A stretch of DNA of 64,000 bases from Vibrio coralliirubri (GTDB lineage Bacteria > Pseudomonadota > Gammaproteobacteria > Enterobacterales > Vibrionaceae): the NCBI RefSeq assembly GCF_024347375.1, contig NZ_AP025471.1, positions 1,364,001-1,428,000 of the forward strand, read 5' to 3'. Below, piece by piece: positions 1-64,000 of the stretch (position 1 is its first letter; each line of letters starts with the position of its first letter). A program made the translations under genes and the position numbers. Under the pieces are notes generated by a model. That model saw only the letters and a list, made by a program, of their open reading frames with translations. It had not been told where the DNA came from and did not search any database.

Positions 1-2
1 AG

Positions 3-119
3 GGTACTAGAGAATACAAGCTTAAAACGAGCAGTAATAAGCCTTTGGATTTGTTAGAGAACAGAGAAGTCATGGCTAAGATCTTTGAGATAAAGTGGTC
101 GGATGCTATCGCAGCTTAG
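3..119 (+). CDS. C-terminal fragment of an unrecognised protein
   Basis: A reading frame is open from the window edge and stops with TAG at 117-119. It encodes about 38 residues ending in KIFEIKWSDAIAA. The gene begins outside the window, so only the tail is seen. I do not recognise the family, and the fragment is short enough that an open frame could occur by chance. No terminator hairpin follows within the next 100 bases. Confidence 0.3.
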   Translation, partial: GTREYKLKTSSNKPLDLLENREVMAKIFEIKWSDAIAA

Positions 120-450
120 CATCGCCAATATCAATTTTATGTCAAAACGGTCAGTAAGCCGTCATGGTGTAATAATAATCGATTAAAGGGCCTCTTGAGT
201 ATTGAGCTGATGAACTGTCACTTCATCACCAATAATACAGACCATCCACTTGTGCACATATAGACATCAAAACCCACTAAACATAACCTGCGCCCGACTA
301 AACACCACACGCCAAGGTCTGCCGATAAAGTGAACACTTACCGGGTTATAAGGCCAGAATCTGAAAAACTTTGCTGTCAGTCCTTTAAATCCACTATCGA
401 AAGGATTACCATCTGGTCTGCTTTCAAAGCAAAACAAATTATTAATTTTT
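120..450. other. Intergenic region upstream of the ribB riboswitch
   Basis: About 330 bases without a convincing gene. The ribB promoter should lie in its right part, just before the riboswitch, but I cannot pick out a strong -35/-10 pair by eye. No repeats or RNA gene signatures were recognised. Confidence 0.4.
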
Positions 451-600
451 ATTCTCAGGGCGGGGCGAAATTCCCCACCGGCGGTATGTCCTTAGTAAAA
501 TCTAAAGATAAGCCCGCGAGCGCTCGATTCGTCGAGGTCAGCAGATCTGGTGAGATGCCAGAGCCGACGGTTATAGTCCGGATGAGAGAGAATGGAAACA
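451..600 (+). promoter_or_regulatory. FMN riboswitch (RFN element) controlling ribB
   Basis: The segment starts with the diagnostic RFN block CAGGGCGGGGCGAAATTCCC, continues with CACCGGCGGTA, and contains the later conserved blocks AGCCCGCGAGCG, CAGATCTGGTGAGATGCCAG, AGCCGACGGTTATAGTC and GGATGAGAGA. Together these form the six-helix aptamer that binds flavin mononucleotide and lowers riboflavin synthesis when FMN is plentiful. The next gene downstream is ribB, the usual target in gammaproteobacteria. The aptamer looks complete. About 345 bases separate its end from the ribB start codon, and part of that distance is an inserted miniature repeat. Confidence 0.95.
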
Positions 601-610
601 CACTCGTTTA

Positions 611-664
611 AGTTGGAAAGGCGCACCTATCTATTGGGTTGATGCCTCCAACTCAGACGGGTGC
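611..664 (+). promoter_or_regulatory. Putative expression platform of the FMN riboswitch
   Basis: Directly after the aptamer, AGTTGG (611-616) can pair with CCAACT (648-653), with AGGC/GCCT continuing the stem inward. GCACC (623-627) inside that stem could alternatively pair with GGTGC just after it (660-664). Mutually exclusive stems of this kind are typical of riboswitch expression platforms. No run of U directly follows the first stem, so control could act by Rho or on translation. This is read by eye without folding energies. Confidence 0.5.
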
Positions 665-696
665 ATTTCGTTTTGGATAAAACCATAATGAGCTAA

Positions 697-856
697 TACC
701 AATCACAGTAAATAAATGATCAGAGATAGCGCAGGAAAAACGCTTGAGAACAAGGCAAAATTTTTCGATAAGTAGTTATTCTACAGTCAAAAATTCTAAC
801 GCCGTTATCAAGGGTTTTAACCAGCTAGAATGACCAGTTGTTTACTACGATTGGTA
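697..856. repeat. MITE-like miniature repeat with TACCAATC termini
   Basis: A 160-bp element bounded by imperfect terminal inverted repeats: TACCAATCACAGTAAA on the left and the complement of TTTACTACGATTGGTA on the right (14 of 16 positions agree). It has no coding capacity. From memory, very similar TACCAATC-ended sequences are dispersed in vibrios and related marine gammaproteobacteria, which suggests a non-autonomous mobile repeat. It lies between the FMN riboswitch and ribB, so it is transcribed as part of the ribB leader. No second copy was seen in this window. Confidence 0.7.
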
Positions 857-944
857 CAAGTTACTTGTAATGAGTAGGCTTTGTTGTGCTCGGTTGAGAT
901 CCCTCATACAGCCCTGATTCTGGTGATATTTTAGGAGTTTAACC

Positions 945-1601
945 ATGAATCAGTCTTCACTACTTGCCGAATTTGGCGAACCAATCACTCGCGTTGAAAA
1001 CGCACTGCAAGCTCTGCGCGAAGGTCGTGGCGTACTTCTACTTGACGATGAAGATCGTGAAAACGAAGGCGACATCATCTACTCAGTAGAACACCTAACC
1101 AATGCTCAAATGGCGCTTATGATCCGCGAATGCAGCGGCATTGTGTGCCTATGTCTAACCGACGAGCAAGCAAACCAACTTGAACTTCCACCTATGGTTG
1201 TTGATAACAACAGCGCAAACCAAACTGCGTTTACTGTCACTATCGAAGCAAAAATTGGCGTAACAACAGGTGTTTCTGCCGCTGACCGTGTAACAACGAT
1301 CAAGACAGCTGCCAACCCAACAGCTAAGCCTACTGACCTTGCTCGCCCTGGCCACGTATTCCCATTGCGTGCGCGTAAAGGTGGCGTACTTGCTCGCCGT
1401 GGTCACACAGAAGGTACTGTGGATCTTATGCAAATGGCTGGTCTTCAATCGGCTGGCGTACTATGTGAAGTAACCAACCCAGACGGCACAATGGCAAAAG
1501 CGCCAGAGATCGTTGCTTTCGGCAAACTACACAACATGCCAGTACTGACCATTGAAGATATGGTGATGTACCGCACTGAGTTCGACCTTAAGCTTGCGTA
1601 A
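945..1601 (+). CDS. ribB: 3,4-dihydroxy-2-butanone 4-phosphate synthase
   Basis: RibB converts ribulose 5-phosphate to 3,4-dihydroxy-2-butanone 4-phosphate and formate, supplying the four-carbon unit of riboflavin in the cytosol. The 218-residue protein has the metal- and substrate-binding loop [10 protein letters not shown] (34-43), [11 protein letters not shown] (about 105-115), RPGHVFPL (134-141) and HTEGTVD (154-160). All are hallmark RibB segments, and the length matches the stand-alone E. coli enzyme with no GTP cyclohydrolase II fusion. AGGAG lies a few bases before the ATG. Transcription is expected to be under the FMN riboswitch at 451-600, and a strong terminator follows at 1664-1724. 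It is monocistronic here. Confidence 0.97.
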
Positions 1602-1663
1602 CGTTTAGTGCTAAACGCTTAGTACTTAGCACTTAAGATAACGAAATTCAGAAATGAACATTG

Positions 1664-1724
1664 AAAGGCCTCACTCTTACTGCTTTTTCTAGTTAAAAGT
1701 ATATAAAGGGTGAGGCCTTCTTCA
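1664..1724 (+). terminator. Intrinsic terminator after ribB
   Basis: AAGGCCTCACTCTT pairs almost perfectly with AAGGGTGAGGCCTT, followed by a T-rich tail. The loop is long (about 30 bases). It lies about 60 bases after the ribB stop codon and closes the transcript. Confidence 0.85.
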
Positions 1725-1891
1725 TTTCCTACACTGAAATCCAAGATCCATCTCCTCGCCAACGACTAACCTCTCAAAAACTCCTGCAAAATATGAGAAA
1801 CATTCACTCGAATGGTGAAGTCATGCACCATCATTGATCATCCATAATTACAGAGAAATCATAAACAACTGAAATATAACATTTATTTATT

Positions 1892-1908
1892 TTGGCACGG
1901 TGTCTGCA
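1892..1908 (+). promoter_or_regulatory. Sigma-54 (RpoN) promoter
   Basis: The sequence TTGGCACGGTGTCTGCA fits the sigma-54 consensus TGGCACG-N4-TTGCA with one mismatch in the -12 element. The invariant GG (1894-1895) and GC (1906-1907) are separated by exactly 10 bases. It is on the coding strand 39 bases before the ATG of the gene at 1947. Transcription would start near 1919 and leave a short leader. An enhancer-binding protein site must exist upstream, but none was identified. Confidence 0.75.
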
Positions 1909-1946
1909 CTACCACTAAGTAGGTATACAAATATTAGGAGTTGAAT

Positions 1947-2795
1947 ATGTTTGTAGTTATTTCAGTGGGTTTATCCCTATTAGTACTTGCGGCCCTGTTT
2001 CATTTCTCAAGGAAGAGACAAACAGCGCTATCACACAGGTTTGAAACCTTAGTTCTGCTTAGAGAATTATTGTTGTTATCACGCAAACATCGCGCGGCAA
2101 CGCACTACGCTCTGGCTTATCGATTGTCTAGTGAGTCGATTCGTAAAGTGAACGAGATTTACGACAACATACTTGAGGTATCTGAGCTACTTCAATCTCA
2201 TGTCTCGTTCGATAGTCGCCCTATGTATCGCATCTATCACCTTAAGCTCATTGCCATGCACAGTGATTGGCAAAACCGCAGCTTGGTGCGTAACCAATCG
2301 ATTCATGGCAAAACGATTCGCCATAGCATGTTCTTGATGGATGAAGTGATGATCATCTGGCTGATTCAGTCTGAGCGAGAAGACATGAGCCGTGAGTATC
2401 ACATGAATTGGCAACAGATCTTAGACTGCATGGAAATCCTGACCAAGTTACGCATGTGTATACCTGATATGGAAAAGCCTGAGGAGTATGCGAGATTCAA
2501 ATTCTACGCATCTCAGACACACCGTAAACTCAACCAATTATCGATTATCTGCCCTATCAGCAGTGGGTCACCCATTTGCACACGTGCGATGCATGCACTC
2601 ACCGAGATCGCATCAAGCACTGAAGCGACCCAACCAGCAGATAGCATGTACGAATTAACCAGTGATATTTCTAGCGTCGTGTCGCAAGTTTACGACCAAG
2701 TATTATCCGACATTACTAGAAGCTTGTATCAGCCTTTACCAGACGTAAACGAAAAGGTGATAAATACCCGATTATCCGTACATCATTACATGTAA
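1947..2795 (+). CDS. Membrane-anchored hypothetical protein behind a sigma-54 promoter
   Basis: I do not recognise the family. The protein starts with a hydrophobic segment (about residues 2-19) followed by a basic FSRKRQ stop-transfer, giving one N-terminal anchor and a cytoplasmic body of about 260 residues. The body is largely helical, with histidine- and arginine-rich stretches and no recognisable enzyme motif. The ATG at 1947 is preferred over the in-frame TTG at 1941, because AGGAG (1936-1940) sits six bases before it. The gene is alone on its strand. The RpoN promoter implies control by nitrogen, flagellar, quorum or stress signals, but which one cannot be told. Confidence 0.8.
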   Translation: MFVVISVGLSLLVLAALFHFSRKRQTALSHRFETLVLLRELLLLSRKHRAATHYALAYRLSSESIRKVNEIYDNILEVSELLQSHVSFDSRPMYRIYHLKLIAMHSDWQNRSLVRNQSIHGKTIRHSMFLMDEVMIIWLIQSEREDMSREYHMNWQQILDCMEILTKLRMCIPDMEKPEEYARFKFYASQTHRKLNQLSIICPISSGSPICTRAMHALTEIASSTEATQPADSMYELTSDISSVVSQVYDQVLSDITRSLYQPLPDVNEKVINTRLSVHHYM

Positions 2796-2870
2796 AGACT
2801 TCGTGAGAGGAGAGCGTGCTGGAACTCTGAATTATTGAGTTCAAATCTAACTATCCAAGACTTTCTGGAC

Positions 2871-2990
2871 TAAAATCTGAAACTTTATACTTTCAACAAC
2901 TTATATAGCACCCTGACTTTCCAGATAATTTCCAGAAAAACTGGATATCTCATATTAAAAGGCACTGATTCAGGGTGTTTTCCAGAAAAC
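2871..2990. repeat. Cluster of TTCCAGA motifs and a CACCCTGA inverted repeat
   Basis: TTTCCAGA occurs three times (near 2918, 2929 and 2979) and its inverse, TTTCTGGA, once near 2872. TCCAG-AAAAA-CTGGA at 2931-2945 forms a small hairpin, and CACCCTGA (2909-2916) is inverted as TCAGGGTG (2970-2977). Such iteration in 120 AT-rich bases suggests a protein-binding or recombination site at the start of an accessory block. No function can be assigned from the sequence alone. Confidence 0.4.
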
Positions 2991-3018
2991 AATGCCGATT
3001 GTTTATAGCAGATGTCCC

Positions 3019-3264
3019 TTAAGCTAAACCACTCATCTCTACACTCACAGACAAAAAGCCAACCTTTCTAGCAACCCCAATAGCAGCATCAGTTGTCTTG
3101 AATCCACGTAAAGTCTCTGAACGCTGAAGTGTTACATAGTATTGATCAGACTTCTTCTTGCCTACAAACATTAGGTTCCAGTTGTCCCCAAACACCTCTG
3201 GCACCACAACAGCCTTAGTCAATTCACCCGCAGCGAATCTAATCTCCAAATCACGTTGTTCCAA
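3019..3264 (-). CDS. Small hypothetical protein (81 aa)
   Basis: A compact alpha/beta-looking protein with the stretch NWNLMFVGKKK, then a threonine/arginine segment and FKTTDAAIGVARKVGF. Similar small vibrio proteins are, from memory, sometimes labelled plasmid replication protein RepB, but nothing here proves such a role. The start MEQRDLEIRF is preceded on the coding strand by GGAGAATAAG, a plausible ribosome-binding site. Three copies of the 12-mer CCAATTCYAAAC or a near variant lie 55-135 bases upstream and may be its operators. It belongs to the accessory block that also holds the insertion sequence. Confidence 0.6.
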   Translation of the reverse strand: MEQRDLEIRFAAGELTKAVVVPEVFGDNWNLMFVGKKKSDQYYVTLQRSETLRGFKTTDAAIGVARKVGFLSVSVEMSGLA

Positions 3265-3318
3265 AACTTATTCTCCATAGACTCTAATAATAGGTCAATA
3301 TATAGCAACGTTTAAAAT

Positions 3319-3398
3319 CCAATTCTAAACGATAAAAAGCCAATTCCAAACAAAGAATACCCTTTGATTGAAATTTGATTAATAACGTTTGAATTTGG
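3319..3398. promoter_or_regulatory. Three copies of a CCAAWTYYAAAC motif
   Basis: CCAATTCTAAAC (3319-3330) and CCAATTCCAAAC (3340-3351) are direct repeats 21 bases apart. GTTTGAATTTGG (3387-3398) is an inverted, slightly diverged copy. The flanks extend the similarity: AAAAGCCAATTCCAAAC faces GTTTGAATTTGGCTTTT. They lie upstream of the leftward gene at 3019-3264 and could be repressor operators, or iterons if that gene encodes a replication protein. Inference from sequence symmetry only. Confidence 0.45.
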
Positions 3399-3506
3399 CT
3401 TTTAAACAATAACCCTAGATGTACTCCTTTTATGCAACCCTTATAATAAAAGCCCTAAACTGAACTGACCCCCAATAGTTGGACACCAATTATTGGGGGT
3501 CTTTTT

Positions 3507-4016
3507 ATGTCCAAATATAGCCGAGAGCTAAAATGTATCATTGCTAAGCAATACTTAGATGGCACGTCATCTCTCTACTTAGCAAAACAATATTCAATTT
3601 CTTCAAGGCAGATACGGTATTGGGCTCAAGTCTTTGCCATCCATGGTACTGATTCATTTTTACCAACTAATCATGCCGCGACTGCTCAAACAAAACGAAA
3701 AGCATTGAATTTAATGTGGACGAATGAATGGTCTCTCACGCACACTAGCGCTGTATTAAACCTCTCATCCCCTGGAATACTCTCTGTCTGGCTTAAACGA
3801 TTTAATGAGCTCGGTATCAAGGGGCTCGAAATGCGCCAGAAAGGAAGACCCTCAATGAAACAGCAACCTCAACGTACCACTAAGCCTGATAATGAAATGA
3901 CACTTGAGGAGCTAAAAGAGGAGTTGGTCTACTTACGAACCGAGAATGCCGTTCTAAAAAAGTTGGAAGAGTTGGAGCAGAAAAAAAACCGTCGAACAAA
4001 GAAAAAGCGGTCATAG
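3507..4016 (+). CDS. IS3-family transposase OrfA
   Basis: The 169-residue OrfA binds the element ends. It has an N-terminal helix-turn-helix (about residues 5-50, including LAKQYSISSRQIRYW), a second helix-turn-helix-like unit (about 70-110) and a C-terminal leucine-rich coiled coil (about 132-155, LEELKEELVYLRTENAVLKK) typical of the IS150 branch. The ATG is close to the left inverted repeat. OrfA alone usually acts as a regulator; the transposase is made by frameshifting at the A-run at 3981-3988. Confidence 0.93.
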   Translation: MSKYSRELKCIIAKQYLDGTSSLYLAKQYSISSRQIRYWAQVFAIHGTDSFLPTNHAATAQTKRKALNLMWTNEWSLTHTSAVLNLSSPGILSVWLKRFNELGIKGLEMRQKGRPSMKQQPQRTTKPDNEMTLEELKEELVYLRTENAVLKKLEELEQKKNRRTKKKRS

Positions 4017-4855
4017 CTCTAACTCTTAAAGGCAAGTACCCATTAAAGCACTTACTGCACACTCTACAGTTGGCAAAAAGTGTCTTTTATTATCAGGCTC
4101 AAACGAGCAAGCGCCAAAATAGCTACGAACGTGAGCTGCGGTTGATAAAGTCAATTTATCATGAACATAAGGGGCGATACGGCTACCGCCGTATTCACTT
4201 GGAACTAAAGAATCAGGGGTTCGTGCTTAATCACAAAACGGTTCAAAGGCTTATGGCTCAGCTCAACCTTAAATCGACGGTCAGGATTAAAAAGTATCGT
4301 TCATACCGAGGAGAGTCAGGAAAAGCTGCTCCCAACGTTCTTGAAAGAGATTTTAGTGCGACTCAACCCGATGAAAAGTGGGTAACTGATGTCACGGAGT
4401 TCAAAGTCAAAGAGCAGAAAGTATACTTATCTCCCGTTGTCGACTTGTTTACTCAGGAGGTGGTTGCTTATAGAGTGGCCAAAAATGCCTGCTTGCCGCT
4501 TGTCACAGATATGCTGACGGAAGCTATATCAACGCTTAAACCCAACTCAAAGCCAATTATACATAGCGATCAAGGTTGGCAATATCGCCATCGACAGTAT
4601 CAGAAAAAGGTAGCGGAGAGTGGGTTAACGCAAAGCATGTCGAGAAAAGGTAACTGCTTGGATAATGCTGTTGCTGAAAACTTTTTTGCTTTACTCAAAA
4701 CCGAGATGTATCACAACCAAAGCTTTGAAGATGCAGATGCTCTGATAGAGCAGATTAAAGAATACATCGAGTACTACAATACCAAACGTATAAAAGTGAA
4801 ACTAAAAGGCCTGACTCCGATAGAATATCGAACTCAGGCCTTGAAAGCCGCTTAA
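3986..4855 (+). CDS. IS3-family transposase OrfB, made as an OrfAB fusion
   Basis: OrfB is the rve-type integrase core. The DDE residues lie in WVTDVTEF, IHSDQGWQYR and NAVAENFFALLK; the HTH_21-like segment HEHKGRYGYRRIHLEL precedes them. An open reading frame is available from the A8 run (3981-3988), where a -1 shift out of OrfA continues as KPSNKEKAVIALTLKGKY, a sequence typical of IS150-group OrfAB. The fusion would be about 449 residues. An ATG start further in (4070) would lose conserved residues, so I place the coding start at the slippery site. No disabling mutation was noticed. Confidence 0.9.
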   Translation, partial: KPSNKEKAVIALTLKGKYPLKHLLHTLQLAKSVFYYQAQTSKRQNSYERELRLIKSIYHEHKGRYGYRRIHLELKNQGFVLNHKTVQRLMAQLNLKSTVRIKKYRSYRGESGKAAPNVLERDFSATQPDEKWVTDVTEFKVKEQKVYLSPVVDLFTQEVVAYRVAKNACLPLVTDMLTEAISTLKPNSKPIIHSDQGWQYRHRQYQKKVAESGLTQSMSRKGNCLDNAVAENFFALLKTEMYHNQSFEDADALIEQIKEYIEYYNTKRIKVKLKGLTPIEYRTQALKAA

Positions 4856-4988
4856 CAGAAATGTCCAACTTTACGGGGTCACTTCAAGCACGATTATCTT
4901 TAGGGCTTTTCTATTCAGCAACCAAGCAACAATCCCTAAATTCAATCGTATGGGGAAAATTGCAGGTCTCGGTAGTGAGGATGTAACA

Positions 4989-5273
4989 ATGCTCAGACAA
5001 GGCTTCTTGTATAACTCAGAAGGTTTGCACCCCATTCCGTTTTCGAAACATGTGGACGACCCCGACTATGAAGAATCATGGTCTGATGGACTTGTTATGT
5101 TCCATAACCCTAATGCTATACACAAGGTTAACCCTGATGCATTCTCGGATATCAGCCATATTTTCTATTCAGAAGAAGAAGGGTTTACTGGATTCCACCA
5201 ACCTTATGATGTGCTGAACTCCATAACTGTTGTCGTGACAACGAAGCCAGAAACTGAAGTTGACGTCGCTTAA
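4989..5273 (+). CDS. Small hypothetical protein
   Basis: I do not recognise the family. The protein is short, acidic and aromatic-rich (WSDGLVMFHNPNA, FYSEEEGFTGFHQPYDVLNS), with no signal peptide or membrane segment. The start at 4989 is chosen because GTGAGG (4975-4980) lies eight bases before it; an in-frame ATG at 4950 has no visible ribosome-binding site. It follows the insertion sequence and could have lost its original promoter. A longer gene cut by the insertion cannot be excluded, although no matching 5' part was seen on the other side. Confidence 0.6.
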   Translation: MLRQGFLYNSEGLHPIPFSKHVDDPDYEESWSDGLVMFHNPNAIHKVNPDAFSDISHIFYSEEEGFTGFHQPYDVLNSITVVVTTKPETEVDVA

Positions 5274-5337
5274 TTGCTATATAGAGGTGTGCTACAGCAC
5301 CTCTATTCTTTGATTTCGAAATGGCTGCATAAGCAGT

Positions 5338-7152
5338 TTAAAAGTCTATCTTATCAAGCCAATCGACATGCTTTTTGCGTTCTTCTTGTTGCCATTTCAA
5401 ACTCCAAACCCAATCATCTGCTCTTGGTGAACAATCAGAGCATTTATCACAATGACTTTGCTTAAATCCTAACGCAAACTCTGGTCCCTCAGAGTTATCG
5501 AATGCTTTGATCAACAAGTTCCCAGTTCCAACTGTGTGTTTATGCTTTAAACAAGTCATGATAGGCATACTTAAAGAGTGCATCCCTAACTGTTGAGCGA
5601 TCATTCCTCTCGGTCGGTAATCAACAAACATATGCTCACAATGACCAATAATATCTGTAGGGTCATAATTGGCTAGGCCTATTGCTACAAATTGCCCCTC
5701 TCTCGACGCAGGATCGTGTGGGTCCATGCCAAGATTCTTAGCGATGTCCGCAAAAAATTGCTTTTGCTCTTCGATACTAGCTTCAAAAAGTGGCTTCGGT
5801 TCTTCCTTACTAGCTATTATATTATCAAGTGCATACAATAACTTTTCAGCACTCGGACAATGCTCAAGAATTAAAGATCTAACGTCAAACTTAACAATAG
5901 TTTGGAGCTCAGATTGTAAATTGACCATAAGATACAACTGCTCAATTTTTCTCATCTCACTAACAATTGACGAGTACATCAATACTGTATGCAGCATCTT
6001 TTCAAACCACTCATCTAGGAATGCTATAGCTTCATTTGAACCACGTGCAGTATGAATTGTTTTAAACATACCTATAGATAAGGCCACATCACACATCAAA
6101 TCCGCCAAGATATTAAACTGACCAAGGTTAACTAACCTGTGGCACATGTTTATGATCTTCTGCAACTGAGCACAAGCATCATGGTATTGCTTGTGTATTT
6201 CTCGGTTCATATACAAATATTCAAAACTGTCAGATTTGAAATTTTCATTTGAATGATGGTGAGCATGTAGTTGCTCAACTTTGAAGCTAAACAGCGAGCT
6301 TCTAGCCTTAGCTATTGCGGTAAGACGGAAAGCAGCCTCTTTCTGTTCTCTTGCAAAGACAACTAGGCATTCACATAGCTTCAACTGCTCTTCAATCTGC
6401 TCATTCTTGATTTGTTTATAGGGAGCGATCTTAAAGGCATAGTCAAAATAAAGAGTAGCTAAAAAGCGATCCTTTGCTGGCACAATGCGCGATTGAATAA
6501 TGTTACTGGCTTGCTGATAAAGGTCATCAAATGACCTAGCAAGTAGGAGTTGGTCTAACTTCATGTGATAAGCCTTAAACAAAGCATCACCAACTTGTTC
6601 AATACATGTGTTCAACGCTTCTGGTTGCAGTGTCTTACAGTTACTAACGGCTGCCTTTAGGTCTCTGATTGATAAAAAATCCCAACACTCTTGAACAGCC
6701 ACCAATAATCTATCAAAAGATACTGAATCGTTTCTTTCTAGCTTATTTTCAACGGATAAATGGACAGTCAAAGTATCAGTAGACGAATCTCTTACTTTCT
6801 CTAATATTTCTTTATTATCAGTGACTGAAACCCAGTAGATCTCTTCGCTTGATACCTCCACTACCACTAATATCACTGGAATATTGAAATTGAGATAATA
6901 CTGAAGACGGGCGCGAGAAACCGAGAAAGACAACTTCTGACCATCCTCAATAAATGAACAGTTCTCTTGACCTTTAAGCTGAATTTTAAACAAGCTTTCT
7001 TGACCAAGAGCTTTACCACTTGAGTCTTTTAGCTCTATCTCACAATCAATGCCGTGATCATCCTGATCTTCTTGACTTCGGATAATCCAGTTTAGAGGTG
7101 CTTTATAATTAAAAATTCTCCCTGCTGCTGCGCCAATCTCACCCGCATTCAT
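5338..7152 (-). CDS. DUF4365-domain protein, nuclease-like N-terminus
   Basis: The N-terminal 110 residues fit DUF4365, a PD-(D/E)xK-like fold: DDHGIDCEIEL (31-41) followed by FKIQLKG (55-61), where D36 and Q58-x-K60 correspond to the metal and catalytic positions. The middle (about 150-490) is helical and repeat-like without clear motifs. The C-terminal part has possible zinc ligands, CLKHKH (534-539) and HCDKCSDC (567-574). DUF4365 proteins are, from general knowledge, often found in defence islands, and this one is in an accessory block beside an IS and an integrase remnant. No partner gene is adjacent. A role as a stand-alone antiphage nuclease or sensor is inference. Confidence 0.75.
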   Translation of the reverse strand: MNAGEIGAAAGRIFNYKAPLNWIIRSQEDQDDHGIDCEIELKDSSGKALGQESLFKIQLKGQENCSFIEDGQKLSFSVSRARLQYYLNFNIPVILVVVEVSSEEIYWVSVTDNKEILEKVRDSSTDTLTVHLSVENKLERNDSVSFDRLLVAVQECWDFLSIRDLKAAVSNCKTLQPEALNTCIEQVGDALFKAYHMKLDQLLLARSFDDLYQQASNIIQSRIVPAKDRFLATLYFDYAFKIAPYKQIKNEQIEEQLKLCECLVVFAREQKEAAFRLTAIAKARSSLFSFKVEQLHAHHHSNENFKSDSFEYLYMNREIHKQYHDACAQLQKIINMCHRLVNLGQFNILADLMCDVALSIGMFKTIHTARGSNEAIAFLDEWFEKMLHTVLMYSSIVSEMRKIEQLYLMVNLQSELQTIVKFDVRSLILEHCPSAEKLLYALDNIIASKEEPKPLFEASIEEQKQFFADIAKNLGMDPHDPASREGQFVAIGLANYDPTDIIGHCEHMFVDYRPRGMIAQQLGMHSLSMPIMTCLKHKHTVGTGNLLIKAFDNSEGPEFALGFKQSHCDKCSDCSPRADDWVWSLKWQQEERKKHVDWLDKIDF

Positions 7153-7310
7153 AGTTAAGCCTCATGATTTTAAAGACTTTTATTCTAACCGGAAGCTGCA
7201 AAAATTTAAATTCAAATAGAGCAAGTCATGATGAGAGTTATGTCGGATTACTTTAACTAGGCCAAAACTTGTATCGAGGGGGGGAAGCCAAAGACATCCA
7301 AAACAAGTTT

Positions 7311-7357
7311 GGGGCATTTTCGTGTTTCATACCCCGCCATCAGGTCTCTGGACATAA
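7311..7357 (+). repeat. 47-bp dispersed repeat, copy 1
   Basis: Begins GGGGCATTTTCGTG and ends TCTCTGGACATAA. It matches 15913-15959 at 45 of 47 positions. GGGG and CCCC near the start can pair around an AT-rich loop. It lies downstream of nothing obvious and upstream of the small ORFs at 7454-7641. It may mark the end of a mobile cassette shared by the two accessory blocks. Confidence 0.75.
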
Positions 7358-7485
7358 GTTAGTCAGTTACTTTGTAAGCATGTCATAAACCCCATATTCT
7401 AATCGCCAAGTACAAATATTAAGATCAAGTCTCTAACCACACGGAGATTTGAAATGGCAAAACGACGCTCTAACGTAAACGCCCC

Positions 7486-7641
7486 ATGAACCCACGGGAC
7501 AATTCCCCCAAAATTTTATTAGCGTCGAAGATGGTATTTAGTGCATTAGTAGCACTACTGTATTTACTCATAAAAGTCACCAAAGAAAGCATAATGAAAC
7601 TTCGAAGCGAACTAATGATTAAGCTATTGTTTATTAAATAA
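7486..7641 (+). CDS. Possible very small membrane protein (51 aa)
   Basis: ATG at 7486 opens a 51-codon frame ending TAA at 7639-7641. It has one hydrophobic stretch (MVFSALVALLYLLIKV) flanked by charged residues, so a small membrane protein is plausible. It overlaps by ATGA the end of an 11-codon frame (MAKRRSNVNAP, start 7454) that has a good ribosome-binding site, GGAG. Either the two are translationally coupled, or one longer small protein has suffered a one-base frameshift. Not recognised; could be spurious. Confidence 0.4.
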   Translation: MNPRDNSPKILLASKMVFSALVALLYLLIKVTKESIMKLRSELMIKLLFIK

Positions 7642-8238
7642 TTAAATGATGTTTGATTTGCTCGCATTATGCATTTGGAGCCACCTCCATTATGCATTTG
7701 GGGTGGTTTCCATCGAGCATTTATGGCCAGATCTATGAATAATTTCTAGCACACTCTTTCTAATCAACCACAGTTACTTATTTATTTAGGATTGGACTGC
7801 TTGATTATCTCTGAATTTAACTCCATGTCATCCGTTATCTTGAGCTATCCTGATCAACATTAAAGTCAGAACTACTGTCAACTCCAGTTTAAAATTGACC
7901 CACTTATCGACGTTATCGCCGAAATAAAACTGCAATTCTTTATTTTCACGTCACTAAATGAATAAACAAGGAGCTAGCATTGGATCTATAAATTTCAACT
8001 TTCACCCCGTATTACATCATGAGGGTTCCACAACGATCAGCACGACAGGGATGGATAAGTTTTGGTAGAGCAAACGCACATTAACAGCATGTGTATGAGT
8101 AAAAGAACTAAGTGGGAAAGGGTCATTTTCGTGATAGAAAGTACCGTGAGTAAGAATTCAGATTATGAAGATTTTGGACAAAAACGAGACAGGGAAAAAG
8201 CTCTGATGCATCAACATTTGATACTCATACCTTATAAA
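7642..8238. other. Long gene-poor stretch in accessory block 1
   Basis: No convincing gene. It contains a short direct repeat (CATTATGCATTTGG, twice, near 7665 and 7690) and the segment TCCAGTTTAAAATTGACCCA near 7882, which looks like the end of an insertion sequence and may be a relic. Short open frames here lack ribosome-binding sites and family resemblance. Confidence 0.4.
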
Positions 8239-8855
8239 TCAGCTCTCAATTTCTTCGGATAAACGAAGGGCGTCCTCCAACTCAACACCCAAATATTTGA
8301 TGGTGTTTTCAATCTTGGTATGCCCGAGTAAAAGCTGTATCGCTCGAATATTTTTAGTCTTCTGGTAAATCAATGTCGCTTTAGTTCGGCGTAGTGAATG
8401 AGTTCCGTAGAGATCAGGGTTATGACCTAAAGCAAGTGCCCAACTTCGAATAATTCGACGGTAATATGAATAGCTTAGAGATTGATGGGGCTTTCGTGGG
8501 CTTGGAAAAAGGTAATCTTTAGGTTGAAGCTCTTGGTCTTTAATCCAATGACTCAGCGTTTGCTGTGTTCTCTGAGTGATTTCAAACTGAACGTCATTGC
8601 CTGTCTTTTTCTGAACATATTGACACGGTTGAATACTAAGAAGTTAGATGAAACATCTGATACCCTTAATGATAAGAGGTCATTTGAACGTAGCTTGCTA
8701 TCGATTGCAAGGTTAAGAAGAGATAGTTCCATCAGATTATTACTGAGCTCTAAGCGAGTCCTAATACGCCAGATTTCCTCTAATCTAAATGGCTTTTTTA
8801 CACCCGTTTTCTTGCACTCCATATGCTCCCTCGTTGTACTGTTGTTAACAGACAT
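8239..8855 (-). pseudogene. Frameshifted small tyrosine integrase
   Basis: The 5' part encodes the N-terminus of a small phage-type integrase (KKTGVKKPFRLEEIW, NLAIDSKLRSNDLLSLRV). The frame then shifts by one base near 8612-8640, and the rest continues as QKKTGNDVQFEIT and, further on, HSLRRTKATLIY, LLGHTKIENT and IKYLGV, ending at TGA (8239-8241). The catalytic HxxR, GH and Y are thus present but out of frame with the start. The full protein would be about 205 residues, usual for this family. A sequencing error at a homopolymer could mimic this, but as read the gene is broken. It sits at the right edge of accessory block 1. Confidence 0.85.
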
Positions 8856-8923
8856 CTAAATATGAAGTTTTGTGAAAAAAGAGCGAACATACTCGTTCGC
8901 TCTATAACATCTAGCTCGTGGGA

Positions 8924-9475
8924 CTATTTTTTAGACCAAGCAAACTTCTCAAATACTTTGTCTACTGGTGTGTGAGCAACGTGGTTTACATAGTTACTGA
9001 TCACTTTCTGAGATAGACCAAGGATCACTTCCAGTACCTGTTGCTGGCCGTAACCCGCTGCAAAGAATGCCTCAAGGCCTGCCTCTGAAACGTTGCCACG
9101 CTCACGCACTACCGCAAGAGTGAAGTCTTTTAGTGCTTGAAGCTTTTCTGTAGGCATCGCTTCATCGTTACGCAGTGCTTCAGTCAGTGATGGGGCAACT
9201 TTCATCGAATGTGCAATACCAGTGTGTGCAGGGACGCAGTAGTGGCACTCATGTTCAACATTAATGGTTTGCCATATAACTGTTAGTTCTTCAGCATCAA
9301 ATGACGTGTTAGTAAATTGCTGGTGCAGTTGAGTGTAAGCCGTTAGGATTTGAGGAGACTCAGCCATGACAGCGTAAAGGCTTGGAACCATACCCATTTG
9401 CTTTTGTGCGCCTTCAAGGATTGCTTTGCTTTTCTCAGGTGCTGACTCAACAGTGTGTAGTTTAAATTCGCTCAT
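8924..9475 (-). CDS. AhpD-like carboxymuconolactone decarboxylase-family protein (copy 1)
   Basis: The 183-residue protein has the AhpD-type redox site EHECHYCVPAH, with C77-x2-C80 and H84, in an all-helical fold. Members with CxxC act as thiol peroxidases or alkylhydroperoxidase-like proteins; the substrate here is unknown. It is close to the protein at 57575-58123, with most residues identical over the whole length. The next gene upstream is a DUF2798 membrane protein in the same direction, 39 bases away, so the two likely form an operon. That operon is read from a promoter carrying the motif shared with the DoxX-like gene, and the LysR gene is divergent. Confidence 0.9.
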   Translation of the reverse strand: MSEFKLHTVESAPEKSKAILEGAQKQMGMVPSLYAVMAESPQILTAYTQLHQQFTNTSFDAEELTVIWQTINVEHECHYCVPAHTGIAHSMKVAPSLTEALRNDEAMPTEKLQALKDFTLAVVRERGNVSEAGLEAFFAAGYGQQQVLEVILGLSQKVISNYVNHVAHTPVDKVFEKFAWSKK

Positions 9476-9514
9476 TTTCTCTTTCCTATTATCTAACTTA
9501 TTAACTTTACTGAC

Positions 9515-9757
9515 TTATTTTACTTCTGGCTCTAGCAGCACTTTGGTTACGAACAGACGAACCGCTGGTGCTACAAGGGCTAAAATTAACAGTGCAGATG
9601 GCACCATTTTTGAAACTGCGTTTAACCATGCATCAAAGAATACGCCTTGCTCTGGCAGTGTTTTCGCTACCATGATGGCTGGCATGCTAAGAAGCATAGT
9701 AGGTAAAACCATAGAAACCATTAGTGGGTATTGGAACTTACGTGAAAACTTTTTCAT
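9515..9757 (-). CDS. DUF2798 family small membrane protein
   Basis: An 80-residue inner-membrane protein with two predicted helices (about 10-30 and 50-70), beginning MKKFSRKFQYPLMVSMVLP, the pattern of DUF2798. The start at 9757 is preferred to an upstream in-frame ATG because of AGAGAG about ten bases before it and because the family begins there. Function is unknown. It is first in an operon with the AhpD-like gene and divergent from the LysR gene at 9906. Confidence 0.85.
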   Translation of the reverse strand: MKKFSRKFQYPLMVSMVLPTMLLSMPAIMVAKTLPEQGVFFDAWLNAVSKMVPSALLILALVAPAVRLFVTKVLLEPEVK

Positions 9758-9825
9758 GATTGACTCTCTTATGCCTGACTTCGATTGGCTAACTGATGGG
9801 GTTATATTAGCCCCGCCCATCACAA

Positions 9826-9840
9826 TCAAAAATAGACAAC
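9826..9840 (-). promoter_or_regulatory. Shared 15-bp motif, probable LysR operator, site A
   Basis: TCAAAAATAGACAAC here is identical to 11478-11492. It lies 69 bases upstream of the DUF2798 start and 65 bases before the LysR ATG, where an autoregulated LysR binds. TTGA and ATG-containing flanks are also partly conserved between the two sites. The adjacent LysR is the likely ligand, by inference. Confidence 0.6.
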
Positions 9841-9905
9841 ATTGAACTTGAATCTTTCATATTTGAATGATTAACTCAGAGTGTAATCCTCAAGAGCGAT
9901 CAATT

Positions 9906-10829
9906 ATGAAAGCAAAAGACATCTCCAATCTTTATCTGTTTTGCCAATCTGTCGAGTGCGGTGGCTTTGCAGCAGCGAGCCTTAAAACACACGTTTCAGC
10001 CCCGACGTTATCAAGGGCGGTAGCAAGTCTTGAGGATAAACTGGGTGAAAAACTGGTACATCGTAATGCAAAACAGTTCCAGCTCACGACAGCTGGCGAC
10101 GAATATTACCAGCGCTTCGCTGCCCTATTCATGCAGCTGAATGATGAATGGACGCAGCTCTCGAATAGTCAGCCCGTATTAACGGGTGAAATCCGAGTAT
10201 CTTGCCCTGAGCCATTTGCTGATAATTTTCTGCAAAAGATGGCAATTGAGTTTATGCAGCTTCACCCAGAGGTCACCGTCACCATTCAATTTAGCGCAGG
10301 CACAGAGCGTTTCTTTGATGAGCAGATTGACCTTGCGATTGTGACGACCCCACCTCATGCCAATCATTTAATACAGCGTCAGTTGTTTGAATCATCATTA
10401 ATGCTAGCGGCATCACCCAGCTATATCGAAAAACATGGTCAGCCAGAACGAGCAGAAGAGTTAATTAACCATCAGCTACTCTCAGGTAATAACTTGCCAT
10501 ATTGGGAGCTAAAAGAAGATGGCAAGGCGATCCGCATTCCCTATCAGCCTCGTTACTCAATCAGCAGCCTGCGTTTAAATATTGATGCGACAATAGCAGG
10601 AGCAGGGATCTGCATGATGCCAAGAGCAGCCTTTGAAAAGCATGCAGAAAGAAAAGAGTTAATAGAGGTATTGCCAGACGTTGAATACCCAACCGGTAAA
10701 GCATTTTTGGTGTGGGCAGACAGAAAGCTGATAGCGACCAGAGTGGTTGCCTTTAGAGATATGATTTTTGAACGGTTTGGGCAATCGGCGGAGTTTCTGG
10801 CTTCAATTCACTCAGAGCGAAACTCGTAG
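9906..10829 (+). CDS. LysR-family transcriptional regulator
   Basis: A 307-residue regulator with an N-terminal winged helix-turn-helix (about residues 3-62: FAAASLKTHVSAPTLSRAVASLE) and a periplasmic-binding-protein-like effector domain from about 90. The start at MKAKDISNLY is chosen because the helix-turn-helix of the family begins there; an ATG 13 codons upstream would add an unusual extension. It is divergent from the DUF2798/AhpD operon, and a bidirectional terminator separates it from the convergent DoxX-like gene. The identical motif in front of both target genes suggests it controls both. Confidence 0.93.
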   Translation: MKAKDISNLYLFCQSVECGGFAAASLKTHVSAPTLSRAVASLEDKLGEKLVHRNAKQFQLTTAGDEYYQRFAALFMQLNDEWTQLSNSQPVLTGEIRVSCPEPFADNFLQKMAIEFMQLHPEVTVTIQFSAGTERFFDEQIDLAIVTTPPHANHLIQRQLFESSLMLAASPSYIEKHGQPERAEELINHQLLSGNNLPYWELKEDGKAIRIPYQPRYSISSLRLNIDATIAGAGICMMPRAAFEKHAERKELIEVLPDVEYPTGKAFLVWADRKLIATRVVAFRDMIFERFGQSAEFLASIHSERNS

Positions 10830-10849
10830 TTATTGTATTTATGAAATGA

Positions 10850-10884
10850 AAAACGCCAGACTAGACGAACTAATCTGGCGTTTA
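10850..10884. terminator. Bidirectional terminator
   Basis: AAACGCCAGA pairs with TCTGGCGTTT around a 13-base loop, with A and T runs on both sides. It lies between the convergent LysR and DoxX-like genes and can serve both. Confidence 0.9.
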
Positions 10885-10901
10885 CTTTGTAACTTTAACG
10901 A

Positions 10902-11417
10902 TTACTTTTTACGAATATATAGGAATGCATTTAACCAAGCTAACCCAAGAATGATCAGTGTCATTACCGGTGGTTTAGACTGAAGCGGTAGCACTTCGGC
11001 CGGCACACTTGGCAATAGGTGAACATACACCGCGACGATCATAATTGCGGTCGTTAATAGCGTTGATAATTGCATCGCTTTATCTTTAATCGGTGCTGCG
11101 AGCGCCTTATCACCAATCATCACCACCAGTAGCAGTAAACCTGCAAAAATCTCACCTAATTGACCCGCCCAACGAGACAAAGTTGGGAAAGGCAGTTCAC
11201 TCAGTGCGATTTGTTTTGCGAACATAGTCGTAAACGGGTCAAAGAATTTTACTGTTCCCGCCATCACCATAAAGGCACCAAGAAGACCCGTTAAGATCTT
11301 TTGAACTTTCGTCCCTACGCCATCGGTTTTGTCATAGCTACGGACCAAAAAAACACCCGTAACGAGTAGCATTGTGCCGATAAGAGATAGCTCAAGAATT
11401 AGTTGTGATGTGCTCAT
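10902..11417 (-). CDS. DoxX-like integral membrane protein
   Basis: A 171-residue inner-membrane protein with four or five hydrophobic helices (about 5-25, 40-60, 85-102, 118-138 and 150-168). The topology and the GxxxxxxGxxKFFDP pattern resemble DoxX/DUF417-like proteins, which are linked to thiol and quinone oxidoreduction. The substrate is unknown. Its promoter carries the same 15-bp motif as the DUF2798/AhpD promoter, so the nearby LysR regulator probably co-regulates it. Family placement is approximate. Confidence 0.75.
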   Translation of the reverse strand: MSTSQLILELSLIGTMLLVTGVFLVRSYDKTDGVGTKVQKILTGLLGAFMVMAGTVKFFDPFTTMFAKQIALSELPFPTLSRWAGQLGEIFAGLLLLVVMIGDKALAAPIKDKAMQLSTLLTTAIMIVAVYVHLLPSVPAEVLPLQSKPPVMTLIILGLAWLNAFLYIRKK

Positions 11418-11477
11418 AGGAAACCTTCATTATGTGTTAGCAAGTTGATGGCGCTATTCTACGAAATACTCTAAAGC

Positions 11478-11492
11478 TCAAAAATAGACAAC
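11478..11492 (-). promoter_or_regulatory. Shared 15-bp motif, probable LysR operator, site B
   Basis: Identical to 9826-9840. It lies 61 bases upstream of the DoxX-like start and in the same orientation relative to the controlled gene as site A. This is the only other copy seen in the window. Confidence 0.6.
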
Positions 11493-11951
11493 TTCGATTG
11501 ATATCCATGCAAAAATGAAAGCTTGATCTATATATGGATTTACTTCCTAGAGCGTTTTGGGGCAAAAGTGTGCTAGGAGTCATTGGTAGAGGGTACTCCA
11601 GATGCCCAACACGAGTATATTGAAGGATCTTTAATCCATTTATAAACAACAATTTAAGTGTCATTTCACTGCGAGGTTTTATTGACTTTTCTTTACCGAA
11701 TTTTGATGAGTAAATACAGCCGCACTACTAGGCATTGTATGTCATCTACGAAGCCACTAAAGTTTGGGTCATTTATAAGCTCTGAATCGAAAATTCACGC
11801 AACCAAGATTTGGTGACCAAACCTTGGTTGCGTCCTATTTCAGATAAATAAGTGCATGATTCAAACTATTTGTTATGCACCTGTTTGGGTAAAAAGATGA
11901 TAGTACTCACACCCATGAATGATAATTAACAATACTATCCATTATTGGAAG
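11493..11951. other. Left boundary region of accessory block 2
   Basis: About 460 bases without a credible gene. Base composition and gene content change somewhere here, between the chromosomal DoxX-like gene and the element cargo. The only clear structure is the hairpin at 11797-11833. The exact left end of the integrative element could not be located. Confidence 0.5.
11797..11833. terminator. Perfect 11-bp hairpin left of the cargo operon
   Basis: ACGCAACCAAG pairs perfectly with CTTGGTTGCGT, and the loop contains a further small palindrome, TTGGTGACCAA. It lies about 170 bases past the end of the leftward cargo operon and may terminate it, although the U-rich tail on that strand is poor. 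It could also be a structured recombination site near the element end. Confidence 0.55.
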
Positions 11952-12000
11952 TGCAAACCCTCTTATTGATTGTCCAAAATCAATCATCCACTACACTGTG
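11952..12000 (+). repeat. 49-bp direct repeat, left copy
   Basis: TGCAAACCCTCTTATTGATT followed by TGTCCAAAATCAATCATCCA and CTACACTGTG up to 12000. It matches 16010-16058 at 45 of 49 positions in the same orientation. The two copies bracket the HAD operon, the 451-aa gene and a short ORF, so a module of about 4 kb is framed by them. Confidence 0.8.
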
Positions 12001-12003
12001 CCA

Positions 12004-12468
12004 TCAGCCTTGATTTTTCGGTATTTGTGAGCCAGCAGTGTTGTAAGATCGCAGTACATCCAGAGTCTCTAGCAATTGGCTGTCGGTATCAGGGTATGGG
12101 CTTGCGAATTGCTTAATACTGACCCATCGGCTTCGCTGGTTTTTTTCGATATATTCTTCCACATCGTCGACGATAACTGTTTTTGCTACATTCGAATTAC
12201 ATATAAATGCTAGATTTTTCTTGCGGCTTGACCACTCAACATACTCCATTGAGGCAAACCAATCGGGCGCAACTCCCTCTGAAACAAGGAGCCGTGCTAT
12301 CTGACGAAATCGCGATTCACTAACTGTCGTGTACATTACCACTCGTTCAGTAATGTCCTTGCAACCTTCGAGGAACAAGTGCAAATGAGGTCGTGCAATT
12401 TGACTTATTGCGTTGCTGATTAATGTACCCTCAAGATCTAGCGCAATAATTTTAATTGCATTATTCAT
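12004..12468 (-). CDS. HAD-superfamily phosphatase-like protein
   Basis: A 154-residue cytosolic protein with the HAD motifs in order: DLEGT (11-15) with the nucleophile D11, YTT (46-48) as motif II, K84 in RKKN, and VDD (100-102) as the metal-binding motif IV. The usual second acid of DxDGT is E13, as in some NLI/FCP-type and related phosphatases. The small size means there is no large cap, which suggests a phosphoprotein, nucleotide or polynucleotide end as substrate. It is last in the cargo operon, overlapping the 79-aa gene by eight bases, so the two are coupled. The biological substrate is unknown. Confidence 0.8.
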   Translation of the reverse strand: MNNAIKIIALDLEGTLISNAISQIARPHLHLFLEGCKDITERVVMYTTVSESRFRQIARLLVSEGVAPDWFASMEYVEWSSRKKNLAFICNSNVAKTVIVDDVEEYIEKNQRSRWVSIKQFASPYPDTDSQLLETLDVLRSYNTAGSQIPKNQG

Positions 12469-12700
12469 TTATCACTATTTCACCTCTGCGTACTAGTAGG
12501 CAGAATCTAGTGTAGTCGTGGCTGTATACGTAGATCGGGTGGGGAACAGTTGAGCCTGCCATATAGTCATCAAATGCAGCTAGCGTATGAGCTGGCAGTG
12601 AGCTTGGGTCTACTACTCTAAATGCAGAATTCGTCAACTCGAAACTTTCTAGTAAAGGGATTAACATATTCAATTCATCTCTCATCAAATTACTCCTCAT
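12461..12700 (-). CDS. Small hypothetical cargo protein (79 aa)
   Basis: Unrecognised. An acidic 79-residue protein with no membrane segment; VVDPSSLPAHTLAAFDDYMAG and YVYSHDYTRFCLLVRRGEIVINE suggest a small alpha/beta domain. GAGGAG lies a few bases before the ATG. It overlaps the HAD gene by eight bases and follows the 282-aa gene by nine bases, so the three are almost certainly co-transcribed and may form a complex. Confidence 0.7.
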   Translation of the reverse strand: MRSNLMRDELNMLIPLLESFELTNSAFRVVDPSSLPAHTLAAFDDYMAGSTVPHPIYVYSHDYTRFCLLVRRGEIVINE

Positions 12701-12709
12701 GATTAATAA

Positions 12710-13558
12710 TTAAACAAATTCTTTCCGATGTATTAGCGATGTAATTATTCTTTCGAGATTTTTGATACTCAGGCTAACATCACAGATTCGAGTAGGAAAA
12801 TTCTGTTTTGGAACATGATTCTTCTTACTATCATGGATCGGGATTAGCATTTTAATCTCAGTATCTGCCCCTGCTAATTCCGATACTGCGTGAGTATCAC
12901 AAGGTGATCTCAGATCTAGTCTCAGTGCATTAATCAAGGCAGTGGAATTAATGGCGCTCCTAGTTAAAAATTCAGGCAGTTTTAAATAAGCCTCTCCCTT
13001 GTTAACTATCTGAAATTTAAAGTTATTTGGAACTAAATTTCCTTCGATGTAACCTTCTAGATTGAGAGTTAATTGATTTCTCCTCTGACTACAGACGGTC
13101 AACAACGGTTGGCTGATTTTCAGTATCGATGTTTGACAGTTAAACTCGTACGAGATATCTGGATAATGATTTTGGAAACTCTCTGAACTGTTGTTTCTGA
13201 GATGTCTGTAAAGAGCATGACTCGCGATTTGTTGATTTTTTGAGGGTTCGACAAGATATACACATTCATTATCGAAATAATCAATGTCACTGGTTGATTG
13301 GATATTTAGATCTATCACATTTCGTAGTAACCCCATTTCCTCGATGTTTTTTTCATTTTTATAGAGTTCATTCAGTTTTATGAACAGATCAAGCCTTTCT
13401 TCATAGCTGATCGAAAAGTAAAACTTTTGTAGTGCTATTTGCCAATCTTTTTGTTGAGGATAGTCGTCATCGAGCCGTACTGAAGCATATTGTCGAGTCA
13501 GTTTTGCGTCCTCTTGTAAATCAGTTAAATACATAAGTCTCACTATTTGTCCTATCAA
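12710..13558 (-). CDS. Hypothetical cargo protein (282 aa)
   Basis: Unrecognised. The N-terminal 100 residues are mainly helical and charged. The middle (about 145-215) is strand-rich, with CNSQT-like and LTLNLEGYIEGNLVP segments. The C-terminus holds DLRSPCDTHAV, and the tail ends KNLERIITSLIHRKEF. There is no signal peptide or transmembrane helix. It is the second gene of the leftward cargo operon, 17 bases after a 49-aa membrane protein. It may be the main component of an unknown HAD-phosphatase system. Codon and base use is AT-rich compared with the chromosomal genes around. Confidence 0.7.
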   Translation of the reverse strand: MIGQIVRLMYLTDLQEDAKLTRQYASVRLDDDYPQQKDWQIALQKFYFSISYEERLDLFIKLNELYKNEKNIEEMGLLRNVIDLNIQSTSDIDYFDNECVYLVEPSKNQQIASHALYRHLRNNSSESFQNHYPDISYEFNCQTSILKISQPLLTVCSQRRNQLTLNLEGYIEGNLVPNNFKFQIVNKGEAYLKLPEFLTRSAINSTALINALRLDLRSPCDTHAVSELAGADTEIKMLIPIHDSKKNHVPKQNFPTRICDVSLSIKNLERIITSLIHRKEFV

Positions 13559-13575
13559 TCGTTAAATAACTTAAC

Positions 13576-13725
13576 CTAGAATACGTCATCAGATCTGATC
13601 CCTCGCCACCCCAACAGCATTGCGTTTAACGCCCAACCGATGGACCTAACTCCCGAGCAGAAAAACAACGTACAACCTACGAACACCCAAAATCCGCTCG
13701 TAATAAACTGCAAAATTTCTAGCAT
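13576..13725 (-). CDS. 49-aa single-span membrane protein
   Basis: This short frame starts at ATG 13725-13723 with AGAGGA six bases before it and ends with TAG at 13578-13576. It encodes MLEILQFITSGFWVFVGCTL and a further 29 residues: one hydrophobic helix (about 5-28), then a basic, tryptophan-containing tail. Very similar architecture (MLE-x-hydrophobic-FWxFxG) recurs, from memory, in tiny proteins of integrative elements, whose function is not established. It is the first gene behind the promoter at 13756-13785 and 17 bases before the 282-aa gene, so it belongs to the cargo operon. Confidence 0.65.
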   Translation of the reverse strand: MLEILQFITSGFWVFVGCTLFFCSGVRSIGWALNAMLLGWRGIRSDDVF

Positions 13726-13755
13726 GGAATCCTCTTTGATATGCGAATTTTCGAT

Positions 13756-13785
13756 AATTTACATTTCTAGTGATGCTTTTGTCAA
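13756..13785 (-). promoter_or_regulatory. Sigma-70 promoter of the leftward cargo operon
   Basis: On the leftward strand TTGACA (13785-13780) is a perfect -35 box. TAAATT (13761-13756) follows after 18 bases as a weaker -10 box. The start codon of the 49-aa gene is 30 bases further on. Confidence 0.55.
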
Positions 13786-14140
13786 TAGTATTTTTGGTAG
13801 AATTTCTATTTAAATCAATCAGTTATGATCAAGTGTTTTATTGCAGGGGTGTGTTTTTATGAATTTTGGTTACGTGTATGCCTCATACAACTAATAGTTT
13901 TTTTGAGGGGATTACGTTCTAACCTGACAGTTTGCCCTACCCACAACCAAGGCGACTTTGGGCAAAGGTGATTTAGAAGTGTGCCACCACGTCTTGGGAC
14001 ATAACAAACTAGAGTTAAAGCACTACACCACTGAACTCTGTTCAGATAAGTGTAGGAATGGAAAAGGTTCTAGACTTGCACAACAAAGTGCAACTGCTAG
14101 AATACGATAATTGTAATCATCTGATTTATAAAGGTTTGAA
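13786..14140. other. Divergent intergenic region inside the cargo
   Basis: Lies between the leftward operon and the rightward 451-aa gene. It contains a hairpin at 14023-14055 (CTACAC/GTGTAG outer stem, CTGAAC-TCT-GTTCAG inner stem). Near 13982-14005 is a degenerate copy of the end of the 47-bp repeat (CCACCACGTCTTGGGACATAA), preceded by TTTGCCC/GGGCAAA, which can pair. A recombination scar between two cargo modules is possible. No gene is seen. Confidence 0.5.
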
Positions 14141-15496
14141 ATGCTCGATTTTGATGACTTTGTCGGTGAGTTTGACCATGTTATTGATATATGGTCAGGG
14201 GGGCAACTTACCTTGCAAGAAGCCATTGAAAATGCAGATGATGAGTTATTATTCGAGTTTATCGAAACTCTTTTTTTGATAACTAAATATTATTTTTCTA
14301 CAGGTTCTTCTCAGGAAAGTCCTTTCTCATTTACAGCAAATTCGGCTTTAAGTGGATTAGATACCCCATGTGCTTCCATTGACTGTCGGTTATTAAAAAT
14401 TGATCAAATGCTTAGCTTTACCTCCCTCTATGCAGATGAGGTGTTCTTAAGAAACCCTTTTGAGTCTCTTTACAAGATATGCCAATCATCCGGTGTGATA
14501 CCAAAAGTTCGAGTGGAGCTTCTAGCTAACCTAAAGATATATCGAGCTTTATGCCCTTATTTCAAGGTTGGGATTATTAAATATGCCAACAGCACTCATT
14601 CATTTTGCCATGACTACATTAATAACGTTCTAGAGCCATACAAAGACAAATTATATAGAAATGAAAGCCGATTGTACGATGCATTGGAAAAGCATTTTCT
14701 GAGTAGAGTGACTGCTAGTTATGATGAATATGGTGTTGATAAAGGCCATTTAATCCTAAAAGGGCCTAGTAACCTTATTGAACACCGTGAGATGTATCTT
14801 CATATATATGAGAACAAAGGCAAGTATATCGATGATATGCGTATGCGAGGATTACCGTACAAGATAAGCACAGATGGCATACGTAATGAAGGTATCTTGA
14901 AGTTACTACTGGAACCGCTGCTTGATGATATAACTTTTCACAATTGGCACTCTAAGTTTTATGGCACAAACCTCCTCACTAACGATGACTTACAGTTCAA
15001 TATCTTGAACAAAATCAATGTCAACGCTATCAACACAGAAGTATTAACCAATCCATTTAAATATAATCTTACGGTGGCAGAAAACACTACACCTGAAACT
15101 GTTATTGAGTTGAGACAAGCTAATGAAGAGTATTTTGACATCTACCGAGAGCGTACAAAACAATTTCTTGGAACAATTAAAGGACTGAATGCCAAAGAGC
15201 AAGAAGAAGCCTTTGCTGACCTTGTAAGATCTGAAATAGCTCATATTGATCGAAACTTACGCGCTCATAAAGAGAAATACTTATCCAAGGGTCGCCAAAA
15301 CATTGTCTTTGGCGCTGGCATAATCACAGTTGGATCGTACTTGGGAATAATACCAACGGATATGGCGTCTTTGATTGCAACTGTAGGCGGTACAGCTGCT
15401 CTTTCTTCTTCTGCTACGGATTTCAACCAACTACTACAACCCGACAGTGTGGCTAAAAATAATGATTTTTATTTCTTATGGAAATTGCAGAAGTAG
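14141..15496 (+). CDS. Hypothetical cargo protein (451 aa) with C-terminal hydrophobic region
   Basis: Unrecognised. The first 330 residues look soluble and helical. A charged helical stretch follows (about 335-400: EEYFDIYRERTKQFLG, AKEQEEAFADLV, EIAHIDRNLRAHKEKY). Then comes a glycine/alanine-rich hydrophobic segment (about 405-432: VFGAGIITVGSYLGI, LIATVGGTAAL) that could enter a membrane or form a helical hairpin. AAAGG lies about eight bases before the ATG. A soluble sensor joined to a membrane-active tail is an architecture known from abortive-infection effectors, but that is only analogy. It is divergent from the HAD operon and lies within the same repeat-bounded module. Confidence 0.7.
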   Translation: MLDFDDFVGEFDHVIDIWSGGQLTLQEAIENADDELLFEFIETLFLITKYYFSTGSSQESPFSFTANSALSGLDTPCASIDCRLLKIDQMLSFTSLYADEVFLRNPFESLYKICQSSGVIPKVRVELLANLKIYRALCPYFKVGIIKYANSTHSFCHDYINNVLEPYKDKLYRNESRLYDALEKHFLSRVTASYDEYGVDKGHLILKGPSNLIEHREMYLHIYENKGKYIDDMRMRGLPYKISTDGIRNEGILKLLLEPLLDDITFHNWHSKFYGTNLLTNDDLQFNILNKINVNAINTEVLTNPFKYNLTVAENTTPETVIELRQANEEYFDIYRERTKQFLGTIKGLNAKEQEEAFADLVRSEIAHIDRNLRAHKEKYLSKGRQNIVFGAGIITVGSYLGIIPTDMASLIATVGGTAALSSSATDFNQLLQPDSVAKNNDFYFLWKLQK

Positions 15497-15659
15497 TACT
15501 AGCTAATGTATGTCAAATGGGGGCGAGATCTGCCACTTTGTAAATACTTGGATTCCATATACGCAATGGGGCAATTTCAATTTAGCTTATTACCCCATAA
15601 ATCTAATGAAGGACAATAACGACATAGAGTTGCTGTCAGTACGAGTGTGAATCAATAAT

Positions 15660-15845
15660 CTAATTTCTTTTTGCTTCTTTGAGTTCTTTTTCTGCTTTAC
15701 GCATATCATCTATCGCATCTTTCAAATCCTCAGAACTCACAGCTCCAGCTCGGCGAAGCTCTGTCATTTCTTTATGATGACTACAAGCATCATCATATCT
15801 TTTTCTGGCCTCCTTTATTTCAGGAGTTCTTCTTATATCAAACAT
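15660..15845 (-). CDS. Possible small coiled-coil protein (61 aa)
   Basis: A short, highly charged helical sequence beginning MFDIRRTPEIKEARKRYDD and ending KAEKELKEAKRN, with heptad-like spacing. Neither the ATG at 15845 nor an upstream in-frame TTG at 15866 has a clear ribosome-binding site. It may be a real small protein of the cargo or the remnant of one. No family is recognised. Confidence 0.4.
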   Translation of the reverse strand: MFDIRRTPEIKEARKRYDDACSHHKEMTELRRAGAVSSEDLKDAIDDMRKAEKELKEAKRN

Positions 15846-15912
15846 ACATGAGCAAAAATAAGTCAAATGATGATTTTGTGAACTGATAAGTAAAAGCTAG
15901 ATAACTTCGAAA

Positions 15913-15959
15913 GGGGCATTTTCGTGTTTCATACCCCGCCATCACATCTCTGGACATAA
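15913..15959 (+). repeat. 47-bp dispersed repeat, copy 2
   Basis: Same 47 bases as 7311-7357 with two differences (CACATC for CAGGTC). It lies 50 bases left of the right-hand 49-bp repeat, so two unrelated repeated sequences meet at this point of the element. Confidence 0.75.
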
Positions 15960-16009
15960 ATGAGCTACAGGTTTCGCTAAATCAGCATTTAACGAACAAC
16001 CTGAGGTAT

Positions 16010-16058
16010 TGCAAATCCTCTTATTGATTGGCCAAAATCACTCATCCACTACACTTTG
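16010..16058 (+). repeat. 49-bp direct repeat, right copy
   Basis: Matches 11952-12000 at 45 of 49 positions in direct orientation. The four differences are single substitutions, so the copies are old or descend from different elements. Nothing beyond either edge is conserved. Confidence 0.8.
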
Positions 16059-16301
16059 ACTCCTGCACAAAAATTGGGGTTAGCAGATAGATCGCATTCT
16101 ATCCAAGACATTTTGAGCTTTAGTGCATTTAAGGAGTTTAAAGCAAACACCTTGATTTAAGTTGGTTGCTTGAATGCTGTATAATACAGTTTATTAATGA
16201 GTATTGAGAGCCAGTGGATTTGAACGATCTCATATATTTATATGACATTATCAATCATAAGCATTAGTCATATTCAATAGTTTCGAGGCAGATTTTAGTA
16301 G
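16059..16301 (+). promoter_or_regulatory. Promoter region of the 218-aa cargo gene with a palindromic -10
   Basis: CTGTATAATACAG at 16177-16189 is a 13-base palindrome containing a perfect TATAAT. It is too short to be a canonical LexA box, since the half-sites CTG and CAG are 7 rather than 10 bases apart. A repressor binding over the -10 would fit. No strong -35 is visible. The coding start is about 110 bases downstream, leaving a long leader. Confidence 0.4.
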
Positions 16302-16958
16302 ATGGATATTTTTATGGCATTTTTTGATATCTCTGAACCAATAGCTAGCAAAGTAAACGCTGTAGCTAATTGGGTTACCATAATTGGTGCAGCTCTGGTG
16401 CTTGTCGGAACCATTATGGTTGTCTGGTCAGGCGGAATTAAAGAACAATATTCAAATGAAAAGATTCAACAAAATAAAACGATAGCAGAGGTAGCTGGCG
16501 CAGATGCTGCAAAAGCTAATGCAGAAGCCGAAAAAGCCAAAGAACACGCTGCATTTCTATCTCGAAAAGCAGAAGAAGCTAAACTGGAGCAAGAGCGCTT
16601 AAAAGCTCAATTAGCATGGCGTAGACTATCAGAAGAACAGTCTAAAATTTTACACACCCATCTATCTAACAACCTAAAAGCGAATGTATGGGTATCATTT
16701 GTAAAAAATGATCCTGAATCTACGTTATATCGAGAGGAGATAAATTCCGTCTTAGTCTCTTCTGGTGTCAAAACAAAGTATTTTTCGGGGTATGAGATGG
16801 CCGTTGGTCTCAACATTATTGGGCCACCAAGCGAAGATAAAGCTCTACTTATCAAGGCTTTTAAAGATGCAGGGTTACAATTCGAAGTAAAACAAACGAA
16901 TGGTTTCTCTGACGGTCAGTTACAAGTTCTTGTAGGTAGTAAGCCTCCCGTATTTTGA
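16302..16958 (+). CDS. Membrane-anchored coiled-coil protein (218 aa)
   Basis: Unrecognised. Order of parts: short N-terminus, one transmembrane helix (about 24-43, VTIIGAALVLVGTIMVVW), an alanine/glutamate/lysine coiled coil (about 55-115), and a C-terminal alpha/beta domain (about 120-218) with WVSFVKNDPEST, YEMAVGLNIIGPPSEDKALL and DGQLQVLVGSKPP. A membrane anchor, a rigid rod and a small soluble domain suggest a sensor or effector held at the membrane. An internal ATG four codons in (16314) is an alternative start. It stands alone between the cargo module and the recombinase operon. Confidence 0.7.
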   Translation: MDIFMAFFDISEPIASKVNAVANWVTIIGAALVLVGTIMVVWSGGIKEQYSNEKIQQNKTIAEVAGADAAKANAEAEKAKEHAAFLSRKAEEAKLEQERLKAQLAWRRLSEEQSKILHTHLSNNLKANVWVSFVKNDPESTLYREEINSVLVSSGVKTKYFSGYEMAVGLNIIGPPSEDKALLIKAFKDAGLQFEVKQTNGFSDGQLQVLVGSKPPVF

Positions 16959-16983
16959 TAGGTATAGTTAAAGATTGTATTTT

Positions 16984-17079
16984 ATGAAAAATACCATTGT
17001 TGCTCTGACTTTGTTGTGGGTGCTAGGTTTACGGTTAATACATCTGCCAAAATTTAGAGCAACCATCACAATTCATTGA
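16984..17079 (+). pseudogene. Short signal-peptide-like ORF, possibly a remnant
   Basis: ATG at 16984 opens 31 codons (MKNTIVALTLLWVLGLRLIH and 11 more) and then stops. The beginning looks like a secretion signal, and nothing mature follows. It may be the start of an exported-protein gene truncated by recombination, or chance. Evidence is weak. Confidence 0.25.
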
Positions 17080-17157
17080 TAGTAAAGGTGATTTCAACAT
17101 AACCCTACAATTAAAATGGAAACTAAAGAATGTAAGCTGTTGATTTTATTTATTAAA

Positions 17158-17190
17158 CAAAGGGGGGCTAAGTGACTTCTAGATCCCCCA
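17158..17190 (-). terminator. Terminator of the recombinase operon
   Basis: GGGGG (within 17162-17167) pairs with CCCCC (17185-17189). On the leftward strand the stem is followed by a T-rich run. It lies about 20-50 bases beyond the stop codon of the last recombinase-operon gene. Confidence 0.5.
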
Positions 17191-17207
17191 TAACTTATCA
17201 GCCTACC

Positions 17208-17639
17208 CTAATTAGGCTTGTTAAATGGCAAGACATTATTTGAGTGCTCGTATGCATCAACGATAAACTTAGGATCATCACAGCACTGAAACAAATTATA
17301 CGTTAGCTCAGTTTGAGCAACCAATAATGCTGCCTTTTCAAACTTTAACTCGGCATTTGACTTAGTAAGTCTCACATTCTTAGTTGCCGTGGTTAATGCC
17401 GACTTGGTTGGCGACTTTACCTCTTTACGCTTAGGGGCAACACGCGCTTTTGCCTCCTTAATTCTCTTAATTAAGTCTGGGTAGTGGTATGCAGACCCAT
17501 CCCCCATCCCTGCTTCAATTTCTACATTTTTGATGTTCAATCTTGCATTTGGAGGGAGAACTACCACATTGCCACTCAATAACCTCTCTAATGCAGACTC
17601 CAGTAGCTCCAAACCAGATTTCTTAACTTGCATAATCAA
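17208..17639 (-). CDS. Small basic protein, last gene of the recombinase operon (CDS4/TnpC-like)
   Basis: A 143-residue protein with a lysine/arginine-rich middle (about 65-100: IKRIKEAKARVAPKRKEVKS) and a helical, partly coiled-coil C-terminal half. Its start overlaps the upstream 641-aa recombinase gene by four bases, so it is translationally coupled. By position and size it corresponds to TnpC of Tn554 and to the fourth conserved gene of the vibrio SE elements as I remember them, where it is thought to influence recombination. No enzyme motif is present. Confidence 0.75.
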   Translation of the reverse strand: MIMQVKKSGLELLESALERLLSGNVVVLPPNARLNIKNVEIEAGMGDGSAYHYPDLIKRIKEAKARVAPKRKEVKSPTKSALTTATKNVRLTKSNAELKFEKAALLVAQTELTYNLFQCCDDPKFIVDAYEHSNNVLPFNKPN

Positions 17640-19561
17640 CCCTTATACTCTTCAAATTCAACTCCAAAGGTTCGCATGACATGTTCCGCAGCTTTAATCT
17701 GACTCATGAAGTGAGAGTAAGAAACGGGCGAAATTGACCCACAATCACTTGCGAACTCAAGATGCGAAGTACAACGCTCGTGTAGTTTTATCCATTTATC
17801 CTTCAGCTCTTCTGGTATCAGTGTATGGTCACACTCCGATGCACAGAACGCCGCATTTACACTACCATCTTGGTCGCAACGGTAGCCATTAGTGCAATAT
17901 GTAAGTCCTGAGTAATTTAACTGGATATCCCCACGTTCTATCAAGGCTTTAATGGATGAACGTGTACTGTAGATCTCTGGAACTTTGCCACTTTCTTTAA
18001 GCTTTGATATTTTCGCTGAGAAGCCCCCCATAAGCACCTTATCAGTGTTATAAGCATCAAAAAGTACATCTGCTGACATGTCGTTCTGAATCTCATTTAC
18101 CAAGGTGTTAAGCTTAGTATCAACACGTAGCTCTTCATTCCTCGTTATCCGAGCGTAATTAGCATACCACTCGGTCATTTGCAGTGAGATATGCTTAAAC
18201 TGCCGCTTTATAGCGGGTAGTGTTGCCAAATCGAAACGTAAAGCTAGTACAGCAAATGAGCGTCTCCATTGATGTGGAGTTAGATTCCACTCCATTCCAA
18301 CATACGCATCATTTTGTCGATCTCTATTAAGAGTACAGAACTCTTTGTAGTCAGCTTCGCTAAGGCAAACGCCTTTAACCAAATTTTCCACATGCCTTTC
18401 TTTTATACTGTATGCGGTTTTAACACTCAGTTTACGAATACTCGAAAAAGTAACATACAGAGAGCGAGTGTTCAGGTTCATTATTGCCTTAATCTTACCG
18501 ATAAACTTAATAATCCCATCACACATCTCAGAGCACACCCATTCATCGACAATATCTTCTGAATCTGACAACTTAGAGGTCTCCGCTGTCAAGGTGTGAT
18601 AAACATCTTCACCTTCCGTGTAAGTTTGGAACGAACCATCATGAAGCCTAGCTAATTCATGGATTCTCATGCCAGTAAATGCCAGCAGCAATTGGTATGA
18701 TGCGTTCAAAACCCTGTTGAGCCAACCACAGACGTTAATGGGATTATAGTCACCGTCAATGTAAGGTGACAAAGCGCTATTAAGTAGACAGCTTTCCGTA
18801 ATGACCTGTCCACGAGGCTTCATGTAGTAGTTTACACCAACCGTGACATTAGCTTCTCCTTTCACTCGTATTGCTTCTTCTCGACGCGATTTAGCCTTAT
18901 CAAAGTGAGATCCATACTGCTGTGCTAGCATCTCAATCTCATCTAATGAATCTTTACCAGCCTTGTAAAGCTCCAACGCATTACCCAGAATAGTTGTAGC
19001 GATACCTAACGGGATGGCGAGCGTCTGTTTCTTTTCAAGACGTCCTGATGAGCAATATTTCTCGGTTAGAGCTGTCATGTTGAATTTTGGCAACTCACAA
19101 AGCCCCTCTCTGTGAGCAGAAAACGCCATCACATTAAAGGTTGAAAGCAATTCAGAGAGAGATGAATATGCATACTTACCATTAACGTGCTCTAAGTATT
19201 TCATTAATGCCGAGCGAGTGAACATATCTTTTGGTTCTATATCAGGTGGCATACAACCAATAATCGTCCTGACCCTTATAACAGCATTAAGGAAAGACAC
19301 CTCCTTAACCATTCGTTTCTCTGCATCATCTGATCTGTACGTCCTTATAATTAAATGCCTGATCAGAAATGGTATGTTCGCCACTAAAGTCCTCGTAACC
19401 CTTACTTCGTCTAGAACCTTCTGATGACTTATCCATTTATCATCTTTTAATCTGCTCAAGCCATCCCCATGCAAATCAAAGGTGGTGAACAACTCAAGAT
19501 CTAAGCTAGATTGAAAATCAGCTCTTACGCTGGCAACATCAAATGCTCGATTACTGGTCAT
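17636..19561 (-). CDS. Large tyrosine recombinase (IntB/TnpB-like, 641 aa)
   Basis: A site-specific recombinase with a complete tyrosine-recombinase signature: R299 in TGMRIHEL, a probable lysine near 330, H430-x2-R433 in TPHQWRRSF, H457 in FKHISLQ and the nucleophile Y466 in EWYANY. About 170 residues follow the tyrosine. They include a cysteine cluster (CTNGYRCDQDG, FCASECDH) that may bind zinc and is unusual for ordinary phage integrases, but it is seen in the large recombinases of this class. The gene is two bases after the preceding recombinase and overlaps the small basic protein gene by four bases. Confidence 0.9.
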   Translation of the reverse strand: MTSNRAFDVASVRADFQSSLDLELFTTFDLHGDGLSRLKDDKWISHQKVLDEVRVTRTLVANIPFLIRHLIIRTYRSDDAEKRMVKEVSFLNAVIRVRTIIGCMPPDIEPKDMFTRSALMKYLEHVNGKYAYSSLSELLSTFNVMAFSAHREGLCELPKFNMTALTEKYCSSGRLEKKQTLAIPLGIATTILGNALELYKAGKDSLDEIEMLAQQYGSHFDKAKSRREEAIRVKGEANVTVGVNYYMKPRGQVITESCLLNSALSPYIDGDYNPINVCGWLNRVLNASYQLLLAFTGMRIHELARLHDGSFQTYTEGEDVYHTLTAETSKLSDSEDIVDEWVCSEMCDGIIKFIGKIKAIMNLNTRSLYVTFSSIRKLSVKTAYSIKERHVENLVKGVCLSEADYKEFCTLNRDRQNDAYVGMEWNLTPHQWRRSFAVLALRFDLATLPAIKRQFKHISLQMTEWYANYARITRNEELRVDTKLNTLVNEIQNDMSADVLFDAYNTDKVLMGGFSAKISKLKESGKVPEIYSTRSSIKALIERGDIQLNYSGLTYCTNGYRCDQDGSVNAAFCASECDHTLIPEELKDKWIKLHERCTSHLEFASDCGSISPVSYSHFMSQIKAAEHVMRTFGVEFEEYKG

Positions 19562-19563
19562 GA

Positions 19564-21555
19564 TTAATCCTCGTCCCAGTATGGGTGCAATCCATCATCA
19601 ATTAATTTCTCTCTGGCTAACGTAAGAGTTTCCTCGGAAAATTTTCCTATGATAATATCTATCTTTTCAATCACTTCACTAAAGTTGTTTGCGAAATGCT
19701 CCCTATCAATGCTAAATATCTTCCCCTCAAGCAATTTTTCCTTGAATGACAAGAAGTTCCAAATATCATCGATAGAATCCACAATTGCAGCACTAGGGCA
19801 GTCAAAACAAGCTAATAAATCAGAACAAGCCAACACTCCAAAATTGCTTCTTTCAGCCTTCTTACTGAATGCACTAACTGTTGTAGGCTTTGTGCAGACA
19901 GTTCCCATTGGAGTGTTTGATTGAACGTCTAGAATTGGTATCAATGAAGCCTTATACAGTCTATCTTTGACCTCTGATGCTGTTACATCGTCTTCGATCG
20001 ATAAGGCAACGGATTGAATCGCAGCAGCAACACCACCTAATGAAACTTTATGCTCCACAGGAGAGCCTTCAGAATAGTTTTTCATTACAACAGCAGGACT
20101 ACTCCCTGAACGTTTGATCGCTGCAACAGTCCCACCTTTGCTGTGCTCAAGTGATATCTCAGTTTCGCGTATTCTCTGTGTTGTTAGTGTTTTTAAGCCT
20201 TCGATTTCCCCAGTTATAAAGTCAACTATACATGGGTTCTTAGCGTAAAAAGCGGATTGATTGTCCTTGGTGACTCTAAAGAGAAGATTGTCTGTAGGGA
20301 TATCAAATAATTCATGAACCTCTAGTAGATTCTGAATAACTCGGTATCCCGTTTTTTTTATTTTCAACTCTTCTGGGCTTGAGCTGTTCAGACTAGGCAA
20401 ATCCATAGATAAATTCTTGTATATACCACGATTCTTTTGGGCTTTGAGATGAACCCACTCACCATGCTCATTATCGAACTCTACGTCACTGGTGCGAATA
20501 TTGGTTAAAGTTGTGTCAGTCCATGCTGAGTAACGCGCTATAAGGTAATACGCAGTCGTATTTAATAGATTTATAGCAGCTCTTCTTGAAGAGAACCTGA
20601 GGTTTGAGTTACCCCCTACGTATTCATATGCCGACGTACTTGGTGATTTAATATATTGATAAGCTCTTCCGTGCAGTCTAAATAGAAGTCTCACTAACTT
20701 CTTATACCTTACGTCATCATACCCATTCACAGGGACACTAGAGACGCTTGGGAGCTTATTTACTGCTACTGACACGGCGTGTGGCAGACTAACCTCAGCA
20801 GCTTCGAAAGTTTTCAACAACCTTCTAGCTTTAGGCTTTGACTTAGAACTACCCTTAGCCTTCGCATCCACAGCTTTGTGAAGATTAGAAATGTAGTTAG
20901 CTAAATTGCCAGCATCGAAAAAATGACTGCTACATGTCTTTGCATAGTTCCTTATTGTACTAATGTACGCCAATAAGGTGTCACCAGATAACTCATCATA
21001 TAAAGCTTTGATAGCCGTGAATAAAAGTCCAGCATCTTTCAGATGAGAGACATCATTACTCATATCAATTGTCTTGAAGCCAGCAGAACGAGTATTAATT
21101 CCTATGTAATGAGTTCCATCAGCAGCCCACATTACGCCTTCCTTGACGGATTGCGGCTTCTTATTGTTAAACATTGACTCAATTGGCGTTTGCGAAGCGT
21201 CATATTTAATACCCAAACGTTCAAACATCGACTTAACCGTACCAGTCACCTTATGATGCTTATCATGTAATATATACGCACTGACGGCTTCACCAGTCAT
21301 TGGGTTTTGGTAATCGTTGTTTTCGCACCAAACAAAGTATTTCTTCAGATTAAAGAAAGCAGTTTTCTTGCCAGCATTATGTCTAGCATCTACATGAGAG
21401 AATATTTCGGTCATGTATTGAGATCTGTGACTACACACAGCAGATTGGTCGAACTCATTGGGTACACCGAAGCAGACCAGCCTTCTAGTGTCAATTTCCG
21501 TTATTGGTCGCCCCTTATAGGGCGTGAAAGTAATTTTAAATTGGTTCTGGATCAT
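19564..21555 (-). CDS. Degenerate tyrosine-recombinase-like protein (663 aa)
   Basis: Middle gene of the trio. The fold is recognisable from ARYSAWTDTTLTNIRTSDVEF (split over 341-361), TQRIRETE (459-466) and a possible nucleophile Y494 in MKNYSEG. However, the first catalytic arginine is missing where TGxR is expected (residues 344-350 read AWTDTTL), and the HxxR histidine is T459. It is therefore probably inactive as a strand-cutting enzyme and acts as a structural partner, though an unusual active site is possible. The C-terminus has FGVLACSDLLACFDCPSAA. It starts two bases after the first recombinase gene. By position it is CDS2 of the SE plan. Confidence 0.8.
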   Translation of the reverse strand: MIQNQFKITFTPYKGRPITEIDTRRLVCFGVPNEFDQSAVCSHRSQYMTEIFSHVDARHNAGKKTAFFNLKKYFVWCENNDYQNPMTGEAVSAYILHDKHHKVTGTVKSMFERLGIKYDASQTPIESMFNNKKPQSVKEGVMWAADGTHYIGINTRSAGFKTIDMSNDVSHLKDAGLLFTAIKALYDELSGDTLLAYISTIRNYAKTCSSHFFDAGNLANYISNLHKAVDAKAKGSSKSKPKARRLLKTFEAAEVSLPHAVSVAVNKLPSVSSVPVNGYDDVRYKKLVRLLFRLHGRAYQYIKSPSTSAYEYVGGNSNLRFSSRRAAINLLNTTAYYLIARYSAWTDTTLTNIRTSDVEFDNEHGEWVHLKAQKNRGIYKNLSMDLPSLNSSSPEELKIKKTGYRVIQNLLEVHELFDIPTDNLLFRVTKDNQSAFYAKNPCIVDFITGEIEGLKTLTTQRIRETEISLEHSKGGTVAAIKRSGSSPAVVMKNYSEGSPVEHKVSLGGVAAAIQSVALSIEDDVTASEVKDRLYKASLIPILDVQSNTPMGTVCTKPTTVSAFSKKAERSNFGVLACSDLLACFDCPSAAIVDSIDDIWNFLSFKEKLLEGKIFSIDREHFANNFSEVIEKIDIIIGKFSEETLTLAREKLIDDGLHPYWDED

Positions 21556-21557
21556 GT

Positions 21558-22841
21558 TTAGTCTTTCAAAATCTCTTGTGTGTACAACTCTAATTCCATT
21601 GCAGACTCTCTTTTCACTTCTTGACTTTCAATGATGCTCATATACCTAAAAGTATCCTTGTCCAACTTATGACCAAGTGTGCTTTTCACCTCATTGAATA
21701 CCTCTGAAAACTTCATGCCTCTATCAAGTAATCGAGTCCCGTATTCAGTAGCAAAAGTCGCCCTTAAGTCGTGGTACTTGTGATTAAAGTCAACACCATG
21801 CTCTTGAAGAAGCTGTTGCCTAAGCTCGCTCATCCTCTTTGTAAGTTCATCTGAACGGAAAGGTGTTCCTCGGTTATTCAAAAACAACCTTGGATTATCC
21901 ACTGCAAACTTTTTACCTAAGGCAAGTCGCTTATCTGAGGTTGCGTAGTCGCATAGGCGCTCATAAAGAGCGAACGGTATTTCAACTATACGTCTAACGC
22001 CGTTTTTAGTCTTAGTACCTTCGTTGCCACCCACTGAAACCACGACAGTCTCCCGAGCGCTAAGATTTGCATTAGCGAAATCACCAGTGAAAAATGAGTA
22101 AGGAAGCGTCAGCGCTTCATTCTCACGCAACCCCATCAACAGTGAAACCTGAGATGCTAACACCATATGAGGCTTTCCAAGAATTGCCAGCCCAAGCTTG
22201 AATTGCTCGCGACCAAGCGCATTTATTGGCTTCAGCTCTCTGCCGCCATTTTTCTTGAAGGAGTCAGAGATACCACGTAACTTTTGTGGCAACTTCATAT
22301 CACTCGTCGCAGCATAAAACCTTTTCTTACCTGAAGCAGTGTGCTTTTCAACTCTTCGAGTGTCTGTGACGAATGGTTGGTTGATATCGCTTATATCCAA
22401 CACTCTTTCGTGGAAAGCCCATAAGTAAAACCTCTTCACAGCCCCTAGCCATTGGTTTCCTGTATCAAAGGAATAATCGCCATTTTTCACCTTATCCATA
22501 ACATGCCTCTTGAATGCATATGTCGGACGCTGAAGTTTTGAACGAGGAAATACGTTCCAACAACAACCGTTATCCTTCAAGAATTGAAAGTATGCTTTCA
22601 GTCCCTTGGTTGTTGTCAGATTGTTCTCATGCATGAACGCTGGATCGGCAATCAAATCAATAAGAAATAGATTTACTGGAGTTATGGCGAGTCCCGTCTC
22701 TGAATCGTAAAGTATGTTGGATTTGATGGTTCGACAGCTAGTATCAAAATTAACAGAAGAAGTTATGTTGTTTGATTCATCTCGGCTTAGAACTGGAGTA
22801 CCATCGACTCGTAGTTCAACCTCTAAATATTTTATACTCAC
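21558..22841 (-). CDS. Tyrosine recombinase (IntA-like, 427 aa)
   Basis: The first gene of the recombinase operon has all catalytic residues: R239 in MGLRENEAL, K276/K278 as candidates, H357-x2-R360 in HDLRATFA, H391 in LGHKL and Y400 in FRYMS. An N-terminal core-binding domain occupies about residues 50-165. Such enzymes excise and integrate the element by site-specific strand exchange. Its upstream region carries two 27-bp-spaced copies of GTTAGGAGGGTTA, plausible arm-type binding sites or element-end repeats. The operon runs leftward through three more genes with gaps or overlaps of 2-4 bases. Confidence 0.92.
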   Translation of the reverse strand: MSIKYLEVELRVDGTPVLSRDESNNITSSVNFDTSCRTIKSNILYDSETGLAITPVNLFLIDLIADPAFMHENNLTTTKGLKAYFQFLKDNGCCWNVFPRSKLQRPTYAFKRHVMDKVKNGDYSFDTGNQWLGAVKRFYLWAFHERVLDISDINQPFVTDTRRVEKHTASGKKRFYAATSDMKLPQKLRGISDSFKKNGGRELKPINALGREQFKLGLAILGKPHMVLASQVSLLMGLRENEALTLPYSFFTGDFANANLSARETVVVSVGGNEGTKTKNGVRRIVEIPFALYERLCDYATSDKRLALGKKFAVDNPRLFLNNRGTPFRSDELTKRMSELRQQLLQEHGVDFNHKYHDLRATFATEYGTRLLDRGMKFSEVFNEVKSTLGHKLDKDTFRYMSIIESQEVKRESAMELELYTQEILKD

Positions 22842-22901
22842 TGCATGTCCCTAAAACAATTGAAGAATAATGATATCATCACTCCAGATTACAGGAAAGA
22901 T

Positions 22902-22946
22902 AAGAGGTTAGGAGGGTTAGAGGAATATAAGAAGTTAGGAGGGTTA
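22902..22946. repeat. 27-bp-spaced direct repeats upstream of the first recombinase
   Basis: GTTAGGAGGGTTA occurs at 22907-22919 and again at 22934-22946, with AAGA(G/A) before each. They are 60-105 bases before the IntA-like start codon, at the chromosomal side of the element. They are good candidates for recombinase binding sites at the right attachment end. Confidence 0.6.
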
Positions 22947-22947
22947 C

Positions 22948-22979
22948 AAATCCGATATCACCTTTGATATCGGATTTTT
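22948..22979. terminator. Hairpin at the right edge of the element
   Basis: AAATCCGATATCA pairs perfectly with TGATATCGGATTT around CCTT, with TTT on both strands. It lies 45 bases past the stop codon of the leftward LysR gene and could terminate that gene. The integrative element appears to have inserted next to it. Confidence 0.8.
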
Positions 22980-23024
22980 GTATTTATGGGTTGTAGATTT
23001 ATGTAGGTAAGCATTTATGCCACT

Positions 23025-23921
23025 TCAAACATCGCCAGACTTGATATCGCTAGACCAAGCTTCTGCGGCAAAATCAATGAACTGACGAACAACTGGAAGC
23101 TGATAACTACGAGACAAATACACCGCCCAAAGCACACTACTCGGTGAAACAAAATCATCCAAAATTCGTTTCAATCTGCCATCTGTAATCAAAGGATTAG
23201 CTAAATCACAGGGCAAGCGAACAACCCCTTTTCCATGCTGTGCAGCGCGGGTTAATACCCCAACATCATTGGCTTTAATAGTGCCAGACACCTCAACAGA
23301 ATAGTGCTGATTATCCTTAACGAAATCCCACTTAGAGACACTCAAATGGCGAAAACAATTGTGCTGTCGAAGCTCGTCGACTGTTTTCGGTTGACCATGT
23401 TTGTCTAAATAAGCTTGCGATGCACACACCACCGAATCAATTTCCATTAGCTTACGAGCAATCAAGCTATCGTCAGGTTGATCGGTATAACGCAGCGCAA
23501 TATCGATTCTGTCATCCACCAGCTGAGCAAAACGGTCAGAAGCAAAAAGTTCTACCGTGATATTGGGATGAAGCTCTGTGAACTGTTCAACCACATCCAA
23601 CAACATGTGCTGAGTTAAACCAATGGGTGCAGCAATTCGAATGGTTCCGGAGAGAGCATCGGTTTGATTAAGCGCGGTCACTTCTAACTCCGCCGTTTCA
23701 TGGAGTATTTTCTCGCAGCGCTGTAAGGCGATTTCCCCTGCCGCCGTCAAACTCACCTTACGAGTGGTTCTGTGCAACAACCGCTGTTTTAACCACCCTT
23801 CGATCTCTTGAACATGACGCGAAACCTGCAACCGGCTCATGTCCAAATGCTCTGCTGCTTGAGTGAAGCTGGCACAATTTGCGACTTCAACAAAGCTACG
23901 CATCGCCGTCAATCTATCCAT
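23025..23921 (-). CDS. LysR-family regulator divergent from an NAD(P)-binding protein
   Basis: A 298-residue LysR protein with helix-turn-helix FTQAAEHLDMSRLQVSRHV (about residues 17-35) and an effector domain from about 90. The start at MDRLTAMRSF is chosen because the family begins there; an upstream in-frame ATG would add 18 residues without similarity. It is divergent from the NAD(P)-binding gene at 24076 and so probably regulates that gene. The effector is unknown. It is the first chromosomal gene right of the integrative element. Confidence 0.93.
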   Translation of the reverse strand: MDRLTAMRSFVEVANCASFTQAAEHLDMSRLQVSRHVQEIEGWLKQRLLHRTTRKVSLTAAGEIALQRCEKILHETAELEVTALNQTDALSGTIRIAAPIGLTQHMLLDVVEQFTELHPNITVELFASDRFAQLVDDRIDIALRYTDQPDDSLIARKLMEIDSVVCASQAYLDKHGQPKTVDELRQHNCFRHLSVSKWDFVKDNQHYSVEVSGTIKANDVGVLTRAAQHGKGVVRLPCDLANPLITDGRLKRILDDFVSPSSVLWAVYLSRSYQLPVVRQFIDFAAEAWSSDIKSGDV

Positions 23922-24075
23922 CACACTTTTCCTTATCCACTGAACCAAGCCTATTAGATAACTATATAGATACAATCTACATCATTTTACGATATTTATC
24001 GCAGCTTAGTGAGCTATTAGACTGCAATGGCTGTCGAGAAACAGACTCAATAAATTAGATAATTGGAGAGACATT

Positions 24076-24714
24076 ATGAAAATTGCAGTATTAGGCGCAT
24101 CAGGTTGGATTGGTAGTCACATCGCTCAAGAAGCTCAAGCTCGCGGACACGAGGTTGTTGCTGTTGTAAGAGATGCAAGCCGTGTAGAGCTCAGCGATGT
24201 TGAGGTTCGTTCATTTGATTTACAAGATGAAGCAGCCAGTCTAACGACTGCTTTCTCCGGCGTTGATGCGGTTATTGCTTCGATTGGCGGACGTGCTCTA
24301 GGCAATCACGACATCGTAAAAAGTACAGCAACTAAACTGCTTGATACACTGCCAAGCATTGGTATCGAACGTCTACTTTGGGTAGGTGGTGCGGGTTCAT
24401 TGGAAGTAGCGCCAAACGTACCGCTAGTTACCGTTCCGGCCTTTCCAACAGAGCATAAAAACGAAGCGCTAGCACAAGGTGAAGCTCTTGAAGTATTCAA
24501 ACAGTCTAACAGCGAGGTTAACTGGACGTTCATTAGCCCAGCAGCAGAAATCTTCCCGGGCGAGAAACTATCAACCTACCGTACAGGTGGTGACCAACTG
24601 CTCACCGACCAAGATGGCAACAGCAAAATATCCGTCAGCGATTACGCTATTGCGATGATTGATGAGCTCGAAGCTGACAAGTTCCCACGCCAACGTATTG
24701 GTGTCGCTTACTAG
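24076..24714 (+). CDS. NAD(P)-binding atypical SDR protein (YwnB/NmrA-like)
   Basis: A 212-residue Rossmann protein with the dinucleotide-binding loop GASGWIG (8-14), the adenine-proximal RDASR and the strand end SIGGRA. It lacks the YxxxK catalytic pair of classical SDRs, as expected for the atypical NAD(P)H-binding family of flavin-reductase or NmrA-like sensors. GGAGAG lies before the ATG. It is controlled presumably by the divergent LysR and is followed by a terminator at 24736-24769. The substrate cannot be told. Confidence 0.88.
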   Translation: MKIAVLGASGWIGSHIAQEAQARGHEVVAVVRDASRVELSDVEVRSFDLQDEAASLTTAFSGVDAVIASIGGRALGNHDIVKSTATKLLDTLPSIGIERLLWVGGAGSLEVAPNVPLVTVPAFPTEHKNEALAQGEALEVFKQSNSEVNWTFISPAAEIFPGEKLSTYRTGGDQLLTDQDGNSKISVSDYAIAMIDELEADKFPRQRIGVAY

Positions 24715-24735
24715 TCAGCTCATATATAAAAACTA

Positions 24736-24769
24736 AAAAAAGCCGCTTGTTCAAAACAATGCGGCTTTC
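24736..24769. terminator. Intrinsic terminator
   Basis: AAAGCCGC pairs with GCGGCTTT around a 14-base loop, with an A-run before and T-rich sequence after. It sits between the convergent NAD(P)-binding and bicupin genes. Confidence 0.85.
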
Positions 24770-24791
24770 TCATCTTTTACTGAGCATTCCT

Positions 24792-25445
24792 TTAATCCAA
24801 TGGCAGATGCCCCGTTTTCACTAGGATAACCGTCTCTTCTTCCACATAAGGAAAATGCTCACTCATGTGCGGGCTGCGCATCCAGGTGTGTTTCGGGTAC
24901 TCACCATGTTCGTCTTTAAAGGTGCCAGAAAGTACAAATATCTCTTCACCGCCAAAGTGGCGATGCGGCTGAAAACGTTCGCCAACCGGCCACTTCACTA
25001 ACGCGACATGCTCGTGTTCGAACTCATGCAGTGGCATCACTTGCAAACCGCCAATACCCTGAAGCCATTCGGTTTCCAAAGTATTAATGCGAACTTGAGT
25101 TAAGTCTCTCGCGTCAAACTGGTTGAGCTTAACCAAGATCTTGCAGCCATTTTTGCTGGATGGCGAATGCGCGCTGCCCGGCGGATTACGGATATAAGTA
25201 CCTGCAGGGAAATCACCCGTTTCATCTGAGAACACGCCATCTAATACGAAGATCTCTTCGCCTTGTGGGTGTGGGTGCTCAGAAAACGAAGATTCAGGAT
25301 CGTACTTCACCACACTGGTTGTGTGGCCCGATTCTTTCTCTTCTCTTTCAAGTGGCTTACGCCAAACCCCTTTAGCAGGGCTTGCGACCCAATCTAATGT
25401 CTCGGTTTCTATAACCAGTCTCTTTGAAAAGTCCATGTTGAACAT
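24792..25445 (-). CDS. ChrR-like double cupin protein
   Basis: Two tandem cupin domains with nearly identical metal-binding blocks: HPHPQGEEIFVLDG (about 57-70) and HRHFGGEEIFVLSG (about 164-177), each followed by YIRNPP or WMRSPH and a distal histidine. This resembles the C-terminal cupin of ChrR-type anti-sigma factors, but the N-terminal zinc-binding anti-sigma domain is absent, and no ECF sigma gene is adjacent. The protein may be a metal-dependent sensor or dioxygenase-like enzyme. An ATG three codons in is an equally likely start. Substrate unknown. Confidence 0.85.
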   Translation of the reverse strand: MFNMDFSKRLVIETETLDWVASPAKGVWRKPLEREEKESGHTTSVVKYDPESSFSEHPHPQGEEIFVLDGVFSDETGDFPAGTYIRNPPGSAHSPSSKNGCKILVKLNQFDARDLTQVRINTLETEWLQGIGGLQVMPLHEFEHEHVALVKWPVGERFQPHRHFGGEEIFVLSGTFKDEHGEYPKHTWMRSPHMSEHFPYVEEETVILVKTGHLPLD

Positions 25446-25579
25446 AATGGCGACCTTACTCTTGTTATCGTTTTAATTATTATGATTGTCTTTCTCGTTT
25501 CTATTCTACGCGAATACTGATCAAGGAGGCTATCTCGCTGCTATTTTGCCTGCGCGATAGCCACCTAAAAGAATCCTGA

Positions 25580-26347
25580 TTAATTACGACCAGCAATCAC
25601 ACCGCCATCAACATCCCAGATGGCACCCGTTACCCAATCTGCACTGTCTGACAGTAAGAAAGAGATGCTATTAGCGATGTCTTTCGGCAAACCAACTCGA
25701 CCAATAGGATGGAACGCGTTGAAGCCTTCTAGCGCTTGATTCACTTCTTCAGGTTTGATGAAAGATTCGTAAATCGGCGTTTTAACCACGGCCGGAGACA
25801 CCGCATTCACACGAATGTTATGCTCAGCCAGTTCCATTGCCATGTGTTGTGTTAATGCATGCAGGCCAGCTTTAGCCATTGAATAGGCAGAAGATGGCGT
25901 CGCTTTGATTGCCTGTTTCGCCCACATAGAGCCTACATTTACCACGTTTCCGCCACCATTTTTGATCATCAACTTACTTATCGCTTGAGTGATGAAGAAG
26001 GTTGCTTTATTAAGCTGCATATACTGCTCGTAATCAGATTCTTGGTGCTCAATAAACGCTTTAGGGTTGAAGTAACCTGCAGCATTCACAAGGTAACCAA
26101 TACCTTCTTCGAGCGACTCTAAATGCGCAATAAGACGAGACACACTTGCATCATCATAAAGGTTAGCTTGCCAGCCTGAAGCGTGACCGAGCGATTGCAG
26201 CTCTGACACCGCTTTATCTAACTTAGTTGGGTTATTGCCGACCACCAACACATGGATGTTTTGAGCGACTAACTGCTTCGCTGTTTCAAAGCCCATACCA
26301 CTTGTGCCACCGATTACGACTGCAATACCATTTTTAGTGAAGTTCAT
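25580..26347 (-). CDS. Short-chain dehydrogenase/reductase
   Basis: A classical SDR of 255 residues: GGTSGMG (13-19) for NAD(P), NAAGYF, the catalytic serine in NVGSMW, and Y-x3-K in [18 protein letters not shown] at the C-terminus is typical of 3-oxoacyl-reductase-like enzymes. The start at MNFTKNG is chosen because AGGAG lies nine bases before it; a longer frame would add 24 residues without similarity. It is divergent from the HxlR regulator at 26453, which probably represses it. Substrate unknown. Confidence 0.92.
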
Positions 26348-26408
26348 TTTGTTATCTCCTAAGTCATGTGAACGTGGTAATCTTAGGCTTTGAACTAACA
26401 CTATGAAT

Positions 26409-26441
26409 AGTAAGTACAAATCGGTTAGGTAGGTACTTATT
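26409..26441. promoter_or_regulatory. Probable HxlR operator
   Basis: AGTAAGTAC (26409-26417) faces GTACTTATT (26433-26441) in the divergent intergenic region between the SDR and HxlR genes. GTAAGTAC/GTACTTAC half-sites are, from general knowledge, typical of HxlR-type regulators. Confidence 0.55.
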
Positions 26442-26452
26442 GGTACATCTTT

Positions 26453-26791
26453 ATGAAAAATCAGGAAAACTTTTTTTCAAGAAAATCAGCACCAGAGCGC
26501 TCAGCTCGCATGGTAGAAACCATCTACGGCTGTAAATGGTCGCTAACGGTTTACCAATTACTGGCAAATGGCATTAATCGCCCCGGTGAAATGGTGCGCT
26601 CGGTCGAAGGGTTATCGACCAAGGTATTGAATGAATGCTTGAAGCGAAATGTTGAGTTTGGGATTTTGGATAAGCAGATGTTCAACGAACTGCCACCAAG
26701 AGTTGAGTATCAAGTGACGCCCTTTGGTGAGAAGTTCTTACTGATTCTAGAGCAGTTGGAAAACCTACAAAACGAAATCGACGAGATGTAA
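26453..26791 (+). CDS. HxlR-family transcriptional regulator
   Basis: A 112-residue winged-helix protein with the HxlR core: [13 protein letters not shown] (about 26-38), [21 protein letters not shown] (split over 45-66) and [11 protein letters not shown]. The cysteine in YGCKW occupies the place used for thiol-based electrophile or quinone sensing in YodB/HypR-type members, so redox control of the divergent SDR is plausible but not proved. It is short and intact, and no terminator was noticed. Confidence 0.92.
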
Positions 26792-26838
26792 GCCCAAGCA
26801 AATCCACTCTATTCCAAATAATGGACAGCACGCACTAT

Positions 26839-27744
26839 TTAGCTGACTGGCATTTGCTCAAAACGGCCTTTCACAAAATCAATGAAGGTTCGAATTCGGC
26901 TCGGTTGATAGCGGTCTCGATGATAGATCGCTGAAAAGTCCACTTTCGGTACCACCCACTCATCAAACACCTGCTCCAGTTGCCCATCATTGATCTCTTG
27001 CAAGCAATAGATGGTTGGAACACGAATAATCCCGTTGCCCGATTTCGCGCCTTGTACTAACACTCGGCCATTCTTACATTGCAACCTACCCGTCACATGC
27101 ACATCGACCGTTTTCTTAGTATCGTCCAGAGCTTGAAAGCTCCACTTACGCACAGACCCCGTTAAGCAATCATGGTGGATGAGGTCTTTAGGATGGTTTG
27201 GCTTCCCTTTGCGAGTGAAATACTCAGGGCTCGCGAGTGTTCCCATCTCAATGTCCAAAAGCTTTCTTGCGATAAAGCCCGCATCTTCTAGGCTCCCCAT
27301 ACGAAAAGCGATATCAAAAGCGTCTTCAATCAAGTCAACTCGGTTACTACTGAAATCAAGGCTAATGCTGATGTCTGGGTAGAGCTGCATAAACTCATTG
27401 ACCAGATCCGCGATGATCACCTCACCCAGATAACCGCCGACACAGTTTACTTTTATGTCGCCGCGCACTTCTTCGACATCATCAACCGCAGCAATCAGCG
27501 CTTGGTCTATGTTATCGAGGGCTTGCTCACATCTCGCGTACAGATCTTGCCCTGCGTGAGTCAGCCTCAAGGTTCGAGTGGTGCGGATAAACAGTGTCAC
27601 ACCCATCTGCTTTTCTAAACTACTTACTTGGCGTGATACGTGGGAGCGAGACACATCTAACTCCTCCGCCGCTTTGGTGAAATTACCTAAACGAGCGATC
27701 AGCACGAAGGAGCGAATATCAGACAGATTAATTTGATTGAGCAT
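26839..27744 (-). CDS. LysR-family regulator divergent from an SDR
   Basis: A 301-residue LysR protein with FTKAAEELDVSRSHVSRQV as the helix-turn-helix recognition region (about 22-40). The divergent gene at 27955 is a short-chain dehydrogenase. A perfect 6-bp inverted repeat with 6-base spacing, TGTTGC/GCAACA (27788-27805), lies 43 bases from its start codon and is the likely binding site. The effector domain is complete; ligand unknown. Confidence 0.92.
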   Translation of the reverse strand: MLNQINLSDIRSFVLIARLGNFTKAAEELDVSRSHVSRQVSSLEKQMGVTLFIRTTRTLRLTHAGQDLYARCEQALDNIDQALIAAVDDVEEVRGDIKVNCVGGYLGEVIIADLVNEFMQLYPDISISLDFSSNRVDLIEDAFDIAFRMGSLEDAGFIARKLLDIEMGTLASPEYFTRKGKPNHPKDLIHHDCLTGSVRKWSFQALDDTKKTVDVHVTGRLQCKNGRVLVQGAKSGNGIIRVPTIYCLQEINDGQLEQVFDEWVVPKVDFSAIYHRDRYQPSRIRTFIDFVKGRFEQMPVS

Positions 27745-27787
27745 AGTCGCCAGCTTACTAATGAAGTTATGAGATAGACGCTTTTAT

Positions 27788-27805
27788 TGTTGCACCATGG
27801 CAACA
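27788..27805. promoter_or_regulatory. Probable LysR operator
   Basis: TGTTGC-ACCATG-GCAACA is a perfect interrupted palindrome with LysR-like T-N11-A symmetry, located between the divergent LysR and SDR genes. Confidence 0.55.
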
Positions 27806-27954
27806 GTGTTTCAAGTAAAGCGCTATATATCAACAATGCTATTTTCCTTAATATACCTCCATCGCAACGAAGCAAGGCAACAAGCACTTGATTCGAATGC
27901 ACTTAAACAATACGTCGTAGCCAACCGACGCAATAAAAGTACAGAGGAAATAAA

Positions 27955-28674
27955 ATGAAAAAACTAATCGTAATTACAGGTGCAAGCTCTGGTATTGGTG
28001 AAGCAATCGCTCGTCGTCTAAGCGATGAAGGTCACCCTCTGCTACTTGTAGCTCGTCGTATTGACCGCCTTGAAGCGCTGAATCTACCAAACTCACTGTC
28101 AGTGAAAGTAGACGTAACAGACAAAGCGTCTTTTGATGCAGCAATCGCACAAGGTGAAGAGAAGTTTGGTCCTGTAGATGCGCTTATCAACAACGCTGGC
28201 GCAATGCTTCTTGGTCAAATCGATACTCAAGACGCACAAGAGTGGAAGACAATGTTCGATGTGAACGTGATTGGTCTTCTAAACGGCATGCAGTCTGTAC
28301 TTGCTCCGATGATGGAACGCAATACAGGTACTATCATCAACATCAGCTCTATCGCAGGTAAGAAAACATTCCCAAGCCACGCGGCTTACTGTGGTACTAA
28401 ATTCGCGGTACACGCTATCTCTGAAAACGTTCGTGAAGAAGTTGCGGCTTCAAACGTTCGTGTTACCACTATTGCACCAGGTGCTGTAGAAACAGAACTT
28501 CTGTCTCACACAACATCTCAAGAGATCAAAGACGGTTACGACTCTTGGAAAGAAGACATGGGCGGCGTATTGGCAGCTGACGATATCGCTCGCGCTGTAT
28601 CATTCGCTTACCAACAACCACAGAACGTATGTATCCGTGAGATTGCTCTAGCACCAACTAAGCAACAGCCATAG
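27955..28674 (+). CDS. Short-chain dehydrogenase (YdfG-like)
   Basis: A 239-residue classical SDR with TGASSGIG (7-14), NNAGAM, a serine in NISSIAG and the YCGTK catalytic pair (Y-x3-K). The sequence resembles NADP-dependent serine/3-hydroxy acid dehydrogenases of the YdfG group. Codon use looks optimised, suggesting good expression. GAGGAAAT precedes the ATG. It is under probable control of the divergent LysR and followed by a strong terminator at 28709-28746. The physiological substrate is not evident. Confidence 0.92.
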   Translation: MKKLIVITGASSGIGEAIARRLSDEGHPLLLVARRIDRLEALNLPNSLSVKVDVTDKASFDAAIAQGEEKFGPVDALINNAGAMLLGQIDTQDAQEWKTMFDVNVIGLLNGMQSVLAPMMERNTGTIINISSIAGKKTFPSHAAYCGTKFAVHAISENVREEVAASNVRVTTIAPGAVETELLSHTTSQEIKDGYDSWKEDMGGVLAADDIARAVSFAYQQPQNVCIREIALAPTKQQP

Positions 28675-28708
28675 GCCTTTGCTATCGCTACTAAACAAGC
28701 GATGAACT

Positions 28709-28746
28709 AAAAAGCGCCACTACTGAATAAGTAGTGGCGCTTTTGT
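28709..28746. terminator. Intrinsic terminator
   Basis: AAAGCGCCACTAC pairs with GTAGTGGCGCTTT around TGAATAA, with a T-run after it. It lies between the SDR gene and the convergent lipoprotein gene. Confidence 0.92.
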
Positions 28747-28780
28747 TTTTATTGAGTGTAGCTACAAGCAGTAACCGTGA

Positions 28781-30592
28781 TTAAAACTCAACGCGATAAA
28801 CTGATGTACTGCCGCTTACTTCGTTCCCAACCGCAATAAAGTGGTTACCTGAACGTGTGAAATACTTAATTGATTCAGGGCCTAAATCACCCGCTTTAGC
28901 GTTGTAAGTATCGTTGTCGCAATCACCGTCGTCATCAACCTTAGTGCACACTGGCTGAGTAAAGTCACGGTTGTTCAAGTAGCTGATGAAACTTGCGTTT
29001 TTAGGCTCTGTTACGTCGTAAACCATGATGCCACCTTGGCGCTCCAGCCCAATAAATGCATAGTGCTTGCCGTTGATCTCAGCCACTTCGATAGCCTCAG
29101 GTTCTACCCCTTTATCATCACTGCGATCGTCACCACTTTGGTTGTTATCATTGGTGCTGTTGAAGTTTGCAGGATCTTGATCAAGAACGATCCGAGCGAA
29201 ATCATCGCCGCTATCAAACACTAATTCGCCTGACTCATCCCAGATAGAGAAAGAACGGCTGCCGAATGCTTGAACCTTTTGGTCAGCAGCGAGTGTCCCT
29301 TGTGGCTTAATCACTTTAAGACGTGCAAGTTGCTTGTTGTCTTTCAACGCGCCAGCCAATGAGTGGTTAGCGTCAACATCTAACTTATTGCCGCGTACTT
29401 CATCGACATAAGCAATACAAAAGTCTTTTTCTGTAGTGTAGTTTTCGGTGCCTTGATAATCGTCACCGTCCCACTCAAAACCTTTCTCATCACACATTTC
29501 TTGCGTGGTCTTGATGCCATATTCACGACCATCACCTTCGTTCGCAGTCACAATGTAGGTGTTGCCCTCAACACTGTAGCTAGTGATGCTATCTGGCATG
29601 TAAAGGCCTTCTAACATTGCGTAGCTTTGTAGATTACCGATGTTTTTGTCTTTGTTTGACGCATCTAGCTTAGCGTTATCCCAAGGCTTCCCGTCTAGTC
29701 CAAGAATCGCATCCACTTGCGCACTCGCCACATCAATCGCTGCCAACGCATTGTTCTCTTGAAGGGCAACGTAGAGTTTTCCGTTATCAGCAAACGTTAG
29801 GTATTCCGGTTCAAGGTCTTGAGCTACGGTTGCATTCGGCGCAGAGATTCGAACCTTGTCGGTCAACTCTGCATGACGAGGCTGACCTTGATTAAATACC
29901 TTGAAATCAATTTGAGTGACAGTCGCTTGCAACGGACCCTTGGTTAAATCCACCAGCGTTACTGTACCTTCAGGGTCAATGCTGTAATCCGCATTCGGCT
30001 CACCTTCATTTGCAGAGGCAAAGTAGCGACCATCTTTCGAGAAGCTCACCATGTCCGGTAATGCACCAGCAGTATAAGTCGTGATCAGCTCTAATGTGTC
30101 TGAACGATAAAGGGCAATGATGCCGTTTTGTTGCTTGTCAGCATTTTCAATCGCGACAGCAACTAATCCTTGATATGTCGACACACTGTTCGCTGCACCA
30201 ATATCAATACCAGAAGCTGCAGCCGCTAATTGAAGATCAATAGAACCCGAAGATGTTGGTTCGCTAGCTGAGTTCATTGATAACACATCAACTTTCTGAG
30301 CTTGAGCGTTCACAACATAAAGCTTGTCGGTACATGAATCGTAGCTGACGATTTCGGCTGCAGAAGTATCAAACGGGGCGTCGGCAATTGAACGGCCAAC
30401 TAGGCTGATTCCAGTTACCTCAGCATTGGAAGCGCTTGGCTGCTCGATGGATTGGCATTGAAGGCTAAAAGCATCAAGTGACGTTTGAGATGGCGTAGCT
30501 GTCGTTGGTGATGTTGATTGAGAACAGCCTACTAGAGCAGAACTTACCGCGATAGGTAGTAATAATGTCAGCTTATTAAATTTACGATTCAT
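28781..30592 (-). CDS. Choice-of-anchor I family lipoprotein
   Basis: A 603-residue exported protein. The N-terminus has a lipoprotein signal peptide ending LVGC (lipobox, C23). The mature part is a beta-propeller-like protein with repeated segments such as VSFSKDGRYFASANEGEPNAD and DDNGDG-type acidic loops (DDRSDDKGVEPE, KVDDDGDCDND). This matches choice-of-anchor I proteins, which I recall as beta-propellers sometimes associated with alkaline phosphatase-like activity. The membrane-anchored protein may act in phosphate or calcium-dependent surface processes. No operon partner is seen. Confidence 0.85.
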   Translation of the reverse strand: MNRKFNKLTLLLPIAVSSALVGCSQSTSPTTATPSQTSLDAFSLQCQSIEQPSASNAEVTGISLVGRSIADAPFDTSAAEIVSYDSCTDKLYVVNAQAQKVDVLSMNSASEPTSSGSIDLQLAAAASGIDIGAANSVSTYQGLVAVAIENADKQQNGIIALYRSDTLELITTYTAGALPDMVSFSKDGRYFASANEGEPNADYSIDPEGTVTLVDLTKGPLQATVTQIDFKVFNQGQPRHAELTDKVRISAPNATVAQDLEPEYLTFADNGKLYVALQENNALAAIDVASAQVDAILGLDGKPWDNAKLDASNKDKNIGNLQSYAMLEGLYMPDSITSYSVEGNTYIVTANEGDGREYGIKTTQEMCDEKGFEWDGDDYQGTENYTTEKDFCIAYVDEVRGNKLDVDANHSLAGALKDNKQLARLKVIKPQGTLAADQKVQAFGSRSFSIWDESGELVFDSGDDFARIVLDQDPANFNSTNDNNQSGDDRSDDKGVEPEAIEVAEINGKHYAFIGLERQGGIMVYDVTEPKNASFISYLNNRDFTQPVCTKVDDDGDCDNDTYNAKAGDLGPESIKYFTRSGNHFIAVGNEVSGSTSVYRVEF

Positions 30593-30734
30593 ATATCCTC
30601 CATAATTTGAATCGCGATCATAGAGGGCTGTTATGACACTTATCTTTCCCTTTTATTAACAATAAATGACAACAATGAGCTTCTCTTTCCCATAACTACA
30701 ATAAGTTGGACTAGGCATTTCATTAACAAGTAAG

Positions 30735-30775
30735 CAAAAAAAAGCGCCCAAGCTGGCTGATGCTTGAGCGCCTTT
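30735..30775 (-). terminator. Terminator of ompW
   Basis: On the leftward strand GCGCTCAAGC pairs with GCTTGGGCGC, followed by a run of eight T. It lies 20 bases past the ompW stop codon. Confidence 0.92.
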
Positions 30776-30794
30776 AGTAAACCGAATAGGGAGA

Positions 30795-31436
30795 TTAGAA
30801 GTTGTAACCACCACCAATCATGAATACCCATGGGTCGATATCAACGTCTGTAGAGTACTGTTTACCACCCGCTTTGTATTTAGCTGTAGTGCCGATATCT
30901 GCATACCAAACCGATGCGTTCAGGAACCAGTCTTCATTGATCATGTAGTCCATACCAATGTTTGCTGCTAAGCCCCAAGAGTCATCAAGAGATAAGTCGC
31001 TTAAACCTAGATCTTTCGCTCCTTGATTTAGTGACTCATCGAAGAATACCGTGTAGTTGATACCTGCACCTACGTAAGGGCGGAAATCACTGCTCGCTTG
31101 CCCGAAGTAGTACTGAACCATAAATGTTGGTGGTAGGTGTTTAGTCTCAGCAATTTCACCTAGACCAGTTGCAGAAATGTTGTGAGAAAATGGGCTTGCC
31201 GCTAGTACTTCAAAGCTGATGTTATCTGTAAACATGTAGCCAAAAGTCAAACCAAGTTGAGTGTTTGAGTCTACAGAGAATTCTGTATTTGGATCATTCA
31301 ACACAGCGCCACTGCTGTCGTTGGGAGATACCGTTGCTGCACCTGCACGGATGATGAAATCACCTTCTTTATGAGCAAAAACATTGGTTGACATAAGAGC
31401 CGCAATAACCGCAATACCACATACTGTTTTTTTCAT
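30795..31436 (-). CDS. ompW: OmpW-family outer membrane protein
   Basis: A 213-residue porin-like protein with a signal peptide (cleavage after VFA, residue 21). The mature part forms an eight-stranded barrel; OmpW signatures are GDFIIRAGAATVSPND, QLGLTFGYMFTDNISFEV, FMVQYYF and the terminal GGGYNF with C-terminal phenylalanine. OmpW gives a narrow hydrophobic channel used by small molecules and is stress-regulated. A perfect FNR box (31529-31542) about 93 bases upstream of the start fits the known induction of ompW by low oxygen. It is followed by a strong terminator. Confidence 0.95.
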   Translation of the reverse strand: MKKTVCGIAVIAALMSTNVFAHKEGDFIIRAGAATVSPNDSSGAVLNDPNTEFSVDSNTQLGLTFGYMFTDNISFEVLAASPFSHNISATGLGEIAETKHLPPTFMVQYYFGQASSDFRPYVGAGINYTVFFDESLNQGAKDLGLSDLSLDDSWGLAANIGMDYMINEDWFLNASVWYADIGTTAKYKAGGKQYSTDVDIDPWVFMIGGGYNF

Positions 31437-31528
31437 TATAATTTCCTTTTGGGGGCTTAATCTTTATTGGTGAATGAGTGATCATTTCTTATTTTGCGTG
31501 CAAGGTAGCATAGAATAACCCTACTTTA

Positions 31529-31542
31529 TTGATGGAAATCAA
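31529..31542. promoter_or_regulatory. FNR box upstream of ompW
   Basis: TTGATGGAAATCAA is a perfect match to TTGAT-N4-ATCAA. The centre is about 100 bases before the ompW start codon, compatible with a class II activating position if transcription starts near 31495. glgC lies about 300 bases away on the other side and could also be affected. Confidence 0.75.
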
Positions 31543-31837
31543 TTTGTGAAAAGTTGTGATTATTTATGTAAATTTATATCGACCCGATCACTTTATTCCT
31601 TCATTTTATTGACAGTTTTGTAATGCAACTTTTCCGTGCGTCATTTTGTTAATTCAATCCCTTCACTTTGTTCGGATCTTTTTTGGATCAAAATAGAGCA
31701 AGCCAATATCTCGCACGCATCATTTTGGTGCAGCTCTACAAGAATCAATCTCGCCTCGTATAATATTCAATGAGTTACATTTGGCTTAGTGCTTGCAAGT
31801 CTATGTTCATAATCATAAATACATTGAGGTTCTGATC
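31543..31837 (+). other. Divergent intergenic region ompW-glgC
   Basis: AT-rich, with several T runs. TATAAT-like sequence is present (TATAATATT near 31760), about 70 bases before the glgC start; TTGGTG about 17 bases before it may be the -35. No gene is seen. Confidence 0.45.
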
Positions 31838-33058
31838 ATGCAAGACACTCTAACAATCGTTCTGGCCGGCGGTGTTGGCTCTCGGCTTTCCCCTCTCACC
31901 GATAACCGTGCAAAACCTGCGGTACCCTTTGGTGGCAAATATCGAATCATCGATTTCACTCTCGCGAACTGCTTACACTCTGGGCTACGCCAAATTTTGG
32001 TGCTGACTCAGTACAAGTCTCACTCTTTGCAAAAACATTTGAGAGATGGTTGGTCGGTGCTTAACCCCGAGCTCGGCGAATACATCACCAATGTTCCCCC
32101 ACAAATGCGAACCGGTGATAGCTGGTACAGCGGTACTGCCGATGCGATTTATCAAAACTTGTATCTGCTGTCTCGCAGTGAAGCTAAGCATGTGGTGGTG
32201 TTATCTGGCGACCATATCTATCGCATGGATTACGCTCCAATGCTCAAGCAGCACAAAAAGAACGAAGCCGACCTAACTGTGGCGTGCATGGAGGTTTCGA
32301 TTGACGAAGCCAAAGAGTTTGGTGTGATGGAGATAGACGAATCTCTAGAGATCAATAACTTTACCGAAAAGCCACGTTACCCTACATGTGTACCTGGTAG
32401 GCCAACTCGAAGCATGGCTTCAATGGGTATTTACGTCTTTGATAAAGAAGTGCTAACACAAGCGCTACTGGCGGACGCCGAAGATCCGAACTCAAACCAC
32501 GATTTTGGTAAAGACATCATTCCTAAATTGGTCGGCAACAACAGTGTTTACGCATACAAGTTTGGGGATGAAGAAGGCCGAGTGACCCAAGATGCGTACT
32601 GGAGGGATGTTGGTACTATCGACTCTTATTACCAATCCAACATGGACCTGTTAAAGCCAGCTTCGCCTATCGATTTATATCAACCTGATTGGGCAATTCG
32701 TACTTACGAACCTCAGCTGCCACCCGCACGAACCATTGCTTCGGTTGAAGGTAACCAAGGAATATTCATCAACTCGATGATAGCGAATGGTGTTGTAATT
32801 GAAGGCGGCTCGGCGCAAAACTCTATCTTCTTCCCGAAAGTGAAAGTCAGCAATGCCGCGATTGTGATTGATAGTATTCTGTTTGAAGATGTTGAGATTG
32901 GAAAAAATTGCCACATACAAAACTGTATCATCGATAAGAACGTTAAGGTGCCAGATGGAACCCAGATCGGTGTTGATAGCCTTGCCGATGCGAAACGCTT
33001 CCACATATCAAAACAAGGCGTGATTGTTGTGCCCTCTTCTTACCAATTTGAAGAGTAA
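31838..33058 (+). CDS. glgC: Glucose-1-phosphate adenylyltransferase
   Basis: GlgC makes ADP-glucose from ATP and glucose 1-phosphate, the committed step of glycogen synthesis in the cytosol. The 406-residue protein has the nucleotidyl-transferase motif LAGGVGSRLSPLT with KPAVPFGGKYR, then the substrate motifs WYSGTADA, SGDHIYRMDY, EFGVMEID, FTEKP and WRDVGT. A C-terminal left-handed beta-helix domain follows. TGAGG precedes the ATG at 31838; an upstream in-frame ATG would add 15 residues not seen in the family. It is monocistronic, with a terminator at 33094-33121. Confidence 0.97.
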   Translation: MQDTLTIVLAGGVGSRLSPLTDNRAKPAVPFGGKYRIIDFTLANCLHSGLRQILVLTQYKSHSLQKHLRDGWSVLNPELGEYITNVPPQMRTGDSWYSGTADAIYQNLYLLSRSEAKHVVVLSGDHIYRMDYAPMLKQHKKNEADLTVACMEVSIDEAKEFGVMEIDESLEINNFTEKPRYPTCVPGRPTRSMASMGIYVFDKEVLTQALLADAEDPNSNHDFGKDIIPKLVGNNSVYAYKFGDEEGRVTQDAYWRDVGTIDSYYQSNMDLLKPASPIDLYQPDWAIRTYEPQLPPARTIASVEGNQGIFINSMIANGVVIEGGSAQNSIFFPKVKVSNAAIVIDSILFEDVEIGKNCHIQNCIIDKNVKVPDGTQIGVDSLADAKRFHISKQGVIVVPSSYQFEE

Positions 33059-33093
33059 CCTTTAACGTTGGGATAGCTTTTCTTTAAACGAAA

Positions 33094-33121
33094 AAAAGGC
33101 AGCGAACTCGCTGCCTTCTTA
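33094..33121. terminator. Terminator between glgC and the YfcC-family gene
   Basis: AAGGCAGCG pairs with CGCTGCCTT around AACT, with an A-run before and T-rich sequence after. It serves two convergent genes. Confidence 0.9.
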
Positions 33122-33178
33122 TTTACTCACACGGCTTCAGTTAAGCTTAACTGTCTATGTATTCGATTAAACAGAACC

Positions 33179-34609
33179 TTAGAAAGGCCCTAGCTCGATC
33201 ATTTGAGCAATCACAACTGAAATCAAAGCGCCCACCGACCAGAACAAGAACAGTGGCAAAAAGAAACGAACCCACTTGGTGTAAGGCACTTTTGCAATAG
33301 CCAATACCGCTAACAAACCACCATTGGTTGGGTAAATATAGTTAGAGATACCATCACCTAATTGAGAAGCCAGTGCCGCCACTTGGCGAGTCACTTCACC
33401 AATATCTGCCAATGGAATAATGATTGGCATGGTGATCACCGCTTGGCCACTGCCAGACGGAATGAATAGGTTGATCGCAGCCTGCGAGAAGTAAATCCCT
33501 GCTGCTGCCACAAGTTTAGAGCTACCAGAAATGATCTGTGCAAGATAGAAGATAATTGAATCAACAATCTTCGCGTCTTCCATAATGGTCAACACTGAGC
33601 GAGCGAAAAAGATGATCAGTACCGCAACCAATACGTCGCTAACGCCTTTGGTCCAATACTCACATATCTTGTTCGGAGATAAACCCGCCACCAAACCCGG
33701 AATGATCGCCATCGCCACGAATGCACCCGCAATCTCGGTGAAGCCGAACCCCATCGTCAACGTGCCGAAGATCATGTATGCGAACACGCCCAAGAACGCG
33801 ATGCCCGCAAGCTTTTCACGTGTGGTCAGTGTTTTCGCTTCAACGTTAGATTCGTAGTGGTAACCCGTACCGTGCAACAAGCCTTTGGTCGGGTCTTGCT
33901 TAACTTTACGCGCGTAGTTAAGCACATACCAAGCACCCGTTAGCAACATGAACATGCCAACAATAAAGCGATACCACATGCCTGAATACATAGGCAGTTC
34001 AGCGATAGTGTGTGCGATACCCGTAAAGAATGGGTTAGCCAAAGCGGCGGCGAAACCGGCACAACTTGCCAGTAAAACAACACCAAGTGCCGTAATCGCG
34101 TCATAACCAAGCTTGATACAGATCGGGATCATCAAAGAGATAAAAATGACATCAAGTTCACGCATACCGGTGAAGGTAACGTTGAAGAAGATCGCCGTCA
34201 TGATCACAGGTGCAATCACGTATAAGCCTTGTTTGTTTAGCTTAGTGGTTAGTGCAACAACGGATGCGTCTAACAAACCCATGTGTTTGATAATGCCAAA
34301 AGCACCACCCACAAATACCACAACGCCCATCACGCCAGAAGCGGATTTGAAGCCTTTAAAAAATGATTCGAAAAAAGAGGCTAATGTTGTTGGGTTGCTG
34401 GTCAATTGTGTGTAGCTGTCTGGGTCGATAACCGTGCGGCCATTCATGACCACTCGCTCGAATTCACCAGCAGGGATGAAGTAAGTTGCGATTGCAGCAA
34501 CGATCACCATGATAACCAAAGAGAGAAACGGGTGGTTTACTTCTTTCTCTGTCGGCGCTGTGTTACCAGCTTGAGATGTAGGTACGGATGTGGATACCGT
34601 AGTCGTCAT
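33179..34609 (-). CDS. YfcC-family integral membrane carrier
   Basis: A 476-residue inner-membrane protein with about 12 hydrophobic helices beginning at residue 26 (HPFLSLVIMVIVAAIATYFI), followed by the typical IPAGEFER and later the conserved IPSGSGQAVITMPI. This is the YfcC group of the DcuC/arginine-deiminase-associated carriers, secondary transporters for dicarboxylates, amino acids or peptides. The substrate cannot be deduced. AAGGAG lies a few bases before the ATG. The gene is single, and a 440-base upstream gap holds its promoter. Confidence 0.9.
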   Translation of the reverse strand: MTTTVSTSVPTSQAGNTAPTEKEVNHPFLSLVIMVIVAAIATYFIPAGEFERVVMNGRTVIDPDSYTQLTSNPTTLASFFESFFKGFKSASGVMGVVVFVGGAFGIIKHMGLLDASVVALTTKLNKQGLYVIAPVIMTAIFFNVTFTGMRELDVIFISLMIPICIKLGYDAITALGVVLLASCAGFAAALANPFFTGIAHTIAELPMYSGMWYRFIVGMFMLLTGAWYVLNYARKVKQDPTKGLLHGTGYHYESNVEAKTLTTREKLAGIAFLGVFAYMIFGTLTMGFGFTEIAGAFVAMAIIPGLVAGLSPNKICEYWTKGVSDVLVAVLIIFFARSVLTIMEDAKIVDSIIFYLAQIISGSSKLVAAAGIYFSQAAINLFIPSGSGQAVITMPIIIPLADIGEVTRQVAALASQLGDGISNYIYPTNGGLLAVLAIAKVPYTKWVRFFLPLFLFWSVGALISVVIAQMIELGPF

Positions 34610-34975
34610 ATAGACTCCTTATTTGTCAGCAACTAAGGTTCACTTAGCCGCCGAGAGGGATTTTTGGAAAAACGAAACCCTTCACGCTGAACTAAGTTCG
34701 CGCTAATTTAGGCTGTTTCAAAAAGGCCTTTGATAGATGGTGCTCTCAAATGTACATAGTGAAGTAGTGAGTACTACTCTCTTTGCGTCCGAGCAAAATG
34801 CAGATGTTCAGCCAAGTTAGGCCAAACTGAATGAGGTCATTACAAGCAGGTAAACAGAAAAGTCTGTTTTGGTAATGCGTTTTTTATCAATTACAAAGAC
34901 AAGCGGCGCATACTAGCATAACGAGTCATGAATTGTCAGAAAAGTGTGAGTTTCGTCATGTTTTGGTGAGCAACA
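34610..34975. other. Intergenic region upstream of the YfcC-family gene
   Basis: About 365 bases with no gene seen. GGTTCACTTAGC and GCTGAACTAAG are loosely inverted near 34630-34700, but no recognisable operator family. The terminator at 34976 marks its right end. Confidence 0.4.
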
Positions 34976-35013
34976 AAAAAGCGCCCACTAATAAGCAAGG
35001 CGCTTTTCTGCAA
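34976..35013 (-). terminator. Terminator of the 185-aa gene
   Basis: AAAAGCGCC faces GGCGCTTTT around CACTAATAAGCAA, with an A-rich left flank giving a U-tail on the leftward strand. Confidence 0.85.
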
Positions 35014-35050
35014 TCGAATCGAGTTACTTAGGTGCTAATTCGTAGTTTTC

Positions 35051-35608
35051 TTACATCTCATGAGGGGCAATCCCGTACTCATAATCCGCTAAGTAACCAT
35101 CCTTATAGACCTTCATTCCCTTCTCATCCCAGCTCACTTTGATCATCGCCGTGTTGCCATCTTCACTGCCTAACAGCTCAAGCATTTCTGCATCAATCTT
35201 AATGGCTTTGATGGTTTTAATACGCTTAAACGGCTTAAATTCAGCGGTCGAGGTTGGCAAAGAACCGTAGCTGCTGATCCACGTATCTTTAGGTACTAGC
35301 CATTGGTTGAAAACATCATCAACAATCGCTTTCGGCATGCTTGCGATAACAACAGAATCTGTCATTACGTTGTTTGTCTCTAGGCTGTAACCGCCCTTTC
35401 CATCCGAAACATAAGTAGGAAAATCAATGCCAATTTCAGACTCAGCTGGTAAACGGCCTAAGGTGACCGACTTCTTAACGTACAGTTCTGCCGTTTCAAA
35501 TTGCTGCATGATCTCAGGGATCTTCTGAAATTCAACTGGGGCAGCAAAAGCATTAAAAGCGAAAGAAAGGGAAGCTGCAATTGCAGCGAATTTAACAGGC
35601 ATTTTCAT
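35051..35608 (-). CDS. Periplasmic hypothetical protein (185 aa)
   Basis: Family not recognised. A signal peptide (about residues 1-22, ending AFNAFA) is followed by a 163-residue mature protein rich in aromatic and acidic positions, with no cysteine seen. It contains KIPEIMQQFETAELYVKK, SYGSLPTSTAEFK and KVSWDEKGMKVYKDG. It is single-gene, with a terminator at 34976-35013. It may be secreted or periplasmic; no partner suggests its function. Confidence 0.75.
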   Translation of the reverse strand: MKMPVKFAAIAASLSFAFNAFAAPVEFQKIPEIMQQFETAELYVKKSVTLGRLPAESEIGIDFPTYVSDGKGGYSLETNNVMTDSVVIASMPKAIVDDVFNQWLVPKDTWISSYGSLPTSTAEFKPFKRIKTIKAIKIDAEMLELLGSEDGNTAMIKVSWDEKGMKVYKDGYLADYEYGIAPHEM

Positions 35609-35900
35609 GATAACGGATCCAAATAGAAGATAGCTGTTAGAGTATCCCGTACTAACAAATACCTCAATAAACTGCAGCGTATTATATTTGTAATTGTGAT
35701 ACTAAGTGATGAAATCATAAATAGTTACTTTGCCCTTTCACTTCAGCTCGGCCCGCCTAGTTTCGCTGCTCTTCAGTTTCAACCTAAAAAATCTCAGTCA
35801 TTTTTACCGTACTGTCAGCCTTATGTCAGTGGCGCAAAATGGTAAGTCCTGTCTTTGAACAAACCTAAAATGAGACCTCGATCATCATTTTGAGGTTCTC
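35609..35900. other. Divergent intergenic region before the exported-protein operon
   Basis: About 290 AT-rich bases between the leftward 185-aa gene and the rightward five-gene operon. It must hold promoters for both, but I see no clear operator or strong consensus promoter. Confidence 0.4.
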
Positions 35901-36248
35901 ATGAAGGCTATTTACATCATTGCTGCCGCGTTATTGCTGAGCAGTTCCTTAGCAAACGCAAATGTGCACAAGTGGAAAAATACCGAATTTCAGACCTACT
36001 CCGACAAAACACAGGTCAGGTTTTTATTGGTAAACCGTTACACCAAACAAGCGGATTACTACCTGCGAATTGATGACAAAGAGTTTCCAAACAAGATCCA
36101 ATTGGATGCAAACCAAGAGATAGAGCTGGATATCAATGTTAAGACGCCAGCCGCTCAAATAACCAAGAAGAAAATTTGTACGCGCATGGTGACGGATTCC
36201 CCGAACAGCTACGAAGTATGCACAAACCTTAAATTCAAACGATATTAA
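35901..36248 (+). CDS. Exported 115-aa protein, CsgC-like periplasmic chaperone candidate
   Basis: Signal peptide (about 1-19, ending LANA), then a beta-rich mature domain of about 95 residues with two cysteines (ICTRM, EVCTNL) that may form a disulfide. The stretch IQLDANQEIELDINVKTP recalls the CsgC/CsgH curli-assembly chaperone pattern (LPANQPIALTKLSLNI), but the resemblance is weak and by eye. It is the first of five consecutive exported-protein genes, 22 bases before the next. GAGG lies just before the ATG. A chaperone for the other products is a hypothesis. Confidence 0.65.
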   Translation: MKAIYIIAAALLLSSSLANANVHKWKNTEFQTYSDKTQVRFLLVNRYTKQADYYLRIDDKEFPNKIQLDANQEIELDINVKTPAAQITKKKICTRMVTDSPNSYEVCTNLKFKRY

Positions 36249-36270
36249 CGACATTCAAGCGGTATCAATT

Positions 36271-36741
36271 ATGCGGAGAACAATCAAAGCGTTACTTAGC
36301 GCTTTATTTACTGTCGCTTCATTGGCCATTGCTTCACTGACAAGTCCGGCATTGGCAAACCCAATACCGAGTGTGTCGAACCCTTCAGGTACCGACCGAG
36401 TTCGAACCTCTGAAGGGGCTTCATGTGAGCAAGCGATTTCCACAGGTAAAACCGTTCAGTTCGGAACCTACGGATCAACAGGTAATGAAGATAGCGACAG
36501 CTATTACAACAATTATTACTACCAAAATCAGGATGAGGCAGGTGTATACGCGGCTGTGACATTCCAATTTGGTGGTGAGGATCGAGTTGACTGTCGTCGA
36601 CTCTACGAGTTCGAGCTCCGTGAGCGAGAACGTTTAGAAGAGCTAGCTCAAGCGGAACATGAGCTAAAGCTATTACAAATCGAAGCAGAGAAATATCGCC
36701 TGCTGAAGATGAAACAAAGCAATACCACTTTTTCGGAGTAA
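36271..36741 (+). CDS. Exported coiled-coil protein (156 aa)
   Basis: Signal peptide ending SPALA (residue 29). The mature part has a tyrosine/asparagine-rich patch (SYYNNYYYQNQDEAG), then the beta-like GVYAAVTFQFGGEDRVDCRRLYEFEL and a long charged helix (RERERLEELAQAEHELKLLQIEAEKY). The pattern of a beta segment, DCxRLYE, then a helix recurs, from memory, in small exported proteins of marine bacteria near curli-like or secretion genes, but I cannot name a family. The second of five genes, it is spaced two bases from the next. No close ribosome-binding site is visible. Confidence 0.65.
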   Translation: MRRTIKALLSALFTVASLAIASLTSPALANPIPSVSNPSGTDRVRTSEGASCEQAISTGKTVQFGTYGSTGNEDSDSYYNNYYYQNQDEAGVYAAVTFQFGGEDRVDCRRLYEFELRERERLEELAQAEHELKLLQIEAEKYRLLKMKQSNTTFSE

Positions 36742-36743
36742 AA

Positions 36744-37238
36744 ATGCTTAATAGAAAACCACTACTTGGCCTAGCTGCCATGTCTGTATTTTCCACTGGT
36801 TCGGCTTTTGCCATACCACCTGACCATCAAGATGACAAAACAGGTGATGTTGTATTCTCAGCATCTGTCGAGTCTCAATGTGGCATAGAAGCAACAGAAG
36901 ACCAAGCCGACTTAGCTTTTGGCGAAAATTACAATGAATCTCATGCAACTGTAAAGTTAGTCAGCAACAGAAACGGAATCAAAGTTCGAGCAGAAGAGAT
37001 CAAAATCGAATCGTTTGACGGACAAATTCAAAAGAGCGATGTGTTTTTCCAGTCAACGGGTACAACAGAGCTAGACCAATCGGCAGTTAGCTGGGAATCG
37101 GGTGTAGACATCACTCGAGATCAAATACGTGAAGATAACAATATGAATCTTTTCGCTCGTGTTGCGGTTGATGAAAGCAATCTCGATGCTAGTGATGATT
37201 ACGAAGTAAAAACAAAATGGAAGATTGAGTGTAACTAA
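36744..37238 (+). CDS. Exported beta-rich protein (164 aa), paralogue 1
   Basis: Signal peptide ending SAFA (residue 23); mature protein of about 140 residues. A cysteine near the start of the fold (C46 in SQCGIEA) and one at the very end (C163 in KIECN) could join the first and last strands, as in fimbrial-type immunoglobulin folds. It is related to the product at 37708-38175: CGxE, FGxxY, KLxSNRxxxx and a terminal WxxEC are shared. CGGAG precedes the ATG. A structural subunit or adhesin of a surface fibre is one possibility. Confidence 0.7.
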   Translation: MLNRKPLLGLAAMSVFSTGSAFAIPPDHQDDKTGDVVFSASVESQCGIEATEDQADLAFGENYNESHATVKLVSNRNGIKVRAEEIKIESFDGQIQKSDVFFQSTGTTELDQSAVSWESGVDITRDQIREDNNMNLFARVAVDESNLDASDDYEVKTKWKIECN

Positions 37239-37256
37239 CCCATCATCTCTCCCGCG

Positions 37257-37283
37257 GTAAGCCCTTTAATCATGAGGGCTTAC
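37257..37283 (+). terminator. Hairpin inside the exported-protein operon
   Basis: GTAAGCCCT pairs perfectly with AGGGCTTAC around TTAATCATG. There is no U-run after it, so it may attenuate or process the message between the third and fourth genes, raising the ratio of upstream to downstream products. Confidence 0.55.
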
Positions 37284-37298
37284 TGACCCAGAGGCACT

Positions 37299-37706
37299 AT
37301 GAAAACTCTAGTTTTATTCTTGGCGATATTGTTTATCGCGCCCTATGCCGTGAGCACAGGGTTTGATAAGAAAGAAGTCGAACATTTCAATCAAATGTGC
37401 GTCGATGGCTCAGACAACCACCAACGCCGAATCTTTGATGCACTGTCGAATTCTGAATACATCGATTGGTCGAGTATCGAATTAATCGACACCGAAAGTC
37501 GCGTTAACTACACCGATACTACCGTCGAAATTAAGCAAACCGACCGTGTCACGTGCGATCTTATTGTCGAATACAAATATCATCATGCCGATATTGTACT
37601 GAGCTCAAGCTATCAGGTCTCTCTCAAAGATAAGCAAACCATCAGTAATGTGGCGGTTACTGAACAAGCGGTCACGGACTTTATTGTCCGCGTTATGGTG
37701 AACTAA
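37299..37706 (+). CDS. Exported 135-aa protein
   Basis: Signal peptide (about 1-19, ending PYAVS), then a 115-residue mature domain with two cysteines (QMCVDG, RVTCDL). A beta-rich C-terminal half follows (VEYKYHHADIVLSSSYQVSL), and the end is TDFIVRVMVN. Size and lay-out recall curli CsgE-type accessory proteins, but I see no convincing motif. GAGG lies before the ATG. It is the fourth gene, one base before the fifth, so the last two are coupled. Confidence 0.65.
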   Translation: MKTLVLFLAILFIAPYAVSTGFDKKEVEHFNQMCVDGSDNHQRRIFDALSNSEYIDWSSIELIDTESRVNYTDTTVEIKQTDRVTCDLIVEYKYHHADIVLSSSYQVSLKDKQTISNVAVTEQAVTDFIVRVMVN

Positions 37707-37707
37707 C

Positions 37708-38175
37708 ATGCTACGATTGATTGTCGCATTCACTTTAGTCAGCTTATCCAGTTGTACATTGGCATCCAATAACCACTCAACATTAAGCTTTAAAAAACAT
37801 GTGAGAGAACGCTGCGGTTTAGAAGTGATCAATAACCAAGGTGAGATGAGTTTTGGTCGAGAATACGATGGCAGAGCCATCACGCTCAAGCTGGAGTCCA
37901 ATCGCAAAGATTCTCGATTATTGCTCAAACTGCAACATATTGACCTAGGCTCAATTGATGAGTCTCGTATTTCAGAACTTGTGCGATTCAAAGTCGAGAC
38001 GCCGGTTCGTTATGAAGGCGACATTAATTATTGGCGTCAGGGCGTCGAGTTTCCTGTCGATCAACTTGCATCCAATAAAGAAGTCGATATTCGAGCACGT
38101 ATTACTATACCCGAGTCTCAACTCACAGCAGGAGAGTTTCACTTCAATATGGAGTGGGCAGTTGAGTGTCTATAA
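37708..38175 (+). CDS. Exported beta-rich protein (155 aa), paralogue 2
   Basis: Similar in plan to 36744-37238: cysteine C36 in ERCGLEV, MSFGREYDG, LKLESNRKDS, and the terminal EWAVECL with C154. The N-terminus reads LVSLSSC, which fits a lipobox, so this member could be a lipid-anchored counterpart of paralogue 1. Alternatively it is cleaved after LAS. Two related subunits, one possibly lipid-anchored, would suit a base and shaft of a surface structure; this is inference. It is the last gene of the operon. Confidence 0.68.
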   Translation: MLRLIVAFTLVSLSSCTLASNNHSTLSFKKHVRERCGLEVINNQGEMSFGREYDGRAITLKLESNRKDSRLLLKLQHIDLGSIDESRISELVRFKVETPVRYEGDINYWRQGVEFPVDQLASNKEVDIRARITIPESQLTAGEFHFNMEWAVECL

Positions 38176-38513
38176 ATTAGTAACTTAAGCTGAGTTTTTA
38201 ATCAAAGAAGAAAAAAGTGAGTGAGCTGGAAAGAAAATCAATGGAGTGACAAGTTCGGAATTATAAAACCGATAAAGAGAGATTCACTGGGAATTCGCTG
38301 TAGGTTAGCGCAAATTATCAAGGATGGAGTTTTTTTGAACATGTCTCTAAAACACGAAACATAATATGCGATCAGTTCATCAGACTTTCAAGGGAGTAAC
38401 AAGAGAATATTTGATAACACTGAAGTCAATCACACATGTGCTAATTCTCAGTTGGTTAATCTATCCGATGTTTGCTACGTTTAAATGACACAGTCATTGG
38501 AAAGGTATGATTT
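38176..38513. other. Intergenic region upstream of hpf
   Basis: About 340 bases without a gene. No clear terminator for the preceding operon was found. The hpf promoter is presumably in the right half; TCACACATGTGCT near 38430 is a short symmetric sequence of unknown meaning. Confidence 0.4.
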
Positions 38514-38870
38514 ATGAAAATAAATGTTCAAACACATCATGTATCAATTAACGACGAGTCACGCAAAGACATCGAAGGTAAATTCGAGAAGATATCTAAC
38601 CATTTCCCATCACTGATCAGTTGCGACATCATCATTACTAAAGAACACGGTCAACATCAGGTTGAAGTATTCACCAACTACGAAGGTGTACGAGTAACAG
38701 CAAAATCTACAGACGATGTTATGTACCCAGCTATAGCTTCAGCACTCAAGAAACTTGAAGCAGGCCTAAGTAACCGTAAGGGACAATTGAAAGCCGACCT
38801 ACACGAGAAACCAACAAGCACGAAGCCAGAGATTGCTTCGGACATCATCCAAGAGATGAAATTGGTCTAA
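38514..38870 (+). CDS. hpf: Ribosome hibernation-promoting factor family protein
   Basis: A 118-residue protein with the S30AE/HPF fold: MKINVQTHHVSINDESRKDI, FPSLISCDIIITKEHGQHQVEV, and DDVMYPAIASALKKLEAGLSNRKGQLK. Such proteins bind the decoding centre of 30S subunits, stabilise inactive ribosomes in stationary phase and block translation. The length matches short HPF rather than the long form. GGAAAGG lies before the ATG. It stands alone away from rpoN, where the usual gammaproteobacterial hpf lies, so it is probably a second, chromosome-2 copy. Confidence 0.92.
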   Translation: MKINVQTHHVSINDESRKDIEGKFEKISNHFPSLISCDIIITKEHGQHQVEVFTNYEGVRVTAKSTDDVMYPAIASALKKLEAGLSNRKGQLKADLHEKPTSTKPEIASDIIQEMKLV

Positions 38871-38920
38871 CTCGATAAGTAGTTAAAGCGAAATAACGAA
38901 TAGAAACTTATTAAGAATTT

Positions 38921-38949
38921 CAAAGCCAGCACATGTTGCTGGCTTTTTC
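38921..38949 (+). terminator. Terminator after hpf
   Basis: AAAGCCAGCA faces TGCTGGCTTT around CATGT, followed by TT and C. Confidence 0.9.
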
Positions 38950-39110
38950 GAGCTTACAGCCAAGCAACCCCTCCCTTCTTTACCGCCTTTAGAATTCAGC
39001 TCAACCCCACATCATTTTTAACGCCCTTAAGTTCTTAGCAGCTATAACAATCACTTGTGGTATTTGATACAGTTATAAGCAGAAATTTAGACCACAACGG
39101 AATGTTTATT

Positions 39111-39266
39111 ATGAAGAAAATCGCGTTGATACTTTTCCTTGCCACTCAATTAATGGCTTGTACAGAAGTGGGCAGTGAAGCTTGGTGTGCCGATATGAAA
39201 GAAAAGCCTAAAGGTGACTGGACGGCTAATGAAGCGGGCGATTTTGCCAAGCACTGCATTTTTTAA
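39111..39266 (+). CDS. Small DUF3012-type lipoprotein
   Basis: A 51-residue precursor starting MKKIALILFLATQLMACTEV. The lipobox LMAC gives a mature lipoprotein of about 35 residues with the DUF3012 signature WCADMKEKPKGDWTANEAGDFAKHCIF (split at PKG), including two cysteines. The start at 39111 is preferred to in-frame ATGs upstream, because the signal peptide begins there. Function unknown; small envelope lipoprotein. A strong terminator follows at 39361-39395. Confidence 0.8.
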   Translation: MKKIALILFLATQLMACTEVGSEAWCADMKEKPKGDWTANEAGDFAKHCIF

Positions 39267-39360
39267 GCGGGTTGTATTTAGCAATTCAGTACACCCCACT
39301 CAATGAAGCAAGTGAGCAGTTACAGTATGGTTTACTTATCTCTGTAAAACGGTACAAACA

Positions 39361-39395
39361 AAAAATCGCATAAGTTAACGCTTATGCGATTTTTG
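39361..39395. terminator. Bidirectional terminator
   Basis: AAATCGCATAAG pairs perfectly with CTTATGCGATTT around TTAACG, with A and T runs outside. It lies between the lipoprotein gene and the convergent epimerase gene. Confidence 0.93.
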
Positions 39396-39428
39396 TATGG
39401 AGAGATTCCTAGCTAATTTGTTAGGAAC

Positions 39429-40415
39429 TTAGAGAATAATCATCCCATCTCGATAAGTCAGTGCTGGTGCGACATCTTTGCCAAGTAATACTGGGCCATC
39501 GAGGTCGACGATTTCAGATTGAACCGCAATAGGCAGAGCTGCACGCATCGCCAACGATGTACCAAGCATACATCCCGACATCAGAGTAAATCCGAGCCTT
39601 TGGGCTTCTTCTGCAAGTACCAATGCTTCAGTCAGACCGCCCGTTTTATCGAGTTTGATGTTGACCATTTCATACTTACCCAACAGCGATGAGAGCTGTG
39701 AAGTGGTATGACAGCTTTCATCAGCACAAAGTGGTATCGGGTGCTTGATGTGCGCCAGTGAGGCATCGTGCTGTTGGGGTAACGGCTGCTCGATCATCGC
39801 AATATCAAATTCTGTCAGTTGATTAAACAACTCTTCGAGATTCAATCCTGTCCACGCTTCATTTGCATCCAAAACAATTTGAACATCTGCCGCGGCTTCT
39901 CGTACTGCACGAACACGTTCTACCACTTGCTCGCCATCAAGCTTCACTTTCAGAAGTTTCGCACCATTCGCCACATAGTCTCGAGCCTGAGTCGCCATCG
40001 CTTCTGGCGTACCAATCGAGACGGTCATTGCAGTCACAATTTGAGCAGGCAACTCAAACAAGCTATTCGGAAAGGTCTGGTCGTTCTGCTGAGCTTCAAA
40101 ATCCCAAAGCGCACAATCGACTGCATTTCGCGCTGCCCCTCCGGTCAATAAAGACTGAAGGTGATCTCTTAGCTCTGACGGATCGGTAACGCCTCGTTCA
40201 AACATAACTTCTAGTGCACTAGACGCTTGTTGAATTTGCGCTAACACAGACTCCGATGACTCACCGTATCGTGGGTAAGGCGTGCATTCGCCCTGAGCTC
40301 GTTTGCCATCATGTTCAATGTAAACACGAACAACGTGACACTCAGTTCGACTGCCACGAGAGATGCGAAAAGGCGTTTGCATCGCGATAGTAATGGGTTC
40401 TGCTGTAATCTTCAT
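39429..40415 (-). CDS. dgcA: Enolase-superfamily epimerase, probable N-acetyl-D-glutamate racemase DgcA
   Basis: A 328-residue enolase-superfamily enzyme: LLKVKLD (KxK), IVLDANEAW, MIEQPLP, LCADESC and NIKLDKTGG carry the general acid/base and metal ligands of the L-Ala-D/L-Glu epimerase branch. It lies 57 bases after a DUF1611 protein gene of the DgcN type and a LysR gene, the set I recall as the marine D-glutamate pathway. There DgcN acetylates D-glutamate and DgcA racemises the product. An L-Ala-D/L-Glu epimerase acting on peptidoglycan peptides remains an alternative. Confidence 0.8.
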   Translation of the reverse strand: MKITAEPITIAMQTPFRISRGSRTECHVVRVYIEHDGKRAQGECTPYPRYGESSESVLAQIQQASSALEVMFERGVTDPSELRDHLQSLLTGGAARNAVDCALWDFEAQQNDQTFPNSLFELPAQIVTAMTVSIGTPEAMATQARDYVANGAKLLKVKLDGEQVVERVRAVREAAADVQIVLDANEAWTGLNLEELFNQLTEFDIAMIEQPLPQQHDASLAHIKHPIPLCADESCHTTSQLSSLLGKYEMVNIKLDKTGGLTEALVLAEEAQRLGFTLMSGCMLGTSLAMRAALPIAVQSEIVDLDGPVLLGKDVAPALTYRDGMIIL

Positions 40416-40472
40416 AATTTCACTCGGTTGATGTTCGCTTTAACAAATGGAAACGTAGAAATGATGAAGTCG

Positions 40473-41480
40473 TTAAAGTGAATGTCGCAAATGCTCAGTA
40501 ATGTGTTGTACACCAAAGCGCACTGGATCTGTCACCGGCACTTGATAGAGTGTGGTCCATTCTTGGCACAATGTCTCAGCATCTTCAATGCTAATCGCCG
40601 ACGTGTTCAAGCAGATACCCACCAGCTTCGCGTCTGGATTGGTCAGTCGCGCCGCTTGCAAGTTGGCTTCAATCGTCTGTTTTATGCTTGGTAATTGAGC
40701 ATGAGGAAGGTTACGAATATGAGGTCGCCCAACTTCATGACACAGCACCAAAGCATCCGCTTGTGCGCCATGTAAAAGACCCAAACTCACGCCTGCAAAC
40801 GAAGGGTTGAACAAAGAGCCTTGCCCTTCAATGATGTCCCAATCGTGGTCGGTAAAATCAGGGCTAATCGCTTCAACTGCGCCAGAAATAAAATCCGCAA
40901 CCACAGCATCAATCGAAATACCGCTGCCTTCAATCAAGATACCCGTCTGCCCTGTCGCTTTGAATTGAGCGGATGTACCTGACTCTTTAAGCGACTTTTC
41001 GATAGCTAAAGCTGAAAACATTTTGCCGACTGAGCAATCTGTTCCGACAGTAAGCAGGCGCTTACCTTGACGAGGCTTACCGTTACCAACATTAAGAACA
41101 CCGTCAAAATGGCGTACATCATGAAGCTTAGTCAATCCTTGTTGCTGCATGTCAGCAAGCGGTGAAAATTCACTCAACCGTTGGTGCATGCCAGATGCAA
41201 TCTCATATCCCATTTCTGCAGCGGCCATAATGGTTGACTGCCAAGAGTCAGGAATTACACCACCCGGATTTGCGGTGCCAATCACCAGCGTCTTCGCACC
41301 CTGCGCTTGCGCCTCTTGCAAGGTCATGTCCGTTAATCCCAGTGAAACGGTATCGTCAGTTAAACGCAGTTGGCCTAGGCAGATTTCAGGGCGCCATTGG
41401 TGAATGCCACGAGCTGTTTTTGCGGCGAGTGGGTCAGTAACATCCCCAAGAAAAAGAAGGTAAGGTTGAGCGATCGACAT
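40473..41480 (-). CDS. dgcN: DUF1611-family protein, probable N-acetyltransferase DgcN
   Basis: A 335-residue cytosolic protein with an N-terminal DUF1611 Rossmann-like part and a C-terminal P-loop-like domain (LTVGTDCSVGKMFSALAI, about 143-160; EGSGISIDAVVADF; IEGQGSLFNP). In the DgcN family this domain uses acetyl-CoA to acetylate D-glutamate. The next gene is DgcA-like, and a LysR gene precedes it, matching the dgcR-dgcN-dgcA organisation. I recognise the family from the DUF1611 pattern; substrate specificity is inferred from the neighbour. Confidence 0.78.
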   Translation of the reverse strand: MSIAQPYLLFLGDVTDPLAAKTARGIHQWRPEICLGQLRLTDDTVSLGLTDMTLQEAQAQGAKTLVIGTANPGGVIPDSWQSTIMAAAEMGYEIASGMHQRLSEFSPLADMQQQGLTKLHDVRHFDGVLNVGNGKPRQGKRLLTVGTDCSVGKMFSALAIEKSLKESGTSAQFKATGQTGILIEGSGISIDAVVADFISGAVEAISPDFTDHDWDIIEGQGSLFNPSFAGVSLGLLHGAQADALVLCHEVGRPHIRNLPHAQLPSIKQTIEANLQAARLTNPDAKLVGICLNTSAISIEDAETLCQEWTTLYQVPVTDPVRFGVQHITEHLRHSL

Positions 41481-41571
41481 GAGTATTCCTAATTAATAAG
41501 TCCTTGTATGGATTTACTTTAATTAAGAACTTCGAAGGTGCCGAATTCCTATTTATGGCGAGCCTATAACC

Positions 41572-42483
41572 TTAAGTTATAGGTTGAGTATGGGTTTTCA
41601 ATGAAGCGATAAATTGCTTAACGGAAATCGACTGAGGGGTGTGCTCTGCGCAAAGCATCGATACCGAAAATTGGATGTCTGGTTGAAGCGGCAACACACA
41701 AACCGAGTCGTCATTTTGATATTGTTCTGCCGTCCACGGATCAACAATCGCAAACCCCGCTTGGTGCTTGACCAGTTCCGCCGCCGCGCTATACCCACGT
41801 ACATAGATTGGATGGTGGTAATGCTCATCTCGCGCAATAAGGCTTTGATGTAATAGGAGGCCTAGTGGATCGCGACTATCAAGCCCAATGATTGGTAGTG
41901 GATAATTGATAAGATCATCTAACGTTAATTCCGCGGGTAAATGATCAACCGTATTGGAAGGAACCAAAACCTTGAGCGATTCGGTTAATAGCGTTTCACT
42001 TAATATGGCAGGCGGCGTTTCATCGCCAAACGCGATAGCAATATCAAGCTCATGCTTTAATAGCCCAGCACACAGTTCGTCACGGTTAGCTGTTAGTAAC
42101 TCAAAAGAAATCTCTTGATCGCGAGACATTTGGGCTATTACCGAAGTCAGCAATTTAGTCGCCAGAATCGGTGGCGCACCAATACGTAAATGCTGATGTC
42201 CTTGCTTGACTTTATTGGTCAAAGAGCGAAATTGACCCAGTTGCTGATAAACCTTTTCCGCTTCTGGCAGCAAGGTTTTCGCTTCAACCGTTGGTACTAA
42301 GCGCCCTTTAACTCGTTCAAATAAACCAAACCCGAGTTGTTGCTCGGTATGTGCCAAAATACGGGTCACGTTTGGTTGCGACACATGCAAGCTGCGAGCG
42401 GCTCCAGATACAGTTCCGGTCTGCATAATGGCGTAAAAGACTTCCAACTGTCTTAGGTTCACATTGATGTCCTTATGGTTCAC
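41572..42483 (-). CDS. LysR-family regulator, probable activator of the dgcN-dgcA genes
   Basis: A 303-residue LysR protein, GTVSGAARSLHVSQPNVTRIL forming the helix-turn-helix (split over about 22-42), with a full effector domain. It lies 91 bases upstream of dgcN on the same strand and could correspond to DgcR, which senses D-glutamate. No classical LysR box was confirmed by eye in the 91-base gap. It is intact. Confidence 0.9.
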   Translation of the reverse strand: MNHKDINVNLRQLEVFYAIMQTGTVSGAARSLHVSQPNVTRILAHTEQQLGFGLFERVKGRLVPTVEAKTLLPEAEKVYQQLGQFRSLTNKVKQGHQHLRIGAPPILATKLLTSVIAQMSRDQEISFELLTANRDELCAGLLKHELDIAIAFGDETPPAILSETLLTESLKVLVPSNTVDHLPAELTLDDLINYPLPIIGLDSRDPLGLLLHQSLIARDEHYHHPIYVRGYSAAAELVKHQAGFAIVDPWTAEQYQNDDSVCVLPLQPDIQFSVSMLCAEHTPQSISVKQFIASLKTHTQPIT

Positions 42484-42557
42484 GAAACAAATCTAGGGGT
42501 TGGCTTTTCTGGTATTAGCTAAGCTGTTTATCGGTCTAGCTAGCTTTTTGCGTGAGT

Positions 42558-43394
42558 CTATTTTAGTAGCTCAGCTATCGCAGGTTGAAGCACCTCAGCC
42601 CAAGCTTGGTAAGCCTTCGCATTCAAATGCAGGTCATCACACGAATATTCGTTCGAGAGAAGCTGATTAGGTGACAATACTGAATTTACATCTAAAAACG
42701 CAATGCCTTGCAGGGAACAGTACTCGCTTATCTTGCTATTGAGCAGTTCAACCGACGGATTCAAACCTTGCAGTTTAGAGCCCACATAAAGCGTTGATTG
42801 CACCAATATGCGAATATCATTTTCTTGCCACACCTTAAGCATATCAATGTAGTTCTGGTAGATATGGTCGACATCATAACCCTGAGCTAAATCGTTTATC
42901 CCTGCCATAAAGCAAACCAGCTTGGGCTTCACATTCAACGTGGTATCAATACGGCGTAACATGCCCGTTGTGGTATCACCCGCGAGACCGCGATTGACCA
43001 TCGAGATATCACGGAAAATATCCGCCCACGGTGCCCACTCGGTGATCGAATCACCAAACATCACTAAATCTGCATTTGGAGAAAAGTGGCGATGATTATC
43101 TGATGTCATGATGTAACGACTCATGCTGTGACCTCGTTGCTGAATCTCAGACTGAAGAGCGACCGCTTTGAGGATCTCGCTATCTGGCGTGGCGCTATCA
43201 AATTGAGCCAGCAATCCTTCGATATGAGGCTTAAAAGGGCTAAGACGAGTGCTCAATTGATGATGTTCTTTAAGGGAAGATAACCTCTCTAGTAATGCAT
43301 ACAGAGAGCGGTTTTGACCAACTTCTTGGAATAACTGATAGAGATCGAGGACAGGGTGTTGCTGTAGCGCGGCAAGTAATTGCTTGTCTTCCAT
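42558..43394 (-). CDS. SGNH/GDSL-family hydrolase with N-terminal extension
   Basis: A 278-residue protein. Residues 1-105 are helical and family-free. Residues 110-278 are an SGNH hydrolase: FGDSITEW (113-120, nucleophile S116), NRGLAGDTT (134-142), AGINDLA (164-170, N167) and CDDLHLNAKAY (D253, H256). There is no signal peptide, so it acts in the cytosol, perhaps as an esterase or deacetylase. It is upstream of the dgc genes on the same strand, but a link to them is not shown. The N-terminal 100 residues are unusual for SGNH enzymes. Confidence 0.85.
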   Translation of the reverse strand: MEDKQLLAALQQHPVLDLYQLFQEVGQNRSLYALLERLSSLKEHHQLSTRLSPFKPHIEGLLAQFDSATPDSEILKAVALQSEIQQRGHSMSRYIMTSDNHRHFSPNADLVMFGDSITEWAPWADIFRDISMVNRGLAGDTTTGMLRRIDTTLNVKPKLVCFMAGINDLAQGYDVDHIYQNYIDMLKVWQENDIRILVQSTLYVGSKLQGLNPSVELLNSKISEYCSLQGIAFLDVNSVLSPNQLLSNEYSCDDLHLNAKAYQAWAEVLQPAIAELLK

Positions 43395-43481
43395 GGTGTT
43401 ATCTAACCCTTCAATTATCTAGTAATGAACTCAAGATAATATCCGATTGCGTACGGGATAGATAACACTAGAAGAAGAGAA

Positions 43482-43994
43482 TTACTTTTCTTTGATTAGC
43501 AGGTGATTACGGTTATCGCGGCTTTTCTTAATAAGCTCGTTGCTCTCGTCCATTTCATCTGACTTAGCAAGGCGATCATAAAGCAGCACGTTAACTGTCG
43601 CAGCCAAGTTCATGCAACCAACCGTTGGTACATACACGACGTGATCTGCTCTATCGGCGACATCTTGAGAAATAGAACCGTCTTCAGGGCCAAAGATATA
43701 GATGGCATTTTCTGGGTGTTTAAAACGCGGCAGTGGTGTTGCACCTTCAGCGAGTTCTACACAAACAATTTTCGTTTCTGAATCAAGGTTATCCAAAAAG
43801 GACTCGACACCCGTTAGTGGGATAGTACGCGCAGCACTCTTGGTATCGGTGTGAAATTTAGCGGCTTTTTCGTAGCGCTGCCCTGTGTATTTAACTTCGT
43901 CGACTTGGTAACAACCAGCCGCGCGCATAACAGCACCAACGTTTGTCGGGCTCTTTGGGTTAGTTAAACCAATAGTCACATGGCTTTTGTTCAT
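43482..43994 (-). CDS. TrmH-family RNA 2'-O-methyltransferase
   Basis: A 170-residue SPOUT methyltransferase: TNPKSPTNVGAVMRAAGC near the N-terminus (the NxGAxxRxA helix), IYIFGPEDGSISQDV and VYVPTVGCMNLAATVNVLLYDRL carry the trefoil-knot SAM-binding motifs. It is small and lacks an extra RNA-binding domain, so it is probably a tRNA or rRNA 2'-O-methyltransferase of unknown target. GAAAG precedes the ATG. It is monocistronic. Confidence 0.9.
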   Translation of the reverse strand: MNKSHVTIGLTNPKSPTNVGAVMRAAGCYQVDEVKYTGQRYEKAAKFHTDTKSAARTIPLTGVESFLDNLDSETKIVCVELAEGATPLPRFKHPENAIYIFGPEDGSISQDVADRADHVVYVPTVGCMNLAATVNVLLYDRLAKSDEMDESNELIKKSRDNRNHLLIKEK

Positions 43995-44269
43995 GAATCT
44001 TTCTCACTTAACGAATAGACATAGCAGGGTGCTACAAAGCGTCGCATTCTACCAAAGCAGCGGTAAATTCAAAAGCATCGTAACAAACCACTCTTTTTGT
44101 CATTAAGCCCCTAGTTGCAATGCTTCTAACATCAAAAATCTAACCGCCATCATGTTTATAAAACAAAAACATTTCTGGATAACAATTCAACAACAAGTCC
44201 ATTTACATTTTAAAACCACATTAATAATGTGTTGAAAATTGCATGAGATAATCACACAGGAAGCGTGAC
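43995..44269 (+). other. Intergenic region before the first chemoreceptor gene
   Basis: About 275 bases, AT-rich, holding divergent promoters. No specific operator recognised and no gene seen. AGGAAG lies just before the chemoreceptor ATG. Confidence 0.4.
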
Positions 44270-45931
44270 ATGACCCTAACCATCAAAAACCGCCTTTATA
44301 TTCTCTCTTTCATTCCCTTGTTACTAATGGCAATTGGCATGATGAGCGTGACGTATATGAAGAGCACCGAGCTAACCGCACAGCAAGTAGAATCGACGCG
44401 TAGCAATATGATGGCGATGAAGGAAAAGGAACTCAAAGCGTACCTACAAATGGCCTACTCTTCGATCAGCCCATTTTTGGATAGAGGTGCAACATTAGAA
44501 GAAGCCTTACCGACATTAAGAACATTAGAATATGGCGAGTCTGGCTATATTTTTGGTTATGACTCGAAAGGTGTTCGAGTCGTTGTTGGGCAAAATAACG
44601 ATGGTATTGGTAAAAACTACTACGACCTGCAAGACAAAAAAGGCAACTACCTTATTCGTGACCTGATCAAGAACTCAAAGCTTGGTGAGTTCACCACCTA
44701 CTACTTTCCAAAACTTGGTCAATCAGAAGCCCTACCGAAACTGAGCTACTCGATATTCGTTCCCCAGTGGGACTTGATGCTAGGCACAGGTTTCTATACT
44801 GACGACATCGATGCTGTAATCGCAGAGATGAAAGAGAGCTCGAATGTCGCGTTACAAAGCTCATTGACGGCCATCGCTATATTCTGTGGTTTAATTGCCC
44901 TAGTAGTTGCTGTGTTTGCCGTTGCTGTCAACCGCACCATCATGCAACCACTCGAGCAGTTTGACCGTTCAATCAGTGCATTCGCGAGTGGCGAAGCCGA
45001 TTTGACCGCTCGAATGGAAACCTTCAAAGCGCCTGAGTTCACGAAGCTCAGCGAGAACTTCAATGCCTTTGTAGCAAGCCTGCAAACCATCATTCGCAGC
45101 GTAAGTGATGTCGGGCAACAAGTAGTAGCCGAGACATCTAGCATGTCTTCTCGCGCTGCGCAGGTCGACGAAATTGCTACAGGGCAACGTGAAGAGACAG
45201 AACAAGTTGCAACGGCGATGACTGAGATGACCACAACGGCGCAAGAGATCTCTAGCAACGCTAGCCAAGCGGCGGATTCCGCAAAGCTCGCAGAGGGCAA
45301 TGCCAAAGAAGCGCAACAGATAGTAAACGCAGCTGCAGACTCGGTGGCAGGCCTAGCGAGTGAAGTGTCAGAAGCGAACACCGTGGTGTCTCGTTTAGAA
45401 GGCGATGTACAAAACATCTCCTCTTCATTGGCGGTCATCCAAGACATTGCCGAGCAAACTAACCTACTTGCGTTGAATGCCGCGATTGAAGCTGCGCGGG
45501 CGGGCGAACAAGGGCGTGGGTTTGCTGTAGTAGCCGATGAGGTACGTCAGCTAGCAAGCCGTACTCAAGAGAGCACTGGCGACATTCATAAGATGATTGA
45601 GCAACTTAAAGCTGCCTCAGATGCTGCCGTGAAAGCGATGGATTCAAGTCAAACCCGAAGTGCGCAAACCGTGGAAGAAGCGAATGCCGCAGCCGAAGCA
45701 CTGGCGAAGATCCAAGCGTCGATTGATACCATCATGGACATGAACTCGCTTATTGCGACAGCCACTGAACAGCAAAATATTGTGGGCCAAGAGATATCTC
45801 AACGCATCGTGGTTATTTCCGACCAAAGCTCACAATCGGCCGAACTCGCGAATCAAAACCGTACAGGTAGCCAAAACCTCAACAGTCGTGCAAATGAGCT
45901 GTACCACTTGGTAGATCGCTTCACCGTCTAA
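44270..45931 (+). CDS. Methyl-accepting chemotaxis protein with single Cache domain
   Basis: A 553-residue chemoreceptor: TM1 (about 12-30), a periplasmic sCache_2-type sensor ([46 protein letters not shown]), TM2 (about 197-222), HAMP and the signalling domain with its conserved hairpin [19 protein letters not shown]. It would sense a small ligand, possibly an organic acid, and signal to CheA/CheW at the cell pole. The coiled coil around the hairpin is of the usual length. It is single, followed by a terminator at 45985-46022. Ligand unknown. Confidence 0.95.
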
Positions 45932-45984
45932 TACATTTTCTGTCTAGTAAGCCGTAATCAAACGCGACTTAACCCTAAAACACG

Positions 45985-46022
45985 TCGGGCTTCAGAATCT
46001 CTATTCTGAAGCCCGAACTTTT
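45985..46022 (+). terminator. Terminator after the first chemoreceptor gene
   Basis: TCGGGCTTCAGAAT pairs perfectly with ATTCTGAAGCCCGA around CTCT, followed by ACTTTTT. Confidence 0.93.
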
Positions 46023-46160
46023 TGAGTTATTCAATTTTAAGACCAACAGAAAAGTCCCCTCTCCCTCGCTACTCATCTTAAGTTTTAAGTACCTATTTTC
46101 AGAAGTTGGTTAAGCTTATTGAGTTGGTGTAGATCATCGATTCGAGTATAAGGACGCAAT

Positions 46161-46379
46161 ATGTTTAATTCAGATAAGAAGAAGGTTCGCGATTTATTGA
46201 TAGCCACTCGCTTTGGCGTATCGGCTTCGGAGATGAAAACCATTATTGGTGTAGAGCAGAACAAAGCGATGAAGTGTATTCTTCAGCTCAAACAAGAAGG
46301 TGAAGACATTCGAACACTTGGCGAAGGCAGCAACCCAGAAGAGTTGGTTTTATATTCTATCGGAGAAATTGAGCCTTAA
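46161..46379 (+). CDS. Small winged-helix-like protein (72 aa)
   Basis: A 72-residue protein with a helix-turn-helix look (FGVSASEMKTIIGVEQNKAMKCILQLKQEG) followed by a short acidic C-terminus. AAGGA precedes the ATG. It may be a small DNA-binding or adaptor protein; the family is not recognised. It converges with the DNA glycosylase gene, five bases apart. Confidence 0.7.
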   Translation: MFNSDKKKVRDLLIATRFGVSASEMKTIIGVEQNKAMKCILQLKQEGEDIRTLGEGSNPEELVLYSIGEIEP

Positions 46380-46384
46380 GCTCG

Positions 46385-47074
46385 CTAAATTTTAGTCTGA
46401 GTTTGAGTTTTAGCTTCTAGACAGGTGGCGTTAAGCGGGCAATCTTGACACTTGGGTTTAGGGTTACAGAACTGCTGACCATGTTCGACTAACAAACCAT
46501 GATAATAGCCGTACCTTTGTGTATCCAGAGGGATCACGCTTTCCATCAAGGCTCGAAATTTTTCATACGATTTAGGCACATCGAGCCCATTGCGAGTGAA
46601 GATCCTTCTTGCATACGCATCAATCACAAAAGACGGTTTACCTATCGCGTACACCAGAATCGCATCAGCCGTTTCACCACCGATTCCTTTGACTTCTAAT
46701 AGCTTTTTTCGGAGCTGATCTTTGTCCTGCTCTCGCACCACAGACATATCGTATTGGTATTTCGAAAACCACTCAGTCACGGCCTTCAACTTAATGGCTT
46801 TTTGATTGTAGTAACCACTCGAACGAATCTTTTGGGCAAGCTCATCAAGATCCATCTCAGCGATTGACCTTGGGTCGAGCTTATCGCCTAAGTTGATGAG
46901 TGCTTTCTCTGCATTCTTCCAGTTGGTGTTCTGAACCAGAATAGCGCCTAGAACTATCTCGTAAGGGTCTTCCTTTTGCCACCAATCAAAATAGCCATAG
47001 TGCTGCTCAAGGGTATTAAATACATCGAGTATTAGCTCACTTTGGTTAGTAAGATCCTGGCGGCCGACAGTCAT
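46385..47074 (-). CDS. HhH-GPD DNA glycosylase, MagIII/endonuclease III-like
   Basis: A 229-residue helix-hairpin-helix glycosylase with the hairpin VKGIGGETADAILVYA (about 127-142), the catalytic aspartate in VIDAYARR, and a 4Fe-4S cluster motif CNPKPKCQDCPLNATC with spacing 5-2-5. At the position of the endonuclease III lyase lysine (GRKTAN) this protein has glutamate (GGETAD), as in MagIII. A monofunctional glycosylase for 3-methyladenine-type damage without AP-lyase is therefore likely. It lies three bases from the LysR gene upstream. Substrate is inferred from the residue change. Confidence 0.85.
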   Translation of the reverse strand: MTVGRQDLTNQSELILDVFNTLEQHYGYFDWWQKEDPYEIVLGAILVQNTNWKNAEKALINLGDKLDPRSIAEMDLDELAQKIRSSGYYNQKAIKLKAVTEWFSKYQYDMSVVREQDKDQLRKKLLEVKGIGGETADAILVYAIGKPSFVIDAYARRIFTRNGLDVPKSYEKFRALMESVIPLDTQRYGYYHGLLVEHGQQFCNPKPKCQDCPLNATCLEAKTQTQTKI

Positions 47075-47077
47075 ACA

Positions 47078-47947
47078 CTAATCCAATTGTTCAGAAAGGA
47101 AGTCCACCAGCAGACGAACTTTAGAAGATAAGTTACGGTTCTGAGGATAAAGCGCCCATATGCCTTCCTTGTCATCTCGATAGTCGGACAGCACCTCAAC
47201 CAACTCACCAGAATCAAGGTCTTCACTCACGTAGTATTCAGGTAACTGCACCAAGCCAATGCTCTGCTTAGCTGCGTCTAACAAGGCTAAACCACTGTTG
47301 CACTTAATACGTCCATTAACACGAACTGAGCGAGGGCGACCATTTTCTTTAAAGCGCCAGTGTTCAAATCCACCGACTAAACATTGGTGATTATTTAATT
47401 CAGACAATGTATGCGGCTCGCCATAACGTTCAATATATTCAGGGCTTGCACATACATAGAGTTGGCGTTGAGAGAGCTTCTTCGCCACAAGGCTTGAATC
47501 TTCCAAACGGCCGAGACGAATCGCCACATCAACACCAGAATCGATAAGATCGAGCTTTTGATTGGTCAACATCAACTCTAGTTCTACCTGCGGGTGAAGC
47601 TTTAAGAATTGATGCAGTATTGGGGCGAGTTGGCGCTCACCATAAGTCACAGGCGCGGTGACTTTCAGTAAGCCTTTGGGTGTGGATTGCATCTGCGTGA
47701 CCGCAAGCTCAGCAATTTCTAAACCTTCGACCAACAACTTACATTGTTGGTAGTAGAGTTGCCCAGCCTCTGTTAGAGACACCTTTCGAGTCGTTCGATT
47801 AAGCAGTTTCACCGCGAGTCGTTCTTCGAGGTTTGCTACTCTACGACTGATTTGAGCCACTGACGTAGCGAGCTTCTGCGCCGCACCAGTAAAGCTTTCA
47901 CGCTCTGCCACTGCAACAAACTCACTTACCCCTTCCCAATTGGCCAT
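47078..47947 (-). CDS. LysR-family regulator
   Basis: A 289-residue LysR protein with [19 protein letters not shown] as the helix-turn-helix (about 18-36) and a complete effector domain. The DNA glycosylase gene is three bases downstream, so the two may be co-transcribed. The upstream neighbour on the other strand is the DUF3316 gene. Effector and target unknown. Confidence 0.92.
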
Positions 47948-48156
47948 GCCTTTACCTTATGCTGAACTTTGGTTACCCATACAGTGTATTGAAGTTAGAT
48001 ATCAGTGTCACCTTGCTTGATTTGCGCTGGGCATAAATCTTCGGCACCTAAAGTCATTCCCTTACAGAACCATATTTTTGTCCTAACATTAACCTCACCC
48101 CCTATTTCTAGGGTGAGAATCTCTAAAACACTGGTACAACAAAGTAAGGTATCCCT

Positions 48157-48504
48157 ATGAAGAAGTTAATCATACTTGCATCAACTCTTGTACTCAGCAC
48201 CACAGCGTTTGCAGCAACTAAAACAACGATTCAAGAAACAACGCTAAAATCTGACACATATGCTAATGAAGCCGAAGCATACGATGCAGGCACCAACCTT
48301 ATGGATGAGTTAAGTGCAAAAACACCTTTTGAGCTTTCAAGAGAACTGCCACAGTTCCAACAGACAACCAAATACGATTCGTTCAAGATTGATGACGCGA
48401 ACATGGAAGTGAAAAAAATCACTAACATGAACGGCGATATCCATTACCAAGCGAACGTAAAAGTTGACTACCGTTACACATATAAAGACGGTCGTAGCAG
48501 CTAA
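48157..48504 (+). CDS. DUF3316-type exported protein
   Basis: A 115-residue precursor with a signal peptide (about 1-20, ending TTAFA) and a mature part containing YANEAEAYDAGTNLMDELSAK and HYQANVKVDYRYTYKDGRSS. This fits DUF3316, small secreted proteins found, as far as I recall, mainly in Vibrio. Function unknown. It is monocistronic, with a terminator at 48571-48605. Confidence 0.85.
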   Translation: MKKLIILASTLVLSTTAFAATKTTIQETTLKSDTYANEAEAYDAGTNLMDELSAKTPFELSRELPQFQQTTKYDSFKIDDANMEVKKITNMNGDIHYQANVKVDYRYTYKDGRSS

Positions 48505-48527
48505 CACTGAATGATTGATTTGGTCTA

Positions 48528-48567
48528 AAGACTAATCACCTAGTCAAAAGACTGATCACCTAGCCAA
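48528..48567 (+). repeat. 20-bp tandem duplication
   Basis: AAGACTAATCACCTAGTCAA is followed directly by AAGACTGATCACCTAGCCAA, two substitutions apart. It is a local duplication between the stop codon and the terminator, with no function seen. Confidence 0.7.
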
Positions 48568-48570
48568 AAA

Positions 48571-48605
48571 GAAAGCCCGCACTCACAGAGTACGGGCTTT
48601 TTTGT
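48571..48605 (+). terminator. Terminator after the DUF3316 gene
   Basis: AAAGCCCGCACTC faces GAGTACGGGCTTT (with small mismatches) around ACA, followed by six T. Confidence 0.9.
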
Positions 48606-48679
48606 CGTTCAACGCTGATTAATGGGACTCAATACGAGCAACCATTATCAGCTTATATGCGTCTGTCTAATTTTGAAGA

Positions 48680-50317
48680 TCACACTTCAAACTGAGACAC
48701 AAGGCTATCTAGCGCTTCACACTGTTCGGCCAATGCCATACATGCATTTTCTGCGCTGCTCGCCATCTCAACCATTTGCATGGTGCTTTCTGCGATGCGT
48801 TGAACATTCTTATTCACTTCTTCAGACACTTGAGACTGTTGCGAAGCCGCTGTAGCGATTTGTGTGTTCATGTCGTTCATCTTTCCGATTGAGTTGCGAA
48901 TCTCACTCAATGAAGACGCTGCAGTTCCTGCTTGAACTATGGTTTTCTCGCCACTCACTTTGCTTTCAGTCATCACGCCAACCGCATGTTTCGCGCCCAC
49001 TTCTAAACGTTCAATCATTGATTGGATTTCGCCTGTGCTGTCTTGAGTTTTGCTCGCAAGCGCACGGACTTCATCAGCCACAACCGCAAAGCCACGACCT
49101 TGTTCACCCGCTCGTGCCGCTTCAATTGCCGCATTCAAAGCAAGTAGGTTGGTTTGTTCTGCAATGCCTTTGATCACGCCAAGGATTGAGGCTATGTTCT
49201 TCACGTCTGTGTCCAGTTCTTGAACCACACCACCCGCGTTCTCGATATCTTGCGCCAGGCGTTCAATCGAAGTCACGGTTAAACCAAGCGTGGTATCAGC
49301 CGATTCCACTTCATGGTTTGCAACGTTACTTGCGGTTGCTGCGTCTAATGCATTACCACTCACCACTTCACTGGTTGCTTGCATTTCATGGACTGCCGCA
49401 GCTACCACTTCACTTTCTCGTTGTTGGTTCGATGAAAACTCAGCAACACTTTGCGTTAACGATTTAATGTTTTCCATCTCAGCGCGTACTGCATTCGATG
49501 TGAAAATAACTTGTTCGACGGTGACATGGATCTTGCCAACAAACTGGTTGAAAGCGGAACTCAAACGAGCGATCTCATCATTACCTTCGACCTTCATACG
49601 TTGAGATAAGTTACCGTCTCCCGATGCGATCTCATTCATTGCTTTCTCTACGTTCTGGATTGGCTGAACGATAAAGCGATTTGATAACCACATCGCGAAA
49701 AGTGCAGCGAAAACAGCAACCGCCATACCCACTTCGATGATCAACTTACTCGATTCAATAGAGTCATCGGCTTGCTGACGAAGCTCTTTCTGTTTCAGTT
49801 CAATCAGAGTTCGGATATCGCGCAGTTGAGTCCGAATGATCGCAAACTCAGCATCGAGCGCTGTCGAGTAATCAATATTGTATTGGTCTGCGTTTGCTGG
49901 ATCAGCGAACATTGGCTCGTGCAGTGCCACCCACTTGCTCATCGCGTTTACAAGCTTTGATAACTCGCCACGTGAAGATGGATCCAACACGCCCGCTTGA
50001 TACAAGGTTTCGACACTTTGAAAACGAGGAACCGCTTTGTAAGCGTTGTCTTTAAATTCAAACTTTTGGTACTCGATCGCTGCTTGGTCTTTGGCAAGTA
50101 ACAGACCTTGTGCCGAAGCGATAATCTGGTAGATATCTCGGTAGCCATCTTCTAGGTTATCTAGCACTGGCTGAACCACATTATTGAGCTCATTATTAAT
50201 CGCAGCTTGAGCATTTGATCTGATAACGTTGAGCACAGTAACGGTAGAAAAAACAATCACAATCACCAACAGCGGGATCGCGATTTTACTCTTAATCGAA
50301 AGATTATTGATATTCAT
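48680..50317 (-). CDS. Methyl-accepting chemotaxis protein with four-helix-bundle sensor
   Basis: A 545-residue chemoreceptor. TM1 (about 11-32, [19 protein letters not shown]) is followed by a helical sensor domain (about 35-195) with no Cache signature, TM2 (about 193-212), HAMP and the signalling hairpin [19 protein letters not shown]. The start at [10 protein letters not shown] is chosen over an upstream in-frame ATG that would precede the transmembrane start by 17 residues. Ligand unknown. It is single, between the DUF3316 and DUF3010 genes. Confidence 0.93.
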
Positions 50318-50577
50318 TGGGATTAATAACCACACTTCAAATAGGGATGCGCGCGCAATATACAGCACACATATGCAATCTCACTAAGGATTTGTGAGCC
50401 CCATCTCATAGCAAACGATGTCGTTAATTTTCGTGGTGATTATTCAACCAGAGGTTAACTCTCAAACGTTAACGTATGCTCTGATTTAGACTTATTTTCC
50501 GCTGAGTACGTGCAAATACTGGAGAAGTGTGAGAAATAACACCATAATGTAGGGCTCTAAAATAAGTAGGTAAGAAC

Positions 50578-51003
50578 ATGAAAATTTGTGGTGTTGAAAT
50601 CAAAGGTAACGATGCAGTCATCTGTCTTCTTTCTCTATCAGATGGTGTATTTAACATTCCTGATTGCCGAGTTTCTAAAGTTTCAATTAGCGACGCAAAC
50701 GACACACAGAATATGAAAGACTTTCAATTCTCTTTTGCAAAGTTAATGGAAGATTACCAAGTAGACAAAGTTGTGATTCGTCAACGCCAAACTAAAGGCA
50801 AATTTGCTGGCGGTGGCTTTGGTTTCAAACTAGAAGCAGCAATTCAACTGATCGACGGCCTAGACGTAACCGTTGTATCGCCTGCTGACATCAAAGAGAG
50901 CCTTAAGCGTAACCCTCTAATGATGAAGTTCAAAGAAACTGGCCTTAAGCAATACCAAGAAGCACCGTTTACAACGGCATACGCTTGCTTGATGAAGCGC
51001 TAA
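50578..51003 (+). CDS. DUF3010 family protein
   Basis: A 141-residue cytosolic protein matching DUF3010: MKICGVEIKGNDAVICLL, VDKVVIRQRQTKGKFAGGGFGFKLE and VSPADIKESLKRNP. The fold looks like a RuvC/RNase H-type domain (GVEIKGNDA, then VIRQRQ, then a C-terminal basic patch), but the family has no established function. AGTAGG lies before the ATG. It is monocistronic, with a terminator at 51034-51064. Confidence 0.85.
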   Translation: MKICGVEIKGNDAVICLLSLSDGVFNIPDCRVSKVSISDANDTQNMKDFQFSFAKLMEDYQVDKVVIRQRQTKGKFAGGGFGFKLEAAIQLIDGLDVTVVSPADIKESLKRNPLMMKFKETGLKQYQEAPFTTAYACLMKR

Positions 51004-51033
51004 TCAAAAGTCGCTAGCCAATATTTGATACAG

Positions 51034-51064
51034 AAAGAGCCTGAATATTCAGGCTCTTTTTTGT
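51034..51064. terminator. Terminator between the DUF3010 and EamA genes
   Basis: AAAGAGCCTGAA pairs with TTCAGGCTCTTT around TA, followed by a T run. Confidence 0.93.
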
Positions 51065-51107
51065 TTCTAGTCATCAGCTTTAAGTAGAATGAGTTTTGGT
51101 ATACAAA

Positions 51108-52007
51108 CTACCGCTCTAACACTGTTCGCCTGCGAGCCTTAATCCATTCTGGCTTCCTCACCACCAAATAAACCGCGGCGGCGGACAAGGCGAAGCCCAT
51201 TGCACCATAGATGTCGAACGACTCACCGAAAATAAGCCAAGCTTGAATTGCTGTCGTCGGTGGCACGAGATAGAACACCGATGCCACACTTGAAGATGCA
51301 CCGTGTTCTACCATGTAAAGCAGCAAGAGGATGGCAACACAAGACAGAACAACCACCAGCCAGATTAGAGTCAGTGTGAATTCTACAGTCCAGTTCACTT
51401 GCATCGTTTCGTAGCGCATTGCGAACGGCAGAAACAACGCCGCAGAAGCCAAGTATTGCACCATCGCACCGCCGACCATATCTGTCCCCTGACAGAAGCG
51501 CTTCTGATACAGAGTGCCGCAGGTAATACCCACCAAAGAAACCAAACACAATAACGTTGCCAAGCCTTTTTGGTCGTCTGACTGCCATTCAATATTGCCC
51601 ATCAACACCAAACTGATACCCGCAAAGCCGAGCGCTAAGCCCAACCACTGTGCAAAATTAAAACGCTGCGAAGTACAGCTGATCATAATCAATGCGGTAA
51701 GAATCGGCTGTAAGCCAACAAGTAGAGAACTCAATCCGGCGGGCATACCCATATCAATCGCCAGATAGGTGCCACCAAGGTAGAAACCATGAATCAAGAT
51801 GCCGACCACACTTGCGTGGAAGAACGCACGACCACGAGGGATACGACGCTTAAGGATTGCAATCAAAACCAAGAACAGCGCCACGTTGGCTACCATCCTC
51901 AATGAAAGTAATGTTGCGGGTTCCGCGTATTCCACACCAAGACGAGCGCCAACAAAGCCTGACGACCACAATATTACAAACACAAACGGAATCATTTTAA
52001 TCAACAT
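51108..52007 (-). CDS. EamA/DMT-family transporter
   Basis: A 299-residue inner-membrane protein with ten predicted helices in two EamA halves (about 1-140 and 150-290). Typical features are ILWSSGFVGARLG near the start and GASSVASVFYLVPPTTAI in the second half. Such exporters carry amino acids or metabolites. It is divergent from the MocR regulator at 52132, a common pairing in which the regulator controls the exporter. AGAGG precedes the ATG. Substrate unknown. Confidence 0.9.
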   Translation of the reverse strand: MLIKMIPFVFVILWSSGFVGARLGVEYAEPATLLSLRMVANVALFLVLIAILKRRIPRGRAFFHASVVGILIHGFYLGGTYLAIDMGMPAGLSSLLVGLQPILTALIMISCTSQRFNFAQWLGLALGFAGISLVLMGNIEWQSDDQKGLATLLCLVSLVGITCGTLYQKRFCQGTDMVGGAMVQYLASAALFLPFAMRYETMQVNWTVEFTLTLIWLVVVLSCVAILLLLYMVEHGASSSVASVFYLVPPTTAIQAWLIFGESFDIYGAMGFALSAAAVYLVVRKPEWIKARRRTVLER

Positions 52008-52054
52008 TACAAACCTCTGGTCAACTCTTCATCAATGCTGTTACCTTAGTTGGG

Positions 52055-52104
52055 TACAGATAACTAATAAAGATACAGATATAACACTTTTTATGGTTAC
52101 AGAT
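52055..52104. promoter_or_regulatory. Three TACAGAT direct repeats, probable MocR operator
   Basis: TACAGAT occurs at 52055-52061, 52074-52080 and 52098-52104 between the divergent EamA and MocR genes. MocR/GabR regulators typically bind direct repeats of 6-8 bases, so this is the likely operator. Confidence 0.6.
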
Positions 52105-52131
52105 TGAGAGTGTGCAACGAGGGAGAAAAAC

Positions 52132-53559
52132 GTGGAAGCAGAACTCAGCAGCAATAAATACTTTGCTACCGAACAACATATTAAGGCTCAGATCGATAAA
52201 GGACTCTTTCATCCAGACGATCGCCTTCCCTCGATCCGCCAGTTAAGCGAACAGCTTGGCGTGAGCAAAAATACCGTGATTCGTGCCTATCAAGAACTGG
52301 AGGCGACAGGCTGGGTCTATTCTGTACCTAAATCTGGCTATCGCGTGAAAGCACCGAGCACCACCAGCTGGGATGCATCAAGCCAACCTCAAAAAGTCGA
52401 TCTGTTGTCTGTCACTAAATCGGTACTCTCTCGTCCAAAAGGTCGCCTGAAACTATTGGCAGGCTCAGCACACCCGAATATCAACAACCCTGCGATTCGT
52501 AGCTTGTATGCCGAAATAGGTCGCCACAGTCGATTACAAACTCAGCTTCCCGGTTATTACCAACTGCCTCCCGGAGACGAGCAATTAGTAAAGCAATTGT
52601 TAAAGATCACCCATGATCTTGGTGTGCCTGCGGGATCGAAAGAGATTGCGATTACTCATGGTGCTCAACAGGCGATCAGTTTGGCACTACGTGCGCTCAC
52701 CAAGCCCGGCGACATAGTGGCGGTCGAGTCACCCTGTTACTTCGGTAATCTACTTTTACTTGAATCACTTGGCTTGCAAGCCCTTGAAATACCAAGCAGT
52801 GTTAGCCACGGAATCGACATTCCTTCGCTACAAAGTGCGTTGGACAAATGGGAAGTGAAAACCTTACTGCTAACGCCAAACTTTACCAACCCAACCGGTT
52901 CACGGATGCCATTGGCGAACCGAAAAGCGTTACTGGAGATCACCGGTTCTTTACCAATTATCGAAGACGATGTGTTCGGTAGCTTGGCATTCGATACACC
53001 AATCGCTAGCCTCAAAGAGCTTGATGACCAAGATAGAGTCATCTACGTCAACTCACTGTCTAAAACCTTAGACTCACGCTTGCGAATCGGTTGGTTACTG
53101 TCGGGGCGCTACCAACCTTTGGTCGAAAAGTACCTTTTATGCGACAACATGGGCAGTTCAAACCTGATGCAATCCGCGGTGGGTCAATTTCTCACTACCG
53201 GCAAATATCGCAGCCACTTATCCAAAATGAAGCGGCTCTACCAAACCAATCAAAAGCAATTCCAAAGCCTGTTACTACAAGCACTAGATAGCCACCCACA
53301 CCTTGTCGGGCAATACCACCTATCAAAACCGGAAGGCTCTTTTTTAAACTGGATAACACTACCAGAGTCGGTCGATAGCTACGCGGTCTATCAAGATTGT
53401 TTGAAGCATAAACTCGGGATCTTACCCGGAACAGTATTTGGCACCAACGACCAATATAAACACTGCTTGCGCTTCACTGTCGCCAACATTGAAGAGACCA
53501 AAGATTGGAAAGAAGGGATTGTGACACTAGCGAAGGTAATCGCTAAACACGTACGTTAG
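52132..53559 (+). CDS. MocR-family regulator (GntR helix-turn-helix fused to aminotransferase)
   Basis: A 475-residue fusion: GntR-type winged helix (about 15-75; LPSIRQLSEQLGVSKNTVIRAYQEL) and a fold-type I aminotransferase domain (about 110-470). The PLP lysine lies in VNSLSKTLDSRLRIGW and substrate positions in TPNFTNPTGSRMP. MocR proteins use PLP or an amino-PLP adduct as effector. A GTG start (52132) is preceded by GAGGGA. It faces the EamA exporter gene, its probable target. The effector amine is unknown. Confidence 0.95.
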   Translation: MEAELSSNKYFATEQHIKAQIDKGLFHPDDRLPSIRQLSEQLGVSKNTVIRAYQELEATGWVYSVPKSGYRVKAPSTTSWDASSQPQKVDLLSVTKSVLSRPKGRLKLLAGSAHPNINNPAIRSLYAEIGRHSRLQTQLPGYYQLPPGDEQLVKQLLKITHDLGVPAGSKEIAITHGAQQAISLALRALTKPGDIVAVESPCYFGNLLLLESLGLQALEIPSSVSHGIDIPSLQSALDKWEVKTLLLTPNFTNPTGSRMPLANRKALLEITGSLPIIEDDVFGSLAFDTPIASLKELDDQDRVIYVNSLSKTLDSRLRIGWLLSGRYQPLVEKYLLCDNMGSSNLMQSAVGQFLTTGKYRSHLSKMKRLYQTNQKQFQSLLLQALDSHPHLVGQYHLSKPEGSFLNWITLPESVDSYAVYQDCLKHKLGILPGTVFGTNDQYKHCLRFTVANIEETKDWKEGIVTLAKVIAKHVR

Positions 53560-53678
53560 ATATTTCCAGTATTCGACTAATATTCTCAGTCCAGAGTTAA
53601 TAGCTTTGACCTTACTAACATATTAAACATTAGAGATTCGCTACACTCGCAGCCTTTCTATGCTTGGCAGAATTAAAC

Positions 53679-54683
53679 GTGGCAACAATAAAAGATGTAG
53701 CAGCACTTGCAGGGGTTTCAACAGCAACGGTTTCTCGTGTATTAAACCGAACCTGCTACGTTGAACCTATCACGCTAGAGCGCGTAGAACGTGCAGTAAA
53801 AGAGCTCAATTACCACAAAGATGCTCGCGCAACAGCCTTGGCCAGTAGAAGCAGCAATACGCTTGGATTACTGACGGGCAACCTTGCCGATCCATTTTTT
53901 GCGCTGGTCGCGAAGAGTGTCGAGGAAGTGGCTAGAACCAATGGCTATCAATTGGTCGTGGTAAGTGGCGGACACAATGCTCAGCGAGAAAAAGAAGGCC
54001 TCGACTTTCTTATCAGCCAAGGTTGTGAAGCAATGGTCATTCATTCAAAGATGCTCGATGACACCACATTACTGCGCTACTCCGCTCAATTACCTGCAAT
54101 GGTTTTACTCAACCGCACGATTGCTCAAATATCGAATCGCTCTGTATGGGTAGATAATAAACTCGGATCTCAAATATCAGTGCAGCACCTCATCGAGATG
54201 GGTCATCGAAAAATCGCCTATGTCTCGAGCGACCTTCCAATCCAAGACAGAACAGACCGTTTACAAGGCTACCAAGAAGCTATGAAAGCGGCCAATATCG
54301 AAATACAACCTAATTGGATCATCAACCAAAACTTTAGTGAATCAGGTGGTGAAGCGGCAGGTGACATCTTAGTAAACCAATGCCCAGAGGTCACAGCCGC
54401 AGTCACCTTCAATGATGTAATGGCTGCAGGCTTAATGACCAGCTTGCAAGATCAAGGCATCTCGGTTCCCAACGATATTTCAGTCATCGGCTTTGATGAT
54501 GTTTTGCTCGCTCGCTACCTTTACCCTCGGCTAACCACCATGCACAACCCTATCGACGAGATGTCGACTTATGCGGCTAACCTTGCCATAAAACTTAAAG
54601 CCGCAGGATACGCGCCTCCTAAGCAACATAAGTTCGAAGCAACACTGGTTGAAAGACAAACAGTTAAGTCAATCAAGCACTAA
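53679..54683 (+). CDS. LacI-family regulator
   Basis: A 334-residue LacI protein with the helix-turn-helix and hinge at about 2-58 (TIKDVAALAGVSTATVSRVLN) and a periplasmic-binding-type effector domain. The GTG at 53679 is chosen because the family begins ATIKDVA; an in-frame TTG 15 bases upstream is an alternative. The genes after it encode an NhaC antiporter and a PatB/MalY-type lyase, an arrangement reminiscent of E. coli malI-malXY with the transporter exchanged. A palindrome at 54722-54741 is its likely operator. Confidence 0.92.
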   Translation: MATIKDVAALAGVSTATVSRVLNRTCYVEPITLERVERAVKELNYHKDARATALASRSSNTLGLLTGNLADPFFALVAKSVEEVARTNGYQLVVVSGGHNAQREKEGLDFLISQGCEAMVIHSKMLDDTTLLRYSAQLPAMVLLNRTIAQISNRSVWVDNKLGSQISVQHLIEMGHRKIAYVSSDLPIQDRTDRLQGYQEAMKAANIEIQPNWIINQNFSESGGEAAGDILVNQCPEVTAAVTFNDVMAAGLMTSLQDQGISVPNDISVIGFDDVLLARYLYPRLTTMHNPIDEMSTYAANLAIKLKAAGYAPPKQHKFEATLVERQTVKSIKH

Positions 54684-54721
54684 AATGAGACAAAATGTGA
54701 CCGAAATCTCATGCACACACC

Positions 54722-54741
54722 TCATGTAACCGCTTACATGA
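54722..54741. promoter_or_regulatory. LacI-type operator
   Basis: TCATGTAACCGCTTACATGA is an 8-bp-arm palindrome with a central C/G core, the form bound by LacI-family repressors. It lies 37 bases after the LacI stop codon and about 90 bases before the antiporter gene start. Confidence 0.8.
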
Positions 54742-54828
54742 AAACAGCATTGAAGTCGCACTTTCGATTTCAGAGCACGCTTATTATCCATTCCGAACAA
54801 ACCCTACATTCACCTGAGGACAACAAAT

Positions 54829-56292
54829 ATGAATAACTCAAAGCCTCTACCATCGTTCGGATTAGCATTAGCACCTATAGCCGTTATGTTTGCGCTGCTT
54901 GCTATTGGATACGGTGTTTTAGGACTTCGCATTGAAGTTCTGCTACTCATTTCTGCGACTTTCACTGCATGTATTGCTTGGAAGATGGGCTACAACTGGG
55001 ATGACATCATCAACGCCATTGTTGAGAAACTCGCAAAAGCGATGCCTGTTATCTTGATATTAGTTTCGGTGGGCGGTCTTATCGCAAGCTGGATGATCAG
55101 TGGCACCATCCCCTACATGGTTTACTGGGGACTTAAAGTCATCAGTGCTGAATACATACTGATTGCTGCCTTTTTTTTTACTTCTGTTGTCTCTGTATGT
55201 ACTGGTACATCTTGGGGATCTACGGGTACCGTTGGTGTTGCACTGATGGGCGTTGCGGCGGGTTTAGATGTGTCACTGGCTGCAGCTGCCGGCGCTGTTG
55301 TCTCTGGTGCATACTTTGGTGACAAGATCTCTCCTCTTTCTGATTCAACAAACTTTGCGCCTGTCGTTTCAGGCACCACATTGTACGAACATATTCAGCA
55401 CATGCTTTACACAACGCTGCCTGGTTTTGTGATTGCTTCTGCTGTCTTTTTCTTCGCTGGCCAAAGTGCAGATATCGCGAACGTAGGTGAACCAGAAAAG
55501 GTCACTCAAATTCTTGCGGGACTGGATAGCCTATACAACTTCAATATCCTTTTGATCATCCCACCAGTCATGATTCTGTGGGGCGCACTCACCAAAAAGC
55601 CTGTTCTACCACTGATGTTAGGTGCCTCTGCTCTTGCGATTGTATTAGGTATGGTTCTACAAGGTTTCTCTCTACAACAAGGCTTCCAAGCTTATGTCGA
55701 TGGCTTCAATGTCGCTCTGTTTGAAGCGAAAGGTACAGCGATTGATGGACTAATTCCTGATGTGTCCAAGCTGCTAAACCGTGGTGGTTTGTTCTCAATG
55801 ATGAGCACCATCCTACTGGTTTTCTGTGCGTTCTCTTTTGCAGGTGTTCTAAGCCTAACCGGTGCATTAAATGTGGTACTAGGTCGTTTCTTGCATATGA
55901 TTCACTCAACAGGACAACTTATCGCATCAACAGTGATCGCGACAATTACAGTAGTTTTCACAACATCTGACGGCAAACTAGCCCTTCTTATTCCAGGTGA
56001 ATTATTCCAAAACGCTTACCGTAAAATGGGGCTAGACACTAAAAACCTATCTAGAACCATCGAAGATGCAGGCACAATCATCGAACCACTGGTTCCTTGG
56101 ACTGCTGCAGGTATTTACATGGCGAGTACACTAGGTGTTGCAACGCTAGATTACCTACCTTGGGCAATCCAATGTTACACCGGTGTCGTTTTCGCTCTGA
56201 TTTATGGCTTCACTGGGTTTGGTATTGCACGTGCAAAGCCTGAACAATCAGAAGACTCCGTAGAAACTTCTCTAGCTCACAGCACTAAGTAA
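54829..56292 (+). CDS. NhaC-family Na+/H+ antiporter
   Basis: A 487-residue inner-membrane protein with 11-13 hydrophobic helices and NhaC/DASS-like signature GTSWGSTGTVGVALMG and SPLSDSTNFAPVVSG. The family exchanges sodium for protons, or sometimes malate/lactate. The lyase gene 12 bases downstream and the LacI repressor upstream suggest an inducible substrate-linked uptake, perhaps of an amino acid, rather than housekeeping sodium extrusion. TGAGGA precedes the ATG. Confidence 0.9.
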   Translation: MNNSKPLPSFGLALAPIAVMFALLAIGYGVLGLRIEVLLLISATFTACIAWKMGYNWDDIINAIVEKLAKAMPVILILVSVGGLIASWMISGTIPYMVYWGLKVISAEYILIAAFFFTSVVSVCTGTSWGSTGTVGVALMGVAAGLDVSLAAAAGAVVSGAYFGDKISPLSDSTNFAPVVSGTTLYEHIQHMLYTTLPGFVIASAVFFFAGQSADIANVGEPEKVTQILAGLDSLYNFNILLIIPPVMILWGALTKKPVLPLMLGASALAIVLGMVLQGFSLQQGFQAYVDGFNVALFEAKGTAIDGLIPDVSKLLNRGGLFSMMSTILLVFCAFSFAGVLSLTGALNVVLGRFLHMIHSTGQLIASTVIATITVVFTTSDGKLALLIPGELFQNAYRKMGLDTKNLSRTIEDAGTIIEPLVPWTAAGIYMASTLGVATLDYLPWAIQCYTGVVFALIYGFTGFGIARAKPEQSEDSVETSLAHSTK

Positions 56293-56304
56293 GGCTCACA
56301 TCCT

Positions 56305-57480
56305 ATGAATTCTTTCGACAATACGATTAACCGCCGAAACACAGGATCGGTAAAGTGGGACTTTATGGAGCAGAAGCTTGGCTTAGAAGGCACCGACTTG
56401 CTACCTATGTGGGTGTCTGACTATGATTTTCAAGCACCTCAACAAGTATTAGAACGGTTAGCTCAAGATATTTCGCATGGTATTTTTGGTTACTCAGAAC
56501 GTCAAGATGACTACTACCAAGCCGCGATCGATTGGTTTAAAAACCAACATCAAACAGAAATCAAACGGGATTGGATTACAACGGTGCATGGCGTTTTGCC
56601 CGGTATTGCTATGGCGTTGCAAATGCTCACGCAAGTGAATGATCAAATCGTTATTCAAAGTCCGGGCTACGGTTCATTCCGTAAGATCATCGAACTAAAT
56701 GATCGTAAGGTGTTGAACAACCCATTGATTGAATCAGAAGGTCATTACCAGCTTGATTTCGCACATTTGGAAGACTGCTTTGCGAGTGGTGCCAAAGCGT
56801 TGATTTTCTGCAACCCACACAACCCAACAGGCAGAACATGGAGCGAGCAAGAAATAATGCAAGTTGCCAAGCTTTGTCAAAAATACGATGTGTGGCTAAT
56901 CAGTGATGAAATTTGGAGTGACCTAGCACTCACACCGAATACATTTCATTCAACATTGAAACTACCAAGTTCGCTAACCAACAAACTTATTGTGGCGACT
57001 GCGGCCAGTAAGACTTTTGGCTTGTCATCATTGAGAATCTCTAACTTCATCATTCCCAATGCAGAATTGAAGGGGCAGTTTGTTCGCCGTTTGGATGCTC
57101 ATGGCATGGATTGCTTCAACAACCTATCAATGTCAGCGGCAACCACTGCTTATCAAGAGTGTGAGACTTGGTTAGAAGACTTAAAGCAATACCTGCAAGA
57201 CAATATAGAAACGCTAAACGGATTCCTAAAAACAGAGTTGCCTCATATTCGTTTCACAAAACCCGAAGCGACTTACCTTGCATGGCTTGATTGCCGTGCA
57301 ATGAAGCTAAGTGATACTGAGCTTGAGCAAAAACTCATTGCAGCCGGAATTGTACCGAGTATGGGGTGTGCCTTTGGCGAGGAAGGCTCAGGGTTTATTC
57401 GATTGAATCTAGGGTGCCCTGCAGAAGTATTAGCAGACGCTTTGGTACGACTTAAAGTGGCATTAGTTGTAGAACAATAA
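56305..57480 (+). CDS. PatB/MalY-family cystathionine beta-lyase-like aminotransferase
   Basis: A 391-residue fold-type I PLP enzyme: WVSDYDFQAPQQVLERL, the substrate-binding CNPHNPTGRTW (about 173-183) and the PLP lysine in TAASKTFGLSSLRIS (about 234-248). MalY/PatB members cleave the C-S bond of cystathionine or cysteine conjugates. It is co-transcribed with the NhaC gene, under the LacI regulator. The substrate is probably imported or derived from the carrier's cargo. No special residue changes were noticed. Confidence 0.93.
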   Translation: MNSFDNTINRRNTGSVKWDFMEQKLGLEGTDLLPMWVSDYDFQAPQQVLERLAQDISHGIFGYSERQDDYYQAAIDWFKNQHQTEIKRDWITTVHGVLPGIAMALQMLTQVNDQIVIQSPGYGSFRKIIELNDRKVLNNPLIESEGHYQLDFAHLEDCFASGAKALIFCNPHNPTGRTWSEQEIMQVAKLCQKYDVWLISDEIWSDLALTPNTFHSTLKLPSSLTNKLIVATAASKTFGLSSLRISNFIIPNAELKGQFVRRLDAHGMDCFNNLSMSAATTAYQECETWLEDLKQYLQDNIETLNGFLKTELPHIRFTKPEATYLAWLDCRAMKLSDTELEQKLIAAGIVPSMGCAFGEEGSGFIRLNLGCPAEVLADALVRLKVALVVEQ

Positions 57481-57511
57481 GTAATTAGAAAACGTAACCC
57501 AACCCAAACAA

Positions 57512-57541
57512 CAAAGCCCCACTCAACTGAGCGGGGCTTTC
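57512..57541. terminator. Terminator between the lyase gene and AhpD-like copy 2
   Basis: AAAGCCCCGC-like arms: AAAGCCCC faces GGGGCTTT around ACTCAACTGAGC. It serves both convergent genes. Confidence 0.9.
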
Positions 57542-57574
57542 ATCATTATCAGGTTTTTATTTGGTTAACGGTAA

Positions 57575-58123
57575 TTAACCTTGCCAAGCGAACTGCTCAA
57601 ATACTTTGTCAACTGGCGTTTTAGCAACGTGGTTTACGTAGTTACTGATCACTTTCTGAGACAGGCCAAGAATCACTTCTAGCACTTGTTGCTGACCGTA
57701 GCCCGCTTCGAAAAATGCTGCCATTTCACTTTCAGGCACATTGCCGCGGTTACGTACCATGCTCAGCGTAAAATCATGCAGGGCTTGCAGCTTTTCAGTG
57801 GGTAAAGCTGTGCGATTACGCAGTGCTTCGGTGATTGCAGGATCAACCTTCATTGTATGTGCGATACCTGTGTGAGCTGGAACGCAGTAGTGGCACTCGT
57901 GTTCAACGTTGATGGTTTGCCAAACAACCGTTAGCTCTTCAGCATCGAAAGATGAGTCACTAAACGCCTGATGAAGCTGGGTGTAAGCCTTAAGTGTGTT
58001 TGGAGATTCAGCCAACACACCAAACAAGCCCGGCACTCTACCCATCTGCTTTTTAGCGCCCTCAAGAATAGGTTGGCTTTGCTCTGGCGCGGATTCTACT
58101 GAGTGAATTTTGAAGTTGCTCAT
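57575..58123 (-). CDS. AhpD-like carboxymuconolactone decarboxylase-family protein (copy 2)
   Basis: A 182-residue protein with EHECHYCVPAH (C77, C80, H84), nearly the same as the protein at 8924-9475. It probably reduces hydroperoxides or an organic thiol substrate. Unlike copy 1 it has no DUF2798 or LysR neighbour. Two TetR-type palindromes lie upstream of its start (58219-58258). No tetR gene is next to it in the window, so the regulator must be elsewhere. GATAGAG precedes the ATG. Confidence 0.9.
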   Translation of the reverse strand: MSNFKIHSVESAPEQSQPILEGAKKQMGRVPGLFGVLAESPNTLKAYTQLHQAFSDSSFDAEELTVVWQTINVEHECHYCVPAHTGIAHTMKVDPAITEALRNRTALPTEKLQALHDFTLSMVRNRGNVPESEMAAFFEAGYGQQQVLEVILGLSQKVISNYVNHVAKTPVDKVFEQFAWQG

Positions 58124-58218
58124 TGCTCTATCCCTATCAATTTTCGGTTCTAAAGTTATTCAATCACGGAGCAATTAATGAATGTTCTCCGTTGGTGTGA
58201 AAACAATATAGATCAAAC

Positions 58219-58258
58219 AAGAACGATCGTTCAAGCATTATTTTGAACACTCGTTCAA
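58219..58258. promoter_or_regulatory. Two TetR-type palindromes upstream of AhpD-like copy 2
   Basis: AAGAACGATCGTTCAA (58219-58234) contains the perfect palindrome GAACGATCGTTC, and TTGAACACTCGTTCAA (58243-58258) repeats the half-sites. Centres are 24 bases apart. Such GAACG/CGTTC sites are typical of TetR-family operators. Confidence 0.75.
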
Positions 58259-58298
58259 ATTGTACATTGAAGCCTGACGGATATCTTTTGTTCATAAC

Positions 58299-58337
58299 GA
58301 GAAAGCCCAACAGGCAACACCTGATGGGCTTTCTCTT
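58299..58337 (-). terminator. Terminator of the GNAT gene
   Basis: GAGAAAGCCCA pairs with TGGGCTTTCTC around ACAGGCAACACCTGA, with T and A runs on the outside. It is 23 bases beyond the GNAT stop codon and points leftward, where the AhpD-like operators begin. Confidence 0.9.
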
Positions 58338-58359
58338 TTTCTCAATTTTTTGCAAGCGA

Positions 58360-58917
58360 CTACCAATATTCTGCGTGAGCCAAGCCTTTAACACAGCTCG
58401 ACTTTCCACTTGTTACGTTGATTTCACCACCGGTCAACGATTGAGCTAACCAACCGTGAGGGAAACTCAATTCAAAGGGCGCTGGAACCTGCTCAACGGT
58501 AATTTGCCCAAAGCCCACTTTTGAGTAGTAGTCAGGATCACCGTAAGTCACTGCAAGCTCAACACCTTGTTCAGTCAGAATCTGCAAACCAAAGTTAATT
58601 AGTTGCTGGCCAATACCACGCTTTTGAACCTGAGTGCTCACCGCGACTGGTGAAAGCAAATATGCCTTGGTTTCATCGTCAAATGAAAGTGGCGTAAAGA
58701 TAATCGCGCCAACAATCGTACTATCCGTATCCGACTCACTAGAATCGTCTTCAGCAACAAAGCAAAGTAGCTCTGTCGGGGCTGTGGTCGTTAAAAGATC
58801 ATTGGCAAGCTTACCCACGGTTTTACCTTCGTTCTCGCCTTCTGAATCTGTAAAGGTCTGAGTAAAAACTTGAGTGACCGTTTCGATTTCGTTTGAATTA
58901 TATTGTCTAAATTTCAT
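58360..58917 (-). CDS. GNAT-family N-acetyltransferase
   Basis: A 185-residue acetyltransferase with the GNAT core: LLSPVAVSTQVQKRGIGQQLI (the acetyl-CoA-binding Q/R-x-x-G-x-G/A at about QKRGIG) and VTYGDPDYYSKVGF. The start at 58917 (MKFRQYNSNEI) is chosen from the family; an in-frame GTG at 58929 is possible. It is next to and probably co-transcribed with the MerR-methyltransferase fusion gene. Substrate unknown. Confidence 0.88.
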   Translation of the reverse strand: MKFRQYNSNEIETVTQVFTQTFTDSEGENEGKTVGKLANDLLTTTAPTELLCFVAEDDSSESDTDSTIVGAIIFTPLSFDDETKAYLLSPVAVSTQVQKRGIGQQLINFGLQILTEQGVELAVTYGDPDYYSKVGFGQITVEQVPAPFELSFPHGWLAQSLTGGEINVTSGKSSCVKGLAHAEYW

Positions 58918-58929
58918 GGTGTTACTCAC

Positions 58930-60165
58930 TTACTTTAATTTCTTGAGCACAAAGAACTGATAATCAAAATCACGTTGATTAGAAACTTTAGAAGGCTGTT
59001 GATCCAAACCGTTCTTTGATGTGCTGCTATCGAAAAAATGTTTAACTTCATTGTCGCAATCTACGAGCGCTTTTGAGTTCGGCATCGTTGCTTTAAGCGC
59101 TTCTACTCGCTTTTGAAAGGGCTGGTAATACGCAAGCCAACCAGCGTCGCTCATTGCAAAGTGCTCCAAAACTTTATAACCCACAGCTTGTGCCTGTTTA
59201 ATTCGCTCGGATACCGTCGTCATGTCTGGGTACTCTTTTTGCCAGAACGCTTTGCTCGATTCGTTAGGTTGTTCGGTATTCCACACCAAATCATTGACGA
59301 CCAATATGCCGTCATCACTGAGTAAATTTCGCCACTGGTTTAGCGCCTTTTCAACACCCATGATGTAAGCGCTGCCTTCCGACCAAATTAGGTCAAACGA
59401 CTTAGCTTCAAACGGCAGATCCATCATGCTCGCGCACACGGTTTTGACGTTGCTTTCTAAGCCAAGAGCCTGTGCATGCTGAGTCAGAATATCTAAGCTC
59501 GGTTGATCATTATCTACCGCCGTTATGTGCACATCCGCTTGATGTTCTACTATAGCTTTCGCTAACACAGAGGTGGCAATACCTTTACCACAACCGATCT
59601 CAAGCACACGTTTGGGAGAAACTGGAACTCGAGCCAACGCCGCTAAAGTATCTTCCGCGGTTCCTGGCCCTAAACGCTGTAAACCCTCAAAGATCACGTC
59701 AAAATCCGCCATATACTGGTCATGATCGTTCATGTCTTTTGAAAGCCATTTCAGTCGCAGTGCTTGCTTCTCATCAAAGCCTTGCTTAATTAGCCAGTCG
59801 AGATGCGCATCAGGCGCCACTTTGTCCATCGACTCATGCCAATCTTGCAAACCACTCTCGCCTAACAGGGCCGATAAAAGATCTCTCGAACGCTGTTTCT
59901 GAGCGATCTCTTCATCCAATTGTTCAAGTCGGTTTTGCAACAAAGAGCGGTCAACCTTGGCATCTAAACACGCCTGACACTCTTTTAACGTCAGGCCACC
60001 CGCTTGTAACTGCTGCAACAATTTCACACGCTGCAAGTCGCGTTCGGAATAACTTCGATAACCATTGCTGGTACGTTGAGCTTCAATCAAACCCAACTTT
60101 CCATAGTACAAAAGCGTTGAACGGCTCAGGCTAACGAGCTCCGCTAATTCAGATATGCGATACAT
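58930..60165 (-). CDS. MerR-type regulator fused to a SAM-dependent methyltransferase
   Basis: The N-terminal about 110 residues are a MerR regulator: helix-turn-helix MYRISELAELVSLSRSTLLYYG, wing and the dimerising coiled coil (LEQLDEEIAQKQRSRDLLSALL). The rest (about 150-411) is a class I methyltransferase with VLEIGCGKGIATSVL, LPFEAKSFDLIWSEG and GWLAYY. A regulator whose effector domain is an enzyme suggests that the bound or methylated small molecule (for example an antibiotic or oxyanion) is sensed by the protein. The start at MYRISEL is preferred over an ATG five codons upstream. A GNAT gene follows directly. Confidence 0.9.
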   Translation of the reverse strand: MYRISELAELVSLSRSTLLYYGKLGLIEAQRTSNGYRSYSERDLQRVKLLQQLQAGGLTLKECQACLDAKVDRSLLQNRLEQLDEEIAQKQRSRDLLSALLGESGLQDWHESMDKVAPDAHLDWLIKQGFDEKQALRLKWLSKDMNDHDQYMADFDVIFEGLQRLGPGTAEDTLAALARVPVSPKRVLEIGCGKGIATSVLAKAIVEHQADVHITAVDNDQPSLDILTQHAQALGLESNVKTVCASMMDLPFEAKSFDLIWSEGSAYIMGVEKALNQWRNLLSDDGILVVNDLVWNTEQPNESSKAFWQKEYPDMTTVSERIKQAQAVGYKVLEHFAMSDAGWLAYYQPFQKRVEALKATMPNSKALVDCDNEVKHFFDSSTSKNGLDQQPSKVSNQRDFDYQFFVLKKLK

Positions 60166-60311
60166 GCACTTCTCCCTCATTTCTATCTATAAGATAAACT
60201 ATGAAGTTGTAGTCAGGTCAACACTCAATTAAGCATTTTTCTCATCTTGTTTAGCTTCAAACTGGTAACGCTCTTTGGCATGTCTTTTAGCGGTAAGCTT
60301 TCCATTTATGA

Positions 60312-61532
60312 CTAGCCATCGCTCTCGCTTAACGTCTCTTTGATTGAGGCGTACATTAAGCCGCTAATGACACAAAGAGCTCCCATAATTAAATAGCCGG
60401 CACTCATACCAAACAGCTTCACGCTTATCCCCGCAATCAAGTAAGTAAAAAACCACCAGAAATGCGTTAAAGAGAAATGAGCAGCAAAATACGGGGCGGT
60501 GTCTTCTCCCTCACACGCTTGGGTGATCAAAAGACCTGCGGAAGTTTGAATACAAGACATTCCGACGCCCATGGCTAAACACATTACGCCAAAGCCAACC
60601 CAACCGGGTGTGAAACTGCCAACGGCAAAAGAGGCACAAATCGTCAGCAATCCTATCCAATGAAAATGTTGCGGCGAGTGACTCTCTAACCACTTGGGTA
60701 ACCGCAGTGCCATAAGCATGGAACCCAAACCAACGACCATCATTGCTAATGCGGTTTGCGTTTCGTCACCGTGCAGCACTTCGTGTACGTAGATAACCGT
60801 ATTCACTAGCACCATCGCAGAAGCACTGGCCGCGGCAAGATACGCAAACCACAGAGCTCTCAACTTAGGTTTATTCAAGTAATTACGCAGCGCTTGCACC
60901 GCGCTGGTCTTTTTCGTTTTATGCGCTGATTCTGTCACTCGTTTCAAATTCGGTAATGTACACAGTAAGATCAACACACCAGACAGTAGAAAAGTGGCTG
61001 CATCGAGCATGAATAACTGTCTAAAACCAATCAAGCTCAACAATAGAGCCGTTAGCATTGGGCTAAAGATCTGTTCGAGATCATAAGCCATTCGGCTGAA
61101 CGACAATGCTTTCGCGTACTGCGTTTTATCCACCAAGACCAAAGGTAGCGTTGATTGAAACAAGGGAGTAAAACCCGCAGAGCACGCATTGATGAGAAAC
61201 ATCAACACATAGACTTCCCACACTTCGGTGACAAACGGTAAACAGACAAACAACAGCGCCCTAATCAAATCCAGCGCGAACAAAGTCCTTCGTTTCGGCA
61301 ACTTATGTGCGATTGCACCAAATACTGGCGCGAGTCCTATGTACGCCAACATCTTCAAAGCAAATGCAATACTCAGCACCATCCCTGCTTCATCACCCGA
61401 CAGCTCATACGCGAGCAAAGCTAAGCAGATGGAACTCATGCCAGTTCCGACTAACGATATGATTTGAGCAGACAGCAAGCGAATATAATCTCTATTGCGC
61501 CACATTGGAGTAATGTCCGTTCTAGTGCTCAT
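60312..61532 (-). CDS. MFS transporter
   Basis: A 406-residue inner-membrane protein with 12 predicted helices in two halves (about 15-180 and 215-400). It contains the MFS A-like motif at LAYIGLAPVFGAIAHKLPKRRTL (split over about 67-89). It resembles the enterobactin/macrolide-type exporters. It overlaps the D,D-carboxypeptidase gene by four bases, so it belongs to the MurE-like operon, and export of a cell-wall-derived or ligase-made product can be imagined. Substrate unknown. Confidence 0.88.
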   Translation of the reverse strand: MSTRTDITPMWRNRDYIRLLSAQIISLVGTGMSSICLALLAYELSGDEAGMVLSIAFALKMLAYIGLAPVFGAIAHKLPKRRTLFALDLIRALLFVCLPFVTEVWEVYVLMFLINACSAGFTPLFQSTLPLVLVDKTQYAKALSFSRMAYDLEQIFSPMLTALLLSLIGFRQLFMLDAATFLLSGVLILLCTLPNLKRVTESAHKTKKTSAVQALRNYLNKPKLRALWFAYLAAASASAMVLVNTVIYVHEVLHGDETQTALAMMVVGLGSMLMALRLPKWLESHSPQHFHWIGLLTICASFAVGSFTPGWVGFGVMCLAMGVGMSCIQTSAGLLITQACEGEDTAPYFAAHFSLTHFWWFFTYLIAGISVKLFGMSAGYLIMGALCVISGLMYASIKETLSESDG

Positions 61533-62815
61533 TCGCTTACCTCAATCCGACCTACTAAGTCAGAGAATAGACCACGTAACCAAAGTTGAATGCTGTCCCA
61601 AAGTCGTACCATCCAAGATCCTTGTTCTACAGATTGCTCTGCCACTAAAGCGAAACTTGCCACCGTATTACCGTTACTTTTCCAAACAACTTGTCCCACT
61701 TCATCCCCTTGCTTAATAGGCGCGAGCAGTGGTTTAGTCATTACCACAGATTTTTGCAGCGAATCGACTAACCCTCTTGGCATGGTGAGGTACGCATCTT
61801 CGGCGACCTTGGCACCGACTTGTTCTGTATTCCCCTTCCAAACTCGTACCTGAGACTCTATTCGATCCTCTTGCATCACTTGTTTGGTGTCGTAAAAACG
61901 AAACCCATAACTCAATAGATTCTTTGACGCAGAGGTTCGCGCTTGTGGGCTAGTGGTGCCCATAACGACCGATATCAAGCGCATCTTCCCTTCCGTCGCC
62001 GAGCTGACTAAGCTGTAACCCGCATTCTCGGTATAGCCCGTTTTTCCGCCATCGACATTAATTGACTTGTCCCAAAGCAGCTTGTTTCGGTTATATTGAG
62101 TAATCTTATTCCAAGTAAACCGACGCTCTTGATATAAAGCATAAACGTCAGCTACATCTCGAATAATCGACTTCATCAAAATCGCCATATCCAACGGAGA
62201 GGTTTGGATTCCTTCGCCATCTAAACCATGCGCATTCACAAAGTTAGTATCTTGCAGCCCAAGCGACTTCGCCCAACCATTCATTAGGCTAACAAAGGCT
62301 TGTTCACTCCCTGCAATGTGCTCTGCCAGTGCGACAGAAGCATCGTTACCCGATTGAACGATCACCCCTTTCATAAGATTTGAAACTGAAATCTCATCGC
62401 CAGGCTGAATAAACATCTTGGATGACTCTGAGAACTTTGCCGACCACGCGTTTTCACTGACCGAGACTTTATCCTGCCATGTCAATCGACCAGCTTTAAT
62501 CTCTTGTCCAACGACGTAAGCTGTCATTAATTTGGTCAAACTGGCAGGGGCTAAAATGGCACGTGAGTTTTGCTCTGCAATGATGCTCCCCGATTGAAAA
62601 TCCATCAAAACATAACCTTTGGCCGCCAACTCAGGCGGGTTCGGGGTTACCACAGCGAAGCTTGGAGCACTCATTCCCGCTAACAATAAGTAAGTCAACG
62701 CTCTCGCCCAGCGAAGCTTTTCTTTCAGAAGCCTTTCTTTTAGTTTCTTTTTAACCTTTGCTACCGCAACTAATGACGAGGAGACACTGAGCTTTAATAC
62801 CGAAATCTTACTCAT
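61529..62815 (-). CDS. D-alanyl-D-alanine carboxypeptidase (PBP5/6-like)
   Basis: A 428-residue serine-type carboxypeptidase with S92-x2-K95 in ASLTKLM, S155-G-N157 in QSGNDAS and K258-T-G260 in GGKTGYT. A C-terminal PBP5-like domain ends in an amphipathic helix (about 405-428) for membrane binding. The N-terminus is unusually long: about 33 basic residues (KVKKKLKERLLKEKLRW) before the hydrophobic signal core (about 39-50). It overlaps the MurE-like gene upstream and the MFS gene downstream by four bases each. It removes the terminal D-alanine of peptidoglycan pentapeptides. Confidence 0.93.
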   Translation of the reverse strand: MSKISVLKLSVSSSLVAVAKVKKKLKERLLKEKLRWARALTYLLLAGMSAPSFAVVTPNPPELAAKGYVLMDFQSGSIIAEQNSRAILAPASLTKLMTAYVVGQEIKAGRLTWQDKVSVSENAWSAKFSESSKMFIQPGDEISVSNLMKGVIVQSGNDASVALAEHIAGSEQAFVSLMNGWAKSLGLQDTNFVNAHGLDGEGIQTSPLDMAILMKSIIRDVADVYALYQERRFTWNKITQYNRNKLLWDKSINVDGGKTGYTENAGYSLVSSATEGKMRLISVVMGTTSPQARTSASKNLLSYGFRFYDTKQVMQEDRIESQVRVWKGNTEQVGAKVAEDAYLTMPRGLVDSLQKSVVMTKPLLAPIKQGDEVGQVVWKSNGNTVASFALVAEQSVEQGSWMVRLWDSIQLWLRGLFSDLVGRIEVSE

Positions 62816-64000
62816 AACACTTCCTCCAAAGTCAGTGCGGCAACATCGCCAATATAGCGTTGGCGACCAACTTGATTGGTTGTGATGTACTGGTGCGTTT
62901 CTGAGCCCTTACCACACACTAAGATAAGGTCACCGCCACGACTCAGTTGTTTGGCTAATTGAATGGCTTCATAGCGATCGCTAATCTCATAGCAAAGCGT
63001 GGGGCTAACTTGTGAAGTTAACGCACGAAAAATATCCTCTTGCATCTCACCCAGCGGATTATCCGAAGTGAAAATCACAACATCAGAATGGGTAGCGCAT
63101 AGTTTACCGATATCAGCAGCATCTCGTATTCGGTCGCCAGTCACACCAACGACAGTAATCACTCGCTTAGCCGACTGGGATTGGATGCCTTGATAGAGAG
63201 CCGATAGACCATCAAAGTTATGTGCGTAATCAACTAAGGCCAATGCGCCATTATCTAGCGAGAGATATTTTGAACGCCCATCCGGCGCAACAACGCTATT
63301 CAAGGCTTTTGCGATATCGGCTAGCGACCAATTAAGTGCCAACAATGTCGCCGCCATTGCTAAGCTATTCTCAACGTTAAACAGAAAAGGCAGTTGGCTG
63401 AAAACGCGCTCTTTGTTGCCTTGATTATTGAGGATGAAAGTGGCGCCAAATGGCTCAACGTTCAAACCTTCGACATAAAGATCTGCATCTGAATGATTCA
63501 TTGAGAACGTCAGGACATTCACTCGGCTGCTTGCTCGCTCTATCGCGACATTGGCGTGGGGATCATCCAGATTAATCACAGCGGTACCATTGGGTTGAAT
63601 ACGGTCCAAGATCTGCAGCTTTGCCTGAACATAACCATCCAGTGTTTTATGATAATCAAGGTGGTCGCGGCCAATATTGGTGATCACTCCAACAGACAGA
63701 GGGACGAACCCTGCTCTATCTTGCACCAACGCATGGCTGCTTAGCTCCATTACATTATCAGTGACCTGCGCATCCGCCATATCTTTGAATAAGTTCAACA
63801 ATGTCACGCTGTCTGGCGTGGTATTACTCAATTCTTGTTTGTTTCCCGCATATTCAACGCCAAGTGTTCCAATATAAGCGCTCTGTCGATTGGTCTTTAG
63901 AACCTGATTCAAACCATGTGCAACGGTCGTTTTTCCGTTTGTGCCCGTAATACCAATATGGCGAATTTTCTTATGCGGATACTGATAAAAAGCCTTGATG
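62812..64000 (-). CDS. MurE-like Mur ligase, cut at the window end
   Basis: The visible part begins off the window. The leftward frame reads through 64000 and includes the ATP-binding GITGTNGKTT segment (encoded near 63930-63960), then TLGVEYAG, NTTPDSVTLL, ELSSHAL, ITNIGRDHLDYH, SVVAPDGRS and VDYAHNFDGL. Those are the MurE-type UDP-MurNAc-tripeptide synthetase motifs. The C-terminal domain is complete and ends CGKGSETHQYI and LTLEEVL. It is upstream of a D,D-carboxypeptidase and an MFS gene with four-base overlaps, not in a cell-division cluster, so it is probably a second MurE-like ligase. Whether it adds diaminopimelate is unknown: the DNPR motif appears here as DNPL. Confidence 0.88.
   Translation of the reverse strand, partial: IKAFYQYPHKKIRHIGITGTNGKTTVAHGLNQVLKTNRQSAYIGTLGVEYAGNKQELSNTTPDSVTLLNLFKDMADAQVTDNVMELSSHALVQDRAGFVPLSVGVITNIGRDHLDYHKTLDGYVQAKLQILDRIQPNGTAVINLDDPHANVAIERASSRVNVLTFSMNHSDADLYVEGLNVEPFGATFILNNQGNKERVFSQLPFLFNVENSLAMAATLLALNWSLADIAKALNSVVAPDGRSKYLSLDNGALALVDYAHNFDGLSALYQGIQSQSAKRVITVVGVTGDRIRDAADIGKLCATHSDVVIFTSDNPLGEMQEDIFRALTSQVSPTLCYEISDRYEAIQLAKQLSRGGDLILVCGKGSETHQYITTNQVGRQRYIGDVAALTLEEVL

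Follow-up and report, generated by a model that had tools for sequence, protein, structure and literature searches.

An SE-type element of Vibrio coralliirubri whose middle recombinase-like protein, Tfp, has an altered active site and may bind DNA without cutting it

The recombination operon and the element around it

The window, i.e. the whole stretch of 64,000 nucleotides of Vibrio coralliirubri DNA that was analysed, carries on its minus strand (17208-22841) four tightly packed open reading frames (ORFs), spaced by 2 bp at the intA/tfp and tfp/intB junctions and overlapping by 4 bp at intB/srap. The ORF call identifies these as intA (21558-22841, GTG start), encoding a 427-aa tyrosine recombinase; tfp (19564-21555), encoding a 663-aa recombinase-fold protein; intB (17636-19561), encoding a large tyrosine recombinase of 641 aa; and srap (17208-17639), encoding a 143-aa accessory protein with a TTG start and an ATG two codons inside it. 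The original prediction, made from the letters of this DNA, had described the same four closely spaced genes; the range that it gave is that of the recombination operon, and the whole element is considerably longer, occupying window positions 2848-22946 (20,099 bp) with the 6 bp CAAATC at both sides.

Family alignments, albeit of small, hand-picked sets, place the active site of IntA at R239, K279, H357, R360, H391 and Y400 (invariant in 11/11 IntA-type proteins) and that of IntB at R299, K330, H430, R433, H457 and Y466 (invariant in 8/8 IntB-type proteins), in agreement with the full R-K-HxxR-H-Y set predicted for the 427-aa protein and the complete set predicted for the 641-aa protein. The C-terminal cysteine cluster also predicted for the latter is likewise invariant (C556, C562 and C577, 8/8). 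Matches of IntA to the NCBIfam XerC/XerA models, and of IntB to PF00589 and NCBIfam, are weak and below cut-off; on their residues, both proteins are active-looking recombinases.

The remainder of the element (2848-17207) is a cargo region of several ORFs, comprising IS3-type transposase ORFs (3507-4855), a DUF4365 protein (5338-7152), a protein weakly related to peroxidases (8924-9475), a LysR regulator (9867-10829), a NIF-like phosphatase (12004-12468), and others of unknown function.

Element ends, insertion site and relatives

The host is a Vibrio splendidus-clade genome, and the insertion site is empty in all nine relatives fetched, drawn from ten with a full-length flank match. Comparison with the empty site gives 6-bp CAAATC spacers at attL (22947-22952; GATTTG in the intA direction) and attR (2842-2847), both equal to the 6 bp of the empty site. 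Immediately inside attL lies the left terminal motif C, TAACCCTCCTAACTTCTT (22929-22946, minus strand), of which a second copy, 17/18 identical, stands 27 bp further in (22902-22919, minus strand); the right terminal motif C' (2848-2865, plus strand) is inverted and 10/18 identical to C. Of 19 named loci returned, 11 were inspected, and 8 of these also support the termini and the 6-bp spacer; they and the nine empty-site relatives have at least one contig in common. A motif search alone yielded no right end, its best plus-strand match being at 39018 (5 mismatches), with a further tempting match at 16939 (7 mismatches); the right end is placed at 2847/2848 because the empty-site comparison settled what the motif search could not. 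A search of viral_contigs for the right-end pattern found none.

The site itself is the foot of a LysR-gene terminator: a palindrome at 22948-22977, terminator-like by eye, lies 3' of the host LysR gene (23025-23975), is present at the empty sites of the relatives, and is abutted at its foot by the insertion. With at most one mismatch, the 20-bp empty site occurs in 36 of 227 genomes of the genus and is absent from the window's own genome. A tRNA-gene target was considered, as the empty site, GTTCAAATC, resembles a T-loop; there is, however, no tRNA at the empty site in locus L107, and the likeness is therefore a resemblance only.

Several features relate this element to the SEs, which serve as carriers of resistance genes in bacteria from marine and clinical sources. 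Their defining trait is strand bias, with circles bearing the 6 bp of the left flank; in published tests the circles form and no empty site is left, by a one-strand mechanism that is unsolved. The order intA-tfp-intB-srap is the same in SE-6945 and SE-6283 on pSEA1 of Vibrio alfacsensis, where the four genes also lie at the left end, follow an active-crippled-active-small pattern and are accompanied by imperfect inverted terminal repeats, a 6-bp spacer and variable cargo. Among the criteria used to search for SEs is a tfp-srap synteny block of 1.2-6.5 kb (Idola 2023); here the block (21555 to 17208) measures 4,348 bp, IntA and IntB possess RHRY, Tfp lacks the full set, of which it retains its second R and its Y, the inverted terminal repeats are imperfect, and intA is leftmost. 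IntB matched SE-6945 IntB with an E-value of 2e-12 in a search of all plasmids, and IntA, Tfp and IntB each matched their SE-6945 counterparts in a 16-protein database, for which E-values are lenient; identity to SE-6945 is about 23% for IntA and about 22% for IntB. Srap has no significant direct match to SE-6945 Srap (E 1.4), and is similar to the protein in the same position of a four-gene operon on a V. alginolyticus plasmid (34%, E 1e-8, search of all plasmids). On another plasmid, pAQU1, a srap match adjoins a partial intB-like ORF; it is given no weight here.

The nearest named relative found is an SE-like operon on the Alteromonas mediterranea megaplasmid pAMCP48-600 (NZ_CP018025.1), a single locus to which all four genes are similar in the same order (IntA 49%, Tfp 35%, IntB 42% and Srap 45% identity, the last with E 4e-21). 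That element shares CCCTCCTAA at the left end, TTGGATAGTTA at the right (at L001:17246) and GATTYGAACT past the right end, but differs in its flanks and in that its right end falls within tRNA-like sequence of a tRNA array. No relatives of the tfp subclade were confirmed in genome_contigs, and a profile search with A1 returned, among the matches listed, only the same 7 proteins.

On gene order, homology and termini, the element, as seen in one assembled genome, is very probably an SE, of which it is a divergent member. Its target, the foot of a LysR terminator, differs from those of published SEs (yaaA, insJ, the yjjN terminator or bcp), and its doubled left-end motif C from the ends of SE-6945 and SE-6283; the mapped ends contribute an additional SE target and a divergent branch. 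The original prediction had likened the operon both to the Vibrio SEs, where the likeness very probably amounts to membership, and to Tn554, whose kinship is in mechanism only: nothing in it corresponds to the middle gene (PMC10214605).

Assignment instead to the GInts, the RIT elements or the Tn554 group, all of which contain several tyrosine recombinases (PMC10214605), is very improbable. The resemblances are genuine: GInts of Pseudomonas (ginABCD) combine three recombinase-type proteins, one of them without the box I arginine, with a small protein, all four being described as essential (PMC5385486), and Tn554 pairs an ordinary and a large recombinase with a small protein (TnpA, TnpB, TnpC) and has a 6-bp footprint (PMC10214605). 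Besides the match of IntB to SE-6945, however, published descriptions set each of these apart. The Arg-less protein is third in ginA-ginB-ginC-ginD but second here; RIT elements have three recombinases of 315-410 aa and 34-bp terminal repeats, as against 427, 663 and 641 aa and a fourth gene; and tnpA-tnpB-tnpC, as described in PMC10214605, includes no Tfp counterpart. None of the eight regions fetched held a GInt-ordered operon.

The altered active site of Tfp

Alignments bear out the prediction that the 663-aa protein has neither a box I arginine nor an HxxR histidine but keeps a possible tyrosine: Tfp has T346 at the box I arginine, Q460 at the HxxR histidine and S485 at the third histidine, and retains K374, R463 and Y494. 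The lack of the box I arginine is shared by the whole family compared. No arginine occupies this column in any of the 63 Tfp-type proteins with a letter there (most have Asn), and the HxxR histidine is absent from all of the 64 in the set, which form 21 clusters below 40% identity; the third-histidine position is Asn or His in the family. By contrast, the tyrosine is kept in 64/64, the lysine in 61/63, and the HxxR arginine as 61 R and 3 K. Also invariant (64/64) is a C-terminal cysteine cluster (C577, C583 and C586) that the original prediction did not mention. Excluded from the set were L014 (101 aa), L023, L024 and L025 (its tfp identical to that of L065) from the 19 loci L007-L025, together with L075, L082 and L087 from 30 further loci, these coinciding with the places of others; listed Tfp matches without a locus are mostly outside it. 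Of the rows left out, L023 and L024, and likewise the L065 tfp, show N, K, R, the arginine at R463 and Y (3/3), and L014 stops short of these columns.

No arginine or histidine elsewhere in Tfp was found in the alignments to complete the active site; R376, an invariant arginine two residues past the lysine, may do so. That Y494 corresponds to the catalytic tyrosine is judged from sequence. Profile alignments of Tfp to IntA and to IntB keep register in places and are weak: the observed scores were 16.9 and 17.6, and the highest values from 60 column shuffles each were 16.2 and 16.4, so that shared ancestry of Tfp with IntA or IntB is no more than a possibility on these comparisons. Tfp could not be aligned globally with IntA, and over box I the family profile matches Cre only weakly, the majority of Cre entries giving E 0.013-0.05. 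A PDB search with one divergent Tfp gave no match at E up to 10, and none of eight Tfps matched a Pfam catalytic domain.

The best matches of Tfp profiles fall in the N-terminal, core-binding region, and 8 of 120 listed relatives have a precomputed match to PF13495, named by its sources as a phage integrase N-terminal SAM-like domain. Both observations would suit a DNA-binding or regulatory former recombinase, whose tyrosine serves in binding and which may act outside the synapse. MrpR of prophage SPbeta provides the model: it has a recombinase fold and has lost most catalytic residues, and DNA binding seems to depend critically on its conserved Y304 (PMC10516654). MrpR, however, is a phage repressor outside any integrase operon, whereas intA and intB flank tfp in each of the 12 four-gene operons that were inspected in full (the window, L001, L065, L066, L068, L070, L105, L106 and L126-L129; L065 has an extra ORF between tfp and intB). 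Tfp also keeps the lysine and HxxR arginine of the scissile-phosphate pocket, and the counterpart ginC is reported as essential for recombination (PMC5385486). A regulatory role is accordingly unlikely, although it deserves some weight.

A crippled middle subunit is not new, having already been published for SEs (Tfp; Nonaka 2022, Idola 2023), and GinC is likewise in print as the inactive third recombinase-like subunit of GInts. Idola et al. (2023) describe Tfp as without RHRY, a statement that the residue counts, with the retained tyrosine and HxxR arginine, serve to qualify; the residue-level question is why a protein devoid of the box I arginine should keep its tyrosine without exception.

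Possible roles of Tfp in strand exchange

In published genetics of SE-6283, knock-outs of intA, intB and srap abolish circle formation (only srap was complemented) and a tfp mutant was unobtainable (PMC10214605); GInts, for their part, require ginC (PMC5385486). Without the box I arginine, Cre R173A and Flpe R191A still bind and synapse but fail to recombine (PMC4381057). As counterpoints, cutting can survive the loss of just the HxxR histidine (Flp H305 mutants), and cleavage persists in Flp R191K (PMC4381057, PMC4499138); Asn at box I is not among the substitutions described in the passages cited.

Family-wide loss of the box I arginine, with lysine, HxxR arginine and tyrosine kept, is a pattern that suits a site-binding, synapsis-competent, non-cutting subunit. 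We consider binding and synapsis without cutting to be the best-fitting role for Tfp, and a somewhat probable one, whilst SE membership is far surer; in the two taken together as one explanation our confidence is roughly 0.75. IntA and IntB would do the cutting, assisted by Srap; Tfp would bind half-sites and enter the synapse without making a cut, so that a single strand per site would be exchanged, with the circular copy arising by replication and the donor site never being emptied. Tfp may merely shape the complex, as originally predicted. In the standard geometry, published footprints imply that excision cuts at one side of the spacer and integration at the other, and Tfp therefore cannot simply occupy one fixed half-site.

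The retained residues also admit a more active part for Tfp, in which its tyrosine would be donated in trans to the pocket of IntA or IntB and the mixed active site would cut one strand. This agrees with the loss of the box I arginine and HxxR histidine alongside the conserved lysine, HxxR arginine and tyrosine, would build in asymmetry between strands, and has a precedent in the fold, as Flp gives its tyrosine to a neighbour (PMC4381057). Tfp might equally be a specialised half-enzyme, its Asn-Lys-xxxArg-(Asn/His)-Tyr kept since the tyrosine is used, either in trans or in a site completed by a neighbour; strand bias would then follow from unequal active sites within one synapse. We regard trans donation as doubtful, less likely than a regulatory role, and the half-enzyme as similarly doubtful: IntA and IntB own complete catalytic sets, tyrosines included, and on the precedent of MrpR the tyrosine of Tfp may be kept for binding.

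Conserved residues of the middle recombinase

The four minus-strand genes intA (427 aa), tfp (663 aa), intB (641 aa) and srap (143 aa) lie at 17208–22841, as originally predicted, with spacings of 2 bp, 2 bp and then a 4-bp overlap. The complete catalytic sets expected of the two other recombinases are present in both IntA (R239, K279, H357, R360, H391 and Y400, unvaried in 11/11 IntA-type proteins) and IntB (R299, K330, H430, R433, H457 and Y466, unvaried in 8/8 IntB-type proteins), these alignment sets being small and hand-picked. Pfam and NCBIfam searches gave integrase matches below the cut-off for IntA and IntB, and no integrase-type match for Tfp or Srap; none of eight Tfps gave a catalytic-domain match in Pfam.

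The aspect deserving specialist attention is the residue pattern of Tfp, followed here through alignments of 25, then 54, then 64 Tfp-type proteins, one of the 64 being a C-terminal piece with no letter in the first columns. That the 663-aa protein lacks both the box I arginine and the HxxR histidine whilst keeping a possible tyrosine proves to be a family trait: the box I position is never Arg in the 63 Tfps with a letter there (N 52, T 8, G 3), the HxxR His position is never His (S 30, Q 13, R 10, K 5, N 2, M 2, E 1, G 1; n = 64), and Y494 is unvaried in all three alignments (64/64 in the largest). The lysine is kept in 61/63 (exceptions one R, one D), R376 is Arg in 63/63, the HxxR arginine (R463) is R in 61 and K in 3 of 64, and the third His position holds N in 40, H in 15 and S in 9 of 64. 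Clustering the 64 proteins at a 40% identity limit leaves 21 groups with a mean pairwise identity of 19%; Tyr is retained in 21/21 of these, the HxxR arginine is R in 20 and K in one, and box I Arg occurs in none; R463 and Y494 are among just 8 of 339 core columns that are invariant or all-but-one. Three more Tfps, initially outside the 64-protein set, show the same pattern. Among the best 120 of 329 proteins found in a further search, all at least 65% identical to the query, box I N, the lysine, R376, R463, N at the third His position and Y494 are each present in 120/120, and the residue three ahead of R463 is S in 118, N in 1 and C in 1; an alignment column showing Q for most of the 120 is probably a matter of gap placement. 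Because every counted sequence was gathered by similarity to Tfp, outliers without the pattern may be missed in these counts.

A profile of 54 Tfps aligns with Cre over box I, placing Asn opposite the arginine (Arg-173), with E values of 0.013–0.05 for most Cre entries in a search whose highest-ranking row was an unrelated protein. Against IntA and IntB, the K, HxxR, H and Y motifs fall partly in register with the Tfp profile, with weak scores; a global Tfp–IntA alignment did not succeed, and a PDB search with one divergent Tfp gave no match. As rivals to a scaffolding Tfp, the invariant tyrosine may have a binding role like that in MrpR (PMC10516654), or may be donated in trans, as in Flp.

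In the literature on strand-biased mobile elements (SEs), IntA and IntB carry RHRY and Tfp is reported without these residues (PMC9345347; Idola et al., PMC10214605). GinC is described by Idola et al. as lacking the catalytic tyrosine (PMC10214605) and by Bardaji et al. as retaining all of RHRHY except its first arginine (PMC5385486). The portions of the SE literature covered contain no statement that Tfp retains the second Arg and the Tyr. The catalytically dead middle subunit of the original prediction was already in print in outline, and the residue pattern is the part that goes beyond it.

A possible role for Tfp

Cre and Flpe mutants without the box I Arg support binding and synapsis but not recombination (PMC4381057), and the box I and HxxR arginines have distinct roles at the phosphate (PMC4499138); this suggests that Tfp, lacking the box I Arg, could hold half-sites within the synapse. 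Counting against a simple mechanism, the same papers indicate that cutting can survive when the HxxR His is the only residue lost, and that Flp R191K retains cleavage (PMC4381057, PMC4499138). Asn at box I was not found among the mutants tested in the literature passages covered. Whilst Tfp held the half-sites, IntA and IntB would exchange one strand, and replication would complete the circle, as proposed for SEs. Under the usual recombinase geometry the two published SE footprints require the spacer to be cut on one side in excision and on the other in integration, and IntA and IntB may therefore share out the two reactions, with Tfp possibly switching place. In those footprints the left-flank 6 bp enters the circle and, after integration, the circle's 6 bp adjoin the right terminal motif C'. 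The footprint in the window is silent here, since both spacers are GATTTG.

Relationship to strand-biased elements

The left end of SEs is described as intA-CDS2(tfp)-intB-CDS4(srap) (PMC9345347, PMC10214605). The likeness to Vibrio SEs that had been suggested is borne out: gene order is the same, and IntA, Tfp and IntB each match proteins at the same operon positions in SE-6945 (reference elements SE-6945 and SE-6283, both from pSEA1), with E values that are lenient because the database comprised 16 proteins; in that database the two Srap proteins showed no significant match (E 1.4). In a search of all plasmids, IntB matched its SE-6945 counterpart at E 2e-12 and Srap matched, at E 1e-8, its positional counterpart in a four-gene operon of V. 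alginolyticus, whilst a single Alteromonas mediterranea megaplasmid locus, with the same gene order, was the best plasmid match for all four proteins. A search of 5.8 billion proteins, which scored only the 7998 candidates with most shared words and so missed more distant Tfps, returned at least six other Tfp relatives at 35–42% identity. Tfp matches occurred in 17/100 genomes (best apart from the window copy, E 1.6e-28) and, at 1e-6, in 36/394 genomes of the order, the host's own included in both counts. The element (2848–22946) appears to be a real, divergent SE, and apparently a complete one.

Besides the operon in the window, three more of SE core type occur in the host genome, at C1:858000-874000, C1:1005000-1022000 (L065) and C2:181000-198000 (L066), making four in all; these three are divergent from the window's. 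L065 has an additional 306-aa ORF, perhaps an IS, between tfp and intB, and ORFs of this size occur three times there. Very divergent SE-like operons, whose Tfps retain the third His, were seen at loci L127–L129 and L131–L133 (L133 in the same genus, the rest in other families of the order). All four SE genes adjoin one another in L127–L129; Srap was not found among ORFs of ≥110 aa in L131–L133, and L132 has two ORFs between tfp and intB. Plasmid pAQU1 carries a srap-like gene (9926–10384) adjoining a partial intB-like ORF, and a second intB-like place elsewhere. Within the cargo, a protein carrying DUF4365 (5338–7152) resembles two PADLOC models in its N-terminal part, Aga_REase-PNTD1-PNTD2 at E 1e-16 and PDC-M02A; family searches gave no family match for the ORFs at 14141–15496 (451 aa) and 12710–13558 (282 aa).

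Element borders and target site

The host flank has a full-length match in ten other genomes, and in 9/9 relatives compared (the tenth match lies close to its contig's start) window bases 2847 and 22947 are joined, with a 6-bp overlap. A LysR protein search returned 19 named records, 11 of which were compared at the junction: 8/11, including V. splendidus, V. tasmaniensis and V. lentus, share it and the other three fail to align across it. The named records overlap with the nine relatives in at least one contig (equal length, 125,658 bp). These junctions, together with the best LysR match (97%, V. splendidus 12E03), place the host in the V. splendidus clade. In the intA direction the empty site reads ATATCG-GATTTG-AACTCA, attL ATATCG-GATTTG-TAACCCTCC and attR GGATAGTTA-GATTTG-AACTCA, and a palindrome behind the LysR gene directly adjoins the insertion point. 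The 20-bp empty site (≤1 mismatch) was found in 36/227 genus genomes and was absent from the host genome; in genome G403 (C124:13066-13085) it reads GTTCGAATC where others have GTTCAAATC.

At the left end (22902–22946) the terminal motif C is present in two copies, 27 bp apart and 17/18 identical. In L066 a repeat with the same 27-bp spacing, differing at 3 of 18 positions, lies some 185 bp upstream of intA, and weaker repeats, with 4 and 5 mismatches and spacings of 35 and 37, lie upstream of intA in L065 and in the A. mediterranea element (L001), respectively; in three of six other intA-upstream regions no repeat was found at ≤5 mismatches. The A. mediterranea element terminates at GATTCGAACTG (L001:17246-17325) inside a truncated tRNA-like sequence, a weak tRNA-Sec match below the cut-off, within a tRNA array, and its left-end neighbour differs from this tRNA-like right end.
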